Below are positions 1 to 64,000 of a stretch of DNA of 64,000 nt, in pieces. The notes under the pieces were generated by a model that had not been told where the DNA came from, did no database searches, and saw nothing but the letters and a program-made list of their open reading frames with translations. The DNA comes from Aquimarina latercula DSM 2041 (GTDB lineage Bacteria; Bacteroidota; Bacteroidia; Flavobacteriales; Flavobacteriaceae), in assembly GCF_000430645.1 (NCBI RefSeq), contig NZ_AUMK01000012.1, positions 1 to 64,000 on the forward strand. Reading direction: 5' to 3'. Position 1 is the first letter of the stretch, and every line of letters begins with the position of its first letter. The position numbers were made by a program, and so were the translations under genes.

Positions 1-1427
1 GTTGTACTGCTAAATGTTCCACCAGTTAGACCTGTAATAGAAGGAGTTGTATTTGGTTGATTTTCACAATATATTACTTGGTCATAGCTAAAGCTAGGAT
101 CATCAATAGGATTAACGTTTATTGTAATTGTTAAGCAATTAGCTGTCGTTTCATCTATACACGTGATATTACCATCTTCTGCTCTTATATAGTATGTAGT
201 GCTGGGGGCAGTTGGAGTCACTTCGAACGTTGAAGTGTTTGTGGTGGTAGTTCCTAGTAAATTTCCTCCACAGGAGTCCGTATAAATAGACCAGGTGGAA
301 GCAATATTAAGATCACCAGATATGGTGATATTAGTCGTTTCACCTTCACATAACTCGGTAGTTGCAGAAATATTAGGAATACTAGGAGCTATACATACTG
401 GAATTTGTTTAAACCAGGCAAACCTTGCTACATTAAAACTACCTAGAATTGCATCTTTTAAACCATCTCCATCAACATCTCCAAAATCAATAGTAGCGAA
501 ACTTCCAATTTCTCCACGAGTTAATTCACCATTAAACATATTCTGAACTGAAGCAAAATTAGGAACTGTAGATGTTCCGGTATTTTCTAACCATCTAACA
601 AATCCAGTATCAATCATAAAAAACATGTCTAAGTCTCCGTCTTTGTCAAAATCTTCAAAAACGGGTATTGGAACATCCATATTATTAAAAGCACTTTCAT
701 CAACCCAAGGACTATTTGCTTCAGATTGCCGTTCGAAAATGGGATTATTTTTGGTTCCAATATTTTTATAATAAGTTAGTTTATCACTACCTAGTGCTAC
801 GAGATCGAGATCAGAATCATTATCAAGATCTACAAAACCTAAACCAGGAAATTCGGCTATCTCTTGATTATCAAGTCCCGATAAGCCATCCGGAATATAT
901 TCAAATACAGGAATTTCAGGGGAGCCGATGTTTCTATAAAAAAGAACGTCATTATTTCGGTCGCGTTCATAATCATAATCTGTACCTATAAATAAATCAA
1001 GGTCTCCGTCATCATCAATATCTGCAAGTTGAGGTCTATTTTGGTTTCTTACTGTTAAATTTCTATCAATCCAAATAGTATCTAAAGTAGGTATAGATGC
1101 CGATACCCAGTTTGGAGATGTAATCGTACCTTCATTTTTAAAATAGTGTACTGTACCTCCTTGGCTACCAGAAATAAAATCTAGATCCCCATCATTATCT
1201 AGGTCACCCAATATTGCGGATCGTAAACGGCCTCTTGTGATAGATGTGTTTGGTATTGTTGCGACATCTAATCCTGCAGGTACTGGTCCTGGTCCTGTAG
1301 ATGTTCCGTTGGGATTATTAAGAAGACTTCCTCCTCTAAACTCCCAACTTACATGATCAACTTGGGAAAATAAGAGTTGATTCCCTAGCATAAGGAGTAA
1401 ATAAATAGAAATTAATTTTTTTATCAT
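1..1427 (-). CDS. Secreted FG-GAP/VCBS-repeat protein, C-terminus cut off by window edge
   Basis: The reading frame opens at an ATG whose first base is 1427 and stays open to the window edge, so the 3' part is missing. The product begins with a hydrophobic signal peptide (MIKKLISIYLLLM) and a likely signal peptidase site near residue 21 (LLFSQ). It then has at least five calcium-binding-like FG-GAP/VCBS loops, such as GDLDNDGDLDF, ADIDDDGDLDLF, VDLDNDSDLDLV and GDVDGDGLKDAIL, which in this family build a beta-propeller. After them comes an Ig-like/PKD-like region rich in Thr and Ser, with CEGETTNITISG and a second similar module. In Bacteroidota such proteins are usually exported and often end in a T9SS sorting domain, but that end lies outside this window. 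Specific function unknown. Confidence 0.85.
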   Translation of the reverse strand, partial: MIKKLISIYLLLMLGNQLLFSQVDHVSWEFRGGSLLNNPNGTSTGPGPVPAGLDVATIPNTSITRGRLRSAILGDLDNDGDLDFISGSQGGTVHYFKNEGTITSPNWVSASIPTLDTIWIDRNLTVRNQNRPQLADIDDDGDLDLFIGTDYDYERDRNNDVLFYRNIGSPEIPVFEYIPDGLSGLDNQEIAEFPGLGFVDLDNDSDLDLVALGSDKLTYYKNIGTKNNPIFERQSEANSPWVDESAFNNMDVPIPVFEDFDKDGDLDMFFMIDTGFVRWLENTGTSTVPNFASVQNMFNGELTRGEIGSFATIDFGDVDGDGLKDAILGSFNVARFAWFKQIPVCIAPSIPNISATTELCEGETTNITISGDLNIASTWSIYTDSCGGNLLGTTTTNTSTFEVTPTAPSTTYYIRAEDGNITCIDETTANCLTITINVNPIDDPSFSYDQVIYCENQPNTTPSITGLTGGTFSST

Positions 1428-1758
1428 TTTATTCCAAGTATAGCGGTTAGTTCTATAAAATCTAGAGCCTAATTTTAAAGCTTTTTTCTACAATTTTTTA
1501 AATAATACTATTATTGATAAAAACCAATTACATAAAAGGCACATAATCGAGAATTGTTTATATCTCGTTGCCTTTGGTTTTAAGAATAGTATTGTAATTA
1601 TCTAGGGGAGGGGATGTTAGATAATTTTTTCCTTTATTACTTTTCGGCAAAACTAATAATTAAGTTTTTGTTTAACAAAATAAAGTTATATTAATAATTT
1701 ACTTTGTGATAAGGTAGAATATAGTCTAAAGATTAATTCAACTATTTTAAAAAATATA
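1428..1758. other. Divergent intergenic region with a bulged hairpin
   Basis: This 331-bp AT-rich gap separates the leftward FG-GAP gene from the rightward lipoprotein gene and should hold both promoters. An imperfect hairpin is visible: AAAGGCA (1535-1541) plus CGAGA (1548-1552) pair with TCTCG (1563-1567) plus TGCCTTT (1569-1575). No clean TAnnTTTG element was found, and no conserved small ORF was seen. Confidence 0.35.
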
Positions 1759-2499
1759 ATGATGTTAAAGGTCATAAAAGTATTCCTAATTATCCCTGTT
1801 ATACTATTGTCTCTGCAGTCTTGTAAAAATGAACTGAATCCTAAGGAAATAATACTAAAATCATTAGAGGCACATGGTGGGTTAGAAAAATGGAAGAGTG
1901 TAAAGGAGATCTCTTATAAAAAAACTACTATTTTATATGATAGTCTTGGAGCTATAGAGAAGAAAATTATACAAACCCATAAAAATACATTCAGTCCAAA
2001 ATTTAGGGCAGAAATGGTATGGGTAGAGAATACTGTTCAAAAGAAAGTTGTATTCGAGGATGATAAAATTAGTGTGTATTTTGATAACGTTATACAAGGT
2101 GATTCAGATTTAAAAGAAAAGTACTATAAATCTGTTATTGCAGCACACTATGTTATCTGGCAACCTTATAAATTGTTAGATGAGGAAGTCATATTATCTT
2201 ACGTTGGAATAGATACAATAGATAGTAAGGAAGTCTACATAGTGAAAGTTACTTATTTTAATGATGATGGTTCTTCTGCGAATACTTGGTGGTATTATTT
2301 TGATGTATTAACGTATAAATTAGTCGGTAATATGGTACATCACGGGACTACTTATAGTTATATTGTTAATACAAAATATGAAGATAAAACGGGCTTATCC
2401 CTTAACGCTGAACGTAAAAGCTATATGACGGATAGTTTAAGGAATCCTAGGTTTTTAAGAGCAGATTACTCTTATGAAATTTTAGGATTGAAGAACTAA
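1759..2499 (+). CDS. Putative outer-membrane lipoprotein, DUF6503-like
   Basis: A 246-aa protein with a lipoprotein signal peptide; the lipobox is LQSC, so Cys22 would be lipidated. The mature part begins with a helix containing AHGGLEKWKSV, followed by a mostly beta, aromatic-rich region with WQPYKLLDE and WWYYFDVLTYKL. The AHGG..KW start and the overall length resemble a family of Bacteroidota lipoproteins (DUF6503, recalled rather than searched) that share a LolA/LppX-like half-barrel, which would suit binding of a lipid or other hydrophobic ligand. It stands alone, with no co-oriented neighbour closer than the BLUF regulator 166 bp downstream. The substrate is unknown. Confidence 0.7.
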   Translation: MMLKVIKVFLIIPVILLSLQSCKNELNPKEIILKSLEAHGGLEKWKSVKEISYKKTTILYDSLGAIEKKIIQTHKNTFSPKFRAEMVWVENTVQKKVVFEDDKISVYFDNVIQGDSDLKEKYYKSVIAAHYVIWQPYKLLDEEVILSYVGIDTIDSKEVYIVKVTYFNDDGSSANTWWYYFDVLTYKLVGNMVHHGTTYSYIVNTKYEDKTGLSLNAERKSYMTDSLRNPRFLRADYSYEILGLKN

Positions 2500-2563
2500 A
2501 ATGTATTTGCCTGGTTCAATAATAATAGTTTTTTAAATGAAATTATTTTTTTGTTTATCATAT

Positions 2564-2593
2564 TTGTACTGATGGATAAACAGCTTAAATTTG
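2564..2593 (+). promoter_or_regulatory. Bacteroidota-type promoter for the AraC-BLUF gene
   Basis: A perfect TAnnTTTG element (TAAATTTG, 2586-2593) lies 19 bp downstream of a TTG (2564-2566), matching the -33/-7 spacing known for the Bacteroidota primary sigma factor. The implied 5' leader to the ATG at 2666 is about 65 nt. Confidence 0.5.
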
Positions 2594-2665
2594 TTAGTAT
2601 TAGTTTCAATTTTGTTATTATTTCTTGAGTAAATAGTTTAAAATTGCTTGAAAATTTGTTGAGGA

Positions 2666-4111
2666 ATGCTTCGTATAGAAAAAAATGATGAGATTGAGCA
2701 ATTGCGTCAAATGGCCAATCATTTTAGAGCGGACTTTAAGGAATATTATAATTCTGGAAAGTTAGTTTTAGATAATGAACGTGGTAAGGGTTATATATCT
2801 ACTTATCAAGTTTTTCCAGGCTTAGTGGCTAAAACTTATAATGTAAGGTTTAATAAAGAGTTAAAGTTTATAAAGAATGAAAAAGGAGAGCATCCCATTT
2901 ATTTTATATACTGTGTAAAAGGGTATTATTTTCATAAATTTGGAAATGAAGATTCATTAGAGAAGATTTCTAAAAGTCAAAATGTTATTCTTTCAGGTAA
3001 TGAATTAGATGGTCATGAAATTATTCTTCCAGGCAATGTAGATCTTGAGATTAGCATTCTATTTTTAAACGTTAGTAAATTTGAAAAACTTGACAATCGA
3101 AAAGCGAGACGTTTAGATTCTGCTCTTAAGGAACTTGCTAAGAACTTTAAGCTTGACGAAAACAAAAAGTATTTTGGTGAGATAAATTTAGAAACTTCTC
3201 AATTTGCAGAAGTTCTAGTTCGAAATGAGAGGATAGATACCATAGGTATGTTAATTACCGAAGGGTCAATATTAAACACACTAGCATCCCAGTTGATTAA
3301 TCATGAGGAACATCGAGAGAAAATTAAGCCAAAACGAATATCTAAATCTGATTTAAAAAAGATCATTGATCTTGGTGTTTATATTAAGGAAAACATTGAT
3401 CGTAAAATAAATATAGATGAGTTGACTAATATTTCGGGATTACGCCCACATAAATTACAAAAAGGATGTAATTATCTTTATGGTGAATCTGTGGGAAACC
3501 TAATTCAAAGACTAAGAGTTGAACGAGCAAGGCAATTACTTCAAAACACAGAATTTTCGGTATCTGAGGTTTGTTATAAAGTAGGATTTTCTAGTAGAAG
3601 TTATTTTTCTAAAATTTTCGAACAATATTTTGGTATGTTACCCTCGAATTTTAAAATGTCTATTGATAATGGAGCAATGATTTTTGAGCTATGTTATACG
3701 TCTAAAGCCATAACAGGATTAACCACTTCAAGTATAGAGGATATCGTTTCGGAATCAATATCTAAAAATTTAGATAATTCTATTACAGGTGCATTGGTTT
3801 TTTACAAAAAGGTATTTTTTCAAATTATCGAAGGACCTAAGTCTAACATACTTGAGCTTTATAGAAAACTTCTACAAGACAATAGACATTTCGATGTAGA
3901 GTTAATTTGGCAAGGTGTAAAGACAAAGCGTATATTTGATGATTGGTCTATGGCTTTTTTAGCAGAAGATGATAATCAAAGTTCTGAAATGGCTATAGGC
4001 AATATTACATATGCAAAGCTAGCTCCAATAATGGAAGGATTGAAAGATTCTGAGGTTTTTTCAGATATTTTATGGAGAAGAGTTCTAAATATTCTTAAAA
4101 CATCTGCATAA
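2666..4111 (+). CDS. AraC-family transcriptional regulator fused to a C-terminal BLUF blue-light sensor
   Basis: The 481-aa protein has three parts. Residues 1-220 resemble the cupin-like sensory half of flavobacterial AraC regulators. Residues 228-331 are an AraC double helix-turn-helix (INIDELTNISGL ... EVCYKVGFSSRSYFSKIFEQYFG). Residues 338-435 match the BLUF domain, which binds FAD and senses blue light. The key BLUF residues are present at the same relative spacing as in AppA: Tyr344, Asn368 (+24), Gln386 (+42), Trp427 (+83) and Met429 (+85), within the motifs ITGALVFY, FFQIIEGP and DWSMAF. BLUF domains are usually stand-alone or fused to EAL/GGDEF or B12 domains, so an AraC fusion points to direct light control of transcription. 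The target genes are unknown; the carotenoid operon at 12072-15326 is a candidate by theme only. Confidence 0.92.
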   Translation: MLRIEKNDEIEQLRQMANHFRADFKEYYNSGKLVLDNERGKGYISTYQVFPGLVAKTYNVRFNKELKFIKNEKGEHPIYFIYCVKGYYFHKFGNEDSLEKISKSQNVILSGNELDGHEIILPGNVDLEISILFLNVSKFEKLDNRKARRLDSALKELAKNFKLDENKKYFGEINLETSQFAEVLVRNERIDTIGMLITEGSILNTLASQLINHEEHREKIKPKRISKSDLKKIIDLGVYIKENIDRKINIDELTNISGLRPHKLQKGCNYLYGESVGNLIQRLRVERARQLLQNTEFSVSEVCYKVGFSSRSYFSKIFEQYFGMLPSNFKMSIDNGAMIFELCYTSKAITGLTTSSIEDIVSESISKNLDNSITGALVFYKKVFFQIIEGPKSNILELYRKLLQDNRHFDVELIWQGVKTKRIFDDWSMAFLAEDDNQSSEMAIGNITYAKLAPIMEGLKDSEVFSDILWRRVLNILKTSA

Positions 4112-4220
4112 TTTTTTCTCTTGAGAATTTTTTGTAAATAAGAACTCGTTTGTTTTTAGTGCTAACCAAGCAATTCTATTTTGGTTAATAGAGTAAATTT
4201 ACATTAGATAAGAAAACAAA

Positions 4221-4250
4221 AAAGCCTAAACTTTAAGTTTAGGCTTTTTT
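4221..4250. terminator. Bidirectional rho-independent terminator
   Basis: An 11-bp perfect stem, AAAGCCTAAAC (4221-4231) with GTTTAGGCTTT (4237-4247), is flanked by A-rich and T-rich runs on its two sides. It can end the leftward tRNA transcript and the rightward AraC-BLUF transcript. Confidence 0.8.
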
Positions 4251-4252
4251 TG

Positions 4253-4326
4253 CTCCCCCTCTTGGACTCGAACCAAGGACCCTCTGATTAACAGTCAGAT
4301 GCTCTAACCAACTGAGCTAAGGAGGA
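4253..4326 (-). tRNA. tRNA-Asn (anticodon GTT)
   Basis: The reverse complement folds as a 74-nt tRNA. The acceptor stem TCCTCCT pairs with AGGGGGA (one G-T pair), there is a D-loop TTAGCTCAGTTGGTTAGAGC, the anticodon arm is TCTGA-CTGTTAA-TCAGA with anticodon GTT, and the T-arm contains GGTTCGAGTCC. The discriminator is G73 and the CCA end is not fully encoded. It sits between the AraC-BLUF gene and rseP, with a terminator just downstream. No integrase is adjacent. Confidence 0.95.
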
Positions 4327-4421
4327 ATATCTCTTTACAATCGAGAAGTGTTTTTCTCTTTTGCGAGTGCAAATATATACTATTTTTTAAAACACAAAAA
4401 GATTTTTTTGATTTTTTATTG

Positions 4422-5735
4422 TTATTCGAAGATAGCTCGATAAATATCATTCCCATTTGCAAAAAGTAACAAAGCGATTAGTATAACAAAACCAACAAGT
4501 TGTGCATACTCCATAAACTTATCATTAGGTTTTCTGCCAGCAATGATTTCATATAATAAAAACATTACATGTCCTCCATCTAATGCAGGAATTGGTAAAA
4601 TATTCATGAAAGCCAAAATAATCGAAATAAAGGCTGTTGTACTCCAAAAGGCAGCCCAATCCCATACAGGTGGAAATAAATTACCTATGGCAGCAAATCC
4701 ACCAATTTGAGTAGCTCCTTTCTTAGTAAAGACATACTTAAATTGCGCAATATAATCGTGAAGTTTCCAGTAGCTATAATTAAATCCTGCACTGATACTT
4801 TCTCCAAACGAAAACTCATCTTTATTTATCTTATAATAAACAGGTAATACGCCAATAGTACCTTCTTCATCGGTTTTTATAGAAATAGTTTGTTCCGATC
4901 CATCTCTAAGAAAGGTAACCTGAATTTCTTCTTCTTTTTTTGGTTTTACTTCCTTCTTAAACTGATGCCACCAACTAATTTTTTTACCATTAACAGATAA
5001 AATTTCATCTCCATTTCTAAGTCCCGCTTTATATGCAGGCCGATCAGCAACTACGGTATCAAGGACAGGTTTTAGTCTTATTCCAAAAGGTTCCATAACA
5101 CCTTCTTCAAACATGGTTGTGCCAATGTCTTCCGGGATGTCGATAGTTTTAGTGTTTCCATCAATTGATAATACGGTAATGTTTTTTACATCTCTTAAGA
5201 AAAGATACATATTTACATCTCTTGCATCTTTAAAATCTTCACCATTTACCTTAAGGACTCTATCACCATCTTTAAACCCATATTCTTCAAATATTTCTGC
5301 AACTTCATATCCATCCGGAATATCATCAGAAGAAACATAAGAAATTCCCCAAGTGTATATAATTGCCATATATATTAAAAACCCAAGGATGATGTTTACT
5401 GTAACACCCCCAAGCATAATAATTAATCGTTGCCAAGCTGGTTTTGATCTAAATTCCCATGGTTGTGGTGGTCCAGCCATTTGCTCCTTATCCATGCTCT
5501 CATCGATCATTCCAGAAATTTTAACATACCCACCTAATGGTAACCATCCAATTCCATAAACTGTTTCTCCAATTTTTTTCTTAAATAACGAGTATTTTAC
5601 ATCAAAGAATAAATAGAATTTTTCTACTCGTGTCTTAAATAGCTTTGCCGGAATAAAGTGTCCTAATTCGTGAAGAACGATTAGGATAGACAAACTTAAT
5701 AATAGCTGTAATGCTTTTATAATTATCGGACTCAT
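4422..5735 (-). CDS. rseP: RseP-type site-2 zinc metalloprotease
   Basis: A 437-aa intramembrane protease of the RseP/RasP family (M50), which cuts membrane-bound anti-sigma factors and remnant signal peptides in the inner membrane. The zinc-binding HELGH motif is at residues 22-26 in the first transmembrane helix. The second active-site element (LPIPALDGGHVMF) is near residue 390, corresponding to the family's LDG motif. Two PDZ-like segments lie between them (around residues 125-210 and 215-290, with GLRNGDEILSVNG). Length and topology are normal for the family. The gene stands alone between the tRNA and the divergently transcribed SCO gene. Confidence 0.95.
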   Translation of the reverse strand: MSPIIIKALQLLLSLSILIVLHELGHFIPAKLFKTRVEKFYLFFDVKYSLFKKKIGETVYGIGWLPLGGYVKISGMIDESMDKEQMAGPPQPWEFRSKPAWQRLIIMLGGVTVNIILGFLIYMAIIYTWGISYVSSDDIPDGYEVAEIFEEYGFKDGDRVLKVNGEDFKDARDVNMYLFLRDVKNITVLSIDGNTKTIDIPEDIGTTMFEEGVMEPFGIRLKPVLDTVVADRPAYKAGLRNGDEILSVNGKKISWWHQFKKEVKPKKEEEIQVTFLRDGSEQTISIKTDEEGTIGVLPVYYKINKDEFSFGESISAGFNYSYWKLHDYIAQFKYVFTKKGATQIGGFAAIGNLFPPVWDWAAFWSTTAFISIILAFMNILPIPALDGGHVMFLLYEIIAGRKPNDKFMEYAQLVGFVILIALLLFANGNDIYRAIFE

Positions 5736-5841
5736 ATGGTCTTATTCAAAATTAAATCACGCAAAAGTAACCTTTTAGAGTAGTTTATGAAAGAAATCAA
5801 GGATACAGATTCCGGTTTTAATATTTTTTTAGCGAAAACCA

Positions 5842-5873
5842 TAATTTTGTAAAAGATAAACCTTGTAATTTTG
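5842..5873 (+). promoter_or_regulatory. Two tandem TAnnTTTG -7 elements upstream of the SCO gene
   Basis: Two perfect copies of TAATTTTG occur at 5842-5849 and 5866-5873, 19-50 bp before the ATG at 5892. Either could be the -7 element; the TTG inside the first copy is at a plausible -33 distance for the second (16-bp spacer). Confidence 0.45.
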
Positions 5874-5891
5874 TAACTCTAAAATGTAAGT

Positions 5892-6566
5892 ATGCTTCGA
5901 TTTTTTGCTAAGTACAAATTCTTTGCCATAGTTTTATTTATACTATCTGCGATTATTATTTCAATAATTTATTCAATTCTAAAACCCAAAAGAATTTTAC
6001 AGGTATATGAACCAGATATGGTGAGTTTAGAATTAGTAGATAGTACGGTTCAGCATGTACGCAAATACCATAAAATAGCAGATTTTAATCTTCTAAATCA
6101 GAATGGTGAGAAAGTTACGCAGTCTAATTATGAAGATAAGATTTATGTTGCGGATTTTTTCTTTACAACATGTCAGACTATATGTCCAATAATGACAGAT
6201 CACATGAAACTTATCCAGGGAAGATTAAAAAATGATCCAGATATTAAGCTATTATCTCACACGGTAATTCCAGAAACAGATGGGGTACCACAATTAAAAG
6301 AATATGCAATTAGAAAAGGAGTTGATGATACTCGGTGGAACTTGGTAACTGGCGACAAAAAGCATATTTATGATCTTGCACGCAAATCATATTTAGTAGC
6401 AAAATCGAATGGTGATGGTGGGCGTTATGATATGATTCATACCGAAAATTTCGTGTTAGTTGATAAGAAAAAGCGTATTAGAGGCTTTTATGACGGAACT
6501 GATTTAGAAGAAATTGAAAGGTTATTAGAAGATATAGAAGTCTTAAAAAATGAAGGAGTAAAATAA
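5892..6566 (+). CDS. SCO1/SenC family copper chaperone
   Basis: A 224-aa protein anchored by one N-terminal membrane helix (residues about 10-30), with a periplasmic thioredoxin-like domain. The copper site is recognisable: Cys94 and Cys98 in FTTCQTICPIM and His183 in MIHTENFVLVD, the CxxxC-plus-His ligand set of SCO proteins. These deliver copper to the CuA centre of cytochrome c oxidase, or act as thiol reductases in that assembly. The gene is single. Its stop codon overlaps the first arm of a terminator hairpin, which it shares with the convergent lipoprotein gene. Confidence 0.9.
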   Translation: MLRFFAKYKFFAIVLFILSAIIISIIYSILKPKRILQVYEPDMVSLELVDSTVQHVRKYHKIADFNLLNQNGEKVTQSNYEDKIYVADFFFTTCQTICPIMTDHMKLIQGRLKNDPDIKLLSHTVIPETDGVPQLKEYAIRKGVDDTRWNLVTGDKKHIYDLARKSYLVAKSNGDGGRYDMIHTENFVLVDKKKRIRGFYDGTDLEEIERLLEDIEVLKNEGVK

Positions 6567-6617
6567 CACAGTTGCTTTTTGTGTAAAATTCGGGTTTTTA
6601 AAAAACAACTGTGTTTT
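6565..6617. terminator. Bidirectional terminator between convergent genes
   Basis: AACACAGTTG (6565-6574) pairs perfectly with CAACTGTGTT (6606-6615) and is followed by a T run. It begins in the stop codon of the SCO gene and lies between it and the convergent lipoprotein gene ending at 6664. Confidence 0.65.
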
Positions 6618-6663
6618 TCTAGGGAAAAAATAATAAGTGATCTTATGAATTCTATCCATAATA

Positions 6664-7122
6664 TTACCATTCAGGCTCCAGGCCAATTGTAAATGAGGTA
6701 GGAGTACATCGTGTATAGGAAACTGCAACACCATCCTTGTTTACGTAGCAAATTAATTTTTCGTCCCATCCATCAGGACAATCTGGTCTCCAAGGAGGTA
6801 AATTTTCTGCTGTAGGGATCACTAGTTTATCAAATATAATAGTATTTCCATCTCTTTGCAGAATTTGAAAACTTGTGATATGTGCATTATGTAGTTTGTA
6901 AGATAATTGACTACCTGTATGCTCGTTTTTTGCAACTAGATAAACTCCATCTTTTTTAGGTTTTCTAACTGTATATTGATCATATTTTTCGATTTTATCG
7001 TTTTTATTTTGACCAGATATGTCCAAACTTTCTTGTTCTAAATTATTCTTTTCACAAGAATAAATAATTGCAACCAAGCAGATCATTAATGCTTGAAGTA
7101 ATAGTTTTTTATAATTTTTCAT
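6664..7122 (-). CDS. Hypothetical lipoprotein
   Basis: A 152-aa protein with a lipoprotein signal peptide ending in the lipobox IYSC near residue 23, so it is likely tethered to a membrane facing the periplasm or surface. The mature region has a charged linker (NDKIEKYDQY) followed by a small domain with three cysteines (CPDGWDEKLICYVNKDG ... YTRCTP). I do not recognise the family. It is convergent with the SCO gene and separated from feoA by about 300 bp. Confidence 0.65.
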   Translation of the reverse strand: MKNYKKLLLQALMICLVAIIYSCEKNNLEQESLDISGQNKNDKIEKYDQYTVRKPKKDGVYLVAKNEHTGSQLSYKLHNAHITSFQILQRDGNTIIFDKLVIPTAENLPPWRPDCPDGWDEKLICYVNKDGVAVSYTRCTPTSFTIGLEPEW

Positions 7123-7402
7123 TCTATAATTTTTTAATTAGACTTTATTCTATTTAAGGCTTTTTAGTTTCCACCTTTTTCTAAATTTAGATATGATGAA
7201 ATTAAAGCGACATACCTTCGTAGATATCCGAAAAATTTGAATTTCAATGATTTTGGACTTTTTTTGGGTTGTTAACCCTTTTTTGAATAGGTTTAAAACT
7301 GTTTTTATTAATGAAATCTAAAAAGAAAAGACAGGAAGAATATTTTAACAACTCGTAATAGGTTTTTCTAAGAGATAGTTTTTTCAATAGATATTTTTCC
7401 AC

Positions 7403-7410
7403 TACTTTTG
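7403..7410 (+). promoter_or_regulatory. Likely -7 element of the feo operon promoter
   Basis: TACTTTTG matches the TAnnTTTG consensus. The transcription start would then fall around 7417, downstream of a TTG at 7413, which favours the TTG at 7440 as the feoA start. In the rest of the 7123-7439 gap I see no other clear feature. Confidence 0.5.
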
Positions 7411-7439
7411 CCTTGTTTAAAATTATTCTAAATAAAGGC

Positions 7440-7667
7440 TTGAAAATTACTATAGCAAATCTCAAAAGGGGTCAACGTGCGTTGATTAAGGAAATAACTT
7501 CTGATACTATTCCATTAAAGTTATTGGAAATGGGATGCTTGCCAGGTAATGAGGTGCAATTATTACAAACCGCACCGTTTCAATGCCCAATGTATCTTAC
7601 AATCAATGGTAGCCATCTCGCCATACGTAAAGAAATTGCTTCACAAATTGAGATTGAAATTATTTAA
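7440..7667 (+). CDS. feoA: FeoA, ferrous iron transport accessory protein
   Basis: A small SH3-like protein, 75 aa from the TTG start at 7440 (MKITIANLKRGQRALIKEI), which matches the usual FeoA N-terminus. An upstream in-frame TTG at 7413 would add nine residues but overlaps the inferred transcription start. The conserved FeoA core is visible: LKLLEMGCLPGNEVQLLQTAP, then LTINGSHLAIRKEIA. FeoA supports GTP-dependent Fe(II) uptake by FeoB at the cytoplasmic face. feoB begins 14 bp downstream, so the two are in one operon. Confidence 0.88.
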   Translation: MKITIANLKRGQRALIKEITSDTIPLKLLEMGCLPGNEVQLLQTAPFQCPMYLTINGSHLAIRKEIASQIEIEII

Positions 7668-7681
7668 TAGGATTACTTTTT

Positions 7682-9778
7682 ATGGCCAAGCAGATTAAAG
7701 TTTCACTTATCGGAAACCCAAATACAGGTAAAACATCTGTTTTTAATTTGCTAACTGGATTAAACCAACAAGTCGGCAATTATCCAGGAATTACTGTAGA
7801 GAAGAAAGAAGGGGTTTGTAAATTGCCACGAGGAGTTAAGGCACATATTCTTGATTTACCAGGAACATATAGTCTTAATGCTTCATCTTTAGATGAAAAT
7901 GTAGTTATAGAAATTCTACTTAATAAAAAAGATAAGGATTTTCCTGATGTGGCCGTAGTCGTAAGTGATGTAGAAAACCTTAAAAGAAATCTATTATTAT
8001 TTACCCAAATAAAGGATTTAGAAATTCCCACGATTCTAGTCATTAATATGGCAGATCGAATGAGTAGGAAAGGGATTTCTCTTGATATTCCACTACTCGA
8101 AAAAGAGTTAAATACTAAAATTGCTTTAGTAAGTGCTAGAAAAAATGAAGGAATAGATGAACTTAAAAAGCTGATTCTTTCATATGCTTCAATACCTACT
8201 AAACCTTGTGTAGATGCATTGACTTTTGCTCCTGAATATTTTGATAGACTTAAGAAAGCATTTCCTAATCAATCTATTTATAAACTTTGGTTAGTAATTA
8301 CACAAGATGTCAATTTTAGAAAAATTGATAAAAAGAAGCCCGAAGTTCCGCCAGATTTTGAGATCAAATCGGAAAGTGAGCTCAAGCGATTTCAGCAAAA
8401 AGAAACTATTAAAAGATATCAATTTATTAATCAAGTTCTAAAAAAAGGATTGATAATTGATGAAAAAGCGGCAACCGGTATACGTGCTAGATTAGATAGA
8501 GTATTAACTCATAAATTCTGGGGGTACTTTATTTTCTTTGCCATATTGTTGTTGATTTTTCAAGCTATTTATGATTGGTCATCATACCCAATGGATCTAA
8601 TAGACGAAGGATTTGCGTGGTTAAGCGAGACTGCAAAATCAGCTTTGCCGTCAGGACCTTTTATAGACTTAATAACCGAAGGTATAATTCCTGGATTAGG
8701 CGGTATTGTTATTTTTATACCTCAGATTGCATTTTTATTCTTATTTATTTCCATTTTGGAAGAAAGTGGATATATGAGTCGTGTAGTGTTCCTTATGGAT
8801 AGGGTAATGCGAAAATTTGGATTAAGTGGAAAAAGTGTTGTTCCCTTAGTTTCTGGAACAGCTTGTGCAATTCCTGCTGTAATGGCTACAAGGAATATTG
8901 AAAGTTGGAAAGAACGTTTGATAACGATTCTAGTAGTTCCATTTACGACATGTTCTGCAAGACTACCTGTTTATTTGATCATAATAGCACTGGTAATTCC
9001 TGATGAAAAGGTTGGATGGATATTTAGTTATCAAAGTCTGACTTTGATGTTATTATATTTTATAGGTTTTGGTGCCGCTGTAGGTTCTGCTTGGATTTTA
9101 AATAAAATTCTAAAAATAAAAAGCAATAATTACTTCGTGATAGAGATGCCAGGGTATAAAATGCCTTTGTTTAAGAATGTAATATTTAATGTTATTGAAA
9201 AAACTAAAGCGTTTGTTTTTGGGGCAGGGAAGATAATTTTAGCCATTTCGATTATCTTATGGGTTTTAGCCAGTTTCGGACCTAATGAGAACTTTAGTAA
9301 TGCAGAAGAAATAGTAACATCAGAGCACTCTAATCTTTCTCAAGAAGAACTAGATCAGAAAATTGCTTCTTATAAATTAGAATATTCTTTTATTGGTTAT
9401 GCAGGTAAAGCTATTGAACCTATTGTAGCTCCGTTAGGATATGATTGGAAAATTGGAATAGGGATCATTAGTTCTTTTGCAGCACGGGAAGTTTTTGTTG
9501 GTACTTTGGCGACTATTTATAGCGTAGGAAGTGATGAGGAAGAAACCATCAAAAATAGAATGGCTTCTGAAGTCCATCCTGTAACGGGAACCCCATTGTT
9601 TAACCTGGCAAGTGGAATATCTCTGTTATTGTTTTATGCATTCGCAATGCAATGTATGAGTACACTAGCTATTGTAAAAAGGGAAACTAACAGTTGGAAA
9701 TGGCCTATGGTACAGCTTGTGTTTATGAGTGTTTTAGCGTATACTGTTGCATTGGTGGCATATCAGATTTTAAAATAA
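7682..9778 (+). CDS. feoB: FeoB, ferrous iron transporter with N-terminal GTPase
   Basis: A 698-aa Fe(II) permease. The N-terminal G domain carries G1 GNPNTGKTS (residues 11-19), a G2 region with GNYPGITVEK, G3 DLPGTYS and G4 INMAD. A helical spacer follows (about 170-270), then the membrane domain with two Gate regions, including the conserved stretches SGYMSRVVFLMDR and TTCSARLPVYL. Length is typical. It lies between feoA and the small Cys-rich membrane gene, a standard Bacteroidota feo arrangement. No Fur box was identified with confidence. Confidence 0.97.
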   Translation: MAKQIKVSLIGNPNTGKTSVFNLLTGLNQQVGNYPGITVEKKEGVCKLPRGVKAHILDLPGTYSLNASSLDENVVIEILLNKKDKDFPDVAVVVSDVENLKRNLLLFTQIKDLEIPTILVINMADRMSRKGISLDIPLLEKELNTKIALVSARKNEGIDELKKLILSYASIPTKPCVDALTFAPEYFDRLKKAFPNQSIYKLWLVITQDVNFRKIDKKKPEVPPDFEIKSESELKRFQQKETIKRYQFINQVLKKGLIIDEKAATGIRARLDRVLTHKFWGYFIFFAILLLIFQAIYDWSSYPMDLIDEGFAWLSETAKSALPSGPFIDLITEGIIPGLGGIVIFIPQIAFLFLFISILEESGYMSRVVFLMDRVMRKFGLSGKSVVPLVSGTACAIPAVMATRNIESWKERLITILVVPFTTCSARLPVYLIIIALVIPDEKVGWIFSYQSLTLMLLYFIGFGAAVGSAWILNKILKIKSNNYFVIEMPGYKMPLFKNVIFNVIEKTKAFVFGAGKIILAISIILWVLASFGPNENFSNAEEIVTSEHSNLSQEELDQKIASYKLEYSFIGYAGKAIEPIVAPLGYDWKIGIGIISSFAAREVFVGTLATIYSVGSDEEETIKNRMASEVHPVTGTPLFNLASGISLLLFYAFAMQCMSTLAIVKRETNSWKWPMVQLVFMSVLAYTVALVAYQILK

Positions 9779-9808
9779 GTTTTTGTATCTTTATTCGACT
9801 AAGAAATT

Positions 9809-9961
9809 ATGAATTTATTTGTCCAGAACATATTAGTATTTGTTGTTTTTGCTATAGCAATAGGATTTTTGATTAAGAAATTTATTTGGAAACCAAAGCC
9901 AGTTACTTCAAGTAAAAAGACGCCTGGAAGTTGTGGAAAGAACGGCTGCGGTTGTCACTAG
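9809..9961 (+). CDS. Small Cys-rich membrane protein associated with FeoB
   Basis: A 50-aa protein encoded 30 bp downstream of feoB. It has one N-terminal membrane helix (NILVFVVFAIAIGFLIKKF), a short basic linker, and a cysteine-rich tail SCGKNGCGCH. This matches the FeoB-associated Cys-rich membrane protein family, a short partner often found as the third gene of feo operons in Bacteroidota. Its exact role is uncertain; metal sensing or handover at the cytoplasmic face has been proposed for similar proteins. Confidence 0.85.
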   Translation: MNLFVQNILVFVVFAIAIGFLIKKFIWKPKPVTSSKKTPGSCGKNGCGCH

Positions 9962-10033
9962 TCAATTAGACCATTAATAATATCTATTATAGTTTTGTCC
10001 ACTTATTGATGGTGCATCTTATCAAAAAGTAAT

Positions 10034-10957
10034 TTATTTTCTTCGTATCCATTTTAGAGAGCTATTACTGCTAATCAAATAAACACCTACAAAAATTAAA
10101 GAACAACATAACAGTTTTACTATTGTTATATCTCCTTTATATTCACTATCAATAATGAAATAGGCAATTCCTGCAACCAACAACATGGCTACTGCGGGCT
10201 GTACATAAATATAACTACTAGAAACTGTAGGTTTTACAAATTGTAAAGCAAACATATTTAATAAATAAGCTAAGAACGTTGGGCCTATGATTACATAACA
10301 TAATGATATCCAATTGGTCGTTTTATAAGAATTAAAATCTGTTTCTAATAATTGACCAATACAAAATGGAAACATAAAGATAAATCCAAAGAAAAAAGTC
10401 CAGATAATAACAGTAATTGGTTTATATTTTTGCATTAATGGTTTCACTAGGACTAAGTAAAAAGCAAATGATAATGCATTTAAACCTATAAAAATATTTC
10501 CTTTTAACGATCCTGTTCCTAAACCTGAGTTGCCTAAATATATTAATAATACTGCGCCACCACCTCCAATACATATACCTAAAACACGAGATAAAGTAAG
10601 AGGCTCTTTTAACAAAAAATAACTAATAATCACTGTAAAAACAGGCATGGCAGTAACTATGATAGCGGCATCTACAGGAGATGTTAAACTTAATCCATTC
10701 ATTGAGAAGAATTGATTTGTTGCTACACCCAAAAGCCCGCAAAGTGCTAATCTTGGAATATCTTTTTTCTGAGCTTGTTCTTTTACAAAAAACTTTAAAA
10801 TAAAGAATAACAATCCAGCACCACTTATTCTTAGAAATACTAGGGCAGATGCACCTATTTTATCAGGCATTAAACCTTTTGCAATAAGATAATTTGCTCC
10901 ATAGATCATATTTACACTTAATAATGCAATATGAGCTTTGGCTTTGTTAGAAATCAT
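10034..10957 (-). CDS. EamA/DMT-superfamily transporter
   Basis: A 307-aa inner-membrane protein with about ten hydrophobic helices arranged as two five-helix EamA repeats (residues about 8-145 and 155-300). The first repeat begins with ALLSVNMIYGANYLIAKG and the second with FIGLNALSFAFYLVLVKPL; both fit the drug/metabolite transporter superfamily. The substrate cannot be predicted. It is transcribed in the same direction as the two genes to its right but separated from them by 52 bp or more. Confidence 0.88.
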   Translation of the reverse strand: MISNKAKAHIALLSVNMIYGANYLIAKGLMPDKIGASALVFLRISGAGLLFFILKFFVKEQAQKKDIPRLALCGLLGVATNQFFSMNGLSLTSPVDAAIIVTAMPVFTVIISYFLLKEPLTLSRVLGICIGGGGAVLLIYLGNSGLGTGSLKGNIFIGLNALSFAFYLVLVKPLMQKYKPITVIIWTFFFGFIFMFPFCIGQLLETDFNSYKTTNWISLCYVIIGPTFLAYLLNMFALQFVKPTVSSSYIYVQPAVAMLLVAGIAYFIIDSEYKGDITIVKLLCCSLIFVGVYLISSNSSLKWIRRK

Positions 10958-11009
10958 TTGGCAAAGAAACTAAATATAGAGATAAGTACTCTCATGGTTT
11001 TAGCACTAT

Positions 11010-11414
11010 TTATTTAACCAATAGTTCTAGATAGTAGTTCGAGGGATCTATTTTTTCAGAATTAATTGGATAAGGACTTAGATTGTGACTATAGACTGTC
11101 TTCTCCAATGACTTTAATAGTTCTTTTGCTTTAATAGGAGCCTTGATTAAGATTTCTTTTTCTTCTAAAAGTGTATCGTTTTCATAGAGACCAATCAAAA
11201 TTTTTGCTTGTCCTGCCCATACACAGGATACTCCTTTTGGGCAACGAGAATCTTCTAATACTTTTATAAAATGTATACTTTTATTTCCAAAATTAGCTTT
11301 TTTGCCAGTTTTTAATTTGGTAACTATTTGAGGAGTTTTTACCTTTTTATTCGTGTCTTGAGCCTTTATGAAAATAGGGCTGAATATTAAAAGTAGATAA
11401 ATGAATTGTTTCAT
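11010..11414 (-). CDS. Exported protein with DSRCP...CVWAG motif
   Basis: A 134-aa protein with a signal peptide (MKQFIYLLLIFSPIFIKAQ). Its centre carries the conserved pair DSRCPKGVSCVWAGQAKI, where two cysteines seven residues apart are likely disulfide-bonded. Proteins with this motif recur in Bacteroidota and are all uncharacterised as far as I know. The C-terminal part is predicted beta strand ending in NYYLELLVK. It starts 11 bp downstream of the GNAT gene on the same strand, so the two may be co-transcribed. Confidence 0.75.
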   Translation of the reverse strand: MKQFIYLLLIFSPIFIKAQDTNKKVKTPQIVTKLKTGKKANFGNKSIHFIKVLEDSRCPKGVSCVWAGQAKILIGLYENDTLLEEKEILIKAPIKAKELLKSLEKTVYSHNLSPYPINSEKIDPSNYYLELLVK

Positions 11415-11425
11415 TATGAGGATTT

Positions 11426-11944
11426 TTATTCTTGATTTTTACTTAATATAAAATATCTGTGTTCGTCTAAAGTTTTACCATTTTTAATAATCGCTTTTCG
11501 AAAAACCCCTTCTTTACTATACCCGTTTTTTTCTAACGTCCGCATAGAGGCAATATTATTTTCGAAAACACCAGCATAAATTCTAATTAAATTTAGTTTT
11601 TTTAATCCGTAATGGGTTATTAGATTCACTGCTTTTGTGGCTATTCCATTTCCCCAATATGGTTGACCTATCCAGTATCCTATTTCTGCACTTTTTCTAT
11701 AAACATCGTTTTGTATGATTAAACTGATTACTCCGCATAGCTCATTGTTACATTCAATACCAAAACTTTGTGGAGGATCCTGTGTTTGAGTAAAATTAAT
11801 GAAAGTTTCGGCGTCACTTTCTGAGTAAGGATAAGGGATATAATCTCTTAGGTTATTCCATATGTTTTTATTGTTAGCTAGTTTTGCCAACTGTAATGTG
11901 TCAGATAATTCGAGTTTTCTTATTTCAATTTTTTGATTTTCCAA
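11426..11944 (-). CDS. GNAT-family N-acetyltransferase, RimJ/RimL-like
   Basis: A 172-aa single-domain acetyltransferase. It opens like RimJ/RimL proteins (IRKLELSDTLQLAKLANN). The acetyl-CoA-binding region contains IGYWIGQPYWGNGIATKAVNLI, in which GNGIAT occupies the pyrophosphate-loop position, followed by NLIRIYAGVFENNIASMRTLEKNGY, the hallmark late motif of this subgroup. The acceptor could be a protein N-terminus or a small amine; the sequence does not decide. Confidence 0.9.
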   Translation of the reverse strand: MENQKIEIRKLELSDTLQLAKLANNKNIWNNLRDYIPYPYSESDAETFINFTQTQDPPQSFGIECNNELCGVISLIIQNDVYRKSAEIGYWIGQPYWGNGIATKAVNLITHYGLKKLNLIRIYAGVFENNIASMRTLEKNGYSKEGVFRKAIIKNGKTLDEHRYFILSKNQE

Positions 11945-12071
11945 ACTAATAAATCTATTAGATACAAGTTAGTTTAAATATGTTTAAAATTAAAGATATA
12001 TAAAAATCCATACTAAATTATGGCAATTGTCTTCGCTTTATAATTTTTCATAATATCTTTATGCACATAAT

Positions 12072-13553
12072 ATGTCAAACAAGAAAGCAATAATTATTGG
12101 ATCTGGTATTGCCGGTTTAGCCTCTGCAATCCGTTTAAGCGGTCAAAATTTTAGTGTAGAAGTATATGAGACTAATTCTTATCCTGGAGGAAAATTAGCC
12201 GAAATTCATAAAGAAGGATATCGTTTTGACTGCGGACCATCCTTGTTTACAATGCCTCAGTTTTTAGAAGAGTTGTTCGCTATCTCTAAGAAATCAATTT
12301 CGAATTATTTTGAGTATTCCAAAAAAGAAATAGTATGTAATTACTTTTATGAAGACGGAACTAGATTTACAGCGTTAGCCGATATTAAAAAATTTGCAGA
12401 AGAAGCAGAAAAGAAGTTTGAAGTAGAAAGGGATCAGATTTTTAAATATTTTAAATCTAGTAAGCAAAAATATGACTTGACCTCTACTTTATTTCTAGAA
12501 AAATCATTACATAAATTATCCACATATCTGTCTTTGGACACTATAAAAGCTATTATTAGAATTAATAGCCTAGGAATAGATAAGAAATTACACAGTTATA
12601 ATGATGAAATATTTAAGGATGCAAGATTGGTTCAGTTTTTTGACCGATTTGCAACTTATAATGGTTCGTCTCCTTATGTTACGCCTGGAATTATGTCTAT
12701 GATTCCGCATTTAGAACAGTACTACGGAACTTTTTTTCCAAAAGGAGGAATGTATAGTATTACAAAAGCTCTTTATCAGTTGGCTGTTGATCTTGATGTA
12801 AAATTTCATTTTGAATCAGAAGTGGATCAAATAGTTGTTACAAATAAAAAAGCAACAGCAGTAGTTGTTGATGGTTTTATACGAGAAGCGGATGTAATTA
12901 TATCCAATATGGATGTAGTTCCTACTTACCGTAAATTACTTCCAAATGAGCAAGCACCGAAAAAAACTCTGAAACAACCAAGATCAAGCTCCGCCTTAAT
13001 TTTCTATTGGGGAATCAAAAAAGAATTTCCTGAATTGGATCTACATAACATCTTTTTTTCTAAAGATTATAAAAAGGAATTTGAATATATTTTTGAAAAG
13101 AAGGAAGTAAGTAATGATCCAACCGTTTATATAAATATTACTGCTAAAAATGAACCAAATGATTCTCCTGAAGGATCCGAAAACTGGTTTGTTATGATTA
13201 ATGTTCCTAGTAATGAAGGACAAGACTGGAAAGAAATAATACAACGGTCTAGAAAAAATATTCTGGATAAATTATCAAAATTGTTAAAAGTAAATATTGA
13301 AGAGTTAATAGAAATTGAAGAGATTTTAGATCCTATAAGTATTGAAAGCAAAACACAATCTTATCAAGGTGCATTGTATGGTTCCAGTAGCAATAATAAA
13401 TATGCAGCTTTTTTAAGACATCCTAACTTTTCTAAAAATATTAAAAATCTTTATTTCTGTGGAGGAAGTGTGCATCCTGGAGGAGGAATTCCATTGTGTT
13501 TATTGTCTGGTAAGATAGTTTCTGAGTTAATTGAAAAAGATTTTAATGATTAA
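12072..13553 (+). CDS. crtD: Carotenoid desaturase, CrtD-like (CrtI/CrtD family)
   Basis: A 493-aa FAD-dependent carotenoid oxidoreductase. The N-terminal Rossmann motif is GSGIAG (residues 10-15), followed by ETNSYPGGKLAEI and the substrate-entry signature FDCGPSLFTMP. The C-terminal FAD motif is FCGGSVHPGGGIPLCLLSGK. CrtI (phytoene desaturase) and CrtD (1-hydroxycarotenoid 3,4-desaturase) are close relatives. CrtD is chosen because cruF follows 3 bp downstream and crtY immediately after that, the grouping expected for monocyclic carotenoids such as saproxanthin or myxol in flavobacteria. No phytoene synthase or CrtI is in the window, so they must be elsewhere. Confidence 0.8.
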   Translation: MSNKKAIIIGSGIAGLASAIRLSGQNFSVEVYETNSYPGGKLAEIHKEGYRFDCGPSLFTMPQFLEELFAISKKSISNYFEYSKKEIVCNYFYEDGTRFTALADIKKFAEEAEKKFEVERDQIFKYFKSSKQKYDLTSTLFLEKSLHKLSTYLSLDTIKAIIRINSLGIDKKLHSYNDEIFKDARLVQFFDRFATYNGSSPYVTPGIMSMIPHLEQYYGTFFPKGGMYSITKALYQLAVDLDVKFHFESEVDQIVVTNKKATAVVVDGFIREADVIISNMDVVPTYRKLLPNEQAPKKTLKQPRSSSALIFYWGIKKEFPELDLHNIFFSKDYKKEFEYIFEKKEVSNDPTVYINITAKNEPNDSPEGSENWFVMINVPSNEGQDWKEIIQRSRKNILDKLSKLLKVNIEELIEIEEILDPISIESKTQSYQGALYGSSSNNKYAAFLRHPNFSKNIKNLYFCGGSVHPGGGIPLCLLSGKIVSELIEKDFND

Positions 13554-13556
13554 ACT

Positions 13557-14183
13557 ATGCGTCTAGAAAGAAAACTTCTTATATCCATAATTTTAATTTG
13601 GTTGTTTAATATTTCAGGAATAATTGGAATTCTGATAGGATATGAAAGTTGGTTCTTGCCATTAACGCCTCTCAATTTACTATTGTATTTAGGTTTAATG
13701 ATTTGGAATTCTAGAATTAATAAAAAATTGATTTTAGCATTGTTAATTCCTTTTGGTATTGGAATGATTACGGAGTATCTGGGAGTTAACTATGGATTGA
13801 TTTTTGGCAACTATCAATACGGTAATAACTTGGGAAGTAAAATTTTAGGAGTACCATGGATTATTGGTGTAAACTGGGCATTACTAGTATATTGTACAGC
13901 AGCAATATCAAAAAAGATACACACAAACATAGCTATTTCTTCTTTTATTGGTGCAGTGTTGATGGTGGCATTGGATATTATCATCGAAGTTTCCGCTCCA
14001 AGATTTGATTTTTGGGAGTTTGAAGGACAGATAGTACCAATTCAGAATTATATAGGATGGGTCGTAGTTTCCTTTGTAGCACATTTTTTATTTCAAAAAG
14101 TATATAAAACTTTGCAATACACGATTTCGGTTCATATTTTCATTGCTATATTTATCTTTTTTACCACATTCTTATTTTACTAG
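13557..14183 (+). CDS. cruF: CruF-like carotenoid 1,2-hydratase
   Basis: A 208-aa integral membrane protein with about six helices, belonging to the CruF/bisanhydrobacterioruberin hydratase type of carotenoid biosynthesis protein. Typical family stretches are ITEYLGVNYGLIFGNYQYG, LGVPWIIGVNWALLVY, and VALDIIIEVSAPRFDFWEF. CruF adds water across the psi-end double bond of a linear or monocyclic carotene, creating the 1-hydroxy group that CrtD then desaturates next to. It is shorter than cyanobacterial homologues but typical for Bacteroidota. It is packed tightly between crtD (3-bp gap) and crtY (no gap). Confidence 0.85.
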   Translation: MRLERKLLISIILIWLFNISGIIGILIGYESWFLPLTPLNLLLYLGLMIWNSRINKKLILALLIPFGIGMITEYLGVNYGLIFGNYQYGNNLGSKILGVPWIIGVNWALLVYCTAAISKKIHTNIAISSFIGAVLMVALDIIIEVSAPRFDFWEFEGQIVPIQNYIGWVVVSFVAHFLFQKVYKTLQYTISVHIFIAIFIFFTTFLFY

Positions 14184-15326
14184 ATGCAGAAATATGATTA
14201 TATTATTACAGGCACCGGAGCATCAGGTTTGATATTGGCTTATTATTTAATTAATGATACTTTTTTTGATCAAAAGAAAATACTGTTAATTGATAAAGAG
14301 GAAAAAAATAAAAATGATCGTACTTGGTGTTTTTGGGAAGAAGGAAAAGGAACTTGGGATTCTGTTGTAAGTAAAAAATGGAATAATATCTTTTTCGGGA
14401 GTACTGATTTCTCAGATACAATAGATATTTCTCCATATCAATATAAGATGATTCGGAGTAAAGATTTTTACAATCACGTTTTTAAGCAATTAAGTAAAAA
14501 ACCGAATATCACTATAGTACAGGAAACCGTAATAGGATTTGTAGATGAGGGTAGTATAGTAGAGGTAGAGACTGATCAAAGAATGTATTTGGGCGGTAAG
14601 GTTTTTAATAGTATACCATTTTCTAAACAGTTTAAAACACAAAAAAAATACCCTTTATTAAATCAACATTTTATAGGATGGTTTATAAAGGTAGAAAACC
14701 ATACTTTTGATAGTCAGATAGCTACCTTTATGGATTTTGACATTGATCAAAAAGGGAATACAAGATTTATGTATGTATTGCCGATGTCTAAAACAGAAGC
14801 TTTGTTTGAGTACACCTTGTTTTCTAAAGATCTTCTTTCTAAAGAAGAATACGAAAAGGAAATTAAAGCATATTTACATGCGACCGGGATTAAAGAGTAC
14901 AGTATTATAGAAAAAGAAATAGGATGTATTCCTATGACTTCGTATGAGTTTGGAAAACAAAATTCTAGGAACATCATTCATATCGGAACGGCTGGTGGAT
15001 GGACAAAAGCTAGTACTGGATTTACTTTTCTGAATACAGAAAAAAAGGTAAAAAAACTCATCAAGTTTCTTAAAAGACGCGGGGATTTATCCAAATTTGA
15101 GAAACGAACTAAATTTTGGTATTATGATTTATTCTTTTTAGATCTATTATCAAAAGAAAATCAGAATGGTGCTATTTTGTTTTCACGATTATTCGGAAAA
15201 AATAATACATATAAAATCTTGAAATTTTTAAATGAGGAAACCTCATTGATAGAAGATCTAAAGATAATGTCAACAATGCCTACTAGTAAATTTCTTAAAA
15301 TGGTCTGGAATCGATTGATTAAGTAG
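14184..15326 (+). CDS. crtY: Lycopene beta-cyclase, CrtY type
   Basis: A 380-aa FAD/NAD(P)H-dependent lycopene cyclase. The N-terminus carries GTGASG (residues 10-15) in a dinucleotide-binding fold, followed by the signature NDRTWCFWEEG. Later motifs are FMYVLPMSKTEALFEYTLFS and the conserved HIGTAGGWTKASTGFTFLNT. CrtY closes the beta-ionone ring. With CruF and CrtD acting on the other end, the predicted product is a gamma-carotene-derived monocyclic xanthophyll. Its ATG directly follows the cruF stop codon, so translation is probably coupled. Confidence 0.9.
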   Translation: MQKYDYIITGTGASGLILAYYLINDTFFDQKKILLIDKEEKNKNDRTWCFWEEGKGTWDSVVSKKWNNIFFGSTDFSDTIDISPYQYKMIRSKDFYNHVFKQLSKKPNITIVQETVIGFVDEGSIVEVETDQRMYLGGKVFNSIPFSKQFKTQKKYPLLNQHFIGWFIKVENHTFDSQIATFMDFDIDQKGNTRFMYVLPMSKTEALFEYTLFSKDLLSKEEYEKEIKAYLHATGIKEYSIIEKEIGCIPMTSYEFGKQNSRNIIHIGTAGGWTKASTGFTFLNTEKKVKKLIKFLKRRGDLSKFEKRTKFWYYDLFFLDLLSKENQNGAILFSRLFGKNNTYKILKFLNEETSLIEDLKIMSTMPTSKFLKMVWNRLIK

Positions 15327-15332
15327 ATTTAT

Positions 15333-16373
15333 TTATTCAATTTTAAATCCTACCATAGGAATCTCATTTATAAATATAACAAGCTCTTTTGCATTAGGGT
15401 GTGATAAGTCTACATTAAAACTAATTTTCCCGTCATTATATGCTATTTTTCCTTTGTAATTGAATTGTTGATTATTAACCAAATAAACAATCGAGTGCAC
15501 AGGTTGATCGTATTCTATAACGAACTCTTGAATTACGGCATCTCTTTTTTTTAGGATTCCTGTTAATGGAGAAATTAGGCTAAAATCTTTTGACTTTTCA
15601 TGTTGGTAAAATAATGGAGCTTCAGAAAACTCTTCTTTACTAATATTATCTACTAACAAGCTGTTTTCATAAAAATTTGGATAATGCCCTTTAATAAAAA
15701 CTTCGGCTGGCGTACCGAAATAGAAATAATTAGGTTCTTCGATAAATTCTTGTGTATCGACATCGTAATATCCTGTACTACCCCAGGTAGCATCTATTAA
15801 ATACTTTTTAAAATCTATTTCAATAATATTCCAGGCGTGATCAGAGCGGTATTCTTTTCCAATATGATGAATTTGATTTTTACCATTTCCTAAAACGTAG
15901 AAGCTAATGATTCCAAGGTGATCACAGACATCTTTAAAAAGTTGAGTGTATCCTTCACAAACTGCTATACCACTAGATATAACACGTTTAGATATTTTTT
16001 CTCTATATTTTTTTTCTGTCTGTAGATGCTTTTTAGATCCTGATTTATCCCTATGATAATCTATATAATTGGTAGAACGAAAGCTAGGAAAGGGGTTGTG
16101 TTGGACTGATTTATAAGAATTTGCATAATCAGTGTAATATTTTCCTGATTCCTTATAATCATAGGATATGTTTTTTGTAATCCAAGAATATAGGGCTTTG
16201 GCCTTATCTATTTCAGAGTCAAAATCCTTGGAGATCTGTTCTGCTAGTTTTTTAGGAGTTTTATATTTTTTAGGGTATAAATGTACAATAGCTTCAATTC
16301 TATCAAAATCTTGACTGTAGGATTGACTAGCAGATAATAGGCTTAATAAAATAAATAATACTAGCTTAGGCAT
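15333..16373 (-). CDS. Secreted transglutaminase-like cysteine protein
   Basis: A 346-aa protein with a signal peptide (MPKLVLFILLSLLSASQSYSQ is close to the cleavage region). It contains a transglutaminase/protease-like core. Cys is in SGIAVCEGYTQLFKDVC, His in SDHAWNIIEID and Asp in KKYLIDATWGS, the Cys-His-Asp triad of the superfamily. The region before it (KALYSWITKNISYDY) is typical of KRE/transglutaminase-like peptidases. The last 110 residues look like a beta domain. It may be a periplasmic peptidase or cross-linking enzyme; the substrate is unknown. It converges on crtY with only 6 bp between. Confidence 0.85.
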   Translation of the reverse strand: MPKLVLFILLSLLSASQSYSQDFDRIEAIVHLYPKKYKTPKKLAEQISKDFDSEIDKAKALYSWITKNISYDYKESGKYYTDYANSYKSVQHNPFPSFRSTNYIDYHRDKSGSKKHLQTEKKYREKISKRVISSGIAVCEGYTQLFKDVCDHLGIISFYVLGNGKNQIHHIGKEYRSDHAWNIIEIDFKKYLIDATWGSTGYYDVDTQEFIEEPNYFYFGTPAEVFIKGHYPNFYENSLLVDNISKEEFSEAPLFYQHEKSKDFSLISPLTGILKKRDAVIQEFVIEYDQPVHSIVYLVNNQQFNYKGKIAYNDGKISFNVDLSHPNAKELVIFINEIPMVGFKIE

Positions 16374-16445
16374 ATTGTTTTAGCATCAAATATTAAACCA
16401 AATAATATACAACTATTAGTTTTATTCTGAAAGAGAAACGGATGA

Positions 16446-17183
16446 TTATGTTAGACCACGCTCTTTTTGGATCTGTTCATAAGCCTTTTGTACTTCTTTA
16501 AATTTTTCTTCTGCTCCTTTTATATGCACAGGATCCATATGTTGTACTTTATCAGGATGGTATTTTTTAACCATGGTTCGATATGCCTTTTTTATTTCTG
16601 CATCAGTAGCGGTTTTTTCAACTTCAAGAATTTTATAGGCGTGATTTCCGGTCTTAAAGAACATGGCTTTAATACTTTCAAAATCACTAAAATTTATTCG
16701 CATAAATCCAGCCATTTTCTGAATTTCTATCGCTTCAGCGTTACTTACATTACCATCTGCATTTGCAATTCCGAATAGGAAATGAAGAATTTGTAACCTT
16801 GCTGCATAGCGAGTGCGTTGGGTAAGAAACAAACAGATACGTTGGGCAGAAATCTCTCTACTTTTTATAATTTCATTAAAGGTTCTAAACGTGGCATTAG
16901 CACGCTCTTTTCCATAAGCACTTACGAAATACTGACGAACATAATCTAGTTCTGTTTGATTTACATGACCATCGGCTTTTATTACAATTGAAGAAAGAGA
17001 AAGTAGATTTAATTCAAAATCTCCGGGACTTACTTTTTTTTCTTGAGAGAATACTTGAGTAAATCCTCCACTTCCTTTACTCTTGGTAGTAGTATCTAAC
17101 AAACTGCCTAGTATAAAACCTAATATGGCTCCTGGAAATCTAAAAAAAATACCTCCTAATAAAGCAGCAATCCATTTAATCAT
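16446..17183 (-). CDS. TerB-DnaJ domain protein (DjlA-like)
   Basis: A 245-aa protein in three parts. An N-terminal glycine-rich membrane hairpin ([26 protein letters not shown]) is followed by a TerB-like helical domain (about residues 50-165, with [21 protein letters not shown] and [15 protein letters not shown]), and a C-terminal J domain (about 180-245) contains the HPD tripeptide (KKYHPDKVQ). The arrangement matches DjlA-type membrane-anchored co-chaperones that stimulate DnaK. It is a single gene on the minus strand. Confidence 0.9.
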
Positions 17184-17331
17184 TCATAGTCAATTTTGAG
17201 GGTGTAAAGATAATTGAATTATTTACACAATTTAGAGTATACTTAATTAGTAACATATTCATTAAAAATGTTACGAAAAAATGATTTGTTAGATAGTTGT
17301 AAAGATGTTTTACGACTACTTGGCAGTCATA

Positions 17332-17359
17332 TTGATATGGTACATTATTTGTATCTTTG
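17332..17359 (+). promoter_or_regulatory. Promoter of the bacilliredoxin gene
   Basis: A perfect TAnnTTTG element, TATCTTTG (17352-17359), sits 17 bp after a TTG (17332-17334), the expected -33/-7 arrangement. The ATG at 17393 is 34 bp downstream. Confidence 0.5.
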
Positions 17360-17392
17360 TATCAAAGTTTAAATAAAAAATAGTTAAGAAAT

Positions 17393-17803
17393 ATGTATCC
17401 AGCAGATTTAGTAAAGCCAATGCGTGAAGACCTAACAAATATAGGTTTTGATGAATTACAAACAGCAGCTGATGTAGAAACTGCGATTGCAAAAGAAGGA
17501 ACAACTTTAGTCGTTGTAAATTCTGTTTGTGGTTGTGCTGCAGCGAATGCAAGACCAGGAGCGAAAGCTTCTTTGGCAAATGATAAAAAACCAGATAATT
17601 TAGTAACAGTATTTGCGGGCGTGGATCGCGAAGCTACTGATAAAGCACGTGGATATATGATCCCATTTCCTCCATCATCACCTTCAATGGCGTTATTTAA
17701 AAATGGAGAATTAGTTCATATGTTAGAGCGTCATCATATCGAAGGGAGACCTGCTGATATGATTGCAGAAAACCTTAAAGATGCTTATAATGAGCACTGC
17801 TAA
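17393..17803 (+). CDS. Bacilliredoxin, BrxA/BrxB (YphP/YqiW) family
   Basis: A 136-aa thioredoxin-fold protein that aligns along its whole length with YphP/YqiW. The redox motif is CGC (Cys46-Gly-Cys48) in VVNSVCGCAAANARPGAK, and other family marks are TVFAGVDREAT, PFPPSSPSMALFKNG and MLERHHIEGR. In Firmicutes these enzymes remove bacillithiol from mixed disulfides; several Bacteroidota carry bacillithiol synthesis genes, but none is in this window. A strong terminator follows the stop codon. Confidence 0.95.
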   Translation: MYPADLVKPMREDLTNIGFDELQTAADVETAIAKEGTTLVVVNSVCGCAAANARPGAKASLANDKKPDNLVTVFAGVDREATDKARGYMIPFPPSSPSMALFKNGELVHMLERHHIEGRPADMIAENLKDAYNEHC

Positions 17804-17824
17804 TATATTTAGATAAAAAATAAA

Positions 17825-17849
17825 AATCCGGTTAGTACCGGATTTTTTT
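17825..17849. terminator. Rho-independent terminator after bacilliredoxin
   Basis: A perfect 8-bp stem, AATCCGGT (17825-17832) with ACCGGATT (17837-17844), has a TAGT loop and is followed by seven T residues. The degenerate peptide gene on the other strand ends inside it. Confidence 0.85.
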
Positions 17850-18016
17850 ATTTCTTTTTTTGCATGGTTGGCAATCACTACCTTCAATACTTCCTTGTTC
17901 ATTTCCACTATCATTAGAGTATCCATCGCATTGACATCCAGTTCCTCCAAGCACTTGTTTCAATGCATTTTAGTTAATAATTTAGCTCCTTCTAGTTTTA
18001 AGATTTTGTGTAACAT
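17832..18016 (-). pseudogene. Frameshifted double-glycine leader peptide gene
   Basis: From an ATG at 18016 the frame reads MLHKILKLEGAKLLTKMH and then stops. The next frame, beginning at the same place, continues as ALKQVLGGTGCQCDGY ... SDCQPCKKRNKKIRY and stops at 17832-17834. Restoring one A in the AAAA run near 17968 would join them into a peptide of about 61 aa with the layout of flavobacterial double-glycine (GG) precursors: a lysine/leucine-rich leader, LGG, and a Cys-rich core with four cysteines (CQC and CQPC). It is either a recent pseudogene or a homopolymer sequencing error. No exporter gene is adjacent. This is the main content of the 17804-18321 gap; the rest (18017-18321) shows nothing clear. 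Confidence 0.6.
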
Positions 18017-18321
18017 ACTGTAAATTTTAAAATTATATAATACTCTGAATAATTATAGATCCACAAAGCATATGTCCATATGTTAATGATTATTTCCCCC
18101 AAAATGTTGCCTGAAATTTTTAAAAAAGTTTTATTTAAGTGGTGTGTAACATTTCTTTTACCACATATTTTCATTAAAAAAACCTAAAAATTTTCAGTAG
18201 TAAATAGAAAGTTCACTGATTGATTTGATTTTAGTTCTTTAAACTGTTGCTAAACAAAAAATAATATCAGACCTTGCACTGCAGTAACACAAGTCAAAAT
18301 TATTAATTGCTAAGAGAAGTT

Positions 18322-19065
18322 ATGGGGGCATTAAAAAGGATAATTTCATATCCGCTTTCGATAGTTTTCTATTTATTTTTTGGATTAACATTAGTAGTTT
18401 TTCATCCCTTACAATGGTTGGGAGTTAAACTGGGCGGAGCAAAAGGACACAGAGGTGTGGTTAATTTAATGAACCTTTGTCTGCTTCGTTGTTTACACGT
18501 TTTAGGAGTAAGAATTAGCTTTAAAAATTCTTTTAAATTACCTAAAAATCGTTCCTTGATTATTGTATCAAATCATCAGAGTATGTTTGATGTTCCTTTG
18601 ATATCTTGGTATTTGCATAAACATCGACCAAAGTTTATCTCTAAAATGGAGTTAGGAAAAGGAATCCCGAGTATTTCTTTTAATTTAAGAAATGGAGGTC
18701 ATGCTTTAATAGATAGAAAAAATGCGAAACAATCGATACCAGAGATTTCTAGGTTTGGGAAGTATATTGCCAAAAATAATTTTTCAGCTGTAATTTATCC
18801 GGAAGGAACTAGAAGTAGAAATGGAAAACCTAAAAGTTTTGCCCATACAGGATTAAAAATATTAATGAAAAATGCTCCTGAAGCTTTAATAGTTCCGGTA
18901 ACTATTAATAACAGTTGGAAGTTGGTTAGATTTGGTAATTTCCCTATGGGAGTAGGAATACATCTTACTCTAGAAGTCAAAGAACCTATAAATTCAGAAG
19001 GAGTTACTAAAGAAGAAATACTAGATATTGCAGAAAAGAGAGTAATCTCTACCATAAAAACGTAA
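18322..19065 (+). CDS. plsC: 1-acyl-sn-glycerol-3-phosphate acyltransferase (PlsC family)
   Basis: A 247-aa membrane-associated acyltransferase, taking the ATG at 18322 (MGALKRIISYPLSI); an in-frame TTG at 18307 would add five residues. The active-site block NHQSMFD is the NHx4D motif, and the substrate-binding block YPEGTRSRNGKPKSF follows about 80 residues later; PVTINNSWKL is also typical. It transfers an acyl chain to lysophosphatidate in phospholipid synthesis. The acyl-ACP desaturase gene starts 10 bp after its stop, so the operon links acyl chain modification and incorporation. Confidence 0.92.
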   Translation: MGALKRIISYPLSIVFYLFFGLTLVVFHPLQWLGVKLGGAKGHRGVVNLMNLCLLRCLHVLGVRISFKNSFKLPKNRSLIIVSNHQSMFDVPLISWYLHKHRPKFISKMELGKGIPSISFNLRNGGHALIDRKNAKQSIPEISRFGKYIAKNNFSAVIYPEGTRSRNGKPKSFAHTGLKILMKNAPEALIVPVTINNSWKLVRFGNFPMGVGIHLTLEVKEPINSEGVTKEEILDIAEKRVISTIKT

Positions 19066-19075
19066 ATAAGTAGTC

Positions 19076-20077
19076 ATGGCTATAGATAATATTAGATTAG
19101 AAGTAATGCAATTATTGGAAAAGAAAATAGAATCTTTTATCGATAAATTTTTGATTCCGATAGATAAAGTATGGCAGCCAACAGATTTTTTACCTGATTC
19201 ACAAAATGAAGATACATTTTTTGATGAGGTAAAGGAGTTAAGAGAGTTGGCAAAAGAACTTCCATATGACTTTTGGGTCGTTTTAGTTGGAGATACGATT
19301 ACAGAAGAAGCACTTCCTACCTATGAATCCTGGTTAATGGATGTAGAAGGGGTAAATCAACACGAAGGAGAAGGAGGAAATGGCTGGTCTAGATGGGTAC
19401 GATATTGGACTAGTGAAGAAAATCGACATGGAGATACTTTAAATAAGTATTTGTATTTGTCAGGAAGAGTAAATATGATAGAAGTTGAACGTACAACGCA
19501 ACATTTAATTAATGATGGGTTTGATATCGGAACCGATAGAGACCCTTATAAAAACTTCGTTTATACTAGCTTTCAGGAGTTGGCAACTAATATTTCGCAT
19601 ACTAGAGTGGCAAAGTTGGCAAAAGGGTATTCAAACAAATCTCTAGCTAAAATGTGTAAAATTATTGCTGGTGACGAGATGCGTCATTTTAATGCATATA
19701 GTGAATTTGTAAAAAACATATTCGAAGTAGACCCAAGTCAAATGATGGTAGCTTTTAGTGATATGATGAAGCATAAAATTGTAATGCCAGCGGTTTTTTT
19801 AAGAGAATCCGGAAATACAATCGGAAGTGCTTTTGAAGAGTTTTCTAATGCCGCTCAACGAATAGGAGTATATACTTCTCAGGATTATATTGATATTATG
19901 CAACGTTTGATCGATAAATGGGAAATTGACAAACTTGTTGATCTTACTGATGAGGCAGAAAAAGCACGTGATTTTGTAATGAGATTACCTGCTAGAATGC
20001 AACGTATTAGTGAGAGATTGGTAATTCCAGAAGAAGTTTTTGAATTTAAATGGGTGCAACCTGCTTTAGTGAAATAA
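19076..20077 (+). CDS. Acyl-ACP desaturase (ferritin-like di-iron)
   Basis: A 333-aa soluble fatty acid desaturase of the plant stearoyl-ACP / bacterial DesA type. Both di-iron ExxH motifs are present: Glu115-His118 in SEENRHGD and Glu201-His204 in GDEMRHF, together with the helix carrying NGWSRWVRYW. It inserts a cis double bond into acyl-ACP using O2 and reduced ferredoxin. Length matches the family. It is the middle gene of a three-gene operon (plsC 10 bp upstream, HD hydrolase 6 bp downstream), which suggests control of membrane fluidity. Confidence 0.93.
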   Translation: MAIDNIRLEVMQLLEKKIESFIDKFLIPIDKVWQPTDFLPDSQNEDTFFDEVKELRELAKELPYDFWVVLVGDTITEEALPTYESWLMDVEGVNQHEGEGGNGWSRWVRYWTSEENRHGDTLNKYLYLSGRVNMIEVERTTQHLINDGFDIGTDRDPYKNFVYTSFQELATNISHTRVAKLAKGYSNKSLAKMCKIIAGDEMRHFNAYSEFVKNIFEVDPSQMMVAFSDMMKHKIVMPAVFLRESGNTIGSAFEEFSNAAQRIGVYTSQDYIDIMQRLIDKWEIDKLVDLTDEAEKARDFVMRLPARMQRISERLVIPEEVFEFKWVQPALVK

Positions 20078-20083
20078 ATTATT

Positions 20084-20743
20084 ATGGCGTATATGACCAA
20101 AGAGCAGATTATATATGAAACTGTTGATTTTGTAAAAAATACGCTGAAAGATGCTGAAGGAGGACATGATTGGTTTCATATCGAACGGGTTTTTAAAACA
20201 TCAAAAACCATCGCCGAAAGTGAAGAGGTGGATGTTTTTATAGTTTCTCTTGGAGCATTACTTCATGATATTGCAGATTCCAAATTTCATAATGGAGATG
20301 AAACGATTGGTCCAAAAGTCGCAAGGAACTTTTTAGAAAGTCTTCAACTAGAAAAAGATATTGTTAATCACGTAGTACTTATTATTGAAAATATCTCCTT
20401 TAAAGGAGGTAATACTGAGCAGAAATTTACATCCCCAGAATTGAATGTTATACAAGATGCAGATCGCTTAGATGCTATTGGGGCTATTGGAATCGCTCGT
20501 TGTTTTAATTATGGGGGATTTAAAAATAGAACGCTATACGATCCGGAAATAGCGCCTAATTTAAATATGACCAAAGAAGAATATAAAAACTCTACTGCTC
20601 CAACGATAAATCATTTCTACGAGAAATTGTTATTGCTTAAAGATAGAATGAACACGAAAACTGGTAGAGAAATGGCAAAAAAAAGACATCGTTTTATGGA
20701 GGTCTTTTTAGAGCAGTTCTATAGAGAGTGGGAAGGGCAGTAA
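20084..20743 (+). CDS. HD-domain phosphohydrolase
   Basis: A 219-aa single-domain HD superfamily protein. The metal ligands are His32 (GHDWFHIERV), His61-Asp62 (LLHDIADSKF) and a later Asp in QDADRLDAIGAIG, the pattern of the YedJ/YpgQ-like subgroup, several of which hydrolyse nucleotides or pyrophosphate. Co-transcription with plsC and the desaturase is implied by the 6-bp gap, but a role in lipid metabolism is not evident from the sequence. Confidence 0.9.
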   Translation: MAYMTKEQIIYETVDFVKNTLKDAEGGHDWFHIERVFKTSKTIAESEEVDVFIVSLGALLHDIADSKFHNGDETIGPKVARNFLESLQLEKDIVNHVVLIIENISFKGGNTEQKFTSPELNVIQDADRLDAIGAIGIARCFNYGGFKNRTLYDPEIAPNLNMTKEEYKNSTAPTINHFYEKLLLLKDRMNTKTGREMAKKRHRFMEVFLEQFYREWEGQ

Positions 20744-20778
20744 AAAGTGTATTTTTTGCGTATAAACTTGCTATAAAA

Positions 20779-20821
20779 AAAGTACAGAGTCGAAAGCAAA
20801 ATTGCGTTTACCCTGTACTTT
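20779..20821. terminator. Hairpin between convergent genes, probable bidirectional terminator
   Basis: AAAGTACAG (20779-20787) pairs with CTGTACTTT (20813-20821) across a 25-nt loop; A and T runs flank the stem on both sides. It lies between the HD hydrolase and the convergent BNR-repeat protein gene. Confidence 0.55.
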
Positions 20822-20856
20822 AAAAAAGCATAAATATGACGATTGCTTATAGCTTA

Positions 20857-23800
20857 CTATTGTTTGAGAATCTTTATATTTTTCTGTACTCCATCTTTTT
20901 GCATCTTTAAGATGTAGAAGCCTTTTGCTAATTTCTGTGTATCAATTGTTGCCTGTTTTCCATTGATAGAAACTTTAGTTTTCTGAACAGCACCATTTGA
21001 TCCGATAAGCTGAATGGAACGAGCTGTTTTTTTAGAGCTAATTCCATCTATGGTTATCTTATCTGTAAAGGGTATAGGGAATACTTTGATTCCATCAAAA
21101 TCGGTAAGATCTACCAATGGTGGAGTAATATCAGTATTTTGAATTGCAGGCATTATATCGGTTTGTTTTGATGTGTTATACCTAACCGTGAATTCTGCAA
21201 CAGATGCCCATCGTTTATCATCGACTTCAGAAAGTGCTCTGAAATAAAGATAGCGACAATTAAAGGTGTCAAACTCTACTGTTTGTTTTAAAGTAGATTT
21301 CTGAAAAGTTCCTACAGATAACTGAATCCAAGCGTTACCATCCCAACCAAAAAGTATATAGTCTTTTACCATTCCAGTGGTACCTGTTTGTCTTCCTTGA
21401 TAAGAAAATCCAACTAAGTCCCTCGATACACCAAGGTCAATGGCAATAAAATGAGGATGCGATGTATTATCATCGTACCAATTAGAGTGCCAATAGGTGT
21501 TTGGGTCACCATCTGCTGCTTTTTCTTTGGCATGATCAGCATTTGTCGTTTCCTCACTATTAGTATCGTAGACCATACAACCTTCACAATTGTCAATAAT
21601 ATCAGGAGGATTAACAATAGTTCCTACTTCTACCTGTATCAAATTTGAATAATTAGAATAACTATCTACATCATAAGCTCTAACTCTATATGAATAAATT
21701 CCATCTGCTACGTTTTTATTAATATAGTTGGTTACACCAGTCCCTACATAATCTATCCTTTCGAACGAGTTACCACTACTTCTTTCAATAGTAAAACCAT
21801 TTTCATTATTAGAATTATCTGTCCAGGTTAAGGTTATATCATTTTGATTAATTTGAGATCTTAACTCACTTGGTGGATTGATTTCATCTGTGTCGGTACC
21901 TTCATCAAAAAGATCAGCTTCCCATATTCCACGCCCGTAGGTAGCAACACGAATTTTTCGAGTAGGATAGTGTATTTCTAAATCTGAGGTTTGTACCCTT
22001 GGTAATTTTGTAGAGAAAGGTATCCAAGAATCAAGAGTGTCATTAGTATAATATACTCCAGATTGCATTCCTACATATAATCCATTGACAGCAGTGTCAT
22101 CAAAAACTAAGCATTGAGCAGAAATATTAGGTAGGTTTCCTCTTATGTTTGTCCAAGTATTTCCTGAGTTTGTAGAAATATATACTCTGGATCCTGTAGC
22201 GGCTATAGCTACTCTTTCAGGATTGTTAGGATCTACCGAGATAAAGTTTACATCTCCTCTAAAATCACTTACTTCAGTCCAAGAAGGATTATTACTTTGC
22301 CCATTTTTGGTTCTCCATACTCTTCCTTCTTCAGCTATATAAATGTAGTTATTGTCAGAGTTTGCAATTGCGATTTCATCTAGTTTACCACTAATATTGA
22401 TATTTGCTGTAATGTTTCTCCAACTGCCATTACTACCTCCATTATTACTCCGGTATAAGTCGTTATAACCAACATATATCTTTTTATTATCAATTGGATC
22501 CATCATAAAGGGAGTTACCCATTCTCCACTAAAGTTTCCTGGTTTACTTATGTTTCCAATGCTATTTCCACCATCAGTACTTTTATAAAGAGATCCGAAT
22601 TGAACAGTTCCGTAAACAGTATTTTTGTTTTTATGATCTATGAAGCATTCCATTCCATCAGCTCCTAACCATTCTTTAAATTGACGATTAGAACCGCTCA
22701 TAATATTAGTTCCATTATCCTGAGCACCTCCTACGATCATATTAGCATCCGTTTTAGAACCTCCAATGCGATAATATTGTCTTACTGCTAATCCACCTTG
22801 GGTAAGATCGGTTGTATTATTTCCTCTATCTCGACTTCTAAAAATACCACCGTCAGAGCCTATATATATGGAACCTTTTACATACTGCATTACTTCTATA
22901 TCAGCATGTACATAGGAACGATCACCAGGAGAACTCCAAGTTGCTAAGGTGGTAAAACTCGAACCACCGTCCAAAGATCTGGAATAATTCATTCCTCCTA
23001 CATGAACTTCATTTGCATTAGTGTCTGATACGGTGATAGCCATATCACGAGAAGCCTGAGTGAAATAAATCTGATCAGTGGAAATATTATTATAGCTTGC
23101 ACGAATACTAAAACTGGTTCCTTCGTTTAAAGATCTATATAGATATCCAAAACCGCTTCCTCTTTTCTGTACAAGATATACAGCGTTTGGATTTGCTGGC
23201 GTCACAGCCATCTTCATACGTTCACTACTAGCAATACCGCTGGTAACTCGGTTAAAAGAGCTTCCACTGTTAGTAGATCGATAAAAACTTGTTCCGCAGG
23301 CATACACTATATTTGTGTTTCCAGGTTTAAATGCAACATCTTCAGAACGAGTATTTAGAACATTACTAAAATTGGCACCACCATTGGTGGACCTATAAAG
23401 TGCTTTTGTAGTACCGATAAATATAATATCACTATTGGGGTGAATAAGGATAGTCCTTGGTGTACCACTTACCCTGTAAATTTGTGACCAGGAATTCCCA
23501 CCATTAGTAGATATCATAATTTGACCTGCAGAATTTCCTAAATAAACAATATTGCTGTTATTTGGATCGATAGCGATTGACCATATAGACATATTTGCCA
23601 TTTGATCTCCTAAGGGTTTCCAGTTTTGACCAGCATCAGTGGACTTCCAGATCCCTCCTCCCGGAGATCCTGCATATATTGTATTTTGTTGATTTGGTTC
23701 TACAGCTATTGCTGTAATTCTCCCTAATCCAGGAGACCAGCTTCTGGTACGTGTCCAGTTAAAAGGTCCAAGTTCGGTCCAACCACTATTTTGTTGAGCA

Positions 23801-24129
23801 TTTTTATTTAATGATTCTGTGTTCTTTAGAAATTTTTCAGTTTCATCTACTACTTTGCGGTCACTTATTATATATCCATTAGTGTCAGCATTTCTCTTAG
23901 CCCAATATAGATTTCGCATAAATAGCTTATAACCACTTCCTTTTCCTTTATCTCTATTTTCAAAATGACGTTTTCCTATGCGCTCTAATTTTTTTATTTT
24001 CACGTTTTCTTCTTCCATAACTTGGAAAAATTCTTGTGCTTTTAATGGTATATAACATATGTTCATAAATAGCAGTAAGAGAAATACCTGCCTTTTTTGT
24101 AGTGCATATCTGGTTTTATAAAGTATCAT
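20857..24129 (-). CDS. Secreted BNR/sortilin-like beta-propeller protein with FnIII, F5/8C and T9SS domains
   Basis: A 1090-aa exported protein. After a signal peptide (hydrophobic stretch VFLLLLFMNICYIPLKA) come many BNR/Vps10-type repeats between residues about 110 and 740, with recurring motifs such as GGGIWKSTDAGQNW, STNGGNSW and STNSGNTWTNI, which form sialidase-like propellers. A fibronectin type III module follows (about 745-835, LTWTDNSNNENGFTIERS), then an F5/8 type C (discoidin) carbohydrate-binding module (about 845-985, GDPNTYWHSNWYDD). The C-terminus is a type A T9SS sorting domain (VFPIPFTDKITI ... GFYILKMQKDG). It is probably a surface or secreted glycan- or matrix-binding protein; no catalytic site is recognised. 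A 14-bp hairpin separates it from the metallopeptidase gene upstream. Confidence 0.92.
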   Translation of the reverse strand: MILYKTRYALQKRQVFLLLLFMNICYIPLKAQEFFQVMEEENVKIKKLERIGKRHFENRDKGKGSGYKLFMRNLYWAKRNADTNGYIISDRKVVDETEKFLKNTESLNKNAQQNSGWTELGPFNWTRTRSWSPGLGRITAIAVEPNQQNTIYAGSPGGGIWKSTDAGQNWKPLGDQMANMSIWSIAIDPNNSNIVYLGNSAGQIMISTNGGNSWSQIYRVSGTPRTILIHPNSDIIFIGTTKALYRSTNGGANFSNVLNTRSEDVAFKPGNTNIVYACGTSFYRSTNSGSSFNRVTSGIASSERMKMAVTPANPNAVYLVQKRGSGFGYLYRSLNEGTSFSIRASYNNISTDQIYFTQASRDMAITVSDTNANEVHVGGMNYSRSLDGGSSFTTLATWSSPGDRSYVHADIEVMQYVKGSIYIGSDGGIFRSRDRGNNTTDLTQGGLAVRQYYRIGGSKTDANMIVGGAQDNGTNIMSGSNRQFKEWLGADGMECFIDHKNKNTVYGTVQFGSLYKSTDGGNSIGNISKPGNFSGEWVTPFMMDPIDNKKIYVGYNDLYRSNNGGSNGSWRNITANINISGKLDEIAIANSDNNYIYIAEEGRVWRTKNGQSNNPSWTEVSDFRGDVNFISVDPNNPERVAIAATGSRVYISTNSGNTWTNIRGNLPNISAQCLVFDDTAVNGLYVGMQSGVYYTNDTLDSWIPFSTKLPRVQTSDLEIHYPTRKIRVATYGRGIWEADLFDEGTDTDEINPPSELRSQINQNDITLTWTDNSNNENGFTIERSSGNSFERIDYVGTGVTNYINKNVADGIYSYRVRAYDVDSYSNYSNLIQVEVGTIVNPPDIIDNCEGCMVYDTNSEETTNADHAKEKAADGDPNTYWHSNWYDDNTSHPHFIAIDLGVSRDLVGFSYQGRQTGTTGMVKDYILFGWDGNAWIQLSVGTFQKSTLKQTVEFDTFNCRYLYFRALSEVDDKRWASVAEFTVRYNTSKQTDIMPAIQNTDITPPLVDLTDFDGIKVFPIPFTDKITIDGISSKKTARSIQLIGSNGAVQKTKVSINGKQATIDTQKLAKGFYILKMQKDGVQKNIKILKQ

Positions 24130-24160
24130 AATATTTTTTTTGGTTAAAAGAATAGTTTGA

Positions 24161-24193
24161 TAATGGATACTGAAAAATCTTCAGTATCCATTA
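24161..24193. terminator. Perfect 14-bp hairpin between the two T9SS cargo genes
   Basis: TAATGGATACTGAA (24161-24174) pairs perfectly with TTCAGTATCCATTA (24180-24193) around a 5-nt loop, just downstream of the metallopeptidase stop codon on the minus strand. There is no long T run after it on the minus strand, so it may be a terminator or an RNA-stabilising hairpin. Confidence 0.55.
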
Positions 24194-24198
24194 TGTTT

Positions 24199-26205
24199 TT
24201 ATTGCACGAAGAATTTTTTGGTGCTGATATTATCCGCATTAATTATCTGAATAAAATAAACTCCAGTTACTAATTCATCTATCACAATACTTTGTTTAAA
24301 AGATAAATAGCTTGGTTTTTCTTTGGGTTTGATTGTTTTTATAACACGACCATTAATATCTCTTATCAAAATGTGCTCAACCTTATTCGTTGAGTTATTA
24401 GCTTCAATATTTAAAACATCACTTGCTGGATTAGGATATATACTAAAACTTGGAGGGAGTGCAGAATCATCAACCTCACCAGGAAAAAGAGAACGAGAAG
24501 CATTACTACAGGATGCTAATTGCTCCCAGCCATTAGCAGTCCATTCGAAAAGGTTACCTTGATATATGATTTTATCTCCGACAGCATAAGAAGTATTTTC
24601 ATTCCAATCATCTACTCCAAAACAAGGATCATTATTTTCACAAGATCCAAGGCTATCCCAATCTTGGTTGTTATTACGTCTAAATAAGTTTCCTTGATAT
24701 ATCACTAGATCTCCAGGTGAGTAAGTAGTATTTTCATTCCAATCATCTACTCCAAAACAAGGATCTATGCTGCATACTCCTAAAGTGTTCCAATCATTGT
24801 TTGTGGTTCTTTCAAAAAGATTTCCCTGATATGTAACCTTATCTCCGGCAACATATGTCACATTTTCTGACCATTCATCTATACCTGCGCAACTAACTTC
24901 ATCACCATTTCCGCCTCCGCCATCTGTGTTACAAGTGTCTACGCAATTAGCTCGATTGATTGTTCTGCGAATTGCATCAGCAGGTTGATTTCCAAACCCT
25001 TTACTTAGGTTTATTCCTGCACTAGTTAAATGACAATAACTCATGGTGGTTCCGCCGTTTGATGGAATTCCAGGTCTGCCACAGCTACCTTCTGTATTGT
25101 AGCAACCATCGATCGCGGTATTATTTCCGTTCCAAACGCAAGAATGCGTATGATTAGATCCAAAATTATGACCTAGTTCGTGTGCAATGACATTTACTGT
25201 CCAGGAATAAACAGGAACATTACTATAATTTCTATTAATACCGGATAAACCATATCGATACGATCCACATAATCCATTTAACCAGGCTACACCACCAGAA
25301 TAGTTATAGGTAACAAAGTGACCAAGATCACCATTAAATCCATTTTGGTTTCTATAACTGCGATAGTTATCTAAATTATTAAATGGAGCCGAGGATGTCC
25401 AGGCTCTTATACCCGATATTTTTATTTTTATTCCTTCGTTGTTATATAATATTGCAACCTGATTAAAAATAGATTGGATATAGTTAGAAGCAGCTTGTGA
25501 ACCTCCTTTATCTCTAACAATATCATTTCCGATATCAAAAAATATCTCAGGACATTTAGTTTGATTAGCCGCGGGAGCATTTTTTTGATAATCTTTTTTT
25601 TTCGGAGTTTCTATCGAACGTAAATTTTCTGTTTGGCAAACAAAATCATTTAGATGATTGATATCTTTATCTTCGTATAGAATATGATCGTCACTAGTAT
25701 CCAATTTAGCAAGTACTAAATTGCCCTGTCCATCACTAAGACTAATAATTCCAGATATTTCGCCATCTTTAATAGTAATTGCGGCAATAGAGTTTGGACT
25801 GTTTTTAACAATACCACGATAATGTGTAATGTTTTTTAATGGTTCGATCACTTTTCCCGAAGGCATTTCTACAATCGAAAAATCATCAGAAACGATAGTC
25901 ACTCTAACTAATTCAAGAAGCATAGATGATTTTTCACTAGGTAATTGAAGGTTTAAAGCTTCAGGAGCAGCGCCAATTTTTTTCATAGCAGACTGCCGTA
26001 ATGAAAGAATTGAATAGTTTTTAAATTCTTTTGGAATGATCACATTTGATTTACTAGATTTTAGATTAAAAAGAGAAATTTCTTCAAAATGTTTTCCAGA
26101 TAATTTAGCAGAAGTTATCTGATGTTTAGGTTTGATATTCTGGGATTGGGCAAAAAAAGGTAATGTCATCAATAAGGTGATGAGCAAAGTAAAAATACGT
26201 TTCAT
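24199..26205 (-). CDS. Secreted reprolysin-like zinc metallopeptidase with three chitin-binding-like modules and T9SS tail
   Basis: A 668-aa secreted peptidase. A signal peptide (MKRIFTLLITLLMTLPFFAQ) precedes a propeptide of about 190 residues. The catalytic domain (about 215-425) carries the metzincin zinc motif HELGHNFGSNH, with ligands His342, His346 and His352, and a downstream Met-turn candidate, TTMSYCHL. After a glycine linker come three tandem modules of about 40 residues (roughly 438-565), each reading W.EN..Y..GD...YQGNLF, like CBM5/12 chitin-binding modules; each begins and ends with Cys. The C-terminus is a T9SS type A sorting domain (FSIYPNPASDVLNIEA). A role in breaking down chitin-associated or other particulate protein is inferred. 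Confidence 0.93.
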   Translation of the reverse strand: MKRIFTLLITLLMTLPFFAQSQNIKPKHQITSAKLSGKHFEEISLFNLKSSKSNVIIPKEFKNYSILSLRQSAMKKIGAAPEALNLQLPSEKSSMLLELVRVTIVSDDFSIVEMPSGKVIEPLKNITHYRGIVKNSPNSIAAITIKDGEISGIISLSDGQGNLVLAKLDTSDDHILYEDKDINHLNDFVCQTENLRSIETPKKKDYQKNAPAANQTKCPEIFFDIGNDIVRDKGGSQAASNYIQSIFNQVAILYNNEGIKIKISGIRAWTSSAPFNNLDNYRSYRNQNGFNGDLGHFVTYNYSGGVAWLNGLCGSYRYGLSGINRNYSNVPVYSWTVNVIAHELGHNFGSNHTHSCVWNGNNTAIDGCYNTEGSCGRPGIPSNGGTTMSYCHLTSAGINLSKGFGNQPADAIRRTINRANCVDTCNTDGGGGNGDEVSCAGIDEWSENVTYVAGDKVTYQGNLFERTTNNDWNTLGVCSIDPCFGVDDWNENTTYSPGDLVIYQGNLFRRNNNQDWDSLGSCENNDPCFGVDDWNENTSYAVGDKIIYQGNLFEWTANGWEQLASCSNASRSLFPGEVDDSALPPSFSIYPNPASDVLNIEANNSTNKVEHILIRDINGRVIKTIKPKEKPSYLSFKQSIVIDELVTGVYFIQIINADNISTKKFFVQ

Positions 26206-26962
26206 AAGTTTAGGTTTTAAGGTATTATTAGTTTTGAATTGATTTTAGTTTTTCATAAAAGGATGCTTAAAAGGGTTATATATTTTATATAGTAAATAGG
26301 ACCGATTACTATAAATCGATCAAAACGTTTGTAAAATGAAGGATCTGATAAAGAACATTTTTCAGATCATACCTTCAAGTTAATTTTCGGATGTATTCAG
26401 AAATAGTTTTATTCTATTTAAGTATTAATTAGAATTTGAAACTAGGAATTAAGTACTAACTTAAATTGAGATTAGCACATAAATTTTGGCAGGGATAGGC
26501 GAGGTTTTGCATTGTAAGAGTTTTGAGGTTAGTGTAATGTTAATAATTGTTAAATTGGTTGACCAAATTTACGTTTTTATTATGATAATTAAGCAAAATA
26601 GTATTAAATAATTGTTAGCCTATTTATGAATGATTCGAGGGAAGTATTAGGTATTTGTGAGAAGAAATAGGATTTAAAAAGAAGTAATTAGGATAGTAAT
26701 AATCCTCTAGACAATAAAGTTTTTGGGGTAAATAGATAAATTGTTAATCACAATAATCTTTTACAAAAATTTAAAACTTGGATAAAGTATATAGGTGGAC
26801 ATTGATGAATTGTCCACCTTCTTTGTATTCCAAATGCTCGTTTTTTGATAGAATTTGATTGTCCGTTTTTTGATTATGCGAAAATGCTGATTACAAATTC
26901 AACTATAAAAAGAAAATAGTTCAAAATAAAGTCGATTAATAATTTTGTAAGTGCTATCATGA
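26206..26962. other. Long intergenic region with two small hairpins
   Basis: These 757 bp of very AT-rich sequence lie upstream of the metallopeptidase gene. No coding potential was seen on either strand. Two inverted repeats stand out: GATCTGA/TCAGATC at 26342-26368, and a perfect 8-bp stem GGTGGACA/TGTCCACC at 26794-26818 with a 9-nt loop. The second could end transcripts; neither has a long T run. Confidence 0.4.
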
Positions 26963-27343
26963 TTAGTGATTTATGTTTCCGTTACTTATTGTTACTAGTT
27001 TTGATGAATTTCGATTGACAAATTCTAGTGTAAACCTGTCGATTTCTTGATATCCATCAACTTTTTTAATTAATAATTCATTGATTCTATTTGCCTCTGT
27101 GGTTAAGTCAGAATATTTACAATTTTTTAGTTCGTACTCTGCAGTTTCTGTAGAAATTCCTTTTTCCGAACTTGCTAAGCCTTTTACATATAAAAATTGT
27201 TTTACCTGATCACAGTCGCAATGAGATTGTAATACCTTTAGAATAGCGTTTGATTTATCCTCTACTTTATTTCCGACATACATAGCATAAACTAAAATCC
27301 CGGCTAAAATTCCTATAGAAAATAAAACAAGTTGCTTTTTCAT
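26963..27343 (-). CDS. Small single-pass membrane protein, unknown function
   Basis: A 126-aa protein from the start MKKQLVLFSIGILAG at 27343; an in-frame start at 27358 would add five residues. One membrane helix at the N-terminus (LVLFSIGILAGILVYAMYVG) is followed by a soluble, mainly helical domain with a CDCDQVKQFLYVKGL stretch. I do not recognise it. It lies just upstream (on the minus strand) of nothing obvious; the TPR-AraC gene is on its right. Confidence 0.6.
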   Translation of the reverse strand: MKKQLVLFSIGILAGILVYAMYVGNKVEDKSNAILKVLQSHCDCDQVKQFLYVKGLASSEKGISTETAEYELKNCKYSDLTTEANRINELLIKKVDGYQEIDRFTLEFVNRNSSKLVTISNGNINH

Positions 27344-27580
27344 CAGATTTTGATACAACCACTATTTAATTGATTGCTTGATCAAAGTACCTTTAAAAAA
27401 ACCGTAATAACAAGAGGAGTAAACCCAATTTAAAGAAAAACGGGTATGGTTTATTATTATAAATAATTTAATATCAATTATTTATAATAAAACAAGAAGT
27501 TTGGTTTCCAAAAATTACTGAGAGCCCTATTTTTATAAATTTAGGGTAATTTGTTCATTTTTTTTGTAAAAGTTAATGGA

Positions 27581-29338
27581 TCAATTTTTAGAATTTAATT
27601 GTTTCACATAGAAAGATGGGAGTAGTCCTGTGTGAATTTTAAAGTACTTAGAAAAAGAATCGGCACTTTTATAGCCAACATCTTTAGCAATCGATTTAAT
27701 AGAATAAGATCTAAATTTAGAATCGTTTTTAAGTCGAACTATTGTATAGTTTATTCTTAGATCATTGATATAGGTGTTGAAATTCTTATTAAAGTGTGCA
27801 TTAATTACTTTAGATAGGTAAGAAGTATTTGTATTGATCTTCTTGGCTACATTATATAGATTGCAATCTGTTTTAAGATAATATTCTTGGGATTCTATTT
27901 TTTTTAATCCAATAAGTATTTGTTCATATAAATCATCACTTATATCTAATTCACTGGATCGGGATTCTAATTTTTTATCTTTAGTGTCGATAATGGGGTC
28001 GTTAATTGCAAGGTCATTAACAGTTATTTCCGAAGTATTTGCTTTTTCTTTTCTTTCAATTTCAGCGAGTAATGTTTCAAACTTTTCTTTGTTCTTTCTC
28101 TTTGTTTTCTGAAAAAAGAAGGTTACCAAGATAAGTCCAAAAACTACAATAACTAATCCAATCTGAGAATAGGTGAGTTTGCTTTTTTGTTTCTTTTTTT
28201 GATTTTCTAGATCGTTTATTTCATTTTGAAAATCATTCATGGTTATGTCTTGAACCTTTCTAGATGCTAATGATCTCTTATTATTGAGTTTACTTAAACT
28301 TAAAATATGTTTTTCATAATACGAATTAGATTTTTTTAAGTCACCATCCATTTTATAGGCTTGACCAAGTAATTTATAACATTTGCTTATTTCGTCAGAG
28401 TTACTATATTTCTTGGTAAGAATTTCTTCAGATTCGAGTAATACTTCAATGCTTCCTTTGTATTCTTTTAAATCTAGTTTACATTCTGCGAGTAAATTGA
28501 GAATTTTTCCTAGAAAGATAATATCATTTGCCTTATAGCACAGCTCTTTTGCCTGGTTTAAAAATGTAAGCGCATTGGTATAATCCTTTTTGTTTTTATA
28601 GATAATACCTCGATGCATTAACAGGTCAATATGTATATTATCAACTTTTACTTTTTCAGTATACGATAATCCTTTATTGTTAGCATATAATGCAGAATCT
28701 AGTTTATTTAATTTTATATAAGCTTCAGAAATTCGAGCATTAAATAACATGATCCCTATATTAACTCCTTCCTGACTTCTTTTATATGGGTTTATTAAAA
28801 GTTCTTCTTCACTATCTTTTAGTTCTTTAAGAGCAGTCTTGTAATCACCTGTTCTTAGTTTTATAAATGCAAGGTTAGTTTTAATTACAGACATATAAGA
28901 AGGATTGTTAATCTCTTCTGCTTTAGATAATGCCTTTGAATACGCAGAACTTGACTTATCGTATTCTTCAATGTCAAAGTAGTGATTTCCTTTAAGATTC
29001 ATTATCTGTACCTGTTTCTGGTACATTTCGTTTTTGGATGCAATAGAAGAAGCGTTGTCGAGATACTCAATAGCTAAATTATTATTTCCAGAATTAAGAT
29101 TGGCAATACTTAAATGTTCCAGAGCATTTATCATTCCTTTTGGATCATCGTTTTCAAAGGCTATTTTATATAAAATATTACTTAAGGAAATGATTTCATC
29201 TATTTTACTTTCCTCAAGTGCTTCTAACTGAAGACGTATATCTTCTTCATTCTTTGTAACAATAATATTCTCAACCTGAGAAATTAAAGTATTACAAAAC
29301 AAAAGAATAGATAAGATGAATAAACGATGCAATCTCAT
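27581..29338 (-). CDS. TPR-sensor membrane protein with cytoplasmic AraC-type HTH
   Basis: A 585-aa protein with the architecture common in flavobacteria: signal peptide (MRLHRLFILSILLFC), about eight periplasmic TPR units (residues 40-345), a coiled region, one membrane helix (IGLVIVVFGLILVTFFF, about 385-402), and a C-terminal AraC-type double HTH (about 475-585, NLYNVAKKINTNTSYLSKVINAHF ... IKSIAKDVGYKSADSFSKYFK). Such proteins are thought to pass a periplasmic signal directly to DNA. It has no evident target gene next to it. Confidence 0.9.
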   Translation of the reverse strand: MRLHRLFILSILLFCNTLISQVENIIVTKNEEDIRLQLEALEESKIDEIISLSNILYKIAFENDDPKGMINALEHLSIANLNSGNNNLAIEYLDNASSIASKNEMYQKQVQIMNLKGNHYFDIEEYDKSSSAYSKALSKAEEINNPSYMSVIKTNLAFIKLRTGDYKTALKELKDSEEELLINPYKRSQEGVNIGIMLFNARISEAYIKLNKLDSALYANNKGLSYTEKVKVDNIHIDLLMHRGIIYKNKKDYTNALTFLNQAKELCYKANDIIFLGKILNLLAECKLDLKEYKGSIEVLLESEEILTKKYSNSDEISKCYKLLGQAYKMDGDLKKSNSYYEKHILSLSKLNNKRSLASRKVQDITMNDFQNEINDLENQKKKQKSKLTYSQIGLVIVVFGLILVTFFFQKTKRKNKEKFETLLAEIERKEKANTSEITVNDLAINDPIIDTKDKKLESRSSELDISDDLYEQILIGLKKIESQEYYLKTDCNLYNVAKKINTNTSYLSKVINAHFNKNFNTYINDLRINYTIVRLKNDSKFRSYSIKSIAKDVGYKSADSFSKYFKIHTGLLPSFYVKQLNSKN

Positions 29339-29378
29339 ATAAGCTTAGGGTGAAGGACCAAAAATAACCAAAATAGTG

Positions 29379-30452
29379 TCAAAATAGCTTTAATTGCCCA
29401 TCTTTATGAGAATCATGCAAGTCACAATTCAAAAGAATATTGTTTTTTTTGGTAAAGTATTTTTTCCTAGCAATGGTAAACATTTGATGGATCTGATCAG
29501 CTATTTTACCACTTCCTTTCATTCTTCTACCAAATTCGCTGTCGTTAAGGTTACCATCATGACATTCCATAATTTGGTGTAATATTTTATCTTTTTTATC
29601 AGGTAATGTATGCTCTAGCCATTTAGTAAAAATTTGACCAATGGAACCATTTAGACGGACAATTGTATAACCAATACTTTTTGCCCCTCTATTAGATACT
29701 TCTTTAGAAAGAGCCAGAATTTCGTGGCTGTTTATGGATGGGATAATAGGGGCCATCATAACATTAGTTGGAATACCCAATTGATTTAATTTCTCTAAAG
29801 CTTCTAATCGTTTTTTTATACTTGCTGTTCTTGGTTCCAGTATTTTTCTAGTAGATTCTTCTAAGGAAGTGATAGAAAGAAAAATCGATACAAGATTATC
29901 TTCTGCTAGTTTAGAAAGGATATCTATATCTCTTAAAATTAAAGCGTTTTTTGTTATAATACCTACAGGATGCTTATACTTTAAAAATATCTTAAGCAGT
30001 TGTCTTGTTATTTTAAGTTTTTTTTCTGCTGGTTGATAGCAATCAGTGTTTCCTGAAAGAGCAATAGGATATGCTTTCCAATGTTTGCTTTTAAGTTTTT
30101 TTTCTAATAATTCTGGGGCATTTTTTTTTACTAAAATTTTACTTTCAAAATCTAGACCTGCTCCATATCCCCAATACTCATGTGAGTTTCTGGCATAACA
30201 ATATACGCAACCATGTTCACAACCCTGATATGGATTGAGGGAATATAGCATGCCAACATCCGGACTACTTACTTTATTGATAATAGTCTTAGGAAAAGTT
30301 TCAATGAATGTTGTCTTGTTATTTTGAATCGGTTCACCTTCTTTTTGCAGATAGTTGAGAAAGTCATCTCTTAGTTCATAATGATTGGCAGAAAAACGAT
30401 TATGAATTTTTTCTTGAGCACCTCTTCCTGTTATAATTCTTTTTGGTTTCAA
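29379..30452 (-). CDS. PA0069-family radical SAM protein
   Basis: A 357-aa radical SAM protein. The iron-sulfur motif is Cx3Cx2C in NPYQGCEHGCVYCYARNSHEYW near residue 80, followed by the GNTDCYQPAEKKLKITRQLL block that marks this subgroup (annotated in databases as PA0069-like or spore photoproduct lyase-like). The natural reaction is not established; a DNA repair role has been suggested from similarity to SplB. It lies immediately left of the integrated element, its start being 190 bp from the integrase start and on the opposite strand. Confidence 0.9.
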   Translation of the reverse strand: MKPKRIITGRGAQEKIHNRFSANHYELRDDFLNYLQKEGEPIQNNKTTFIETFPKTIINKVSSPDVGMLYSLNPYQGCEHGCVYCYARNSHEYWGYGAGLDFESKILVKKNAPELLEKKLKSKHWKAYPIALSGNTDCYQPAEKKLKITRQLLKIFLKYKHPVGIITKNALILRDIDILSKLAEDNLVSIFLSITSLEESTRKILEPRTASIKKRLEALEKLNQLGIPTNVMMAPIIPSINSHEILALSKEVSNRGAKSIGYTIVRLNGSIGQIFTKWLEHTLPDKKDKILHQIMECHDGNLNDSEFGRRMKGSGKIADQIHQMFTIARKKYFTKKNNILLNCDLHDSHKDGQLKLF

Positions 30453-30641
30453 AAGCTTTGATTTTTACGGTTTAAAAGTGTAACAACATTAAAATATCAA
30501 ACTTTATCAGAGAATAAGCCTTGTTTAACAATGTATTGTAATTATTGTTCTAATTTAATTATGCTAAATTTTGTGCTTTTTTGATTATGTTTGTCCCGTA
30601 ATTGTGCCTTTATTTTGAAAGGGCACAAAAAGTTGATTACA

Positions 30642-31766
30642 ATGAATGTTACTTTAAGAAGGAAAAAACTAAAGGATGGTCGTGAAAGTTTGTATTTAGA
30701 TTATTATGTACCAAAAGCGAAACAAACACGAAAAAAAGAGTCTTTAAAGTTGTATTTGCTCAAGAATCCAAAAACACGATTGGATAAAGAACATAATAAA
30801 AAAATATTGATTTTGGCAGAAAGTATTCGATCTAAGCGACTACTTGCATTACAGCACGAACAATATGAATTTTCCCATTTAATCGAAGATACTAAAAAAA
30901 CTTCAGATGAATGTTTTGTCGCCTATTTTAGATCTCAAACCGATAAAGTTAAAAATTCTACAGTTTATGGTGTTTGGCAAAGTACATTACGACAGATCGA
31001 ATCCTATTGTGATGGTAAGAGACCTTTAATTTCAGATGTAGATACTAGGTGGATTGAAGGTTTTATCGATTATCTAAAAAATGAAGCGGTTTCGACTTAT
31101 GGAAAGAAAATGTCACAGAATACAGTACACGCATATTATTATAAATTAAAAGCGTGTCTAAGACAAGCTATAAAGGATAAGATAATTATAACAGATCCTA
31201 CTTTGGATATTAAGGCAATAACCAGAAAAGAATCTGAAAGGGAATTTCTAACATTAGAAGAATTAAAGGCGGTTACAAAAGTAAGATGTAAGGTTCCCGT
31301 TTTGAAAACAGCTTTTCTTTTTAGTGCTTTGACTGGTTTACGTTGGTCTGATATTGTTAAATTAACTTGGCAGGAAGTACAATATTCTAAAGAACAAGGA
31401 TGGTACATAAGGTTTAGACAAAAGAAAACAAAAGGAGTTGAAACACTTCCTATATCTGTACAAGCTAGAGAGCTTTTAGGGGATTCCGGAAATCCTGAAG
31501 AACTAGTATTGTCTGGTTTGAAATATACGTGGTGGACTGGCACAAAACTGCAGCAATGGATGGATAGAAGTGGCATTACTAAAAAGATCACTTTTCATTG
31601 TGCCAGACATACATTTGCTACTTTACAATTAACTTTAGGAACAGATATATATACCTTATCAAAAATGTTAGGGCATAGGGATCTTAAAACAACTCAAGTA
31701 TATGCTAAAATAATAGATAAAAAGAAAGTAGAAGCTGCTAATATCATTCCGAATCTAAATTTTTAA
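30642..31766 (+). CDS. Tyrosine recombinase (integrase) of the integrated element
   Basis: A 374-aa phage-type integrase from the ATG at 30642; an in-frame TTG at 30591 would add 17 residues. Layout: N-terminal arm-binding domain (TLRRKKLKDGRESLYLDYY), SAM-like core-binding domain (about 100-200), then the catalytic domain. Active-site residues are Arg in SALTGLRWSDIV, His-x-x-Arg in HCARHTFATLQL, His in MLGHRDLKTT, and the nucleophile Tyr in TTQVYAKI. It belongs to the Bacteroidota integrase group found on ICEs and mobilizable islands. Upstream, GTGCCTTT (30604-30611) and AAAGGGCAC form a hairpin that could be an att or operator site. The gene points into the cargo region. Confidence 0.93.
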   Translation: MNVTLRRKKLKDGRESLYLDYYVPKAKQTRKKESLKLYLLKNPKTRLDKEHNKKILILAESIRSKRLLALQHEQYEFSHLIEDTKKTSDECFVAYFRSQTDKVKNSTVYGVWQSTLRQIESYCDGKRPLISDVDTRWIEGFIDYLKNEAVSTYGKKMSQNTVHAYYYKLKACLRQAIKDKIIITDPTLDIKAITRKESEREFLTLEELKAVTKVRCKVPVLKTAFLFSALTGLRWSDIVKLTWQEVQYSKEQGWYIRFRQKKTKGVETLPISVQARELLGDSGNPEELVLSGLKYTWWTGTKLQQWMDRSGITKKITFHCARHTFATLQLTLGTDIYTLSKMLGHRDLKTTQVYAKIIDKKKVEAANIIPNLNF

Positions 31767-31879
31767 TAATGATTTGTGATAAAATTAACACTTAATTATA
31801 GAACATTTTAGGATTTATTGACACTTATATAAAGATGTTAATAAGTCACTGATGCGATACGCCTATTTATTTAATCCAA

Positions 31880-32941
31880 ATGCTAGAACCTTCTTTTTCT
31901 TATTATCATATTAATACGGTAGATATCTGGGATTTTGAATATGATAATTTTTTTAATCCACTTATAGAATTTAAGAATTTTTCTGCTATCAGAGTTATGG
32001 AAGAACTCTGTAAAAAAATTCAAAGTATTGCTATCCTAGAAACAAGACCTTTTATAACTTTTGATGATTACATAAATGGTGATCAAGATTCAAGAAACTA
32101 TTATAAAAGTAAATCTGATAGATTTATAAATTCAGGGAGTTTTAGTAATTATATAAGGTTGAACTACTTTTTTAGTGATAATAATGGGTATCAGTATAGA
32201 GTCAATAAAGAAATTCTTAGCAATAATACTGACTTTGCCTATTGGTTTTCTTTAAAGCTTCGACAATATGAACTAGGTCTGCATCATATAGATGGTTTTT
32301 TAGAGCATCACTTAAAGCATTCTTTTGAAGATTACCTTGTTTATTTTATTGATTTTTTAATGAAAAGAGTATTTAGACAATATGAGAATATCTTTTTTTC
32401 TTCAAGAGTTCGAGTAACAGTTTTAGAGTATCTGGAAAGTTTTACGAAAAATGTAGAAACTACTATAGAAAAGAAAGAGAATGTTTATCTGATAAAGTCT
32501 AATGGGAAAAGTAATAAGAGACCTCGAACTAGAGAAAACTATAATTCTTATTACCTTACAATTCTACAGAAAGAAGCTACTTATTTAGAAAAGAATTCCA
32601 ATGGGCTATATGATGCATTTCAGAAACTAGTTTCACATCAATTTATTAAAGCAGACATAGATTTAGATTTTGATAATTTTAAAAAAATATTCTCTGGTAG
32701 AGGGGTGACGAAATCAAAGCGGTTTATTTGGTCAGGAGGAGCTATATACCTTAAACTATTTGTACACTACATGTTGAAAACCCAAAAAATTGAAGCTATG
32801 GGTAATGAAAACTGGACTACAACTATCAAGTGTTTTTTAAATAAAAATGGAGAAGAATTTAAGACCTCTCAACTTCAGTATGCCAATGGTGGTACTGATA
32901 AAAAAATAGAAATCTTATATGGTATAGTAGACTTATTATGA
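31880..32941 (+). CDS. RteC-like or unknown element-borne protein
   Basis: A 353-aa helical protein located just after the integrase. The C-terminal pattern (KRFIWSGGAIYLKLFVHYML followed by an FLNKNGEEFKTSQLQ region) resembles the end of RteC-family regulators, which control excision and transfer of Bacteroides conjugative elements, and its place next to an integrase is also typical of RteC. The middle part has HHIDGFLEHHLKHSFEDYL and a basic stretch. The match is from memory and weak; it could equally be an uncharacterised element protein. Confidence 0.5.
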   Translation: MLEPSFSYYHINTVDIWDFEYDNFFNPLIEFKNFSAIRVMEELCKKIQSIAILETRPFITFDDYINGDQDSRNYYKSKSDRFINSGSFSNYIRLNYFFSDNNGYQYRVNKEILSNNTDFAYWFSLKLRQYELGLHHIDGFLEHHLKHSFEDYLVYFIDFLMKRVFRQYENIFFSSRVRVTVLEYLESFTKNVETTIEKKENVYLIKSNGKSNKRPRTRENYNSYYLTILQKEATYLEKNSNGLYDAFQKLVSHQFIKADIDLDFDNFKKIFSGRGVTKSKRFIWSGGAIYLKLFVHYMLKTQKIEAMGNENWTTTIKCFLNKNGEEFKTSQLQYANGGTDKKIEILYGIVDLL

Positions 32942-33424
32942 TTTTCGGTAATAATCAAATATAGTCAAAGAGAATAGCGATATTTTTAGAATAAATTTAA
33001 GGGTGGTTTTAGTGAAACTTCTATTTTGAAAAGTGCATAGGGCTGCATCAAAATAGATAGTTGAACTAATCCCGCCCCATGACGGGACCCCATAAATTCT
33101 ACCTCTAAGCCTATTAAGTTCAATAAATCGGTTTATTTTATAAGTTTATGAATTAACACTTAAATGAACTAGTATGTTATTTGGATATGCTCCTTTATTA
33201 CTCTCTCTCAGAATTTGATTTGTAAAAGAAGGATTACAAAAAAAATCAGGGAAAAAATAGTCTATTAATTTTATTTTGTTAATTTAGAAGCAACAAAAAA
33301 TTATGAATCACCCCATGCCTGAAGATTTCTTCGGGTATGTTTTTTTTTATTAGAGACTAATTGAAAATATGTGGAATATAAAGGGCATATATCCTATATA
33401 TTATTGTTGGCAACAAGCTCAAAA
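32942..33424. other. Intergenic region with an orphan terminator and a palindrome
   Basis: This 483-bp gap has no convincing ORF. It holds a small hairpin (TCCCG/CGGGA, 33070-33087), the strong terminator at 33314-33349 and, just before the CoiA-like gene, a 13-bp perfect palindrome TTGTTGGCAACAA (33404-33416) that resembles the outer ends of the cassette boundary described for 34281-34412. Confidence 0.45.
33314..33349 (+). terminator. Strong rho-independent terminator
   Basis: CATGCCTGAAGA (33314-33325) pairs with TCTTCGGGTATG (33328-33339), 12 positions including two G-T pairs, and is followed by a run of ten T. It is 370 bp after the RteC-like gene, which is far for that gene, so a short untranslated transcript ending here is possible. 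Confidence 0.75.
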
Positions 33425-34270
33425 ATGAACTACGAAGAAGATTTTGAAATATCGACATCTAAAACGACAGCAAAAAGAGTTGCTGACAATAAGCTAGTTC
33501 ACGCTTCAGAAGTTACCAAAAGAGACGGTCCGTTTTACTGTGATGAAACTTTTGAAGAACTCATCGTCAGAAAGTGCATTGAAAAAATTGACCATTTTGC
33601 ATATAAAGCTAGAATGAGTCCAATTACAAAAAGACAAAGTGAATTACACACAGAATGCCAAAATGAATTATTAGAATTGCTTCAAAAAACTTTTCCAAAT
33701 GGAAAATGGGAAGCTGAAAGACAAAACTTCACAGAAAATAAAGAAAAAGGTTATAAAAAAGTTATTCCTGACTTAAGTGGGAAAATAAATAACAAAGGAG
33801 TAATAATAGAAATCCAAAAGAGTACCTTATCTGTCAAAAAAATATTGCATAGAACTGAACAATATTCTAAACGTGGAGGCTACATTTTGTGGATTGTTCC
33901 ACTAACGGAACAATTAGGAAGTGAAAACTTTAGACCACGATTATTTGAGCGTTTTTTACATACAATGTATTATGGTCGAATATATTATTGGTACAAAGGA
34001 AATGGAACAAAATTAATTCCGGTACATTTGGGAACGGCTGAAAGATGGATTGAGGAAACAACTTGGTTTGACGAAAATGGAGAAGAACAAACTGCTGGTG
34101 GTTACGACAAACCATTTTTGAGAGTTAAAAAACCAGAATTAGGAAAAGTTGTTGATTTAACAACGGACTTTAAATTTGACGACCGAAAATCATTTGAACT
34201 GGAAAATGATAAACTGTCAGCACCGAAAAGCAAAATATTTATGGATAAAAACAAAGTATGGTGGCAATAA
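33425..34270 (+). CDS. CoiA-like competence/nuclease family protein
   Basis: A 281-aa protein from the ATG at 33425 (MNYEEDFEIS); an upstream in-frame GTG at 33371 would add 18 residues reading through the boundary palindrome, so it is less likely. The core matches CoiA-like proteins: SELHTECQNELLELL, then PDLSGKINNKGVIIEIQKSTLSVKKI, which supplies the D...ExQ residues of a PD-(D/E)xK-type nuclease fold, and RGGYILWIVP. The N-terminal zinc-finger-like part (FYCDETFEEL ... HFAY) is degenerate. CoiA proteins act in DNA uptake or processing; as element cargo this could be a defence nuclease. G+C-rich codons and boundaries differ from its neighbours, which suggests separate acquisition. Confidence 0.75.
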   Translation: MNYEEDFEISTSKTTAKRVADNKLVHASEVTKRDGPFYCDETFEELIVRKCIEKIDHFAYKARMSPITKRQSELHTECQNELLELLQKTFPNGKWEAERQNFTENKEKGYKKVIPDLSGKINNKGVIIEIQKSTLSVKKILHRTEQYSKRGGYILWIVPLTEQLGSENFRPRLFERFLHTMYYGRIYYWYKGNGTKLIPVHLGTAERWIEETTWFDENGEEQTAGGYDKPFLRVKKPELGKVVDLTTDFKFDDRKSFELENDKLSAPKSKIFMDKNKVWWQ

Positions 34271-34280
34271 AAAGCCAGTC

Positions 34281-34412
34281 GCCAACATTGTATCATCGCA
34301 ATTATGTTGAATTCGACTACCCCACGAATCCACTCGGAATTGCTAAAGTCTGTGCTAAACCGAAAATCAATGCATATAAACCCGTAACTGACTGTTATAC
34401 ATCGCAGTTAGC
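34281..34412 (+). repeat. attC-like long imperfect palindrome between two cassette genes
   Basis: A 132-bp spacer begins GCCAAC (34281-34286) and ends GTTAGC (34407-34412), complementary apart from one base. The next 20 bp of each arm are also related in inverted order (TTGTATCATCGCAATTATG against the complement of CGTAACTGACTGTTATACAT). TAACTG/CAGTTA repeats at the right end. Such a long folded site between two unrelated genes is what integron attC sites look like, but no integron integrase gene is present. The core bases do not match the classical GTTRRRY exactly. Confidence 0.5.
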
Positions 34413-34432
34413 ATACATACGAAAAACAAACT

Positions 34433-35641
34433 ATGGGAACATTTATTACTTTAGTTATTATTGGAGCAATTATAGTTTTAATTGCGAAGTCTTCGAAGAA
34501 TAATAAGCAACCAAAAAATAACAGAAAGGAACAAAATCCAATAACAGTTGAAATAAAAACCTCATATAGTTCAGGTTCGAGTTCATACCGAGAAGAAAAA
34601 TTTCCGCCAATTAAACAAGATGCAAATCAAGATTGGATTTTAAATCCCAAATCACCTTTCGAAATTACCTTACAGAACGCTGAAAAGCAAACAGCGGAAA
34701 AAATACGAAAGATATTAGATGATGATGAGAGTCGTGGATATAAAAAAGAACAAGAAATTGTCGAACTATTCGCGTTACACAATTTACGGATTAAAGAAAT
34801 AGAATCTTATAAATCAAAATATGCAAAACAATATTTTGAAAAAATCGAAGAATTAAAAAAGTCATCAAAAGAATGGGAGATTTCAGGAATTAAGGACAAA
34901 GAAGATATGCTCGTGGATTTTAGAGAAGAGGCCATCAATGAACTTTACGAAAGAGCAAACTGCGATTTAGAAGTATTGTTTGAATACGAGCCAAAAGACA
35001 TAACCATTGACGATGAACTAATAAAAGAATACGGATTTGAAAATATTCAAACATATTTAAATTATGCAGACAAATTGGACAAAGTTCGTCTTATATCTGC
35101 AGATGCTTATGCTCGACCAATGTTTGAAAAGCTTTCAGAATTAGGTTTAGCAAAACGTGGAAATGAAATACCAAATGATGAAATATTATTGACTTTAACC
35201 CTAAAGAAATTAAACGAAATAGCAAATAATCCGGAAAAAAAATATTACAGAAAAAAACAAGCTGTAGAATTCATTTTAGAGCAAGGAAATAAAGAAGAAC
35301 TTATTGGAAGTAAGATTTCTCTTCGAGAGCTTTTTAAATTAAATCCATTACCAGAAAAATACAATTCTATCAATCCTGATGAACTTTCTCAAACCTGGCG
35401 ACACCATGAAGAAGAAGTTAAGTTATTAACTCAAACTTTTAGAAATTCATTTTACTCTTGGCGTGAATTGAAAGAGGATAAAGAGTATATTAAAGGCTAT
35501 ACAGTTGAACCTTTGCATAACGAAAATGCTTGTCCAAAGGCTGTTCAATGTTCCAAGAAAAAGTATTCTAAAAATTCACCACCGAAAGTACCCTTTCATA
35601 TTGGTTGTGACTGTTATTTGAATAAAGAGTTGGACTTTTGA
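34433..35641 (+). CDS. Membrane-anchored protein of unknown function (cassette gene)
   Basis: A 402-aa protein with one N-terminal membrane helix (GTFITLVIIGAIIVLIA) followed by a basic, Asn-rich linker and a large soluble, mainly helical domain rich in Lys and Glu. A C-terminal segment contains NENACPKAVQCSKKKY and IGCDCYLNKELDF, where four cysteines may bind a metal. I do not recognise the family. It lies between the attC-like spacer (34281-34412) and a small palindrome (35672-35686), so it looks like a second gene cassette beside the CoiA-like one. Confidence 0.65.
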   Translation: MGTFITLVIIGAIIVLIAKSSKNNKQPKNNRKEQNPITVEIKTSYSSGSSSYREEKFPPIKQDANQDWILNPKSPFEITLQNAEKQTAEKIRKILDDDESRGYKKEQEIVELFALHNLRIKEIESYKSKYAKQYFEKIEELKKSSKEWEISGIKDKEDMLVDFREEAINELYERANCDLEVLFEYEPKDITIDDELIKEYGFENIQTYLNYADKLDKVRLISADAYARPMFEKLSELGLAKRGNEIPNDEILLTLTLKKLNEIANNPEKKYYRKKQAVEFILEQGNKEELIGSKISLRELFKLNPLPEKYNSINPDELSQTWRHHEEEVKLLTQTFRNSFYSWRELKEDKEYIKGYTVEPLHNENACPKAVQCSKKKYSKNSPPKVPFHIGCDCYLNKELDF

Positions 35642-35671
35642 ATTGAAAAACGGAATAAGTACGTGTACTAA

Positions 35672-35686
35672 CAACGGTAACCGTTG
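35672..35686. repeat. Perfect 15-bp palindrome at cassette end
   Basis: CAACGGTAACCGTTG reads as CAACGGT-A-ACCGTTG. It lies 30 bp after the stop of the 402-aa cassette gene and is preceded by ACTAA and followed by CACAAC. It may be the outer boundary of the two-gene cassette block or a terminator-like hairpin without a T run. Confidence 0.55.
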
Positions 35687-35710
35687 CACAACCCTATAAT
35701 TTTTAAATAA

Positions 35711-36238
35711 ATGATAAAAAAAATACTTAATATAGATAAATAAATTAGCAATTATGTTGACGAAATAATATTAGAGACAGATAAATTAAATTTAAATGTG
35801 CTATGCGAGTTTAGGTTAGATAAGAATCATATAGAAAAGATTTCTTGGAACACGTTTCAATATATTGGAATATACTTATTTAAAATTAAAAACAATAATC
35901 TATACAAAGATTTTCATTCTTGGGTGTCTAATTTTAAAAATAAATGGATGCAACCTAAATACGTTAAGTCTTTTACCCCTAATTTGACAAAAAAACGTGT
36001 TTTGGATCATGAAGTTTTAGATGAGTGAATTCCTATTTATATAGGAAAATCAAGGATAATTGAAGGATGTGTTCACGAACATATTTTTAAAGAATTGAAA
36101 AAGACAACTTTTACTCTCAAGCTTAATTCAAGAGACAATTTGTACAATGAAGTTTTTAGATTAAGTACTATTAAAATTGATATAAAAAATTATGACTCAA
36201 TAATGCCTCTTATAGATAGAATCAACACTGAGAAATAA
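35711..36238 (+). pseudogene. Decayed GIY-YIG-like gene with two in-frame stops
   Basis: A single frame from the ATG at 35711 to the TAA at 36236-36238 encodes a 175-aa reading broken by TAA (35741-35743) and TGA (36026-36028). No frame change is needed across either stop. The part before the second stop contains YIGIYLFKIKN and the part after it IPIYIGKSRII ... GCVHEHIF, which are the GIY and YIG strands plus downstream His of a GIY-YIG nuclease-like fold, separated by an insert. The coding stretch after the TGA reads like intact protein, so the decay seems recent. A GTG at 35798 could initiate only a fragment. Confidence 0.6.
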
Positions 36239-36266
36239 AATTAATCCAATATTAGGGAGACAGTGA

Positions 36267-36287
36267 TTAAAAGTTCAATAAAACGAT
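36267..36287 (+). repeat. Module-boundary motif, copy 1
   Basis: This 21-bp segment, core AAAAGTTCAATAAAACGAT, is identical to the copy at 37299-37319 and close to those at 36846-36866, 44674-44693 and 45252-45272. It stands immediately upstream of the first HEPN-like gene's leader. Confidence 0.7.
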
Positions 36288-36355
36288 CTAGTACGTAAAA
36301 TAATTGCGTAGTTAGTATTTAATTTTGATCTGTCCAATAGTAAAATATTAATAAA

Positions 36356-36850
36356 ATGATTGAAAAGAAAAAATACAGATCCAAAAAAGCCTCTCAAAAA
36401 GAAATACATCTTTATACTTTATTGGGAGAATCTCTAAGTGCAGTTCAAATATTAGAGGACGCATTAAGCTATGCGATTGTTTTAAAAAAAACGGAACCGG
36501 ATCAAAAGAAGGAAGCAGATGATCTTTTAGAAAAGCAACGCTTTTACACATTTGGTAAGGCGATTGAGGTTGCCAAAAAAGAATCTTTATTACCTAAAAA
36601 TTTGGAGATTGAATTGTCAAAACTTCTAATTGAAAGAAATTGGCTTATTCACGATAGCATTACAAGTAATAAAAATGATTTTAAATCAGATGCTTATTTT
36701 AGTAAGCTATTTGAAAGAATAAAACCTATAACGACAAAAGCTCTTAAATTACAGATTTCTATTGAACTTGATCTAATTGAATATTCCAAAAAGAAAGGAA
36801 TTGACATGAGTAATGTAGAAAATGAAATGAATAAACATTACGAAATTTAA
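36356..36850 (+). CDS. HEPN-motif protein, copy 1
   Basis: A 164-aa all-helical protein. Residues 92-100 read IERNWLIHD, giving Arg94 and His99 as an Rx4H pair, the catalytic motif of HEPN ribonucleases found in toxins and defence proteins. A near-identical paralogue lies at 44762-45256 (about 25 substitutions in 164 residues), and the upstream 85 bp are duplicated too. Its stop codon falls inside a copy of the boundary motif. No obvious antitoxin (MNT nucleotidyltransferase) accompanies it, so the HEPN call rests on the motif and helix content and a toxin role is unproven. Confidence 0.7.
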   Translation: MIEKKKYRSKKASQKEIHLYTLLGESLSAVQILEDALSYAIVLKKTEPDQKKEADDLLEKQRFYTFGKAIEVAKKESLLPKNLEIELSKLLIERNWLIHDSITSNKNDFKSDAYFSKLFERIKPITTKALKLQISIELDLIEYSKKKGIDMSNVENEMNKHYEI

Positions 36851-36866
36851 AGTCTAAATAAACGAT
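36846..36866 (+). repeat. Module-boundary motif, copy 2
   Basis: The 21-bp segment carries the core AAAGTCTAAATAAACGAT and includes the stop codon of the first HEPN-like gene. The start codon of the membrane gene (36865) lies at its right end. Confidence 0.65.
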
Positions 36867-37302
36867 GATAATAAGGTTGGTAAAGAAAACATATGTAATA
36901 TTCTGGAGTTTTGTTCTTGTGTTATTGCTGTTATCATTTTGTCAGGATGATCAAACATTAGATATCAATATTCACGATACTTATTTTGTGTTTTCTCAAC
37001 AACAAATCTTGATACTTATAAGTATGTTTTTTGGACTTACTGGGCTTATATATTGGACCCTAGAAAGATATAGGTTTAAAACCTCAGTTTTATTGAATAG
37101 TTTACACGTTATTTTAACGATTGGTATATTTATTACAAATGGAATTAGAAGTCTTGTAAGTGATCATTTTTTAGGTGAAAGATATTATACAAATACTTAT
37201 GTTCCCGATTCGTCTATATGGTTGTGTATATTTATCATATTCATTGGGCAACTTGTTTTCATTATAAATATTATTTTGTCAATTATAAAAGGAAGGAATT
37301 AA
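36865..37302 (+). CDS. Small four-helix membrane protein with HDTYFV motif
   Basis: A 145-aa protein with four hydrophobic segments. Between the first and second is DINIHDTYFVFSQQQILIL, strikingly like the HDTYFVxxHFHYVL segment of cytochrome oxidase subunit I that carries the K-channel/heme-proximal helix, although the later heme-ligand HFH is replaced here by QQQ. Short proteins with this HDTYFV element occur in Bacteroidota and are uncharacterised as far as I know. It sits between two copies of the boundary motif and so behaves as a module of its own. Heme binding is not supported by the sequence. Confidence 0.75.
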   Translation: MIIRLVKKTYVIFWSFVLVLLLLSFCQDDQTLDINIHDTYFVFSQQQILILISMFFGLTGLIYWTLERYRFKTSVLLNSLHVILTIGIFITNGIRSLVSDHFLGERYYTNTYVPDSSIWLCIFIIFIGQLVFIINIILSIIKGRN

Positions 37303-37319
37303 AAGTTCAATAAAACGAT
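37299..37319 (+). repeat. Module-boundary motif, copy 3
   Basis: The segment is identical over all 21 bp to copy 1 (36267-36287), core AAAAGTTCAATAAAACGAT, and includes the stop codon of the HDTYFV gene. Confidence 0.7.
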
Positions 37320-37698
37320 AAAATATTATACATATAAAAGAGTAAGATTATGACACTTAAACCAGGACCTAAAAGAAAAGCAAAATCTACAGGAAAACCA
37401 GATAGAAGACAGAGGGATAATAAAAACACCCCGGGAAACACACTAAGTTAAAACCTTCTATCAACTAAAAAATAGTTTAACGAAGCGATGACTCTGACCA
37501 AGCTATTATAGAATATTCGAATTTCTTAATGTATAATTAATAGCGATGATTGGTGGATAGGGAGACAAGGAATTATGCTAAATAACTATCAAAAATTGTA
37601 TGGAGATATTATTAGAAAAGGAATACAAATTTGTATCCTATTACTTTTAAAGGAATAGATTTTTTTTCATTTAATAGTGTAAATTATGGAATTAATAT
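37303..37698. other. Intergenic region upstream of the MBL-STAND operon
   Basis: Apart from the possible small gene at 37350-37451 I see only two degenerate copies of the boundary motif (around 37468-37488, TTTAACGAAGCGATGA, and around 37530, TTAATAGCGATGATTGG). A 27-codon ORF at 37575-37658 is too short to judge. No TAnnTTTG promoter was found close to the MBL gene. Confidence 0.35.
37350..37451 (+). CDS. Possible small basic protein
   Basis: A 33-codon ORF starting MTLKPGPKRKAKSTGKPDRR and ending NTPGNTLS. It is strongly basic and begins 31 bp after boundary motif copy 3. Similar tiny PGPKRKAKS-type ORFs are common in flavobacterial genomes, but there is no independent support for translation here. 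It may be a real small protein, a fragment, or chance. Confidence 0.3.
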   Translation: MTLKPGPKRKAKSTGKPDRRQRDNKNTPGNTLS

Positions 37699-38880
37699 AT
37701 GGAAGAAAATAGTTTAAGGGTTTATCCTGCAAATAATGGAGATAGTTTTTTATTAAATTTTCTTGGTTTTACATTTTTAATAGATGGCGGGTATGTTAAT
37801 ACATATAGGAGCTTTATTAAAGATGATTTATTAAAATTACAGAAAAAAACGGGCAAGTTAGATTACTTAATTGTAACTCATATAGACCAAGACCATATTT
37901 CAGGTATAAATAAGTTAGTAGAAGAAAATAATCAATCAACATTTATTAAAATTGATAATGTTTGGCATAATTCACTTAAACACCTGAGAGTTAAACGAGG
38001 TGAAGCAAAAGAAAATATATCTCCAATTATTGAAAATATAACATCACAAAGTTATTTACGTGAGCAATTAGAAGGTGAAAATGAAATTAGTGCTATACAA
38101 GGCTCTACATTAGCGAGATTAATTAATGAAGGTGGGTATAATTGGAATGCTGCATTTGATATGAAAGCCATTTCAATAAATAATAATCCAATTGTCCATA
38201 TAACAAAAGATATAAAACTTATTTTATTATCTCCGAACAATGATAAAATTGATAAACTATATGATTATTGGAAAAAAGAGTTGTTGAAATATGGATTTTT
38301 AGACGAAGTATTAGAGAATGTAATTTTTGATGATGCTTTTGAGATAATGGTGTCAAAGCAGAAATGTAAAAAAAAACCTAGAGCAAAGGACATTTCTAAT
38401 TCAATAGATCAAGTTGATAGTTTATTGTCATTAAAGTTTAATGAAGATGATTCTGCATCGAATGGATCATCCATTGCGTTTATACTAGAAGGGTGTAATA
38501 AAAGAGTATTATTTTTGGGAGATTCACATCCTTCATTGATTTGTAATTCCTTGAAAGCATATTATAAGTCGTATGAGTTTCCTATTCATTTTGATTTAGT
38601 AAAACTATCTCATCATGGAAGTTTTGCAAACAATAGTCCCGAGCTTTTCTCATTAATTAACTCAGATAAAATGATATTCTCAACTAATGGAAGAGGTCAC
38701 GGGCATCCAGATAAAGAAACAATAGCAAACATTATTTCAAAAAAAAATAAAGAATTGAAACTATATTTTAATTACAAGTCAGAAACGTCAACTATGTTCG
38801 ATAATTCAGAACTTAGAAAGAAATATGGATTTCAAATAAATGCAGGAACTGGTGAAACTCCGTTAGATATAAAATTTTAG
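37699..38880 (+). CDS. MBL-fold hydrolase, first gene of a defence-like operon
   Basis: A 393-aa metallo-beta-lactamase-fold protein of the ComEC/Rec2-like type. The metal-binding HxDxDH motif is His61, Asp63, Asp65 and His66 (VTHIDQDHISG). Further ligands are in VLFLGDSHP (Asp) and VKLSHHGSF (His). MBL proteins of this group often act as nucleases or phosphodiesterases. The stop codon is 1 bp from the start of the 1712-aa protease-STAND gene, so the two are translationally linked. MBL plus protease-STAND pairs are known from AVAST-type antiviral systems, and the same function is inferred here. Confidence 0.85.
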   Translation: MEENSLRVYPANNGDSFLLNFLGFTFLIDGGYVNTYRSFIKDDLLKLQKKTGKLDYLIVTHIDQDHISGINKLVEENNQSTFIKIDNVWHNSLKHLRVKRGEAKENISPIIENITSQSYLREQLEGENEISAIQGSTLARLINEGGYNWNAAFDMKAISINNNPIVHITKDIKLILLSPNNDKIDKLYDYWKKELLKYGFLDEVLENVIFDDAFEIMVSKQKCKKKPRAKDISNSIDQVDSLLSLKFNEDDSASNGSSIAFILEGCNKRVLFLGDSHPSLICNSLKAYYKSYEFPIHFDLVKLSHHGSFANNSPELFSLINSDKMIFSTNGRGHGHPDKETIANIISKKNKELKLYFNYKSETSTMFDNSELRKKYGFQINAGTGETPLDIKF

Positions 38881-38881
38881 A

Positions 38882-41800
38882 ATGGAAAAGATAATTAGCA
38901 AATCACAAGTTGAGCAAATTTGTGTAATAATAAAGTGTGGAGATGTTAACGGGACAGGTTTCTATATCGGAGAAGACATAGTATTAACAGCTAGACATAA
39001 TGTTATTGATTCAATAGATAAAGGAGTTGTTATTGGTATAGATAATATCGAATATGAATCAAAAGCTATCATGGCTCAGGACGCTAAGCTGGATATGTGT
39101 TTAATTAAAGTGGAGACTAAAAATCTTAATTATTTGTCATTAATTATTACTCAACTTTTTTTTAAACAAGATTGTAGTACTTACGGTTTCCCAAATTACA
39201 GTGATAAAAGTGGAGAGCATTTTGATGGCAAGATAAACACACTTCCTAAAGATAGCCCCTATGATATACGTTTAAAAATAAAAGGAATTGAAGATTATGA
39301 TTATAGTGGATTATCAGGTGCTCCTGTTATTATAGAAGGAAAACTAATCGGTATAGCGAGGATGCAAATTGATGATGAGATCGGTGTTGTTTCATTTATA
39401 AAAGCAAAAGAGTTTCTAAATTCAAATTCTATAAGAGTAATTGAAGATCCCAAAACTATGGATCTACCAGAAGAGATTGAGGATAGTGTTGTTTCTTCTG
39501 TAGCAAATTATAAAACATCTGATAAGCTAAACAAGGCTATCAAAGATAAATATAAATGGCTTCTTTGCTCTGGTTCTCCTGGATCTGGCAAAACAACTTT
39601 TACAGCAAATTTTAAACCTTACAATGAAGAGATATTAATATGTGGTAAATATTTTATTAAGATTCCTAATGACAAAGAGCCAATAGAGGTTAGAACATCT
39701 GTTAGATCAATCCTAAGCTGGCTCGAAGTTTCTATTTCAAAAGCTCTTAGAAATAATATAGATCTATTAGATAAGCTAGAAGATCGAATAAAAAGAGTAG
39801 AAACATTGCTTTCAACTTTATCAATTTCTGGTGTTTCAAAGAGATATTTGTTCATAATAGATGGATTAGATGAAGTTAAAAATATAGAATCGTTTCTTGG
39901 AATTTTTCCAATTAATATCCCCCAAAATATTCAGATAATTATTTCCTGTACTAATAAAGATATTCTACCGTCAAATATTAAGAATGAGATAGAGAATGAA
40001 AACGAAATACGCATTGATCCACTTGAATTAGGTGATTGCGAGACGTATATTAAAAGTAAGCTGAAAAGAAAGAAAGTGAGTGTTGAAATAATTCAGAAAC
40101 TAGCTATTAAGTCCGAAGGACATCCGTTATACCTTAATTATCTTATAAATTCTTTGAATGCATTAGAGATAAACGATGATGAACTAGAGGAATGGATTAG
40201 TAATAATCCAAGTATAGGTGGAGATATTGAAAAATATTATCATAGTATTTGGGATTCGTTCTTTAGGTCTCAAGAAAAGCTTTGGATAATTTCCACAATA
40301 TCTCAGTTCAGAAATCCTGTAAATGAAAAATTACTGATTAATTGTTTACCAAAAGAACATAAACATTCTTTCTACTCTGAATTACCACAGATTAGATATT
40401 TAACTAATGGTAGTAAAAACTTTGAGTTATATCATAGATCTTTTAAGAATTTTATAGGTAAGAAAGTTCCAGAAATATTACCAATTATTAATGATAATAT
40501 ATTTGATTATTGTGATTTGAATAAGGGAGATGTTTATTCTATTGAAAACTGGTTATTTCATAAGCAGCATAGTACTAAATCTCGAGATTCAGTTAGAGAT
40601 TGTAATCAAGAATGGGCAGATTATTTATGCTTTAACCATATCAATCCAGAGCTGATTATAGAAGATATAAAAGTTTCTGTTTCTAAAGCCGTTGATTTTG
40701 AGCTAATATCTGAAGTTGTTAGAATCTTATTGCTACTACAAAGAATAGAGTTTAGGTATGATAGTCTATTTGCTGAGAATAGCTTTGAGTTATGTAAGAG
40801 TATGATTTCGATGGGAGAGTTTTCTGCATCGCTTAGATATTTAGTTAGAGAAGATAATTTATTAGTAACCGATTATGATGCATTATATTTCTTACAGCAG
40901 TATTATGAGAATAATGCAATCCAAGAAGGAGATCAATTACTTGATGTTCTTGAAAGTAGATTCAGATTATACTTAGAAAATGAGTTTAAGAAACCGGAAG
41001 TAGGGTTTTCATTGATGCCATTTCAAATTATGATGCAAGCATTTGCCTTATCTGTACATAGTAAAGGAAAAAAAGCAATATCGTACTGTCTAAATTTAAC
41101 GGAAGATCTTAAAAGATTTCAAGATGCAGCATTGAAGGATAAAGCTTTTGAATTGTCCGATGTGTTTTTAAATACCAGAGCGATAGGGTCAGCTTGGTTG
41201 AATGCCTACACTTTGAGGTGTTTCGATTACTATACTCCAATCGATGAAATTAAGAAGCTACCAAAAAATACATTGAATAAGACTTGGATTCAAATGATAG
41301 CTCTAACTGTCATTTTTTATAATGATTTTGATGACTATGACACTGTTCAGTATAATGAAGCTGAAAATTACATAAATCTTATTAAAGATATTGAATGGCT
41401 AATTGACAATCATGAAATAGAAGATGATATTAGCTTAAAAAAAATTGTTTTAAAAGCTTTAATTAATGATAGTTCTAGGACTGATATAGTTGAAATGCTT
41501 ATTACTAGTATTCTGGAATCTGAGAATCCTTCTGAAGGGTTGTTGAAAAGTAAAAATGGAGTTGACGTAAATTTTGAAAAGATGGCATCCAATGAATTTA
41601 AATTTCTATGTGAAGGTTTTATTCAAAAGGAAAAGCTTTTTAACGAATTAGAATTAAGTAATAGTGATTGGGAGAGTTATCTTTTTTCAATTTTTAAGGA
41701 GGTTCATTTGTTAGAAGGTAAAATTCTAAGGGTTAAAAAACATAGTTCTAGCTATGAATTAATAGATTGTTATAATCATCTAAATAATATAATTAGTTCA

Positions 41801-44020
41801 ATTAGTTTTAACTTATCAGAAAGAGCATATTGGGATAGAAGTTATTTAATCCCTGAAGATACTCTACCTATCATTTTCTCTAAAATAACATCTTTGTATT
41901 TGCTGTATTTTCTAGATAAATTAAAATGGTACACTGATTACTTAAAATTAAGATACGATGACCAGTTAGGACTTTATAATGAAGGTTACAGAGCTACATT
42001 AATAAAAATAATTCAACAGTTTATTTTTTTCAATATTGAAAAAAAAGAAACTGTTTTAATAATAGATGCGTTATCAAATTTTATAGTTCAAAATATAGAA
42101 AACAGATGGGAAAGAACACCAGAGCTTCTATTAGTTAATCAGTTTTATAATTTAGTTGGAGAACACAAAAAAGCTGATAATATATATAAAGAAGCAATAA
42201 AAACATCTATGGGACCTTCTTGGTATAAAGAATCTCAATTCTCAATTCTTAACACAGCTTTTTCGTTATCTTCTAAAGGTAACGACGTTATTACTAATGC
42301 TAGTAAAGTTGCATATCTATTAAATGAAGCGTCTGGAGAGATGACATTTCAAAGATACGTTCGACAATCAAAAGAATCATTTATTGGTTTACTAACTGAG
42401 AAAGGTTGTTATAGTAAAGCAATTGAATTACTGAAATTTGAAACTGTTCCTCCAAATAAAGCTTTAGTTGAAGGAGCTGAATTTTATGATTTTGATTTAA
42501 TTCGATCTGGATCTGGGTACTCATATGGAGGCAATAACATAGCTATTGAGGCGGGGATTTTAGAATTAATAAAAAAATGTGATGTTAAAAGACCTGAGTT
42601 AAAAATAGCACTTGCGTATATTTTTGCGTTACATAATGAGGTTTTTAGACATATTAATGATTTTGGAAAATCAATAGGGAGTAATTTAAACCTTATAGAT
42701 AATGTTGATTTAAAGAGAGTTGTTTTTAGTTGGATTTTTGAAATATCTAATTCTTCAAAAATTAAAGGAGAAGAAAAAAACTTTATTAATGCTATTGATT
42801 CTGTACTGTCAAATATGCTTAAGAAGGATTTTAATACTTGGGCTAATGAAGAATCAGTAGATATTAATTTCAAAATAGTTGAGGTAGAGTCTATAAGTAA
42901 AGAAAAAGACGAGGGGAAAAAGAAATTAGATGCATTTGATGAATTTAATGAAAAATATCAAAAAAATCTTTTTGAAACTGATTCTCAGATTATGCAAGAA
43001 GCTGCTTTAGTATTTTCTAAAGAGAAAATGAGTGTTTTGATGGGCAGAAGATGGTCAACATCTTCAAAAATAACAAGAAGTATTATTAAGAAAAACACTA
43101 AAGACTCATCTCATTTATTAAAAATATTTAATCATTATCTTCAAAATATAGATGAAGAAGCTTGGGAAATTGCGGATGACTTAATATGGTTTGGAAATGA
43201 AATATTTTCTGATGAAGAAATAGAAAGTATTCAGGATAATATCTATAACCATATAGATTTATTAGTTTATAGAAAGAAGACTATGAAAGATAGATATAGT
43301 TGGTTGTTAGAAGATGAATTAATTAATAATTCTGATGATGAAATCTTTAGATTATTATTATGGTTAATGGATTATCCAGATAATGAAATTAGAAATAAGA
43401 CAAATAATATTGTTCATCAACTTTTTGATTTTAGTGATGTAAATTTTCTTACAATAGCTATAAAAGAGGCTAAAAGTAGTGACTCAAAAAACCTTCGTAT
43501 TAAATTATTTAAAATGATATTAGATGTTGCGTATAGTAAGCCAAATGAAGTTAACAATGCTCTTTCTAATATCGGTATCACGTCTTTAATGGAGAATTTG
43601 GATTTGATATCCTCTAAATTTTTGAAAGATATAGGAGTTGTTTTGAAAAGTTTTGATTTTAAGGAATTAAGTGATAAAATAGTAAATAAATTTAATGTTA
43701 AAAATGATGAGTCGAGGGATGTGTTCTTTGAAGACGATAGATTTGACTGTATAGATTTTGTAATAGAAGACCTAGTTGAAAATGATTTCCTTAGCCCTTC
43801 GGTCTGCAAGAATTTAGAAAAAGCGGTTAGAAATGGTTTCAATAATCAAGATATTGAACTGTTAATGAAATCAAATCACTATTTAAGGCAAAGTTTTAGA
43901 GAATCTAGAACTCTTAGTAATAGTTATAAGGATAGAGCTATTCTGTGCCTTAATGATGGTATAATGCCAATAGTTAACATAGAAAATATGGATAGAGTTT
44001 TTGAATTAATTAATGTATAA
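38882..44020 (+). CDS. Trypsin-like protease - STAND NTPase - helical repeat protein (AVAST/Avs-like)
   Basis: A 1712-aa multidomain protein. Residues 1-180 form a trypsin-like serine protease with His39 (VLTARHNVI), Asp71 (KLDMCLIKV) and Ser145 (GLSGAP). Residues about 205-450 are a P-loop STAND NTPase with Walker A GSPGSGKTT (231-239, Lys237) and Walker B FIIDGLDE (324-331). The remaining 1200 residues are helical repeats that in STAND proteins serve as the sensor. Protease-STAND-repeat proteins next to an MBL hydrolase match the AVAST/Avs class of antiviral sensors, in which ligand binding triggers oligomerisation and activates the N-terminal effector. The ligand and the protease substrate are unknown. 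Two small paralogous genes follow 6 bp downstream. Confidence 0.88.
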   Translation: MEKIISKSQVEQICVIIKCGDVNGTGFYIGEDIVLTARHNVIDSIDKGVVIGIDNIEYESKAIMAQDAKLDMCLIKVETKNLNYLSLIITQLFFKQDCSTYGFPNYSDKSGEHFDGKINTLPKDSPYDIRLKIKGIEDYDYSGLSGAPVIIEGKLIGIARMQIDDEIGVVSFIKAKEFLNSNSIRVIEDPKTMDLPEEIEDSVVSSVANYKTSDKLNKAIKDKYKWLLCSGSPGSGKTTFTANFKPYNEEILICGKYFIKIPNDKEPIEVRTSVRSILSWLEVSISKALRNNIDLLDKLEDRIKRVETLLSTLSISGVSKRYLFIIDGLDEVKNIESFLGIFPINIPQNIQIIISCTNKDILPSNIKNEIENENEIRIDPLELGDCETYIKSKLKRKKVSVEIIQKLAIKSEGHPLYLNYLINSLNALEINDDELEEWISNNPSIGGDIEKYYHSIWDSFFRSQEKLWIISTISQFRNPVNEKLLINCLPKEHKHSFYSELPQIRYLTNGSKNFELYHRSFKNFIGKKVPEILPIINDNIFDYCDLNKGDVYSIENWLFHKQHSTKSRDSVRDCNQEWADYLCFNHINPELIIEDIKVSVSKAVDFELISEVVRILLLLQRIEFRYDSLFAENSFELCKSMISMGEFSASLRYLVREDNLLVTDYDALYFLQQYYENNAIQEGDQLLDVLESRFRLYLENEFKKPEVGFSLMPFQIMMQAFALSVHSKGKKAISYCLNLTEDLKRFQDAALKDKAFELSDVFLNTRAIGSAWLNAYTLRCFDYYTPIDEIKKLPKNTLNKTWIQMIALTVIFYNDFDDYDTVQYNEAENYINLIKDIEWLIDNHEIEDDISLKKIVLKALINDSSRTDIVEMLITSILESENPSEGLLKSKNGVDVNFEKMASNEFKFLCEGFIQKEKLFNELELSNSDWESYLFSIFKEVHLLEGKILRVKKHSSSYELIDCYNHLNNIISSISFNLSERAYWDRSYLIPEDTLPIIFSKITSLYLLYFLDKLKWYTDYLKLRYDDQLGLYNEGYRATLIKIIQQFIFFNIEKKETVLIIDALSNFIVQNIENRWERTPELLLVNQFYNLVGEHKKADNIYKEAIKTSMGPSWYKESQFSILNTAFSLSSKGNDVITNASKVAYLLNEASGEMTFQRYVRQSKESFIGLLTEKGCYSKAIELLKFETVPPNKALVEGAEFYDFDLIRSGSGYSYGGNNIAIEAGILELIKKCDVKRPELKIALAYIFALHNEVFRHINDFGKSIGSNLNLIDNVDLKRVVFSWIFEISNSSKIKGEEKNFINAIDSVLSNMLKKDFNTWANEESVDINFKIVEVESISKEKDEGKKKLDAFDEFNEKYQKNLFETDSQIMQEAALVFSKEKMSVLMGRRWSTSSKITRSIIKKNTKDSSHLLKIFNHYLQNIDEEAWEIADDLIWFGNEIFSDEEIESIQDNIYNHIDLLVYRKKTMKDRYSWLLEDELINNSDDEIFRLLLWLMDYPDNEIRNKTNNIVHQLFDFSDVNFLTIAIKEAKSSDSKNLRIKLFKMILDVAYSKPNEVNNALSNIGITSLMENLDLISSKFLKDIGVVLKSFDFKELSDKIVNKFNVKNDESRDVFFEDDRFDCIDFVIEDLVENDFLSPSVCKNLEKAVRNGFNNQDIELLMKSNHYLRQSFRESRTLSNSYKDRAILCLNDGIMPIVNIENMDRVFELINV

Positions 44021-44026
44021 TCCTTT

Positions 44027-44284
44027 ATGAAAACTAAAAGAGCTCATGTTGAGACTAGGAAAGAATTTGAAAGAAATCTGAACATATTAAGGGAATTGAT
44101 GATTAATGGTAAAATAAAGTTTTCTAAAAGCTTAGATGATATAGAACAAACAAAAGCAAGTATGCTTCGAGCGCGGGAGTTGCCAAACAAAAGATTTGAT
44201 TTTAATACGGTTAATGAGTTGTTAAGACTGACAGCTAATACAGCTGGACAGATGCAAGATAGACAACATGAGGAAGAAGAGTAA
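44027..44284 (+). CDS. Small partner protein A of the protease-STAND operon
   Basis: An 85-aa helical, acidic-ended protein that begins 6 bp after the STAND gene. It contains TRKEFERNLNIL near the N-terminus and ELPNKRFDFNTVNELLRL near the C-terminus. Both blocks recur in the next gene (TRKEFEHNINLV; YLPNRRLDLNTVNEMLRN), so the two arose by duplication. No known domain is recognised. By position it is a component of the system; it might be the third AVAST-type subunit, a protease substrate, or an inhibitor. Confidence 0.75.
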   Translation: MKTKRAHVETRKEFERNLNILRELMINGKIKFSKSLDDIEQTKASMLRARELPNKRFDFNTVNELLRLTANTAGQMQDRQHEEEE

Positions 44285-44555
44285 ATATGGAATGCCCCCA
44301 CCCAAAACTAGAAAAGAGTTCGAGCATAATATAAATCTAGTTTTGGAAGAAGTTTTTGAAGCGAGTGATAAAAATAATTTAGAGTTAATTAGAAATAGAA
44401 TGGTGTTTACTATACCGCACTTGGAACGTGTTCGTTATTTGCCTAATAGAAGATTAGATTTGAATACTGTAAACGAGATGTTAAGAAATCAATCCAACAT
44501 GATGCATTGGATGTCTATGATGCCTCCTGTTGAGAGGGTGTCAGAAGAAGAGTAA
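44268..44555 (+). CDS. Small partner protein B of the protease-STAND operon
   Basis: A 95-aa protein whose start lies 17 bp inside the preceding gene, in another frame. It shares the TRKEFE.N.N and LPN.R.D.NTVNE.LR blocks with partner A but has a longer middle segment and a methionine-rich tail (MMHWMSMMPP). Keeping two diverged paralogues rather than one suggests heteromer formation or two different tasks. An internal ATG at 44292 would shorten it by eight residues. Function unknown. Confidence 0.72.
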   Translation: MRKKSKYGMPPPKTRKEFEHNINLVLEEVFEASDKNNLELIRNRMVFTIPHLERVRYLPNRRLDLNTVNEMLRNQSNMMHWMSMMPPVERVSEEE

Positions 44556-44673
44556 GAATAAATTTATTGTCGATCTTAAAACTTTTGACTGACTATATCT
44601 TATTAATTAGCTGAAAATAGTAACTGTTTTAATTCGATATGAAAATCCTTTTGGAAGTGTCAGTTTTTCAAAA

Positions 44674-44693
44674 CTAAAGTTAAATAAATCGAT
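44674..44693 (+). repeat. Module-boundary motif, copy 4
   Basis: The segment with core TAAAGTTAAATAAATCGAT lies upstream of the second HEPN-like gene and is followed by the same leader sequence as copy 1. Confidence 0.6.
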
Positions 44694-44761
44694 CTAGTGC
44701 GTAAAACTATTACGTAGTTAGTATTTAATTTTGATCTGCCTAATACTAAAATATTAATAAA

Positions 44762-45256
44762 ATGATTGAAAAGAAAAAATACAGATTTAAAAAAGTCTCT
44801 CAAAAAGAATTATCTCTTTACATTTTACTAGGAGAATCTCTATCTGCAATTCAAATATTAGAGGACGCGCTAAGCCATTCGATTGTTTTAAAAAAAACAG
44901 AACCTGATCAAAAGGATGAGGCAGATGATCTTTTAAAAAAACAAAGGTTTTACACATTTGGTAAGGCCATAGGCATAGCCAAAAAAGAATCGTTACTACC
45001 CAAAAATTTGGAAATTGAATTGTCAAAACCTCTAATAGAAAGAAATTGGCTTATTCATGAAAGCATTACAAGTAATAAAAATGATTTTAAATCAGATGCT
45101 TATTTTAATAAGCTATTTGAAAAAATAAAACCTATAACATCAAAAGCTCATAAATTGAAGATCTCAATTGAACTTGATTTAATTGAATATTGTAAAAAGA
45201 AAGGAATTGGTATGAACAATGTAGAAAATGAAATGAATAATCACTGTGGAATTTAA
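44762..45256 (+). CDS. HEPN-motif protein, copy 2
   Basis: A 164-aa paralogue of the product of 36356-36850, about 85% identical. The Rx4H motif is retained (IERNWLIHE, Arg94 and His99). Differences are scattered and mostly conservative, which suggests both copies are still under selection. Its 85-bp leader is also duplicated: from the boundary motif through CGTAGTTAGTATTTAATTTT the two copies match closely. The stop codon again lies within a boundary motif. Both copies flank the MBL-STAND operon, one on each side. Confidence 0.7.
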   Translation: MIEKKKYRFKKVSQKELSLYILLGESLSAIQILEDALSHSIVLKKTEPDQKDEADDLLKKQRFYTFGKAIGIAKKESLLPKNLEIELSKPLIERNWLIHESITSNKNDFKSDAYFNKLFEKIKPITSKAHKLKISIELDLIEYCKKKGIGMNNVENEMNNHCGI

Positions 45257-45272
45257 AGTTAAATAAAACGAT
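45252..45272 (+). repeat. Module-boundary motif, copy 5
   Basis: The segment with core TAAAGTTAAATAAAACGAT includes the stop codon of the second HEPN-like gene. The following bases (GATTATATAAC) resemble those after copy 2. Confidence 0.65.
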
Positions 45273-45433
45273 GATTATATAACTATGTCAGGAAAAACAT
45301 AAAATTTATGGAAAAATCAACCTTTTTAGATAAATATGAGCAAATAAGTTCTTCGGATGACTTTAGAAGACTTCTTCGAAAGTGATTAACAAATCTAACT
45401 TATAGAGAATTCAAAATACTTTTATTTATTACA

Positions 45434-47047
45434 ATGGAAAATGAATTGAATAAGGAAAATTTCGAAAATGAGGTTAAAAGACTACAATCTATAGTAGATA
45501 AACTTAATCTCAAGAACAAAGATTTAGAGTCAAAGTTGGATGAGTTTAATACATCACAACAGAAAAAAAAGAAAGTATTTGGTTGGATTGGTAAAACTGT
45601 TTCTAGTGTATTTTTTGGTTTAGGGTTAAAAAAAAGTATACAACAAGGTTTGGATGAATATTCTCAAAATAAAAAATTATCTTCAGATTCCGTTTCAAAT
45701 ATTACTTCTAGTCTTATAAAGAGATTTACCCGTATTCAATTCTTTGGATTTTTAATGGCTGTTATTACAACGACATTTGTAGTTATACAAACAAATTTAC
45801 TCAGGAATCAAAATATAAAAACTGATACTCAGAATATATCTATTGATAAACAAAACGATCTAATAAACACGCAGAATATCTCATTAGATAAGCAGAACAA
45901 CCTAATCAACACACAAAATAATCATTTAGTTCAACAAAAATCTTTGCAAGAAGCTAGTAGACGATCCAATTTAGTGTTTCAATTTTCTAATATCTTGGAT
46001 GCAATGGATAAGGAATTAAAAAGGACTACGAATTCTGAACGCAATTTATCAAGTCAATTAATCGCTCGAATTATTGCATTATCACGCGGTTTAAAACCAT
46101 ACCGATATCTTTCTAATGATACCCTAACTAAATCAATTAGTCCAGAAAGATCGCAACTATTCATAACCTTAGTTAATTCAAAACTTGGAAGTTCAACATA
46201 CAAGGAGATTTTTGAAAAAGGGAACTTTACGTATTTAGAATTAAAAGATATTTGGATAAGAGATATTCCATTTGGAAGGGTTGACTTTAATTATTCTATA
46301 TTTGATAATGTCAATTTTGAATATTGCAGTTTTGGATATTCTACTTTTGATTATACTTTTTCGGATGTAATTAATTTTCGAGATTGTACCTTCTCAAGGT
46401 TCCGAGCAATTGAAAGTTATTTTGATGATATTAGTTTTAATTCTTACGTTTTTAATAATGGGCTAGAATTAAGAAACTCTTTGGTTAATCGTTTTTGGTT
46501 TACGGAGTCTTCGGCGGGAGCAATTCAGGTAGATCACAGTTTTGTAAAAAGAATGAACTTGGAAAATGCCTTTTGTGGTTATTTTCATTATAATTATAAT
46601 GAAGATGAGTATCTTGAAAAAATAACTTCTTTAATTCCTAAGCCCTTTAATCTTTTTACCAAAAAATTGAACAGTAAAAGTATTGAATGTGAAAAAGGTA
46701 TTATCGGGGTTAGAAATACCTTTTTAGTCAATTTGTTTGGTATCCCCAATTTTTTTACTGATTTATACAAGCCTTCTAATGAATTAAATATTCATAAATT
46801 ACATATCAAAAATAAGGAAGAATGGAAATTAATCGATGAATCAGTAGATATCCATCAAGTAGAATATTCAGAAAGTGCTACTTATAACTACACCTTGATT
46901 GATACAACTAAAACACCTTCAAAAATGTTAAGACAGATGAAAAGTATTACCAAGGATACTACTTGGGACAGAAATTTTTATCTTGAATATATTCTTGAAA
47001 ATTCTGAAAGAATTTTAAAAAAACAAATCACTAACAAATTCAATTAG
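45434..47047 (+). CDS. Membrane protein with pentapeptide-like repeats
   Basis: A 537-aa protein. The N-terminal 60 residues are predicted coiled coil. A hydrophobic helix follows (FFGFLMAVITTTFVVIQ, about 110-126), and then a repeat of about 14 residues that occurs nearly three times (SIDKQNDLINTQN, SLDKQNNLINTQN). After a conserved helical block (ASRRSNLVFQFSNILDAMDKEL ... SPERSQLFITLVNSKLG) come pentapeptide-like repeats of the F/Y-x-x-x-x type (VDFNYSIFDNVNFEYCSFGYSTFDY). The combination is known in bacterial pentapeptide proteins with a membrane anchor, whose task is unclear. As cargo beside the HEPN and STAND genes it may belong to defence or membrane integrity. Confidence 0.75.
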   Translation: MENELNKENFENEVKRLQSIVDKLNLKNKDLESKLDEFNTSQQKKKKVFGWIGKTVSSVFFGLGLKKSIQQGLDEYSQNKKLSSDSVSNITSSLIKRFTRIQFFGFLMAVITTTFVVIQTNLLRNQNIKTDTQNISIDKQNDLINTQNISLDKQNNLINTQNNHLVQQKSLQEASRRSNLVFQFSNILDAMDKELKRTTNSERNLSSQLIARIIALSRGLKPYRYLSNDTLTKSISPERSQLFITLVNSKLGSSTYKEIFEKGNFTYLELKDIWIRDIPFGRVDFNYSIFDNVNFEYCSFGYSTFDYTFSDVINFRDCTFSRFRAIESYFDDISFNSYVFNNGLELRNSLVNRFWFTESSAGAIQVDHSFVKRMNLENAFCGYFHYNYNEDEYLEKITSLIPKPFNLFTKKLNSKSIECEKGIIGVRNTFLVNLFGIPNFFTDLYKPSNELNIHKLHIKNKEEWKLIDESVDIHQVEYSESATYNYTLIDTTKTPSKMLRQMKSITKDTTWDRNFYLEYILENSERILKKQITNKFN

Positions 47048-47355
47048 AGATAAATAGTGTTTTCCCTTGTTATACTACAGATAAATAGAACATCTTAAAT
47101 GAGCTGAATCTTATTTTGATACAATAGAAGTCCACTCTATCCTCTACACTCTACGATTTTTCTTGACATAAAAGAGCAAAATAAACCACCTGTATTTACA
47201 AGCCTCATCCAAGAATCTTGATAGTAAACATTTTGTAAACTCTATCCTCTACGTTTTTTTCAAAAAATGCCTTGATATGTTTTGTTATTTAGTCCCAGAT
47301 ATCTGAATAAACAATGCATTACGTAATGCTCATTTCATTTTAAAATAAGTAGTAT
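47048..47355. promoter_or_regulatory. Control region upstream of the excisionase-primase genes
   Basis: The gap holds a 14-bp direct repeat ACTCTATCCTCTAC (47134-47147 and 47239-47252), and then two perfect palindromes near the start codon at 47356: CAGATATCTG (47296-47305) and GCATTACGTAATGC (47316-47329). They fit operators or excisionase-binding sites that control the downstream operon, but no experiment is implied. Confidence 0.45.
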
Positions 47356-47700
47356 ATGAGCAATTTATCAAAACCTTTGTACACCCTAACTGTAGGAGAG
47401 TATAAAGAATTACAAAAGGAAATTTTCAAAGAACAAGCAAAAGATTTATTGGAAAACAATACAGGGAAGTTGCACGAAAAAGAAGATAATGATATCATTT
47501 TCTTAGAAGATGTATGCCAGCTAACAGGATATACCAAACCTACTTTATATTCCAAGATTAGCAGGTTTGAAATCCCTGTGCTTTCAAGAGGAAAACCTCT
47601 TACTTTCTCAAGAAAAGATATAATTCAGTGGATACATCAAGGTAAACCAAACTTGCTTGAGAAAGAAGCCAATACGTATTTGAATAAAAGAAATATGTAA
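47356..47700 (+). CDS. Excisionase-like helix-turn-helix protein
   Basis: A 114-aa protein with an N-terminal Lys/Glu-rich helix and a C-terminal MerR/Xis-type winged HTH (DIIFLEDVCQLTGYTKPTLYSKI ... FSRKDIIQWIHQG). This is the usual helix-turn-helix protein encoded before primase genes in Bacteroidota integrative elements, where it acts as excision/transfer regulator. It begins the operon that continues with the primase 5 bp downstream, and palindromic sites lie just upstream of its ATG. Confidence 0.85.
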   Translation: MSNLSKPLYTLTVGEYKELQKEIFKEQAKDLLENNTGKLHEKEDNDIIFLEDVCQLTGYTKPTLYSKISRFEIPVLSRGKPLTFSRKDIIQWIHQGKPNLLEKEANTYLNKRNM

Positions 47701-47705
47701 AGGAT

Positions 47706-48656
47706 ATGGTCACGAAAGAAACGATTTTGCGTAAAACCCATTACGGACTAAAGATATTTGCCTATATCCTTCGGCAGTATTATACTAAAGAAACGGTACT
47801 ACGGGTAAGTGGAAGTAAATGCAAACCTACCTTCAATCCGTTTGCTGCACATCGAAGGAAAAGTTTACAAATAACAATAGTGAACAATAGTGCTGTTTAT
47901 CAGGATTTGGAAAGCAAAGAATTCCAAGGTGATGTATTTGACTTTGCACAGCTTTATTTTAAAGAAGATACCGAAATAGAACTGTTGCTTAAGATCAATG
48001 ACATTATGCACCTGAATTTAGAAACAAAACTATCCACATATGATCTAAGGCAAGAGGATATTCAGAATTTGCTGGATGGTATCGGAGATACAGAATGGGA
48101 GCCAAGGTTTAGCTATTTTTCTAAAAATCTGTATAACCTTACTCCAACCAAAACTATTGGATTATTAGAAGTATATCAGATGCTTACGGACACATCCCGT
48201 AAGCATCATACGGAATACTTGCGCAAGCTCTCATCCGAAAAAGAACAAAAAGACTATAAGAAAAAACACTTTGATTATGTTACTTTTTCAGGAGTGTTTA
48301 CCAAACGTAACAACAGCTCTCTAAGGACACACTCTAAGTTATTAACTCTTGATATTGATGGAATTCCTAACAAACAGGAATTACTGGATATTAGAAAAAC
48401 TTTGCTAAAAGACCCTCGCCTTCCATCTCAACTATTATTTGTTTCCCCAAGAGGAAATGGTCTGAAATGGGTTATTAAAATAGCTTTAGATGAAGTTTCC
48501 CATGTAGAATACTTTCAGGCTGTGATTAACTATGTCAAAGAAACCTATAGCATCCAGATAGACATTTCGGGTAGTGATGTAAGCCGGGGATGTCTTCTAC
48601 CTTATGATCCTGAAACTTATATCCATCCAAAATACAAAACTGATGTTGAAATTTGA
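47706..48656 (+). CDS. VirE N-terminal / BT4734-like primase protein
   Basis: A 316-aa protein. The first 115 residues look like a CHC2-less DNA-primase-associated domain (SGSKCKPTFNPFAAHRRKSLQITI ... FDFAQLYF). The second half fits the VirE-N/BT4734-like primase-polymerase domain: FDYVTFSGVFTKRNNSSL, LLTLDIDGIPN with the DxD-like acidic pair, then LLFVSPRGNGLKWVIKI and SGSDVSRGCLLPYDP. It is typical of integrative elements in Bacteroidetes and probably initiates DNA synthesis on the excised element. It precedes, and slightly overlaps, the next gene. Confidence 0.85.
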   Translation: MVTKETILRKTHYGLKIFAYILRQYYTKETVLRVSGSKCKPTFNPFAAHRRKSLQITIVNNSAVYQDLESKEFQGDVFDFAQLYFKEDTEIELLLKINDIMHLNLETKLSTYDLRQEDIQNLLDGIGDTEWEPRFSYFSKNLYNLTPTKTIGLLEVYQMLTDTSRKHHTEYLRKLSSEKEQKDYKKKHFDYVTFSGVFTKRNNSSLRTHSKLLTLDIDGIPNKQELLDIRKTLLKDPRLPSQLLFVSPRGNGLKWVIKIALDEVSHVEYFQAVINYVKETYSIQIDISGSDVSRGCLLPYDPETYIHPKYKTDVEI

Positions 48657-50436
48657 ACCTAAAAAATACCTGCCTTCAGCATCAGAAGCTGAAAATAAAA
48701 AAACAAAGAATTCGGAAGTTTCTGAAGCGGCTTTGACAATTGATGATTATGAAAAGGTAAAAGAAGTGGTCACTATACTGGAAACTTCTGGAATTGATAT
48801 TACTGCAAACTACAATGATTGGATTGTGATAGGGTTTGCCTTTGCAGATGCTTTTGGTAATATGGGAGAGGAATTATTTCTAAGTGTGAGTAGTAATTAT
48901 CCAGAATACAATGCCGATAGTTGTCGCAAACAATACCAAAAATGTTTACAGAGTAACAATTCAGGAGCTACGTTAGGCACATTTTTCCACTTGGCTAAAT
49001 TAGCCGGAGTTACGCCTTCAAAGCATAAACCGAAGGTACTTTCATTAACTACACCCAAAAAACATATTTCTGAAAAAGAAGAATTACAGGAGGAAGAACC
49101 TTCTTTACCTTCAATACCTCTATCCGTTTACAAACGACTACCTGGTTTTTTCAAAAAAGTAACAGCTTGTGCAACAAGTAATCAGGAAAGGGATTTATTG
49201 TTGTTGGGAAGCCTTACAGTAATCAGCAGCTGCTTACCAAATGTATATGGGATCTATGATCAAAGTATAGTATATCCAAATCTATTTTTATTTGTGACTG
49301 CTCCGGCTTCTTCTGGAAAAGGAAGAATCAATCTTTGCAGAAAATTAGTGTATCCTATCCATAAACAAAAAAGAGATACTACCAATTCTCAAAAAACACA
49401 GTATGAAGTAGAAATGGGTGAGTATTTTGATCTTAAGAAAAGTAAAAAAGGGGAAGCTCCGCCAAAACCTGAAGAACCAAGAGACCAGTTGTTATTTATC
49501 CCTGCTAACAATAGTGCTACTGGAGCTTTTGAATTACTGGCAAATAATGACGGCAAAGGCTTGATTTTTGAAACCGAGGGCGATACCCTTGCACAAGCAT
49601 TTAAAAGCGAACACGGGAATTATAGCGATGGGTTTAGAAAAGCCTTCCATCACGAAGAAATTAGTTACTATAGGCGCACAGCAAGTGAATATGTAGATAT
49701 TAAAAGTCCTCAGTTATCCGCTGTACTTTCTGGCACACCGGATCAAGTATTGTCTTTAATGCCAGATTCAGAAAATGGACTGTTCAGTAGGTTCATATTT
49801 TACAAAATGCAACGGCAAAAACAATGGAAAAATGTATTTGTTAATACCGATAAGGAATCACTAGATAGCATCTTTGATAAGCTTGGTAATCAATATTTTC
49901 AATACTACCAAATACTGGAAGGCTTTAACGAAGGAATAAAAGTAAGTTTACAATTGCACCATATTGAGAGATTCAATGCTTTCTTTAGCAAAGAATATGA
50001 CAAGTTCTTATTCTTACAGAAAACAGGGCTAGAAGCTTCTTTATTGCGGTTGGGATTGATCTGTTATCGCATCGTAATGATATTTACTATCATTCGATCT
50101 TTAGAAAATAATTCACTTGCCAATGTGTTGTATTGTCAGGATATTGATATGGAAAATGCGATTACTGTTGTGGAAGGTTTACTGGAGCATACCCAGCAGG
50201 TGTATCGTTATTTACCACAAAAGAAAAAAGTATTGCCAAAAAATAAAACCAAAAAAGAAAACTATTTGGATGGATTACCCAGCTCTTTTTCTGCTCAGGA
50301 ATATAAAAGTATAGCGAATAAGCTTCAAATACCGGATAAGACTGCGGAACGTTACATAAAGCAGTTTGTTGAAAAAGGATATCTACAACGTATCGGTCAT
50401 GGGCAGTATCTTCATACAGGTAAAAAAGAAGATTAA
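48643..50436 (+). CDS. PriCT-2 / DUF3987 primase-helicase-like protein
   Basis: A 597-aa protein from the ATG at 48643, which overlaps the upstream gene by 14 bp; a start at 48604 would add 13 residues. The N-terminal part is a PriCT-2-type domain (ANYNDWIVIGFAFADAFG ... YPEYNADSCRKQYQKC). The bulk is DUF3987 with a P-loop-like element (FVTAPASSGKGRINL) and LIFETEGDTLAQ. The C-terminus looks like a winged helix (IANKLQIPDKTAERYIKQFVEKGYL). Such proteins drive replication of integrative elements. A strong hairpin follows the stop codon. Confidence 0.88.
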   Translation: MLKFEPKKYLPSASEAENKKTKNSEVSEAALTIDDYEKVKEVVTILETSGIDITANYNDWIVIGFAFADAFGNMGEELFLSVSSNYPEYNADSCRKQYQKCLQSNNSGATLGTFFHLAKLAGVTPSKHKPKVLSLTTPKKHISEKEELQEEEPSLPSIPLSVYKRLPGFFKKVTACATSNQERDLLLLGSLTVISSCLPNVYGIYDQSIVYPNLFLFVTAPASSGKGRINLCRKLVYPIHKQKRDTTNSQKTQYEVEMGEYFDLKKSKKGEAPPKPEEPRDQLLFIPANNSATGAFELLANNDGKGLIFETEGDTLAQAFKSEHGNYSDGFRKAFHHEEISYYRRTASEYVDIKSPQLSAVLSGTPDQVLSLMPDSENGLFSRFIFYKMQRQKQWKNVFVNTDKESLDSIFDKLGNQYFQYYQILEGFNEGIKVSLQLHHIERFNAFFSKEYDKFLFLQKTGLEASLLRLGLICYRIVMIFTIIRSLENNSLANVLYCQDIDMENAITVVEGLLEHTQQVYRYLPQKKKVLPKNKTKKENYLDGLPSSFSAQEYKSIANKLQIPDKTAERYIKQFVEKGYLQRIGHGQYLHTGKKED

Positions 50437-50456
50437 ACTATTTAACGAAATTTAGA

Positions 50457-50501
50457 AAACCTTAAAAACCTCAAAATAGACTAGTGAGGTTTTTAAGGTT
50501 T
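50457..50501. terminator. Terminator of the primase operon
   Basis: A perfect 17-bp stem, AAACCTTAAAAACCTCA (50457-50473) with TGAGGTTTTTAAGGTTT (50485-50501), is separated by an 11-nt loop. The following GAGGTTTTGAG is again complementary to AAAACCTCAATAACCTC about 70 bp further on, so larger alternative folds are possible. Confidence 0.75.
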
Positions 50502-52048
50502 TTGAGGTTTTGAGTGCAATGAAGCCTATTTCTTTCAATTATTTAGTGGTAAAATCTAACAAAAAGAGTAAAACCTCAATAACCTCAAAACCCGCAGTTC
50601 CTTTTTTTTTAGGTTTTGGTTTTATTGATAGGGTAAATTCAAATCATCAAACTATAAGTCAATTCAAATTAATATGCGTTTATGTATGTTCTCATGATTG
50701 TGATTAATACTGTAATGGTATGGACATAAATTAATTGATTTTTTACTGATAGATCGAGCCTAACAATACTATCATTAGGTAAATATAATTTTCAGGCTTA
50801 GAAGCTTTCTAACGATTTTTACACGTACCTTTTGGAACTGAAAAATAAACATCCCGATTGAGAATCGAATACACATCCCATTGGGGTCTGTATTTTTCAA
50901 GAATACACATCCTGATTGAGATTTAGGAATCTGAAGGTTTTAAAGAATTATTTTCATAACACTACGTACTCTTTTTTGAAAATTCTAAATTAGATTATAA
51001 CTTAACTTTTTTAATGGTAGGAAGTAAGTTTTTCCTATAGGAATGACGCGTAACTTTTTACTATAGTAATGACTTCAAGTATTTTCTATAGGGGTGACAC
51101 ACGTAACTTTTTGCTATAGCAATGACTTCAAGTATTTCCTATAGGGATGACACACGTAACTTTTTACTATAGCAATAACTTCAAGTATTTCCTATAAGAA
51201 TGATACACGTAACTTTTTACTATAGGGAGGAGCTACAACTATTCCTTATAGGAGTGAGCTGCAACTATTCCCTATAAGAAGGAGCTGTAACTTTTTCCTA
51301 TAGGAATGAGCTAGAACTATTTCCTATAGGAGTGACCTACAACTATTCCCTATAGGGGTGAGACACAGCTATTCTCTATAGGAGTGAGCTACATCTTTTC
51401 ATTATAAGGAATAGTTTCATTACGACAATATTAGAAACTAGAAAAGTATTGCATTCTCTTGCGAATCTTTAGCGAACGAAAGCAACTTTTGATAATCAAA
51501 GAATGTATTTTAAGAATCTAGTATTTTACAAAATTCGTTGAGTGAGATTTTCAATATTTTAAGCGAATAAAAGCTTCAAAAACATCTTAGTTTACTACTT
51601 CTCTGTTTTGATTATTAAAGCTCTTAGAAACCCTTAAAACACGTTTAAACGAAGGATGAACTGTATCTACTAACCATTGCATAGCCTTGATTTACTTTTC
51701 TATGAATCAAAGAAATAATGAAGTTGAATTTACCTTCAACTTATTTTTGTACCTCTTTTACTACAGTTTTAGTAGGCTTAATTTATAGGGGGTATAAATT
51801 CGCAAGTATTGGTATTGTTGGAGTACGAGATATTTTGAGCTTTTTTTAAGAATATGGTTACGCAACGATACGTACCGTTTATATTTTTTTTGATTTGTGT
51901 ATGCTATTTATTTTTCAGAAATTTAATCTACTTCATCGGTAGTCATTCTAAAAAATATCCAGAACATCCAATCTTTAGAACAAGGAAGCACAAGTGCTAC
52001 TTGTAAAACTATTCAATGAAATATTACATATTAACAGCAATAATTATT
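50502..52048. other. 1.5-kb noncoding region of the element, repeat-rich
   Basis: No protein gene was found here. From left to right it holds a second inverted copy of the terminator arm (50571-50592), two related copies of ATACACATCCnnATTGAG-like sequence (about 50846-50930), the 15-unit CTATAG array at 51024-51417, and an AT-rich stretch with no obvious features up to the small membrane gene. The location next to the primase suggests an origin or transfer region. Confidence 0.5.
51024..51417. repeat. Tandem array of 15 CTATAG-centred repeats of about 26 bp
   Basis: Fifteen degenerate units of 26-27 bp follow each other without gaps; consensus about AACTATTTCCTATAGGAGTG plus AGCTAC. Most units are built around the palindrome CTATAG, often CCTATAGG. 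In the left half the units alternate in two types (TAACTTTTTACTATAGCAATG and AAGTATTTCCTATAGGGATG forms), giving a higher-order repeat of 53 bp. No unit is long enough to encode anything. Such iteron-like arrays beside a primase resemble replication or partition sites. Confidence 0.8.
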
Positions 52049-52285
52049 ATGGAAAGAAGAAAAAGAATCAGAAGGAAACAGCTTAAAAATACTCAGTTAT
52101 TAAAAGACAAAACCAAAAGAACTTTAACAGATCAATCTAAAGAACTACTAAAGAATCCTATCATAAAAGGTATTGCTATTGTAGGAGCGTTTTACGGGGT
52201 GCTTTTTATCTCAAAATACATCATAAAGGAATATGCGGAAGTGGTGGCTGCTACCAAAAAGTTAAGGGATGCTCATCGACTTTAA
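52049..52285 (+). CDS. Small basic membrane protein
   Basis: A 78-aa protein from the ATG at 52049 (MERRKRIRRKQLKN); an upstream ATG at 52016 would add MKYYILTAIII. It has a very basic N-terminus, one membrane helix (IIKGIAIVGAFYGVLFISKYII) and a charged tail. Not recognised. It is followed 23 bp later by another short membrane ORF, and both end just before the inverted repeat that may close the element. Confidence 0.55.
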   Translation: MERRKRIRRKQLKNTQLLKDKTKRTLTDQSKELLKNPIIKGIAIVGAFYGVLFISKYIIKEYAEVVAATKKLRDAHRL

Positions 52286-52308
52286 TATTTTATTGAAATT
52301 ATAAGATT

Positions 52309-52464
52309 ATGAATAGAGTAATAGAAAATGCATCAAAAAAAGATGTCATAACAACAGTTCTAAAAGTTCTTTCTGCTGTGTATCTGGTTATGAATATTGT
52401 TAGATTAGGAAAAGAATTGAATAAAAAAAGATCAAAAAAGGCAGAATACATCGTAAAAAAATAA
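52309..52464 (+). CDS. Short single-helix membrane protein
   Basis: A 51-aa ORF starting MNRVIENASKKDVITTVLKV with a hydrophobic stretch (TVLKVLSAVYLVMNIVRL) and a very basic tail ending in KKAEYIVKK. Its size, topology and spacing to the previous gene suggest a real small protein pair. Its stop codon abuts the left arm of the 18-bp inverted repeat. Confidence 0.5.
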   Translation: MNRVIENASKKDVITTVLKVLSAVYLVMNIVRLGKELNKKRSKKAEYIVKK

Positions 52465-52570
52465 TGTAAACATGTTTTCCAAAATAATGAAGACCTTTTA
52501 ATCCAAGCAAAACAAGGGTTTACTTCATTTTAAAGAGCATGTTTTCCAAAAGTGGAAAACATGTTTACAT
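52464..52570. repeat. Perfect 18-bp inverted repeat with nested hairpins
   Basis: ATGTAAACATGTTTTCCA (52464-52481) is matched by its exact complement at 52553-52570. Inside lie a second copy CATGTTTTCCA (52538-52548), forming an immediate hairpin with the right arm, and AATGAAG/CTTCATT arms. The segment can therefore fold in two mutually exclusive ways. It lies between the element's last small gene and the carbamoyltransferase gene; a recombination or transfer site, or a terminator switch, is possible. Confidence 0.7.
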
Positions 52571-52628
52571 TTTATTAGCAAAAAACCACACTACGTTTCT
52601 TATAAGGGCTTTTACCATTTGTGATGTC

Positions 52629-54560
52629 TTATTTTTCAGGAATTAGAGTTAGTGTTCTTAACATCCAATGTCTGTTTAACTCATTTTTGGTATCATTATT
52701 AAGAAGTTCAATATTAACCGATTTATTTGTAATTAGTTCTTTAAGCTTATTTGATATTTCTATTTTGTTGTTCCAATAGGTGTTATGTAAATATGAATTT
52801 TCTTGAGACTCTGCAAGTAAAATATGATTAGGTAATGAAATTTGAAAAACGCCGCCTTGTTCAAATATATTCCCTTTCTTTGTTATGAAAAAATCATCAA
52901 TTGCTAAGACGTCTAACTGATTAGTTAGGAAACAATTAATAGCATCTGCAGCAGAGTCAACAATTGGCTCGACATTGTTGTTGAACGAAGTGTTCAACAA
53001 AATAGGAATGTTAGTAATCTCGTTAAATTTACTAATTAGCTTCCAATATTTGGGGTTAGATTTTTTGCATACTGTCTGAATTCTGGATGTCCCATCTATA
53101 TGAGTTGTTGCGCCTAAGATAGATCTATATTTCTCTTTAACTTTTAGTATGAAAGTCATAAAGGGATAGTCCTTTTTTTCTTCATTGGGAATGTCAAAAA
53201 ATTCTTCAACTGAGTCTTTTAAAATTGAAGGCGCAAATGGGCGGAATCCTTCCCTCATTTTTATTATGGCATTTACACGACTTTTATTTTCTTTAGGTCT
53301 TGGGTCTGCAAGAATACTTCGATTGCCTAATGCTCTTGGGCCATATTCAGATTTACCCTGAAACCACCCAATAACTTTATTTTCAGCCAGACTATTTGCT
53401 ACATCTTGGCATATATCAACTTTTTTTTCATAATTAATATAGTCATTCCAAGTTTTTAATATCTTTTCTATTTCATTAGAGTTTTCACAATCAGAACCCC
53501 AATAGATATCTTTCAAATTTGAAAAACTATACTCCTGTTTTTTATTTTCTTCGTGATAACATAATAAAGCACTACCTATTGACAGTCCATTATCAGCCGA
53601 TGCCGGATGAACAAAAATATCTTTAAAGAAATTATTATATAAGAGTTCTCCTGAAAGTTTACAATTGAGCGCTACACCCCCCGACATGCATAGATAATTT
53701 ATACCCGTTTCCCTTTGAAAGTAAGAAATTAGATGAACAACAATCTCTTCCAGTGATTTTTGCAAAGATGCTGCTATATCCATATGTAACTGTTCAACTT
53801 TTTGTCCAGCTTTTCTTGGTTCACATATCTCTTCTAATTTCTTAAAATTCTCTTTATTAATGGAATACTTACCTTCAGGTAGAAGGGTGTAAAATTCTTT
53901 AAATATACTGTAAAAACGTTCTGATTTACCATAAGGTGCTAATCCCATTACTTTGTATTCATCAAAGAATTTAAATCCTAAAAACTTAGTAAAATAATTA
54001 TAATAACTACCTAGTGAATCAGCGCCTTGAATGGTTCTATAGTGTTCTAATTCCCCATTAATACCTTTATAAACAGACCCAGAAATACCATCTCCCATGC
54101 CATCTAAAGTAACTACTAAACTATCCTTAAATCCTGATTGAAAATACGCCGTAGCTGCATGTGCATAATGATGATTATAAAATTTTATTTTAGAAGAATC
54201 TATTTCTTGATCAAAAATATCCGAAAGCAAAAGTTGAATAAACTTTTTCCCTTTTAAATCGTAACCAAATTTTTTAAGAACATCATCAAGATGAACTTCC
54301 TCCGTACTTATTGTAAAATAGTCGATATCATTATAAGAAAAGTTTCCTGACTTTAAGCATTTTTTGATAGCGTTTATCGGAAAAAGATTCGTGTGTTTAA
54401 TTCTAGAAAGACGTTCTTCCTCATATGCTGAAATTATTTCACCATCCACTAAAAGTACAGCGGAAGAATCATGATAATTATAAGGAGTTACAGCTTTACA
54501 TACATTCCAATCTACTAGATTTGGTCCTCCACTGATCCCAAGAATCGTTTGTCTTTTCAT
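52629..54560 (-). CDS. Carbamoyltransferase, NodU/CmcH/TobZ family
   Basis: A 643-aa O-carbamoyltransferase. The N-terminal Kae1-like domain starts with ILGISGG and YHDSSAVLLVDGEIISAYEE, and carries the metal-binding His130-His131-x-x-His134 (NHHYAHAATA). The C-terminal YrdC-like domain has FQGKSEYGPRALGNRSILADPR and REGFRPFAPSIL, both family signatures. The enzyme makes carbamoyl-adenylate from carbamoyl phosphate and ATP and moves the carbamoyl group onto a hydroxyl. It lies 54 bp downstream of the lipoprotein genes on the same strand, so it is the last gene of the leftward peptide-modifying operon. A hydroxylated peptide residue would be a suitable acceptor (inference). Confidence 0.93.
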   Translation of the reverse strand: MKRQTILGISGGPNLVDWNVCKAVTPYNYHDSSAVLLVDGEIISAYEEERLSRIKHTNLFPINAIKKCLKSGNFSYNDIDYFTISTEEVHLDDVLKKFGYDLKGKKFIQLLLSDIFDQEIDSSKIKFYNHHYAHAATAYFQSGFKDSLVVTLDGMGDGISGSVYKGINGELEHYRTIQGADSLGSYYNYFTKFLGFKFFDEYKVMGLAPYGKSERFYSIFKEFYTLLPEGKYSINKENFKKLEEICEPRKAGQKVEQLHMDIAASLQKSLEEIVVHLISYFQRETGINYLCMSGGVALNCKLSGELLYNNFFKDIFVHPASADNGLSIGSALLCYHEENKKQEYSFSNLKDIYWGSDCENSNEIEKILKTWNDYINYEKKVDICQDVANSLAENKVIGWFQGKSEYGPRALGNRSILADPRPKENKSRVNAIIKMREGFRPFAPSILKDSVEEFFDIPNEEKKDYPFMTFILKVKEKYRSILGATTHIDGTSRIQTVCKKSNPKYWKLISKFNEITNIPILLNTSFNNNVEPIVDSAADAINCFLTNQLDVLAIDDFFITKKGNIFEQGGVFQISLPNHILLAESQENSYLHNTYWNNKIEISNKLKELITNKSVNIELLNNDTKNELNRHWMLRTLTLIPEK

Positions 54561-54614
54561 ATTAGTTTTTATGTCTTATTTTACTATCGAAGCCTATTTT
54601 AAGTAAAGAGCTTA

Positions 54615-55448
54615 TTAATATTTGCAAAATTCGTTAATGGCAACTGAAATATCTTCTTTGTAGAGTTGTCCGAAAACTTCTCTAAATGCATCATTTTTTA
54701 TATAGTTAGAGTAATTAAAAGCTAAAGAAAAATTTTCACACGCTTCCTTATTTTTTTGGAGTTTTTTCAAAACCGCACCTTTATGATAATAAGCTTCTGG
54801 GAATGTTTGATAGTACTTAATAGCTTTATTAATACTTTCTAAAGCTTCGTTATACTTTTCTATTTCATAAAGGCAAATACTTTTATACAAAAAAGTATCA
54901 ACATTTACCCAATCTTCTCCAGAGCTATTTACTTCTTCTTCTATATAAATGTCAAAATATTCTATAGCTTTTTTATATTCTTTCATTTGCCAATAGGTTT
55001 TTCCCAATAAAAAAAGTACGGGTTCTCCTCTAGCTGCTAAGCCTTTAACATTTGGATTGAATTTAATTAATTGATTAAAATCATTAATTGCTCCTTCATA
55101 ATCTCTTAAGTAATAAAGTCTAACAGCTCCCCTCCAGCCAATATGTACATTAGGATTATACTTAACTGCTTTATTCATGAATTCAAAATAATCAATATAA
55201 TCTCCTTCTTTTATTGACCAAGAAGATTTTTCGGACCAGACATCGCTTAAAGTCGAATCAATAGATATTACACTATCAAAATAAATTTTCTGAATTTCAG
55301 AGCCTTGTCTTACATAGTCATAAGATGCTCCTTTTTTTAATAAATAATTCATTTTAGATTTATCATTCTTTGGTTCCGAACAACAAAGCAGAAAGAATGA
55401 CAAAACAAATGTGACTAATATGTTTATATTATGAGAGTTACGAATCAT
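54615..55448 (-). CDS. TPR-repeat lipoprotein in the RiPP operon
   Basis: A 277-aa protein with a lipoprotein signal (lipobox LLCC) and about five TPR units (GWRGAVRLYYLRDYEGAINDF, KYNEALESINKAIKYYQTFPEAYYHKGAVLKKL). Its start codon overlaps the preceding gene's stop by 4 bp (ATGA type), indicating translational coupling. It might scaffold an envelope complex or confer immunity to the exported peptide. No family more specific than TPR was recognised. Confidence 0.8.
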   Translation of the reverse strand: MIRNSHNINILVTFVLSFFLLCCSEPKNDKSKMNYLLKKGASYDYVRQGSEIQKIYFDSVISIDSTLSDVWSEKSSWSIKEGDYIDYFEFMNKAVKYNPNVHIGWRGAVRLYYLRDYEGAINDFNQLIKFNPNVKGLAARGEPVLFLLGKTYWQMKEYKKAIEYFDIYIEEEVNSSGEDWVNVDTFLYKSICLYEIEKYNEALESINKAIKYYQTFPEAYYHKGAVLKKLQKNKEACENFSLAFNYSNYIKNDAFREVFGQLYKEDISVAINEFCKY

Positions 55449-56521
55449 GGCAGTATTTCTTTTATTTGACCATTCTTAATTTTAAAAGTAAGGTGTTTAT
55501 AGGTGTCAATAACTTCTTTTCTATAAGAACTATTAGGAATCCATTCTTTAAGGTCTTTAGTCAATAAGAATAACTGCGAAACTATTTCCGGATTAAACTT
55601 AACTTCTTTAAAATGAACATCAGTCTCTTGTATACTATACCTCCCTGTTTTTCCATTACAGTTAACTACAAACCTTATTCGGACATAACCGTTTTGTGAT
55701 GAGTCAATTGGGGATGAATATTTTTCTAAGAAATACTCACTTAAAAATCTCTTACCCCCTTTATATCTTGTACCTCTATTTCCATAATAGTATTCTCCAA
55801 TTTGATGCTCATTGCAAATTGAAAAAGACGAATCACTATCTATACCTCTTTTATTCCTTCTAGTTGATATTAATCGTTTTTGGTAACTATAAAAAGAATC
55901 ATTGCTAATAAATGATAATTCTTTTTCAGTTAATTTTGTTAGTTGGTATATTCTAAGATATTTTTTTCCTTCCTGTATTAAAAACTTATATCCATGGTAG
56001 GATAAGGTATCTATATCATATTTTTCATTTTCTAAAAAAAAATCATTCCCATTAAGAATATATTTACGGCTTAACAACCATTTATTAGTATCAAAAGTGT
56101 TTTCAATAATAAAATCTATAGATTCTTTAGATTTATTAATTTTTTCTTCCCAAACATTCTCGTATAAATCGTTAAATGATTTGATTTTAGGAACTTTAAT
56201 CGCTTTGTGAAATAATAATGTTATGTTTGTGTCTTTGACAGATCTATACATTAAGGTGTTATTCTTTTTATAATTTAATAAAAAATTATTCCCCTTTATC
56301 TTTAGAGTATCAATTGACGAAAACGATATTTCTTTTTTTGAATTTATATTTAATAGTTTCTTTTGGGAATAATTTAAAATTATTGGGTTGGGGAATTCTA
56401 TTGCGTCTTTATAATAAGATCCGGCACCCATCCATATTTCGTAAGATTTTTTTTTATCACTACAATTTAAACATAAATAACTCAAGACTAACGGGAAAAA
56501 ATAATATTTTAATCTTTTCAT
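55445..56521 (-). CDS. Lipoprotein with TonB C-terminal-like tail in the RiPP operon
   Basis: A 358-aa protein with a lipobox LCLNC. Its first 210 residues are beta-rich and unrecognised (DSLSYHGYKFLIQEGKKYLRIYQL). The C-terminal 110 residues (YVRIRFVVNCNGKTGRYSIQETD ... EWIPNSSYRKEVIDTYKHLTFKIKNGQIKEILP) have the look of Bacteroidota TonB-like C-terminal domains, including the VNCNGKTG block. Both its ends overlap neighbouring genes by 4 bp, tying it to the modifying enzymes. An outer-membrane role in peptide response or immunity is a guess. Confidence 0.75.
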   Translation of the reverse strand: MKRLKYYFFPLVLSYLCLNCSDKKKSYEIWMGAGSYYKDAIEFPNPIILNYSQKKLLNINSKKEISFSSIDTLKIKGNNFLLNYKKNNTLMYRSVKDTNITLLFHKAIKVPKIKSFNDLYENVWEEKINKSKESIDFIIENTFDTNKWLLSRKYILNGNDFFLENEKYDIDTLSYHGYKFLIQEGKKYLRIYQLTKLTEKELSFISNDSFYSYQKRLISTRRNKRGIDSDSSFSICNEHQIGEYYYGNRGTRYKGGKRFLSEYFLEKYSSPIDSSQNGYVRIRFVVNCNGKTGRYSIQETDVHFKEVKFNPEIVSQLFLLTKDLKEWIPNSSYRKEVIDTYKHLTFKIKNGQIKEILP

Positions 56522-57777
56522 TTTGGTAATTCGTTTATTTCTTTAAACTTTAGGTAAGAGTAAACAAATGGTTGATTAGAAAAATCATATCGGTAAAAAA
56601 TATCGGTATTTGAGGAAAGGATTTCATAACAACTTTCATCGAGATAAGTATAAATTTCCTGACCTTCCTTTGTTAAAACTTCTTCAAACTTAATTTTCTC
56701 TATTCCAGTTCTAAATCTTGTACCTTTAATTGCAAGTCGCCCCAGTAATTCATTCTTAATCTCAGTATCAAAACTATAGTTTCTAAAAACTTTAGTTAAT
56801 ACTCTAACACCTGTGCTTACTGTATATAAACCGTGAAATGCATCGTAGAAGCCTCTAACTTCATGTCCGCTTTTATCTATATGTATCAAATCTCTTAGTG
56901 GAGTACTAGGATTAATATTAATGTATTCTTTTAGATTTGACGTAATAGCATTAAAAACATTATGTGAACATTGATGTACAACTTCATCTAAAAAAAATGT
57001 TTCATTACTGTTACTTTCTACACTAAAAAATGAAGTGCCATGAATATTTTTAGTCACAAAACCTCTCATAAATGGATTATTAAAACAGAATATCTTCTTA
57101 GTAGATTGAAGATACTTTTGATACTGATCTGGGGCAATTTCTTTTAGTATAGAAAACGACTTTTCCAGTCTATTTTTAATTAGAAGAGCCTCTTTTTTTA
57201 AAGTTTTTAAGTAGTCATACTGATCATTATATTGTTCTCTATAATTCGGAATAGAATTGTATTTGATTATTGAATTTCGTTCAATAATTTCCCAACCATC
57301 AAGAATTTCAGTGTAGATAGGATTAGAGTAAACACAAAGCTCAATACCAGGTGCTGAATCTAAAAACAATAAATTTTCAAATTCAAAACAAATCATTTCT
57401 TTTTCTTTGGAAAAGAGACTGATTTCACTTCTTTCTTTGTCCCATTTTAACAGCAACTTTTTTTCTTTTAAATCTTTGATTTTAAGATATCCAAGTTTAG
57501 GTAAATAAATAACCCCAAATTTATCTACAAATACTGTTATTTCAGAGGGTCTCTTATCTTGATGTATATAACCAAATAGAATTTGTTCCAAAGTCATTTT
57601 GGTATGATTACCAGTGAAGAAACCAAATAATAATGGTTCTAAAAACACATTGTCATCATGAAAATCAAGAAGATCAAATAGTTTTTGAATTTTTTTATAT
57701 ATAAGAGTTCTAATACTATCACTTAACTCATTTTGTCCCTTATTAAAATGGTAATCGAGAACTTCTTTTTTACTCAT
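56518..57777 (-). CDS. Divergent HExxH-type peptide hydroxylase candidate
   Basis: A 419-aa protein. The central part reads HGTSFFSVES ... FFLDEVVHQCSHNVFNAI, then GHEVRGFYDAFHGLYTVSTGVRVLTKVF. This order matches the Fe(II)/2-oxoglutarate HExxH-type peptide beta-hydroxylases of RiPP clusters: an HxxxH pair (His268, His272), a further His (His315) and an Arg (Arg308). Here, however, the Glu of HExxH is Gln269. No other family was recognised. The gene overlaps both neighbours by 4 bp, placing it between the aldo/keto reductase and the lipoprotein. Hydroxylation of a precursor peptide residue is inferred. The loss of Glu is unusual and could alter or abolish activity. Confidence 0.6.
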   Translation of the reverse strand: MSKKEVLDYHFNKGQNELSDSIRTLIYKKIQKLFDLLDFHDDNVFLEPLLFGFFTGNHTKMTLEQILFGYIHQDKRPSEITVFVDKFGVIYLPKLGYLKIKDLKEKKLLLKWDKERSEISLFSKEKEMICFEFENLLFLDSAPGIELCVYSNPIYTEILDGWEIIERNSIIKYNSIPNYREQYNDQYDYLKTLKKEALLIKNRLEKSFSILKEIAPDQYQKYLQSTKKIFCFNNPFMRGFVTKNIHGTSFFSVESNSNETFFLDEVVHQCSHNVFNAITSNLKEYININPSTPLRDLIHIDKSGHEVRGFYDAFHGLYTVSTGVRVLTKVFRNYSFDTEIKNELLGRLAIKGTRFRTGIEKIKFEEVLTKEGQEIYTYLDESCYEILSSNTDIFYRYDFSNQPFVYSYLKFKEINELPK

Positions 57778-59048
57778 GATTCATTAATTTTTCTTAATTG
57801 ATCAATGTACTTTATATTTTTCATTCCCACTAAAACATGATTTATTCCAGATTTATTAAAGTAATAGTCTAATGCTATTTCGGTCAATGGTTTTGTTGTG
57901 TTTGCAGAAATTATTTTTCTGTTGATTAAATCATTCTTTAACCTCAATGCGTTTTCGGTTAATTGTTTTTTAGTATATGTATACCAATGTGTTCTGAGTT
58001 CATTAAGCAAAATTAATACAGGTTTGTCAATTTTTTCTTGATATAAAACATTTATAAATGGTATCAAGTGCTGATTAATTGCAACATCTAAAGCTTCAGG
58101 ATTGGCAATTATTTTTCTATTTTCAACAAAGAATTTAATAGGGGCAAAAGAAAATATATAAGACTTTTCTTTACTGATCTTATTTAATTGAATTTGTAAA
58201 ACATCTATAAAATTTCTGAATAATTTTTCCTCTATATTAGGATTTAATTTTTTTATTTCTTCATCATAGGTAGCTAATCTTACAACAGTATTATTGAATG
58301 TTGTATTTAGAGGCCTGTTGGTAACCGAAATCATTTTATTTTTATGGATAAGTTCTAGTAGAGATTTAGTATTAAATTTTTTCTGACTTGCATCAGTTTC
58401 ATTGAGATTATAAGGAAATTGTATGAATTTAAGATTTCCGTCTACTTTCTTTTCTGTCAATAAGTCCATTATTTTTTGTAAATCTACAAACTTATTGTTT
58501 TCTGGTAATGCAAAAGTATTTGAACTAATACCTAAGTATCTAATAATCCCTTTTTGGACTAAAGTATTCAAAAACTCTATTGCTGAAACGATATCATCAT
58601 ATATTTGAGGCTCTTTATTTAAATCTAAAAAATAACGCTCTACACTATGAAGCATAAAACAATCTATATAATCCCTCCCCAATCTTTTAAGTGAAGTTTC
58701 AATTTGAGACAAAAGGTATTTTGGATCTATGGAATAATACGAATTCTTGCCAGTTTCAAGATAGTTAAGTTGATTCTTTGATTTTACTTCATGGAAATAT
58801 TGCGTATTGACACCACCAATGTATCCCGCTTTGGTTATAATAAAACTTTTGCTCGAAATATCTTTTCTTTTCTCAAATAAATTGCCGATAAGTTTCTCTG
58901 ATAATCCATTTGAATAATTGGAAGCTGTATCAATAAGATTTATGCCATTATCGATGGCATATTCTAAAGCTTTCCAGTGTTCAATATTTTTTAAAGACAT
59001 CCTATAGGTGCCAATACCTAGTCGCGATATTTCGTTCAGTGAAATCAT
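57774..59048 (-). CDS. Aldo/keto reductase with long C-terminal extension
   Basis: A 424-aa protein whose first 340 residues form an aldo/keto reductase barrel. The catalytic tetrad is visible: Asp40 and Tyr45 (DTASNYSNG), Lys73 (ITKAGYIG) and His134 (CFMLHSVE). The GMKNIKYIDQL segment near the C-terminus is the late cofactor-binding region, displaced by an insertion of about 90 residues (roughly 250-345) relative to ordinary AKRs of about 320 residues. It is first in the five-gene operon and overlaps the next gene by 4 bp. In this setting it may reduce or oxidise a modified peptide side chain; the direction and substrate are unknown. Confidence 0.88.
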   Translation of the reverse strand: MISLNEISRLGIGTYRMSLKNIEHWKALEYAIDNGINLIDTASNYSNGLSEKLIGNLFEKRKDISSKSFIITKAGYIGGVNTQYFHEVKSKNQLNYLETGKNSYYSIDPKYLLSQIETSLKRLGRDYIDCFMLHSVERYFLDLNKEPQIYDDIVSAIEFLNTLVQKGIIRYLGISSNTFALPENNKFVDLQKIMDLLTEKKVDGNLKFIQFPYNLNETDASQKKFNTKSLLELIHKNKMISVTNRPLNTTFNNTVVRLATYDEEIKKLNPNIEEKLFRNFIDVLQIQLNKISKEKSYIFSFAPIKFFVENRKIIANPEALDVAINQHLIPFINVLYQEKIDKPVLILLNELRTHWYTYTKKQLTENALRLKNDLINRKIISANTTKPLTEIALDYYFNKSGINHVLVGMKNIKYIDQLRKINES

Positions 59049-59073
59049 TCATACTTATTTTATTCAAAACATA

Positions 59074-59100
59074 CAAAAGTAATATTTTATTCTATTTTTG
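59074..59100. promoter_or_regulatory. Divergent promoters of the RiPP operons
   Basis: Within the 69-bp gap between the reductase and exporter genes there are two perfect -7 elements. One is TACTTTTG on the minus strand (59081 to 59074) for the modifying operon; the other is TATTTTTG on the plus strand (59093-59100) for the exporter. They are 11 bp apart and so are likely to be coordinately controlled. Matching -33 elements are not clear. Confidence 0.55.
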
Positions 59101-59117
59101 CCTCACATATTTTAACC

Positions 59118-61322
59118 ATGCTAAAAAAGAAGTTTCCATTTTATAAACAATACGATAATACAGACTGTGGACCCGCTTGTTTACGAATTATTGCTAAATA
59201 TTATGGTAAAGTGTTTTCTCCGCAATATTTGAGAGAACTTTGTCATATAACGCGAGAAGGTGTCACAGTAATGGGCATTTCTGATGCTGCAGAGGTAATT
59301 GGTTTTAGATCATTACCTGTTAATGTAACCTGGGATTCTTTAGAAAAGGAAGTGCCGTTACCCTGTATTGCACATTGGAAGCAACGTCATTTTGTGGTTG
59401 TTTATAAGGTAGAGAAAGACAAAGTATACATTTCAGATCCAAATTTCGGTCTTTTGAATTATTCTCGGGAGCAGTTCATTAAAGCTTGGCAGAATACAAA
59501 ATATTTAGAAAAAGATGATGAAGGTTTGCTTATTTTATTGGAGCCGACACCAGAATTTCATAGCAATTCTGATGTCAAAGAAAAGCAAATAGGGTTTAAA
59601 TCTCTCATCCCTTATTTGACCAATTATAAAAAGTATTATTTTCAATTAATTGCAGGATTAGTTGTAGGAAGTGTAATTCAAATAATTTTACCATTCTTAA
59701 CCCAATCCATTGTAGATCGTGGAATTAATTACAGAGATCTTAATTTTATTTACATCATATTAATAGCTCAATTAACCCTGTTCCTTTCGCAAACTAGTGT
59801 TAATATTATTAGAAGTTGGCTTTTAGTATATACCGGGTCAAAAATAAATATTGCTTTAACGGCCGATTTTTTGGTTAAATTATTAAAACTTCCAGTATCA
59901 TTTTTTAGTTCGAAAATCTCTAGTGACATTTTACAAAGGGTTCAGGATTCATCAAGGATAGAAAATTTTTTATCAAGTTCTCCAAATACTGTATTTTCAG
60001 TATTCAACATGATCATTTTTTCAGTTATTCTTTTTTATTATAGTCCCATTATTTTCTTAATTTTTCTGCTTGGTGCTAGTCTTTATCTTCTTTGGATATT
60101 TCTTTTTATGAAAAAAAGAGCAGAAATAGACCATAAAAGATTTCAAGAATCATCAGGAGGTTCTTTCAATTTGTTGCAAATTGTGGATGGTATTCAAGAA
60201 ATAAAAATTAATAACTCAGAAAAAAGAAGAAGATGGGATTGGGAAGAACAAAGAATAAAATTGTACAAAACTTCTATAAAAAGTTTGAAACTAGCTCAAA
60301 TACAAAACAATGGAGCAAGTTTTTTTAATGAATTAAAAAACATAATAATATCATATGTAGCGGCAGTATCAGTAATTGAGGGGTCTATGACATTAGGTAT
60401 GATGCTGGCTGTGCAATATATCATAGGTCAAATTAATGCACCATTAATAGGGTTAGTGCAGTTTTTTAAAGATATGCAGGATGCTAAAATTAGTCTTAAA
60501 AGGATTAATGAAGTACATGGGCTAGAGGATGAAAATAATTTAGAAATTTCACAAAAAAATATACCCACTGATGATATTACTCTGAATAAGATAAAATTTC
60601 AATATGGAGGAATTAGATCAAAAGTTATATTAGAAGATGTAAGTTTTCAGATTCCTAATGGAAAAGTTACGGCAGTGGTTGGAGCAAGTGGTAGTGGTAA
60701 GACTACTTTATTAAAACTACTACTTAAGCTTTATAACCCAACTTCAGGAACAATAAAAATAGGAGGAGCCAATATTGAAAATCTTGACACAAAAGAATGG
60801 AGAAGTAAGTGTGGTGTGGTTATGCAAGATGGTTTTATCTTTACTGATTCAATTGCACGTAATATAACGGAATCAAATTCCGAAGGACTTATTGATAAAG
60901 AGAGATTACAAAGAGCTGTTCAAATAGCTAATATAGAAGGTTTTGTTGAGTCACTTCCAGGAGGGTATAATACCAGGATTGGACCACCTGGAACTAGTGG
61001 AGTAAGTGTTAGTGGAGGACAGGCACAACGAATATTGATTGCTCGCGCTGTTTATAAAAATCCTGATATATTATTTTTTGATGAAGCCACATCGGCATTA
61101 GATGCTAATAATGAAAAAGTAATAATGGAGAATTTGGAAAGATTTTTTATGAATAGAACTGTTTTAATTATAGCCCACCGATTAAGTACTGTAAAAAATG
61201 CAGATCAAATTATTGTCTTGGACAAGGGAAGCGTTATTGAACAAGGAACTCATATAGAACTTACTAACCTAAGGGGTGTATATTATACGTTAGTGAAAAA
61301 TCAATTAGAATTAGGGAATTAG
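59118..61322 (+). CDS. C39-peptidase ABC exporter for double-glycine peptides
   Basis: A 734-aa peptide exporter. The N-terminal C39 cysteine protease domain (1-150) has Cys17 (NTDCGPACL), His91 (QRHFVVVY) and Asp107 (ISDPNFG), which cleave after Gly-Gly in leader peptides. The transmembrane domain spans about 165-450. The C-terminal ATPase has Walker A GASGSGKTT, signature VSGGQAQR and Walker B ILFFDEATS. This is a standard leader-removing, secreting ABC transporter. Downstream are the HlyD-type partner and the two GG precursor genes, so its substrate is very likely those peptides. Confidence 0.96.
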   Translation: MLKKKFPFYKQYDNTDCGPACLRIIAKYYGKVFSPQYLRELCHITREGVTVMGISDAAEVIGFRSLPVNVTWDSLEKEVPLPCIAHWKQRHFVVVYKVEKDKVYISDPNFGLLNYSREQFIKAWQNTKYLEKDDEGLLILLEPTPEFHSNSDVKEKQIGFKSLIPYLTNYKKYYFQLIAGLVVGSVIQIILPFLTQSIVDRGINYRDLNFIYIILIAQLTLFLSQTSVNIIRSWLLVYTGSKINIALTADFLVKLLKLPVSFFSSKISSDILQRVQDSSRIENFLSSSPNTVFSVFNMIIFSVILFYYSPIIFLIFLLGASLYLLWIFLFMKKRAEIDHKRFQESSGGSFNLLQIVDGIQEIKINNSEKRRRWDWEEQRIKLYKTSIKSLKLAQIQNNGASFFNELKNIIISYVAAVSVIEGSMTLGMMLAVQYIIGQINAPLIGLVQFFKDMQDAKISLKRINEVHGLEDENNLEISQKNIPTDDITLNKIKFQYGGIRSKVILEDVSFQIPNGKVTAVVGASGSGKTTLLKLLLKLYNPTSGTIKIGGANIENLDTKEWRSKCGVVMQDGFIFTDSIARNITESNSEGLIDKERLQRAVQIANIEGFVESLPGGYNTRIGPPGTSGVSVSGGQAQRILIARAVYKNPDILFFDEATSALDANNEKVIMENLERFFMNRTVLIIAHRLSTVKNADQIIVLDKGSVIEQGTHIELTNLRGVYYTLVKNQLELGN

Positions 61323-61324
61323 GT

Positions 61325-62635
61325 ATGTCTGGTAGGAAAATAAAGAAAATTGATCTGTTTGATAATAAAAGTGATTTTGTGAAAGAAGTATTATACAAAA
61401 CTCCCAATTGGATCATAACTTGGGGTAATACTATTTTTTTATTATTCATAGGACTATTACTATTATTAAGCTGGCTAATAAAATACCCCGATGTGATTTT
61501 AAGCGAAGCTATAATCACTTCTTCAAATCCTTCTATCAAAATTATTGCCCAAAATAATGGGAAAATACAACATCTTTTTATTTCCGAAAATGAAATTGCA
61601 AAGGAGAACAAATGGCTTTGTATAATAGAAAATACAGCAGATTATAAGGATGTACTTAAGTTGAAGGAATTTTTATTGCCAAAAAAAACATTGTTAAACG
61701 ATTCACTATTATTTAAAAGCGTGGAGAATTTAAAATACCCTAATCTTAATCTTGGAGAAATACAACAAAATTATAATGATTTTTTAAAAGCAGCCAAAGA
61801 ATACGGTAATTTTATTAAGAACAGACCGCAACTTGTTTCAAATGAGTATAATCAACAAAGGCTTAAGAAATATTACCTTTTAAAACAAGAATTATTTTCG
61901 CAAAAAAAGCTCGCTTCCAAAAAGCAAAAACTTTTACAAGAGGATTATGATAGAAACCTAATTCTATTCAAAAAAGGAGTAATTTCTAAAAAAGAACTTG
62001 AAAACAAAGAAATCACTCTTTTAGAACAGCAGCAAAGTCTTAAGAATATTGATTCTGAATTAGCTAGATTAGAAACTGAAGTAAATTTAGTTTTAAGAGA
62101 AGCTTCTGGGCTAAGCATGAATGATATAGAATTTGTTCTCGAATATCAGACTAACTTAGTAAATAGTTATTATGTATTGATCGAGACTATTGATAATTGG
62201 GAACAAAAATATGTTCTGAAATCTCCGATAGAGGGAAGGGTTAACTTTTTTAATTTTTGGAGCAAAAATCAATTTGTCAAACAAGGAGATAATTTTTCAA
62301 TAATTACGCCTATTACCCAAGACACTGTTTTTGCAAGGGTTAAAATACCTATACAAAATGCGGGAAAGATTAAAAAAGATCAACAAGTTCTCATCAAGTT
62401 AAATAGCTATCCGTTTGAGGAGTATGGTGTTATATTGGGTAAAATTAAACAAATTACCTCGGTCTCGGATAATAATTTTTACACAGGATATGTTTTGTTG
62501 GAAAATGGTTTAAGCACAACATATGATAAAGAATTAGAACTAAAAAATGAATTATTAGGTAATGCCGAAATCGTTACAGAAAACCTAAGATTGATTGAAA
62601 GATTTTTCTATAAAATTATAAAGCAAATAAAATAA
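61325..62635 (+). CDS. HlyD-family secretion adaptor
   Basis: A 436-aa membrane-fusion protein of the type paired with C39 exporters. It has one N-terminal membrane helix (IFLLFIGLLLLLSWLI, about 38-53), a barrel start (PSIKIIAQNNGKIQHLFISENE), a long coiled coil (about 170-260, LKKYYLLKQELFSQKKLASKK), and the returning barrel strands (LKSPIEGRVNFFNFW ... GDNFSIITPI). It starts 2 bp after the exporter gene. It would bridge the inner-membrane exporter to an outer-membrane channel, which is not encoded in the window. Confidence 0.93.
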   Translation: MSGRKIKKIDLFDNKSDFVKEVLYKTPNWIITWGNTIFLLFIGLLLLLSWLIKYPDVILSEAIITSSNPSIKIIAQNNGKIQHLFISENEIAKENKWLCIIENTADYKDVLKLKEFLLPKKTLLNDSLLFKSVENLKYPNLNLGEIQQNYNDFLKAAKEYGNFIKNRPQLVSNEYNQQRLKKYYLLKQELFSQKKLASKKQKLLQEDYDRNLILFKKGVISKKELENKEITLLEQQQSLKNIDSELARLETEVNLVLREASGLSMNDIEFVLEYQTNLVNSYYVLIETIDNWEQKYVLKSPIEGRVNFFNFWSKNQFVKQGDNFSIITPITQDTVFARVKIPIQNAGKIKKDQQVLIKLNSYPFEEYGVILGKIKQITSVSDNNFYTGYVLLENGLSTTYDKELELKNELLGNAEIVTENLRLIERFFYKIIKQIK

Positions 62636-62765
62636 ATCCTTTATAGTAACATTTTTTAGGAATAATACACTAATAAATGAGAAGAGGCGTAAATAATATA
62701 TTTTCTAAACAAAAATTATTATAATTGTGCCTTGAAATAATTATTTAACTTTTAAAAATTAAATT

Positions 62766-62927
62766 ATGAGTAGATTATCATTAGATGCTTTTAAAGCTAA
62801 AGCACAAACTAGTCAATCAGAAGAATTAGAAAATCTTACAGGTGGTATTTTAGGTGCCTGTCATCCTGGTGAAAAAAGCTGGTTCACCGAAATTATCGAA
62901 GAGATTTTGGATGATTTGAATAATTAG
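62766..62927 (+). CDS. RiPP precursor peptide 1 (double-glycine leader)
   Basis: A 53-aa peptide. The leader begins MSRLSLDAFKAKAQ, has an acidic end (EELENLTGG) and a Gly26-Gly27 cleavage site for a C39 peptidase. The predicted core starts ILGACHP and continues GEKSWFTEIIEEILDDLNN. The same 34 residues, through CHP, occur unchanged in precursor 2 with only synonymous codon differences. After that the sequences differ completely. The core includes a single Cys32 and His33 that are shared with precursor 2. No stop codon or frame problem was seen. A terminator follows at 62984. Confidence 0.9.
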   Translation: MSRLSLDAFKAKAQTSQSEELENLTGGILGACHPGEKSWFTEIIEEILDDLNN

Positions 62928-62983
62928 AAATATATTTTTCTAGTTCTACGGAATAGTTAGACAGTTGTCTACAATTAATTAAG

Positions 62984-63013
62984 TCCAGAGAAAAAAGTTT
63001 CTCTGGATTTTTT
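62984..63013 (+). terminator. Terminator after precursor gene 1
   Basis: A perfect 10-bp stem, TCCAGAGAAA (62984-62993) and TTTCTCTGGA (62998-63007), is followed by a T run. It shows that each precursor gene forms its own transcription unit. Confidence 0.8.
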
Positions 63014-63329
63014 GATCTTAAACATTATTATGATCCCTTGTTTGAGCTATTGTTAAAAATTTTTGAACTGAAAAAATACTTTTGCCCAGTTTATAATAAT
63101 GTTGTTCAGGAATAAGGTGCTAAAATAAAAAAATAAGATTATAATATCTCAGTAGAACTTAGGTGAAATTTAGTTGTTTTCAAAAAAATCTTAAAAAAAT
63201 TAAAATTTACAGGTAACATTCTTTAAGAATAAGACACTTATATAAAGCGAGCAATAATATTATTTTTTCTAATAAAATTTATTATCATTGCTACTTGAAA
63301 TAATTATTTTAACTTTTAAAAATTAAATT
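63014..63329. other. Region between the two precursor genes
   Basis: No gene is seen. The right 120 bp (63211-63329) are a diverged duplicate of the leader in front of precursor 1 (62645-62765): both contain GTAACATT, a run of TTATTATnATTG-like sequence and the end AACTTTTAAAAATTAAATT before the ATG. Conserved TAnnATTG elements at similar distances suggest duplicated promoters. Confidence 0.6.
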
Positions 63330-63512
63330 ATGAGTAGATTATCATTAGATGCTTTTAAAGCAAAAGCGCAAACTAGTCAATCAGAAGAATTAGAAAACCT
63401 TACAGGTGGAATTTTAGGTGCTTGTCACCCGTCGGATGCTGAGATGATAGCAGAAGGATATAGTAACCTTTTGCAAACTTTGCATGATAAAATAGAAGAT
63501 CTTCTTAAATAG
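63330..63512 (+). CDS. RiPP precursor peptide 2 (double-glycine leader)
   Basis: A 60-aa paralogue of precursor 1. The first 34 residues (through LTGGILGACHP) are identical, with seven synonymous codon differences and no amino acid change over them. The tail (SDAEMIAEGYSNLLQTLHDKIEDLLK) shares no similarity with that of precursor 1. That pattern means the GG site and the adjacent ILGACHP are under selection, while the tail varies freely, as is usual when one enzyme set modifies or exports many cores. A terminator follows. Confidence 0.9.
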   Translation: MSRLSLDAFKAKAQTSQSEELENLTGGILGACHPSDAEMIAEGYSNLLQTLHDKIEDLLK

Positions 63513-63529
63513 TAATATCCGTTATTTAA

Positions 63530-63566
63530 CAAAAGAAAAAGGAGGGATTCCTTCTTTTTTCTTTTG
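63530..63566 (+). terminator. Terminator after precursor gene 2
   Basis: AAAAGAAAAAGGAGG (from 63531) pairs, with a one-base bulge, with CCTTCTTTTTTCTTTT up to 63565. The right arm itself supplies the T-rich tail. Confidence 0.6.
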
Positions 63567-63684
63567 TAATAAGCTTTACCTCTTTTTAATTCACTACTCT
63601 GTAGAATATGGCGAGTTTCTGAAAGGTATAAAAAAAATTATTTGGTACTGAATCATAAGTAGATATTTTTTAAATTGATTTTAA

Positions 63685-64000
63685 ATGAATGCAGGAGATA
63701 AAATAGGAACAAAAAATGCAGCTTGGTCATTTTCTGGTAAAGTTCCTACAAGTTTTGATAATCACGTATCTAAATCAGTACCTCTTTATAACCAAGGTCA
63801 TGATTTGACCTGTAGATTGAGTGATTTTTTTATATCAGATGGCTCCATCTGTTATGAAATAGGGAGTAGTACTGGGGAATTAACAAAGAAAATATCATTA
63901 CATAATCAACATAAAAATGTTCAGATTATTGGAATTGACCCGGTAATTGAAATGATTGATGTTGCCAATGAAAAGTGTAAGGATATACCTAATGTATCTT
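63685..64000 (+). CDS. SAM-dependent methyltransferase, N-terminal part
   Basis: The frame starts at the ATG at 63685 and runs off the window after 105 codons. The product begins MNAGDKIGTKNAAWSFSG and has FDNHVSKSVPLYNQGHDLTCRL, a block seen in CmoA-like class I methyltransferases, then ICYEIGSSTGELTKKIS (motif I), VQIIGIDPVIEMID (motif II with the acidic ribose ligand). It could be a tailoring enzyme of the RiPP locus, since its strand and spacing suit this, but the window ends before its context can be seen. Confidence 0.8.
   Translation, partial: MNAGDKIGTKNAAWSFSGKVPTSFDNHVSKSVPLYNQGHDLTCRLSDFFISDGSICYEIGSSTGELTKKISLHNQHKNVQIIGIDPVIEMIDVANEKCKDIPNVS

Follow-up and report, generated by a model that had tools for sequence, protein, structure and literature searches.

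Gene content of the locus

The window, i.e., the whole stretch of DNA analysed, comprises bases 1-64,000 of a contig of 221,562 bases. It carries two small genes, those of precursor peptide 1 (53 aa; 62766..62927, plus strand) and precursor peptide 2 (60 aa; 63330..63512, plus strand). In precursor 1 a leader ending in GG (residues 26-27) is followed by the core ILGACHPGEKSWFTEIIEEILDDLNN; precursor 2 has an identical leader and the core ILGACHPSDAEMIAEGYSNLLQTLHDKIEDLLK. The cores begin ILGACHPGEK... and ILGACHPSDA..., respectively. Given the position of GG, the Cys-His pair of each peptide falls at +5 and +6 and is thus separated from GG. The Cys-His codons (62859..62864 in precursor 1 and 63423..63428 in precursor 2, both plus strand) mark the predicted modification site, which is invariant in relatives.

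Codons 1-34 of the two genes encode the same residues and differ at exactly seven places (codons 11, 13, 23, 27, 31, 33 and 34), each time silently and in the third position. In simulation, the probability that seven random substitutions in the shared block would all be silent was 2e-5 to 1e-4. The tails beyond residue 34 could not be aligned; their local score was equalled by 2,061 of 5,000 shuffles. Both the coordinates and the counts reproduced those of the preliminary description, which had reported twin genes with 34 shared residues, seven silent codon changes and unrelated tails. The 35 bases 5' of both start codons match except for one indel, and so the duplication included the 5' region. 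The leader had only two matches in its own genome, namely these two genes. It has Glu(-8)-Leu(-7) of the C39 consensus (as given in the accessible part of PMC6363468), without the consensus Leu(-12).

The precursor genes are preceded on the plus strand by a peptidase C39/ABC exporter (PCAT; 59118..61322; PF03412, PF00664, PF00005), predicted to cleave at GG and to export, and by a HlyD-type periplasmic adaptor (61325..62635; PF13437, with TIGR01843 under its cut-off). With short GG-leader precursors adjoining a C39-ABC gene, the locus has the gene arrangement of a RiPP with GG leader and C39 (PCAT) export. The minus strand encodes an aldo/keto reductase (AKR, 424 aa; 57774..59048; PF00248, 9.9e-30), a 419-aa protein predicted to have the fold of alpha-KG HExxH-type oxygenases, with HQCSH replacing HExxH (56518..57777), a lipoprotein-like protein (55445..56521) and a TPR protein (54615..55448; TPR models), the last two having BLAST matches in 10 and 12, respectively, of the 18 related loci that were searched. 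On the plus strand past the precursors, the gene of a CmoA-like methyltransferase-fold protein (235 aa) starts in the window (63685..64000) and ends at contig position 64392; the gene of a carnosine N-methyltransferase-like protein (CARME, 440 aa; PF07942) follows outside the window at contig 64399-65721.

Two further neighbors were considered as members of the system and rejected. For a NodU-type carbamoyltransferase beside the cluster (window 52629-54560) no BLAST match was listed in the related loci (25 + 9 + 3). For an ABC exporter at contig 65827-67650, the matches in cluster loci fall on the C39 transporter.

Other features were observed in the vicinity. At window 37699-44020, adjacent MBL-fold and 1,712-aa protease-NTPase proteins match PADLOC Avs1a (6.7e-98) and Avs1b (6.3e-219); by these models the region would encode anti-phage defence of the AVAST type I kind. 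The Avs1-like genes are flanked by two proteins of 164 aa (36356-36850 and 44762-45256) that share about 85% identity. A tyrosine-recombinase-like ORF and excisionase/primase-like ORFs were read by eye at window 30591-31766 and 47356-50436. The gene content suggests a mobile element immediately left of the peptide cluster. A TIR-domain protein with weak defence-model matches is encoded at contig 68152-69138 (L006:10153-11139).

Related clusters in other genomes

The CARME-like protein was rare: counting the own genome each time, it was found in 1 of 56 relatives, in 2 of 397 genomes of the family and in 3 of 395 of the phylum. An alignment of CmoA-like proteins was scanned against 84,980 species via two short patterns, a non-exhaustive search that produced 25 loci. 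Seven of them carry AKR, HExxH-like, C39, CmoA-like, CARME and precursor genes; these clusters belong to an uncultured Tenacibaculum, Croceitalea, Cellulophaga, two Chitinophaga, Flavobacterium IB48 and Moheibacter. A CARME match was found in none of the remaining 18 loci. HlyD had no BLAST match in either Chitinophaga cluster. The AKR had a BLAST match in all seven clusters and was read by eye in an eighth (G780); its residues D40, Y45, K73 and H134, which we take to be the aldo/keto reductase tetrad, were kept in the one pair aligned. The seven clusters, the window and G780 make up the nine window-type clusters, with 18 precursors in total. The Croceitalea cluster is G266; L025 lies on the same contig and was counted once.

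A precursor profile matched 14 of 397 genomes, and several of the matches in genomes without a CARME match adjoin relatives of the 419-aa protein. A profile of the latter matched 9 of 397 genomes. Relatives of G268 gave two added genomes (3 of 70), and relatives of G348 gave none (1 of 70). Candidates from G177, G185, G275, G205, G260 and G210:C1 were excluded before counting (long frames, a stop, or another type); also outside the counts are G362, G210:C5 and G004, in which Cys-His is present with no HExxH gene nearby. Other leader-bearing small ORFs were not found in the clusters when the ORF lists were read by eye, the small plus-strand ORFs of L023 being unlisted and some lists holding only ORFs with GG. 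In L090, two small GG peptides that differ in type and lack Cys-His are encoded roughly 2 kb beyond the exporter genes. A viral scan gave no relative. Among the titles and abstract beginnings listed from open-licence literature, none described this peptide system.

Conservation of the precursor core

We observed Cys at +5 and His at +6 in all 18 precursors of the nine clusters, which come from Bacteroidota and share one enzyme set, the precursor pattern for the seven CmoA-scan clusters having required CH. With the 18 precursors aligned on GG, the residues were I (15), T (2) and V (1) at +1, L (17) and M (1) at +2, G (16) and A (2) at +3, and A (14), S (2), T (1) and D (1) at +4. The Cys and His positions each use both synonymous codons. 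Past the pair, each of the positions +7 to +24 had an entropy above 2.5 bits; at +7, C was the most frequent residue (6 of 18 precursors).

The codon differences between precursors of the same cluster, where pairs from a single cluster are mutually dependent, followed the same boundaries. The GGxxxxCH block had 49 silent and 7 replacement differences (104 comparisons), compared to 4 silent and 91 replacement differences in the eight codons after CH (104 comparisons). In the leader, 31 differences were silent and 39 were replacements (156 comparisons). The comparison of homologs proposed in the preliminary description found the block from GG to CH constrained and the following codons freely replaced. 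A studied C39 protease accepts varied residues after GG (accessible part of PMC6363468), so cleavage alone hardly accounts for this conservation. That a constant head ending in Cys-His is under selection, with the remainder of the core free to vary, is well supported.

The preliminary description had placed a conserved Cys-His-Pro directly after the cleavage site and had taken ILGACHP as a whole to be held by selection. The conservation of Cys-His stood, while the adjacency to the cleavage site (the pair is at +5/+6) and the proline did not: Pro follows Cys-His in only 2 of 18 window-type precursors, both from the window, and was rejected as a part of the motif. Pro also follows Cys-His in G213, in G376 and in one motif of G348. 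Similarly, CH preceded by ILGA or close variants is retained in the window-type relatives, but ILGA is not kept in clusters lacking the methyltransferase and reductase genes. The proposal that Cys-His is the probable modification site was supported further, since the pair is the sole core feature kept in 28 of 28 precursors near a gene of the HExxH-fold oxygenase (19 clusters).

The HExxH-fold oxygenase-like protein

Pfam and NCBIfam gave no match for the 419-aa protein of the window. An AlphaFold model built with nine relatives as input had a pLDDT of 80.7. In VIA-align it scored Z 23.8 to SjiH 22ob (343 residues, rmsd 3.9) and Z 22.6 to the ChlB HExxH domain 8s5f (277 residues, rmsd 2.9), while the row after these two had Z 7.4. 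The title of the SjiH structure gives no activity, and no paper on SjiH was found in open-licence literature. Foldseek returned only chains of the ChlB HExxH domain below E 0.001, the best at 6.4e-9, with moderate TM values of 0.46-0.59. TIGR04267 (alpha-KG HExxH peptide beta-hydroxylase) matched weakly in 3 of the 9 relatives (best E 0.0015) and left the window protein unmatched.

Residues H268, H272, H315, E343 and R354 are invariant in the nine window-type proteins, and the Glu of HExxH is Gln in seven of them. H268 and H272 are kept in all 19 main copies aligned (nine window-type and ten from clusters that have the HExxH-like gene as described in the next section). In the main copies of these ten HExxH-only clusters E343 is kept throughout, H315 in all but G348 (Asn), and R354 is Lys in six. 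Retention of the two histidines together with replacement of Glu by Gln fits a metal site and misfits a zinc protease. The metalloprotease reading of HQCSH was rejected, given Gln in 7 of 9 proteins and far lower scores of zinc-protease structures. The model and these residues indicate that the 419-aa protein is likely an alpha-KG-dependent HExxH-fold oxygenase.

The known chemistry of this family is broad. In the accessible part of PMC12636437, ChlH beta-hydroxylates Asp and His in a RiPP; other members hydroxylate Gln, Phe or Pro (passages of PMC13060819), the chemistry also includes backbone cleavage, and PflC can hydrolyse leaderless peptides, according to the literature passages available. 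The specificity of alpha-KG HExxH enzymes is described as currently unpredictable (passages of PMC13060819). Since the family also acts on Asp, Phe, Gln and Pro and cleaves backbones, His is only the likeliest target here.

HExxH-only clusters and doubled motifs

Ten clusters have a HExxH-like enzyme and, within the fetched stretch, no BLAST match to the CARME, CmoA-like or AKR proteins. Every precursor in them has Cys-His, and the preceding residues vary (TQNA, SENA, IDQA, TAND, TFGD and others). A C39 match by BLAST was found within the fetched stretch of only six of the ten. In G213 the HExxH-like gene seems to be split over two frames.

The HExxH-like gene is doubled in 4 of the 10 clusters (G268, G348, the second G861 locus and G864), the gene numbers being hand-entered and, for most clusters, covering the fetched stretch only. 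The precursors of these two-copy loci carry two Cys-His motifs, five residues apart. In the 15 single-copy clusters (six HExxH-only and nine window-type), each of 24 precursors has one motif. G861 holds both kinds of locus. All four second copies are without the metal-binding His pair, with F/K, F/S, H/K and K/K at 268/272. Thus, the number of motifs does not track the number of active enzymes, and we rejected the idea of two active enzymes for two motifs. By their residues, the second copies are probably partners rather than second catalysts, and the match between copies and motifs is best explained by one active oxygenase that handles a doubled substrate together with a metal-less partner. 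A single genus supplies three of the four two-copy loci; the match perhaps rests on one or two events rather than four. As an observation in its own right, the second copies (L091, L092, L106 and L107) are candidate pseudoenzyme partners located beside doubled Cys-His motifs.

Cys-His precursors also occur in G362 and G210, where no HExxH match was found in about 19 kb; neither genome is among the nine that matched the profile. A homolog in G004, a genome of the same genus as the window (L008:10252-10410), reads MSRLSLGAFKAK...IGGNSDSCH... and is perhaps a remnant; neither a HExxH-like gene nor a recognised modification enzyme was read in 20 kb there.

The methyltransferase-like proteins

The CARME-like protein of the window matches PF07942 at 3e-14 (53.4 bits, cut-off 27), and this model matches all nine CARME-like proteins (E up to 1). 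Its D249 aligns with Asp316 of CARNMT1 and is invariant in 9 of 9 (numbering from chain offsets). Asp316 binds imidazole according to the accessible part of PMC6400499, and CARNMT1 methylates His in proteins (passages of PMC12275196). Position 347 of CARNMT1 (His) corresponds to Phe279 in the window protein by hand numbering. Six of the nine proteins have a C-terminal extension; the PqqD-like assignment of this tail is tentative because the Pfam match reached E 0.034 in only two of nine. The structural model is weak (pLDDT 63.9), with the best structural matches tied with other methyltransferases; it is also close to OvoM, whose structure was solved with 5-thiohistidine. There is a weak match to the OvoA C-terminal model (24.4 bits, cut-off 170).

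The CmoA-like protein scored 156.2 bits, below the TIGR00740 cut-off of 193.3. Arg199 of CmoA, the one residue said to touch the Cx-SAM carboxyl (accessible part of PMC4482062), is replaced by Thr or Ser throughout the clusters (T192 in the window protein); the adjacent position, R193, is mostly occupied by Arg. A role as a standard Cx-SAM synthase was rejected since Arg199 is replaced, and the change to Thr makes an ordinary methyltransferase or a variant synthase more likely. Among distant CmoA-like homologs, however, 8 of 10 neighbors tested, drawn from 9 of the 18 non-cluster loci, have methyltransferase domains, which leaves some likelihood for a variant synthase. CmoA-like proteins 42-63% identical to that of the window were observed in other phyla (L031-L048), where several adjoin genes read as NeuB-type sugar genes.

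Interpretation

The reading that we prefer, with a probability of about 0.56, is that of a new RiPP family: Cys-His is the target of the oxygenase, the His is probably N-methylated by the CARME-like enzyme, and leader cleavage at GG as well as export fall to the C39 transporter. Conservation, gene linkage and the predicted fold are what the analysis shows, and the Cys-His site is well supported; the chemistry, the order of reactions, the cleavage, the export and the biological role we infer, as follows. The leader of the precursor would be recognised first. The HExxH-fold oxygenase (56518-57777) would then oxidise Cys-His, most likely by hydroxylation of the His beta carbon. In the subtype found in the window, the CARME-like enzyme would probably N-methylate the same His, and the CmoA-like protein and the AKR would perform further steps, for which ILGA is presumably held. 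Finally, the C39 transporter would remove the leader at GG and, with HlyD, export peptides having a common modified N-terminal head and differing tails. The HExxH-only clusters, which keep Cys-His and lose ILGA, argue for this reading; on the other hand, beta-hydroxy-His alone leaves the equally fixed Cys unexplained.

In a reading that we consider unlikely, Cys is the main target or becomes joined to His: the oxygenase would crosslink Cys-His or oxidise Cys, and the methyltransferases would finish the product. Cys is as invariant as His in the 28 precursors, the accessible part of PMC12636437 mentions an alpha-KG enzyme forming a Cys-Tyr crosslink in a RiPP, and the closeness of the CARME model to OvoM with 5-thiohistidine and the weak OvoA C-terminal match point the same way. 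The reactions of the HExxH family in the literature passages available are, however, hydroxylation and backbone cleavage, with no crosslinking member among them. A specific and quite doubtful form would have the Cys sulfur joined to the His imidazole by the oxygenase and the ring N-methylated by the carnosine/OvoM-like enzyme, giving a ribosomal ovothiol-like redox head with exchangeable tails.

Extended recognition elements occur in RiPPs. If GG-ILGACH were such an element, the chemistry would be located in the variable tails. Retention of ILGA or near variants only together with the CARME, CmoA-like and AKR genes agrees with that, as does the association of a probably inactive second HExxH copy with a second Cys-His, which resembles a binding partner. 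Against this reading, which we regard as unlikely and as somewhat less probable than a reaction at Cys, no tail position is conserved in the 18 precursors and some tails have only nine residues.

An unmodified Cys-His head that serves the mature peptide as a metal or redox site, with the enzymes using another substrate, is improbable. Cys and His are typical metal ligands, and the precursors of G362 and G210 have the pair with no HExxH gene nearby; yet in 19 clusters with a HExxH gene, every precursor near it carries Cys-His. The last alternative, conservation due to recent duplication of the twin genes only (the outcome which the preliminary description tied to random residues after GG in relatives), has the duplicated 5' region in its favor but is very improbable and was rejected, because Cys(+5) and His(+6) occur in 18 of 18 precursors, including those of the six other genera Tenacibaculum, Croceitalea, Cellulophaga, Flavobacterium, Moheibacter and Chitinophaga, and the codons have turned over synonymously.

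Here a candidate RiPP family is defined by two core residues that go with one enzyme family, and such a pairing is a good computational guide to the site of modification. If the preferred reading is true, a relative of the carnosine methyltransferase works in peptide biosynthesis, a route to beta-hydroxy-N-methyl-histidine exists independently of the thioamitides, and a fixed modified head is combined with freely varied tails, which would be useful for engineering. With the Cys-His family, the specificity of alpha-KG HExxH enzymes can also be tested directly.

Comparison with known systems

The alpha-KG HExxH peptide beta-hydroxylases (TIGR04267; ChlB/ChlH, BpmH, PflC/PosC, PesO, BipH) have in common with the present system the predicted fold, HxxxH and adjoining RiPP-like precursors. 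Unlike them, the window-type clusters have HQxxH in 7 of 9 proteins, a GG leader with C39, the Cys-His motif, and the AKR, CmoA-like and CARME companions, and TIGR04267 matches weakly in three of nine.

The end state predicted here, a RiPP whose His is both N-methylated and beta-hydroxylated, is likewise that of the thioamitides, in which TsaG/TsaJ carry out His bis-N-methylation and beta-hydroxylation (accessible part of PMC8153245). The thioamitides, however, use other enzyme families (pfam06325, pfam05721) and, as described there, also bear thioamides and an AviMeCys ring.

The CARNMT1/carnosine N-methyltransferase family (PF07942) shares with the cluster proteins the model match in 9 of 9 and the equivalence of Asp316 and D249. 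Human CARNMT1 acts on carnosine and zinc-finger His in the accounts accessible to us, whereas the cluster proteins have a C-terminal extension in 6 of 9 and Phe279 in the window member. The 3-thiaglutamate pathway (TglE/TglF) and CmoA/CmoB offer a further parallel: according to the accessible part of PMC10491745, a CmoA homolog is combined with a second methyltransferase in a peptide pathway, as is the case here. The difference from both pairs is that the CmoA-like proteins of the clusters have T or S at the position of CmoA Arg199.
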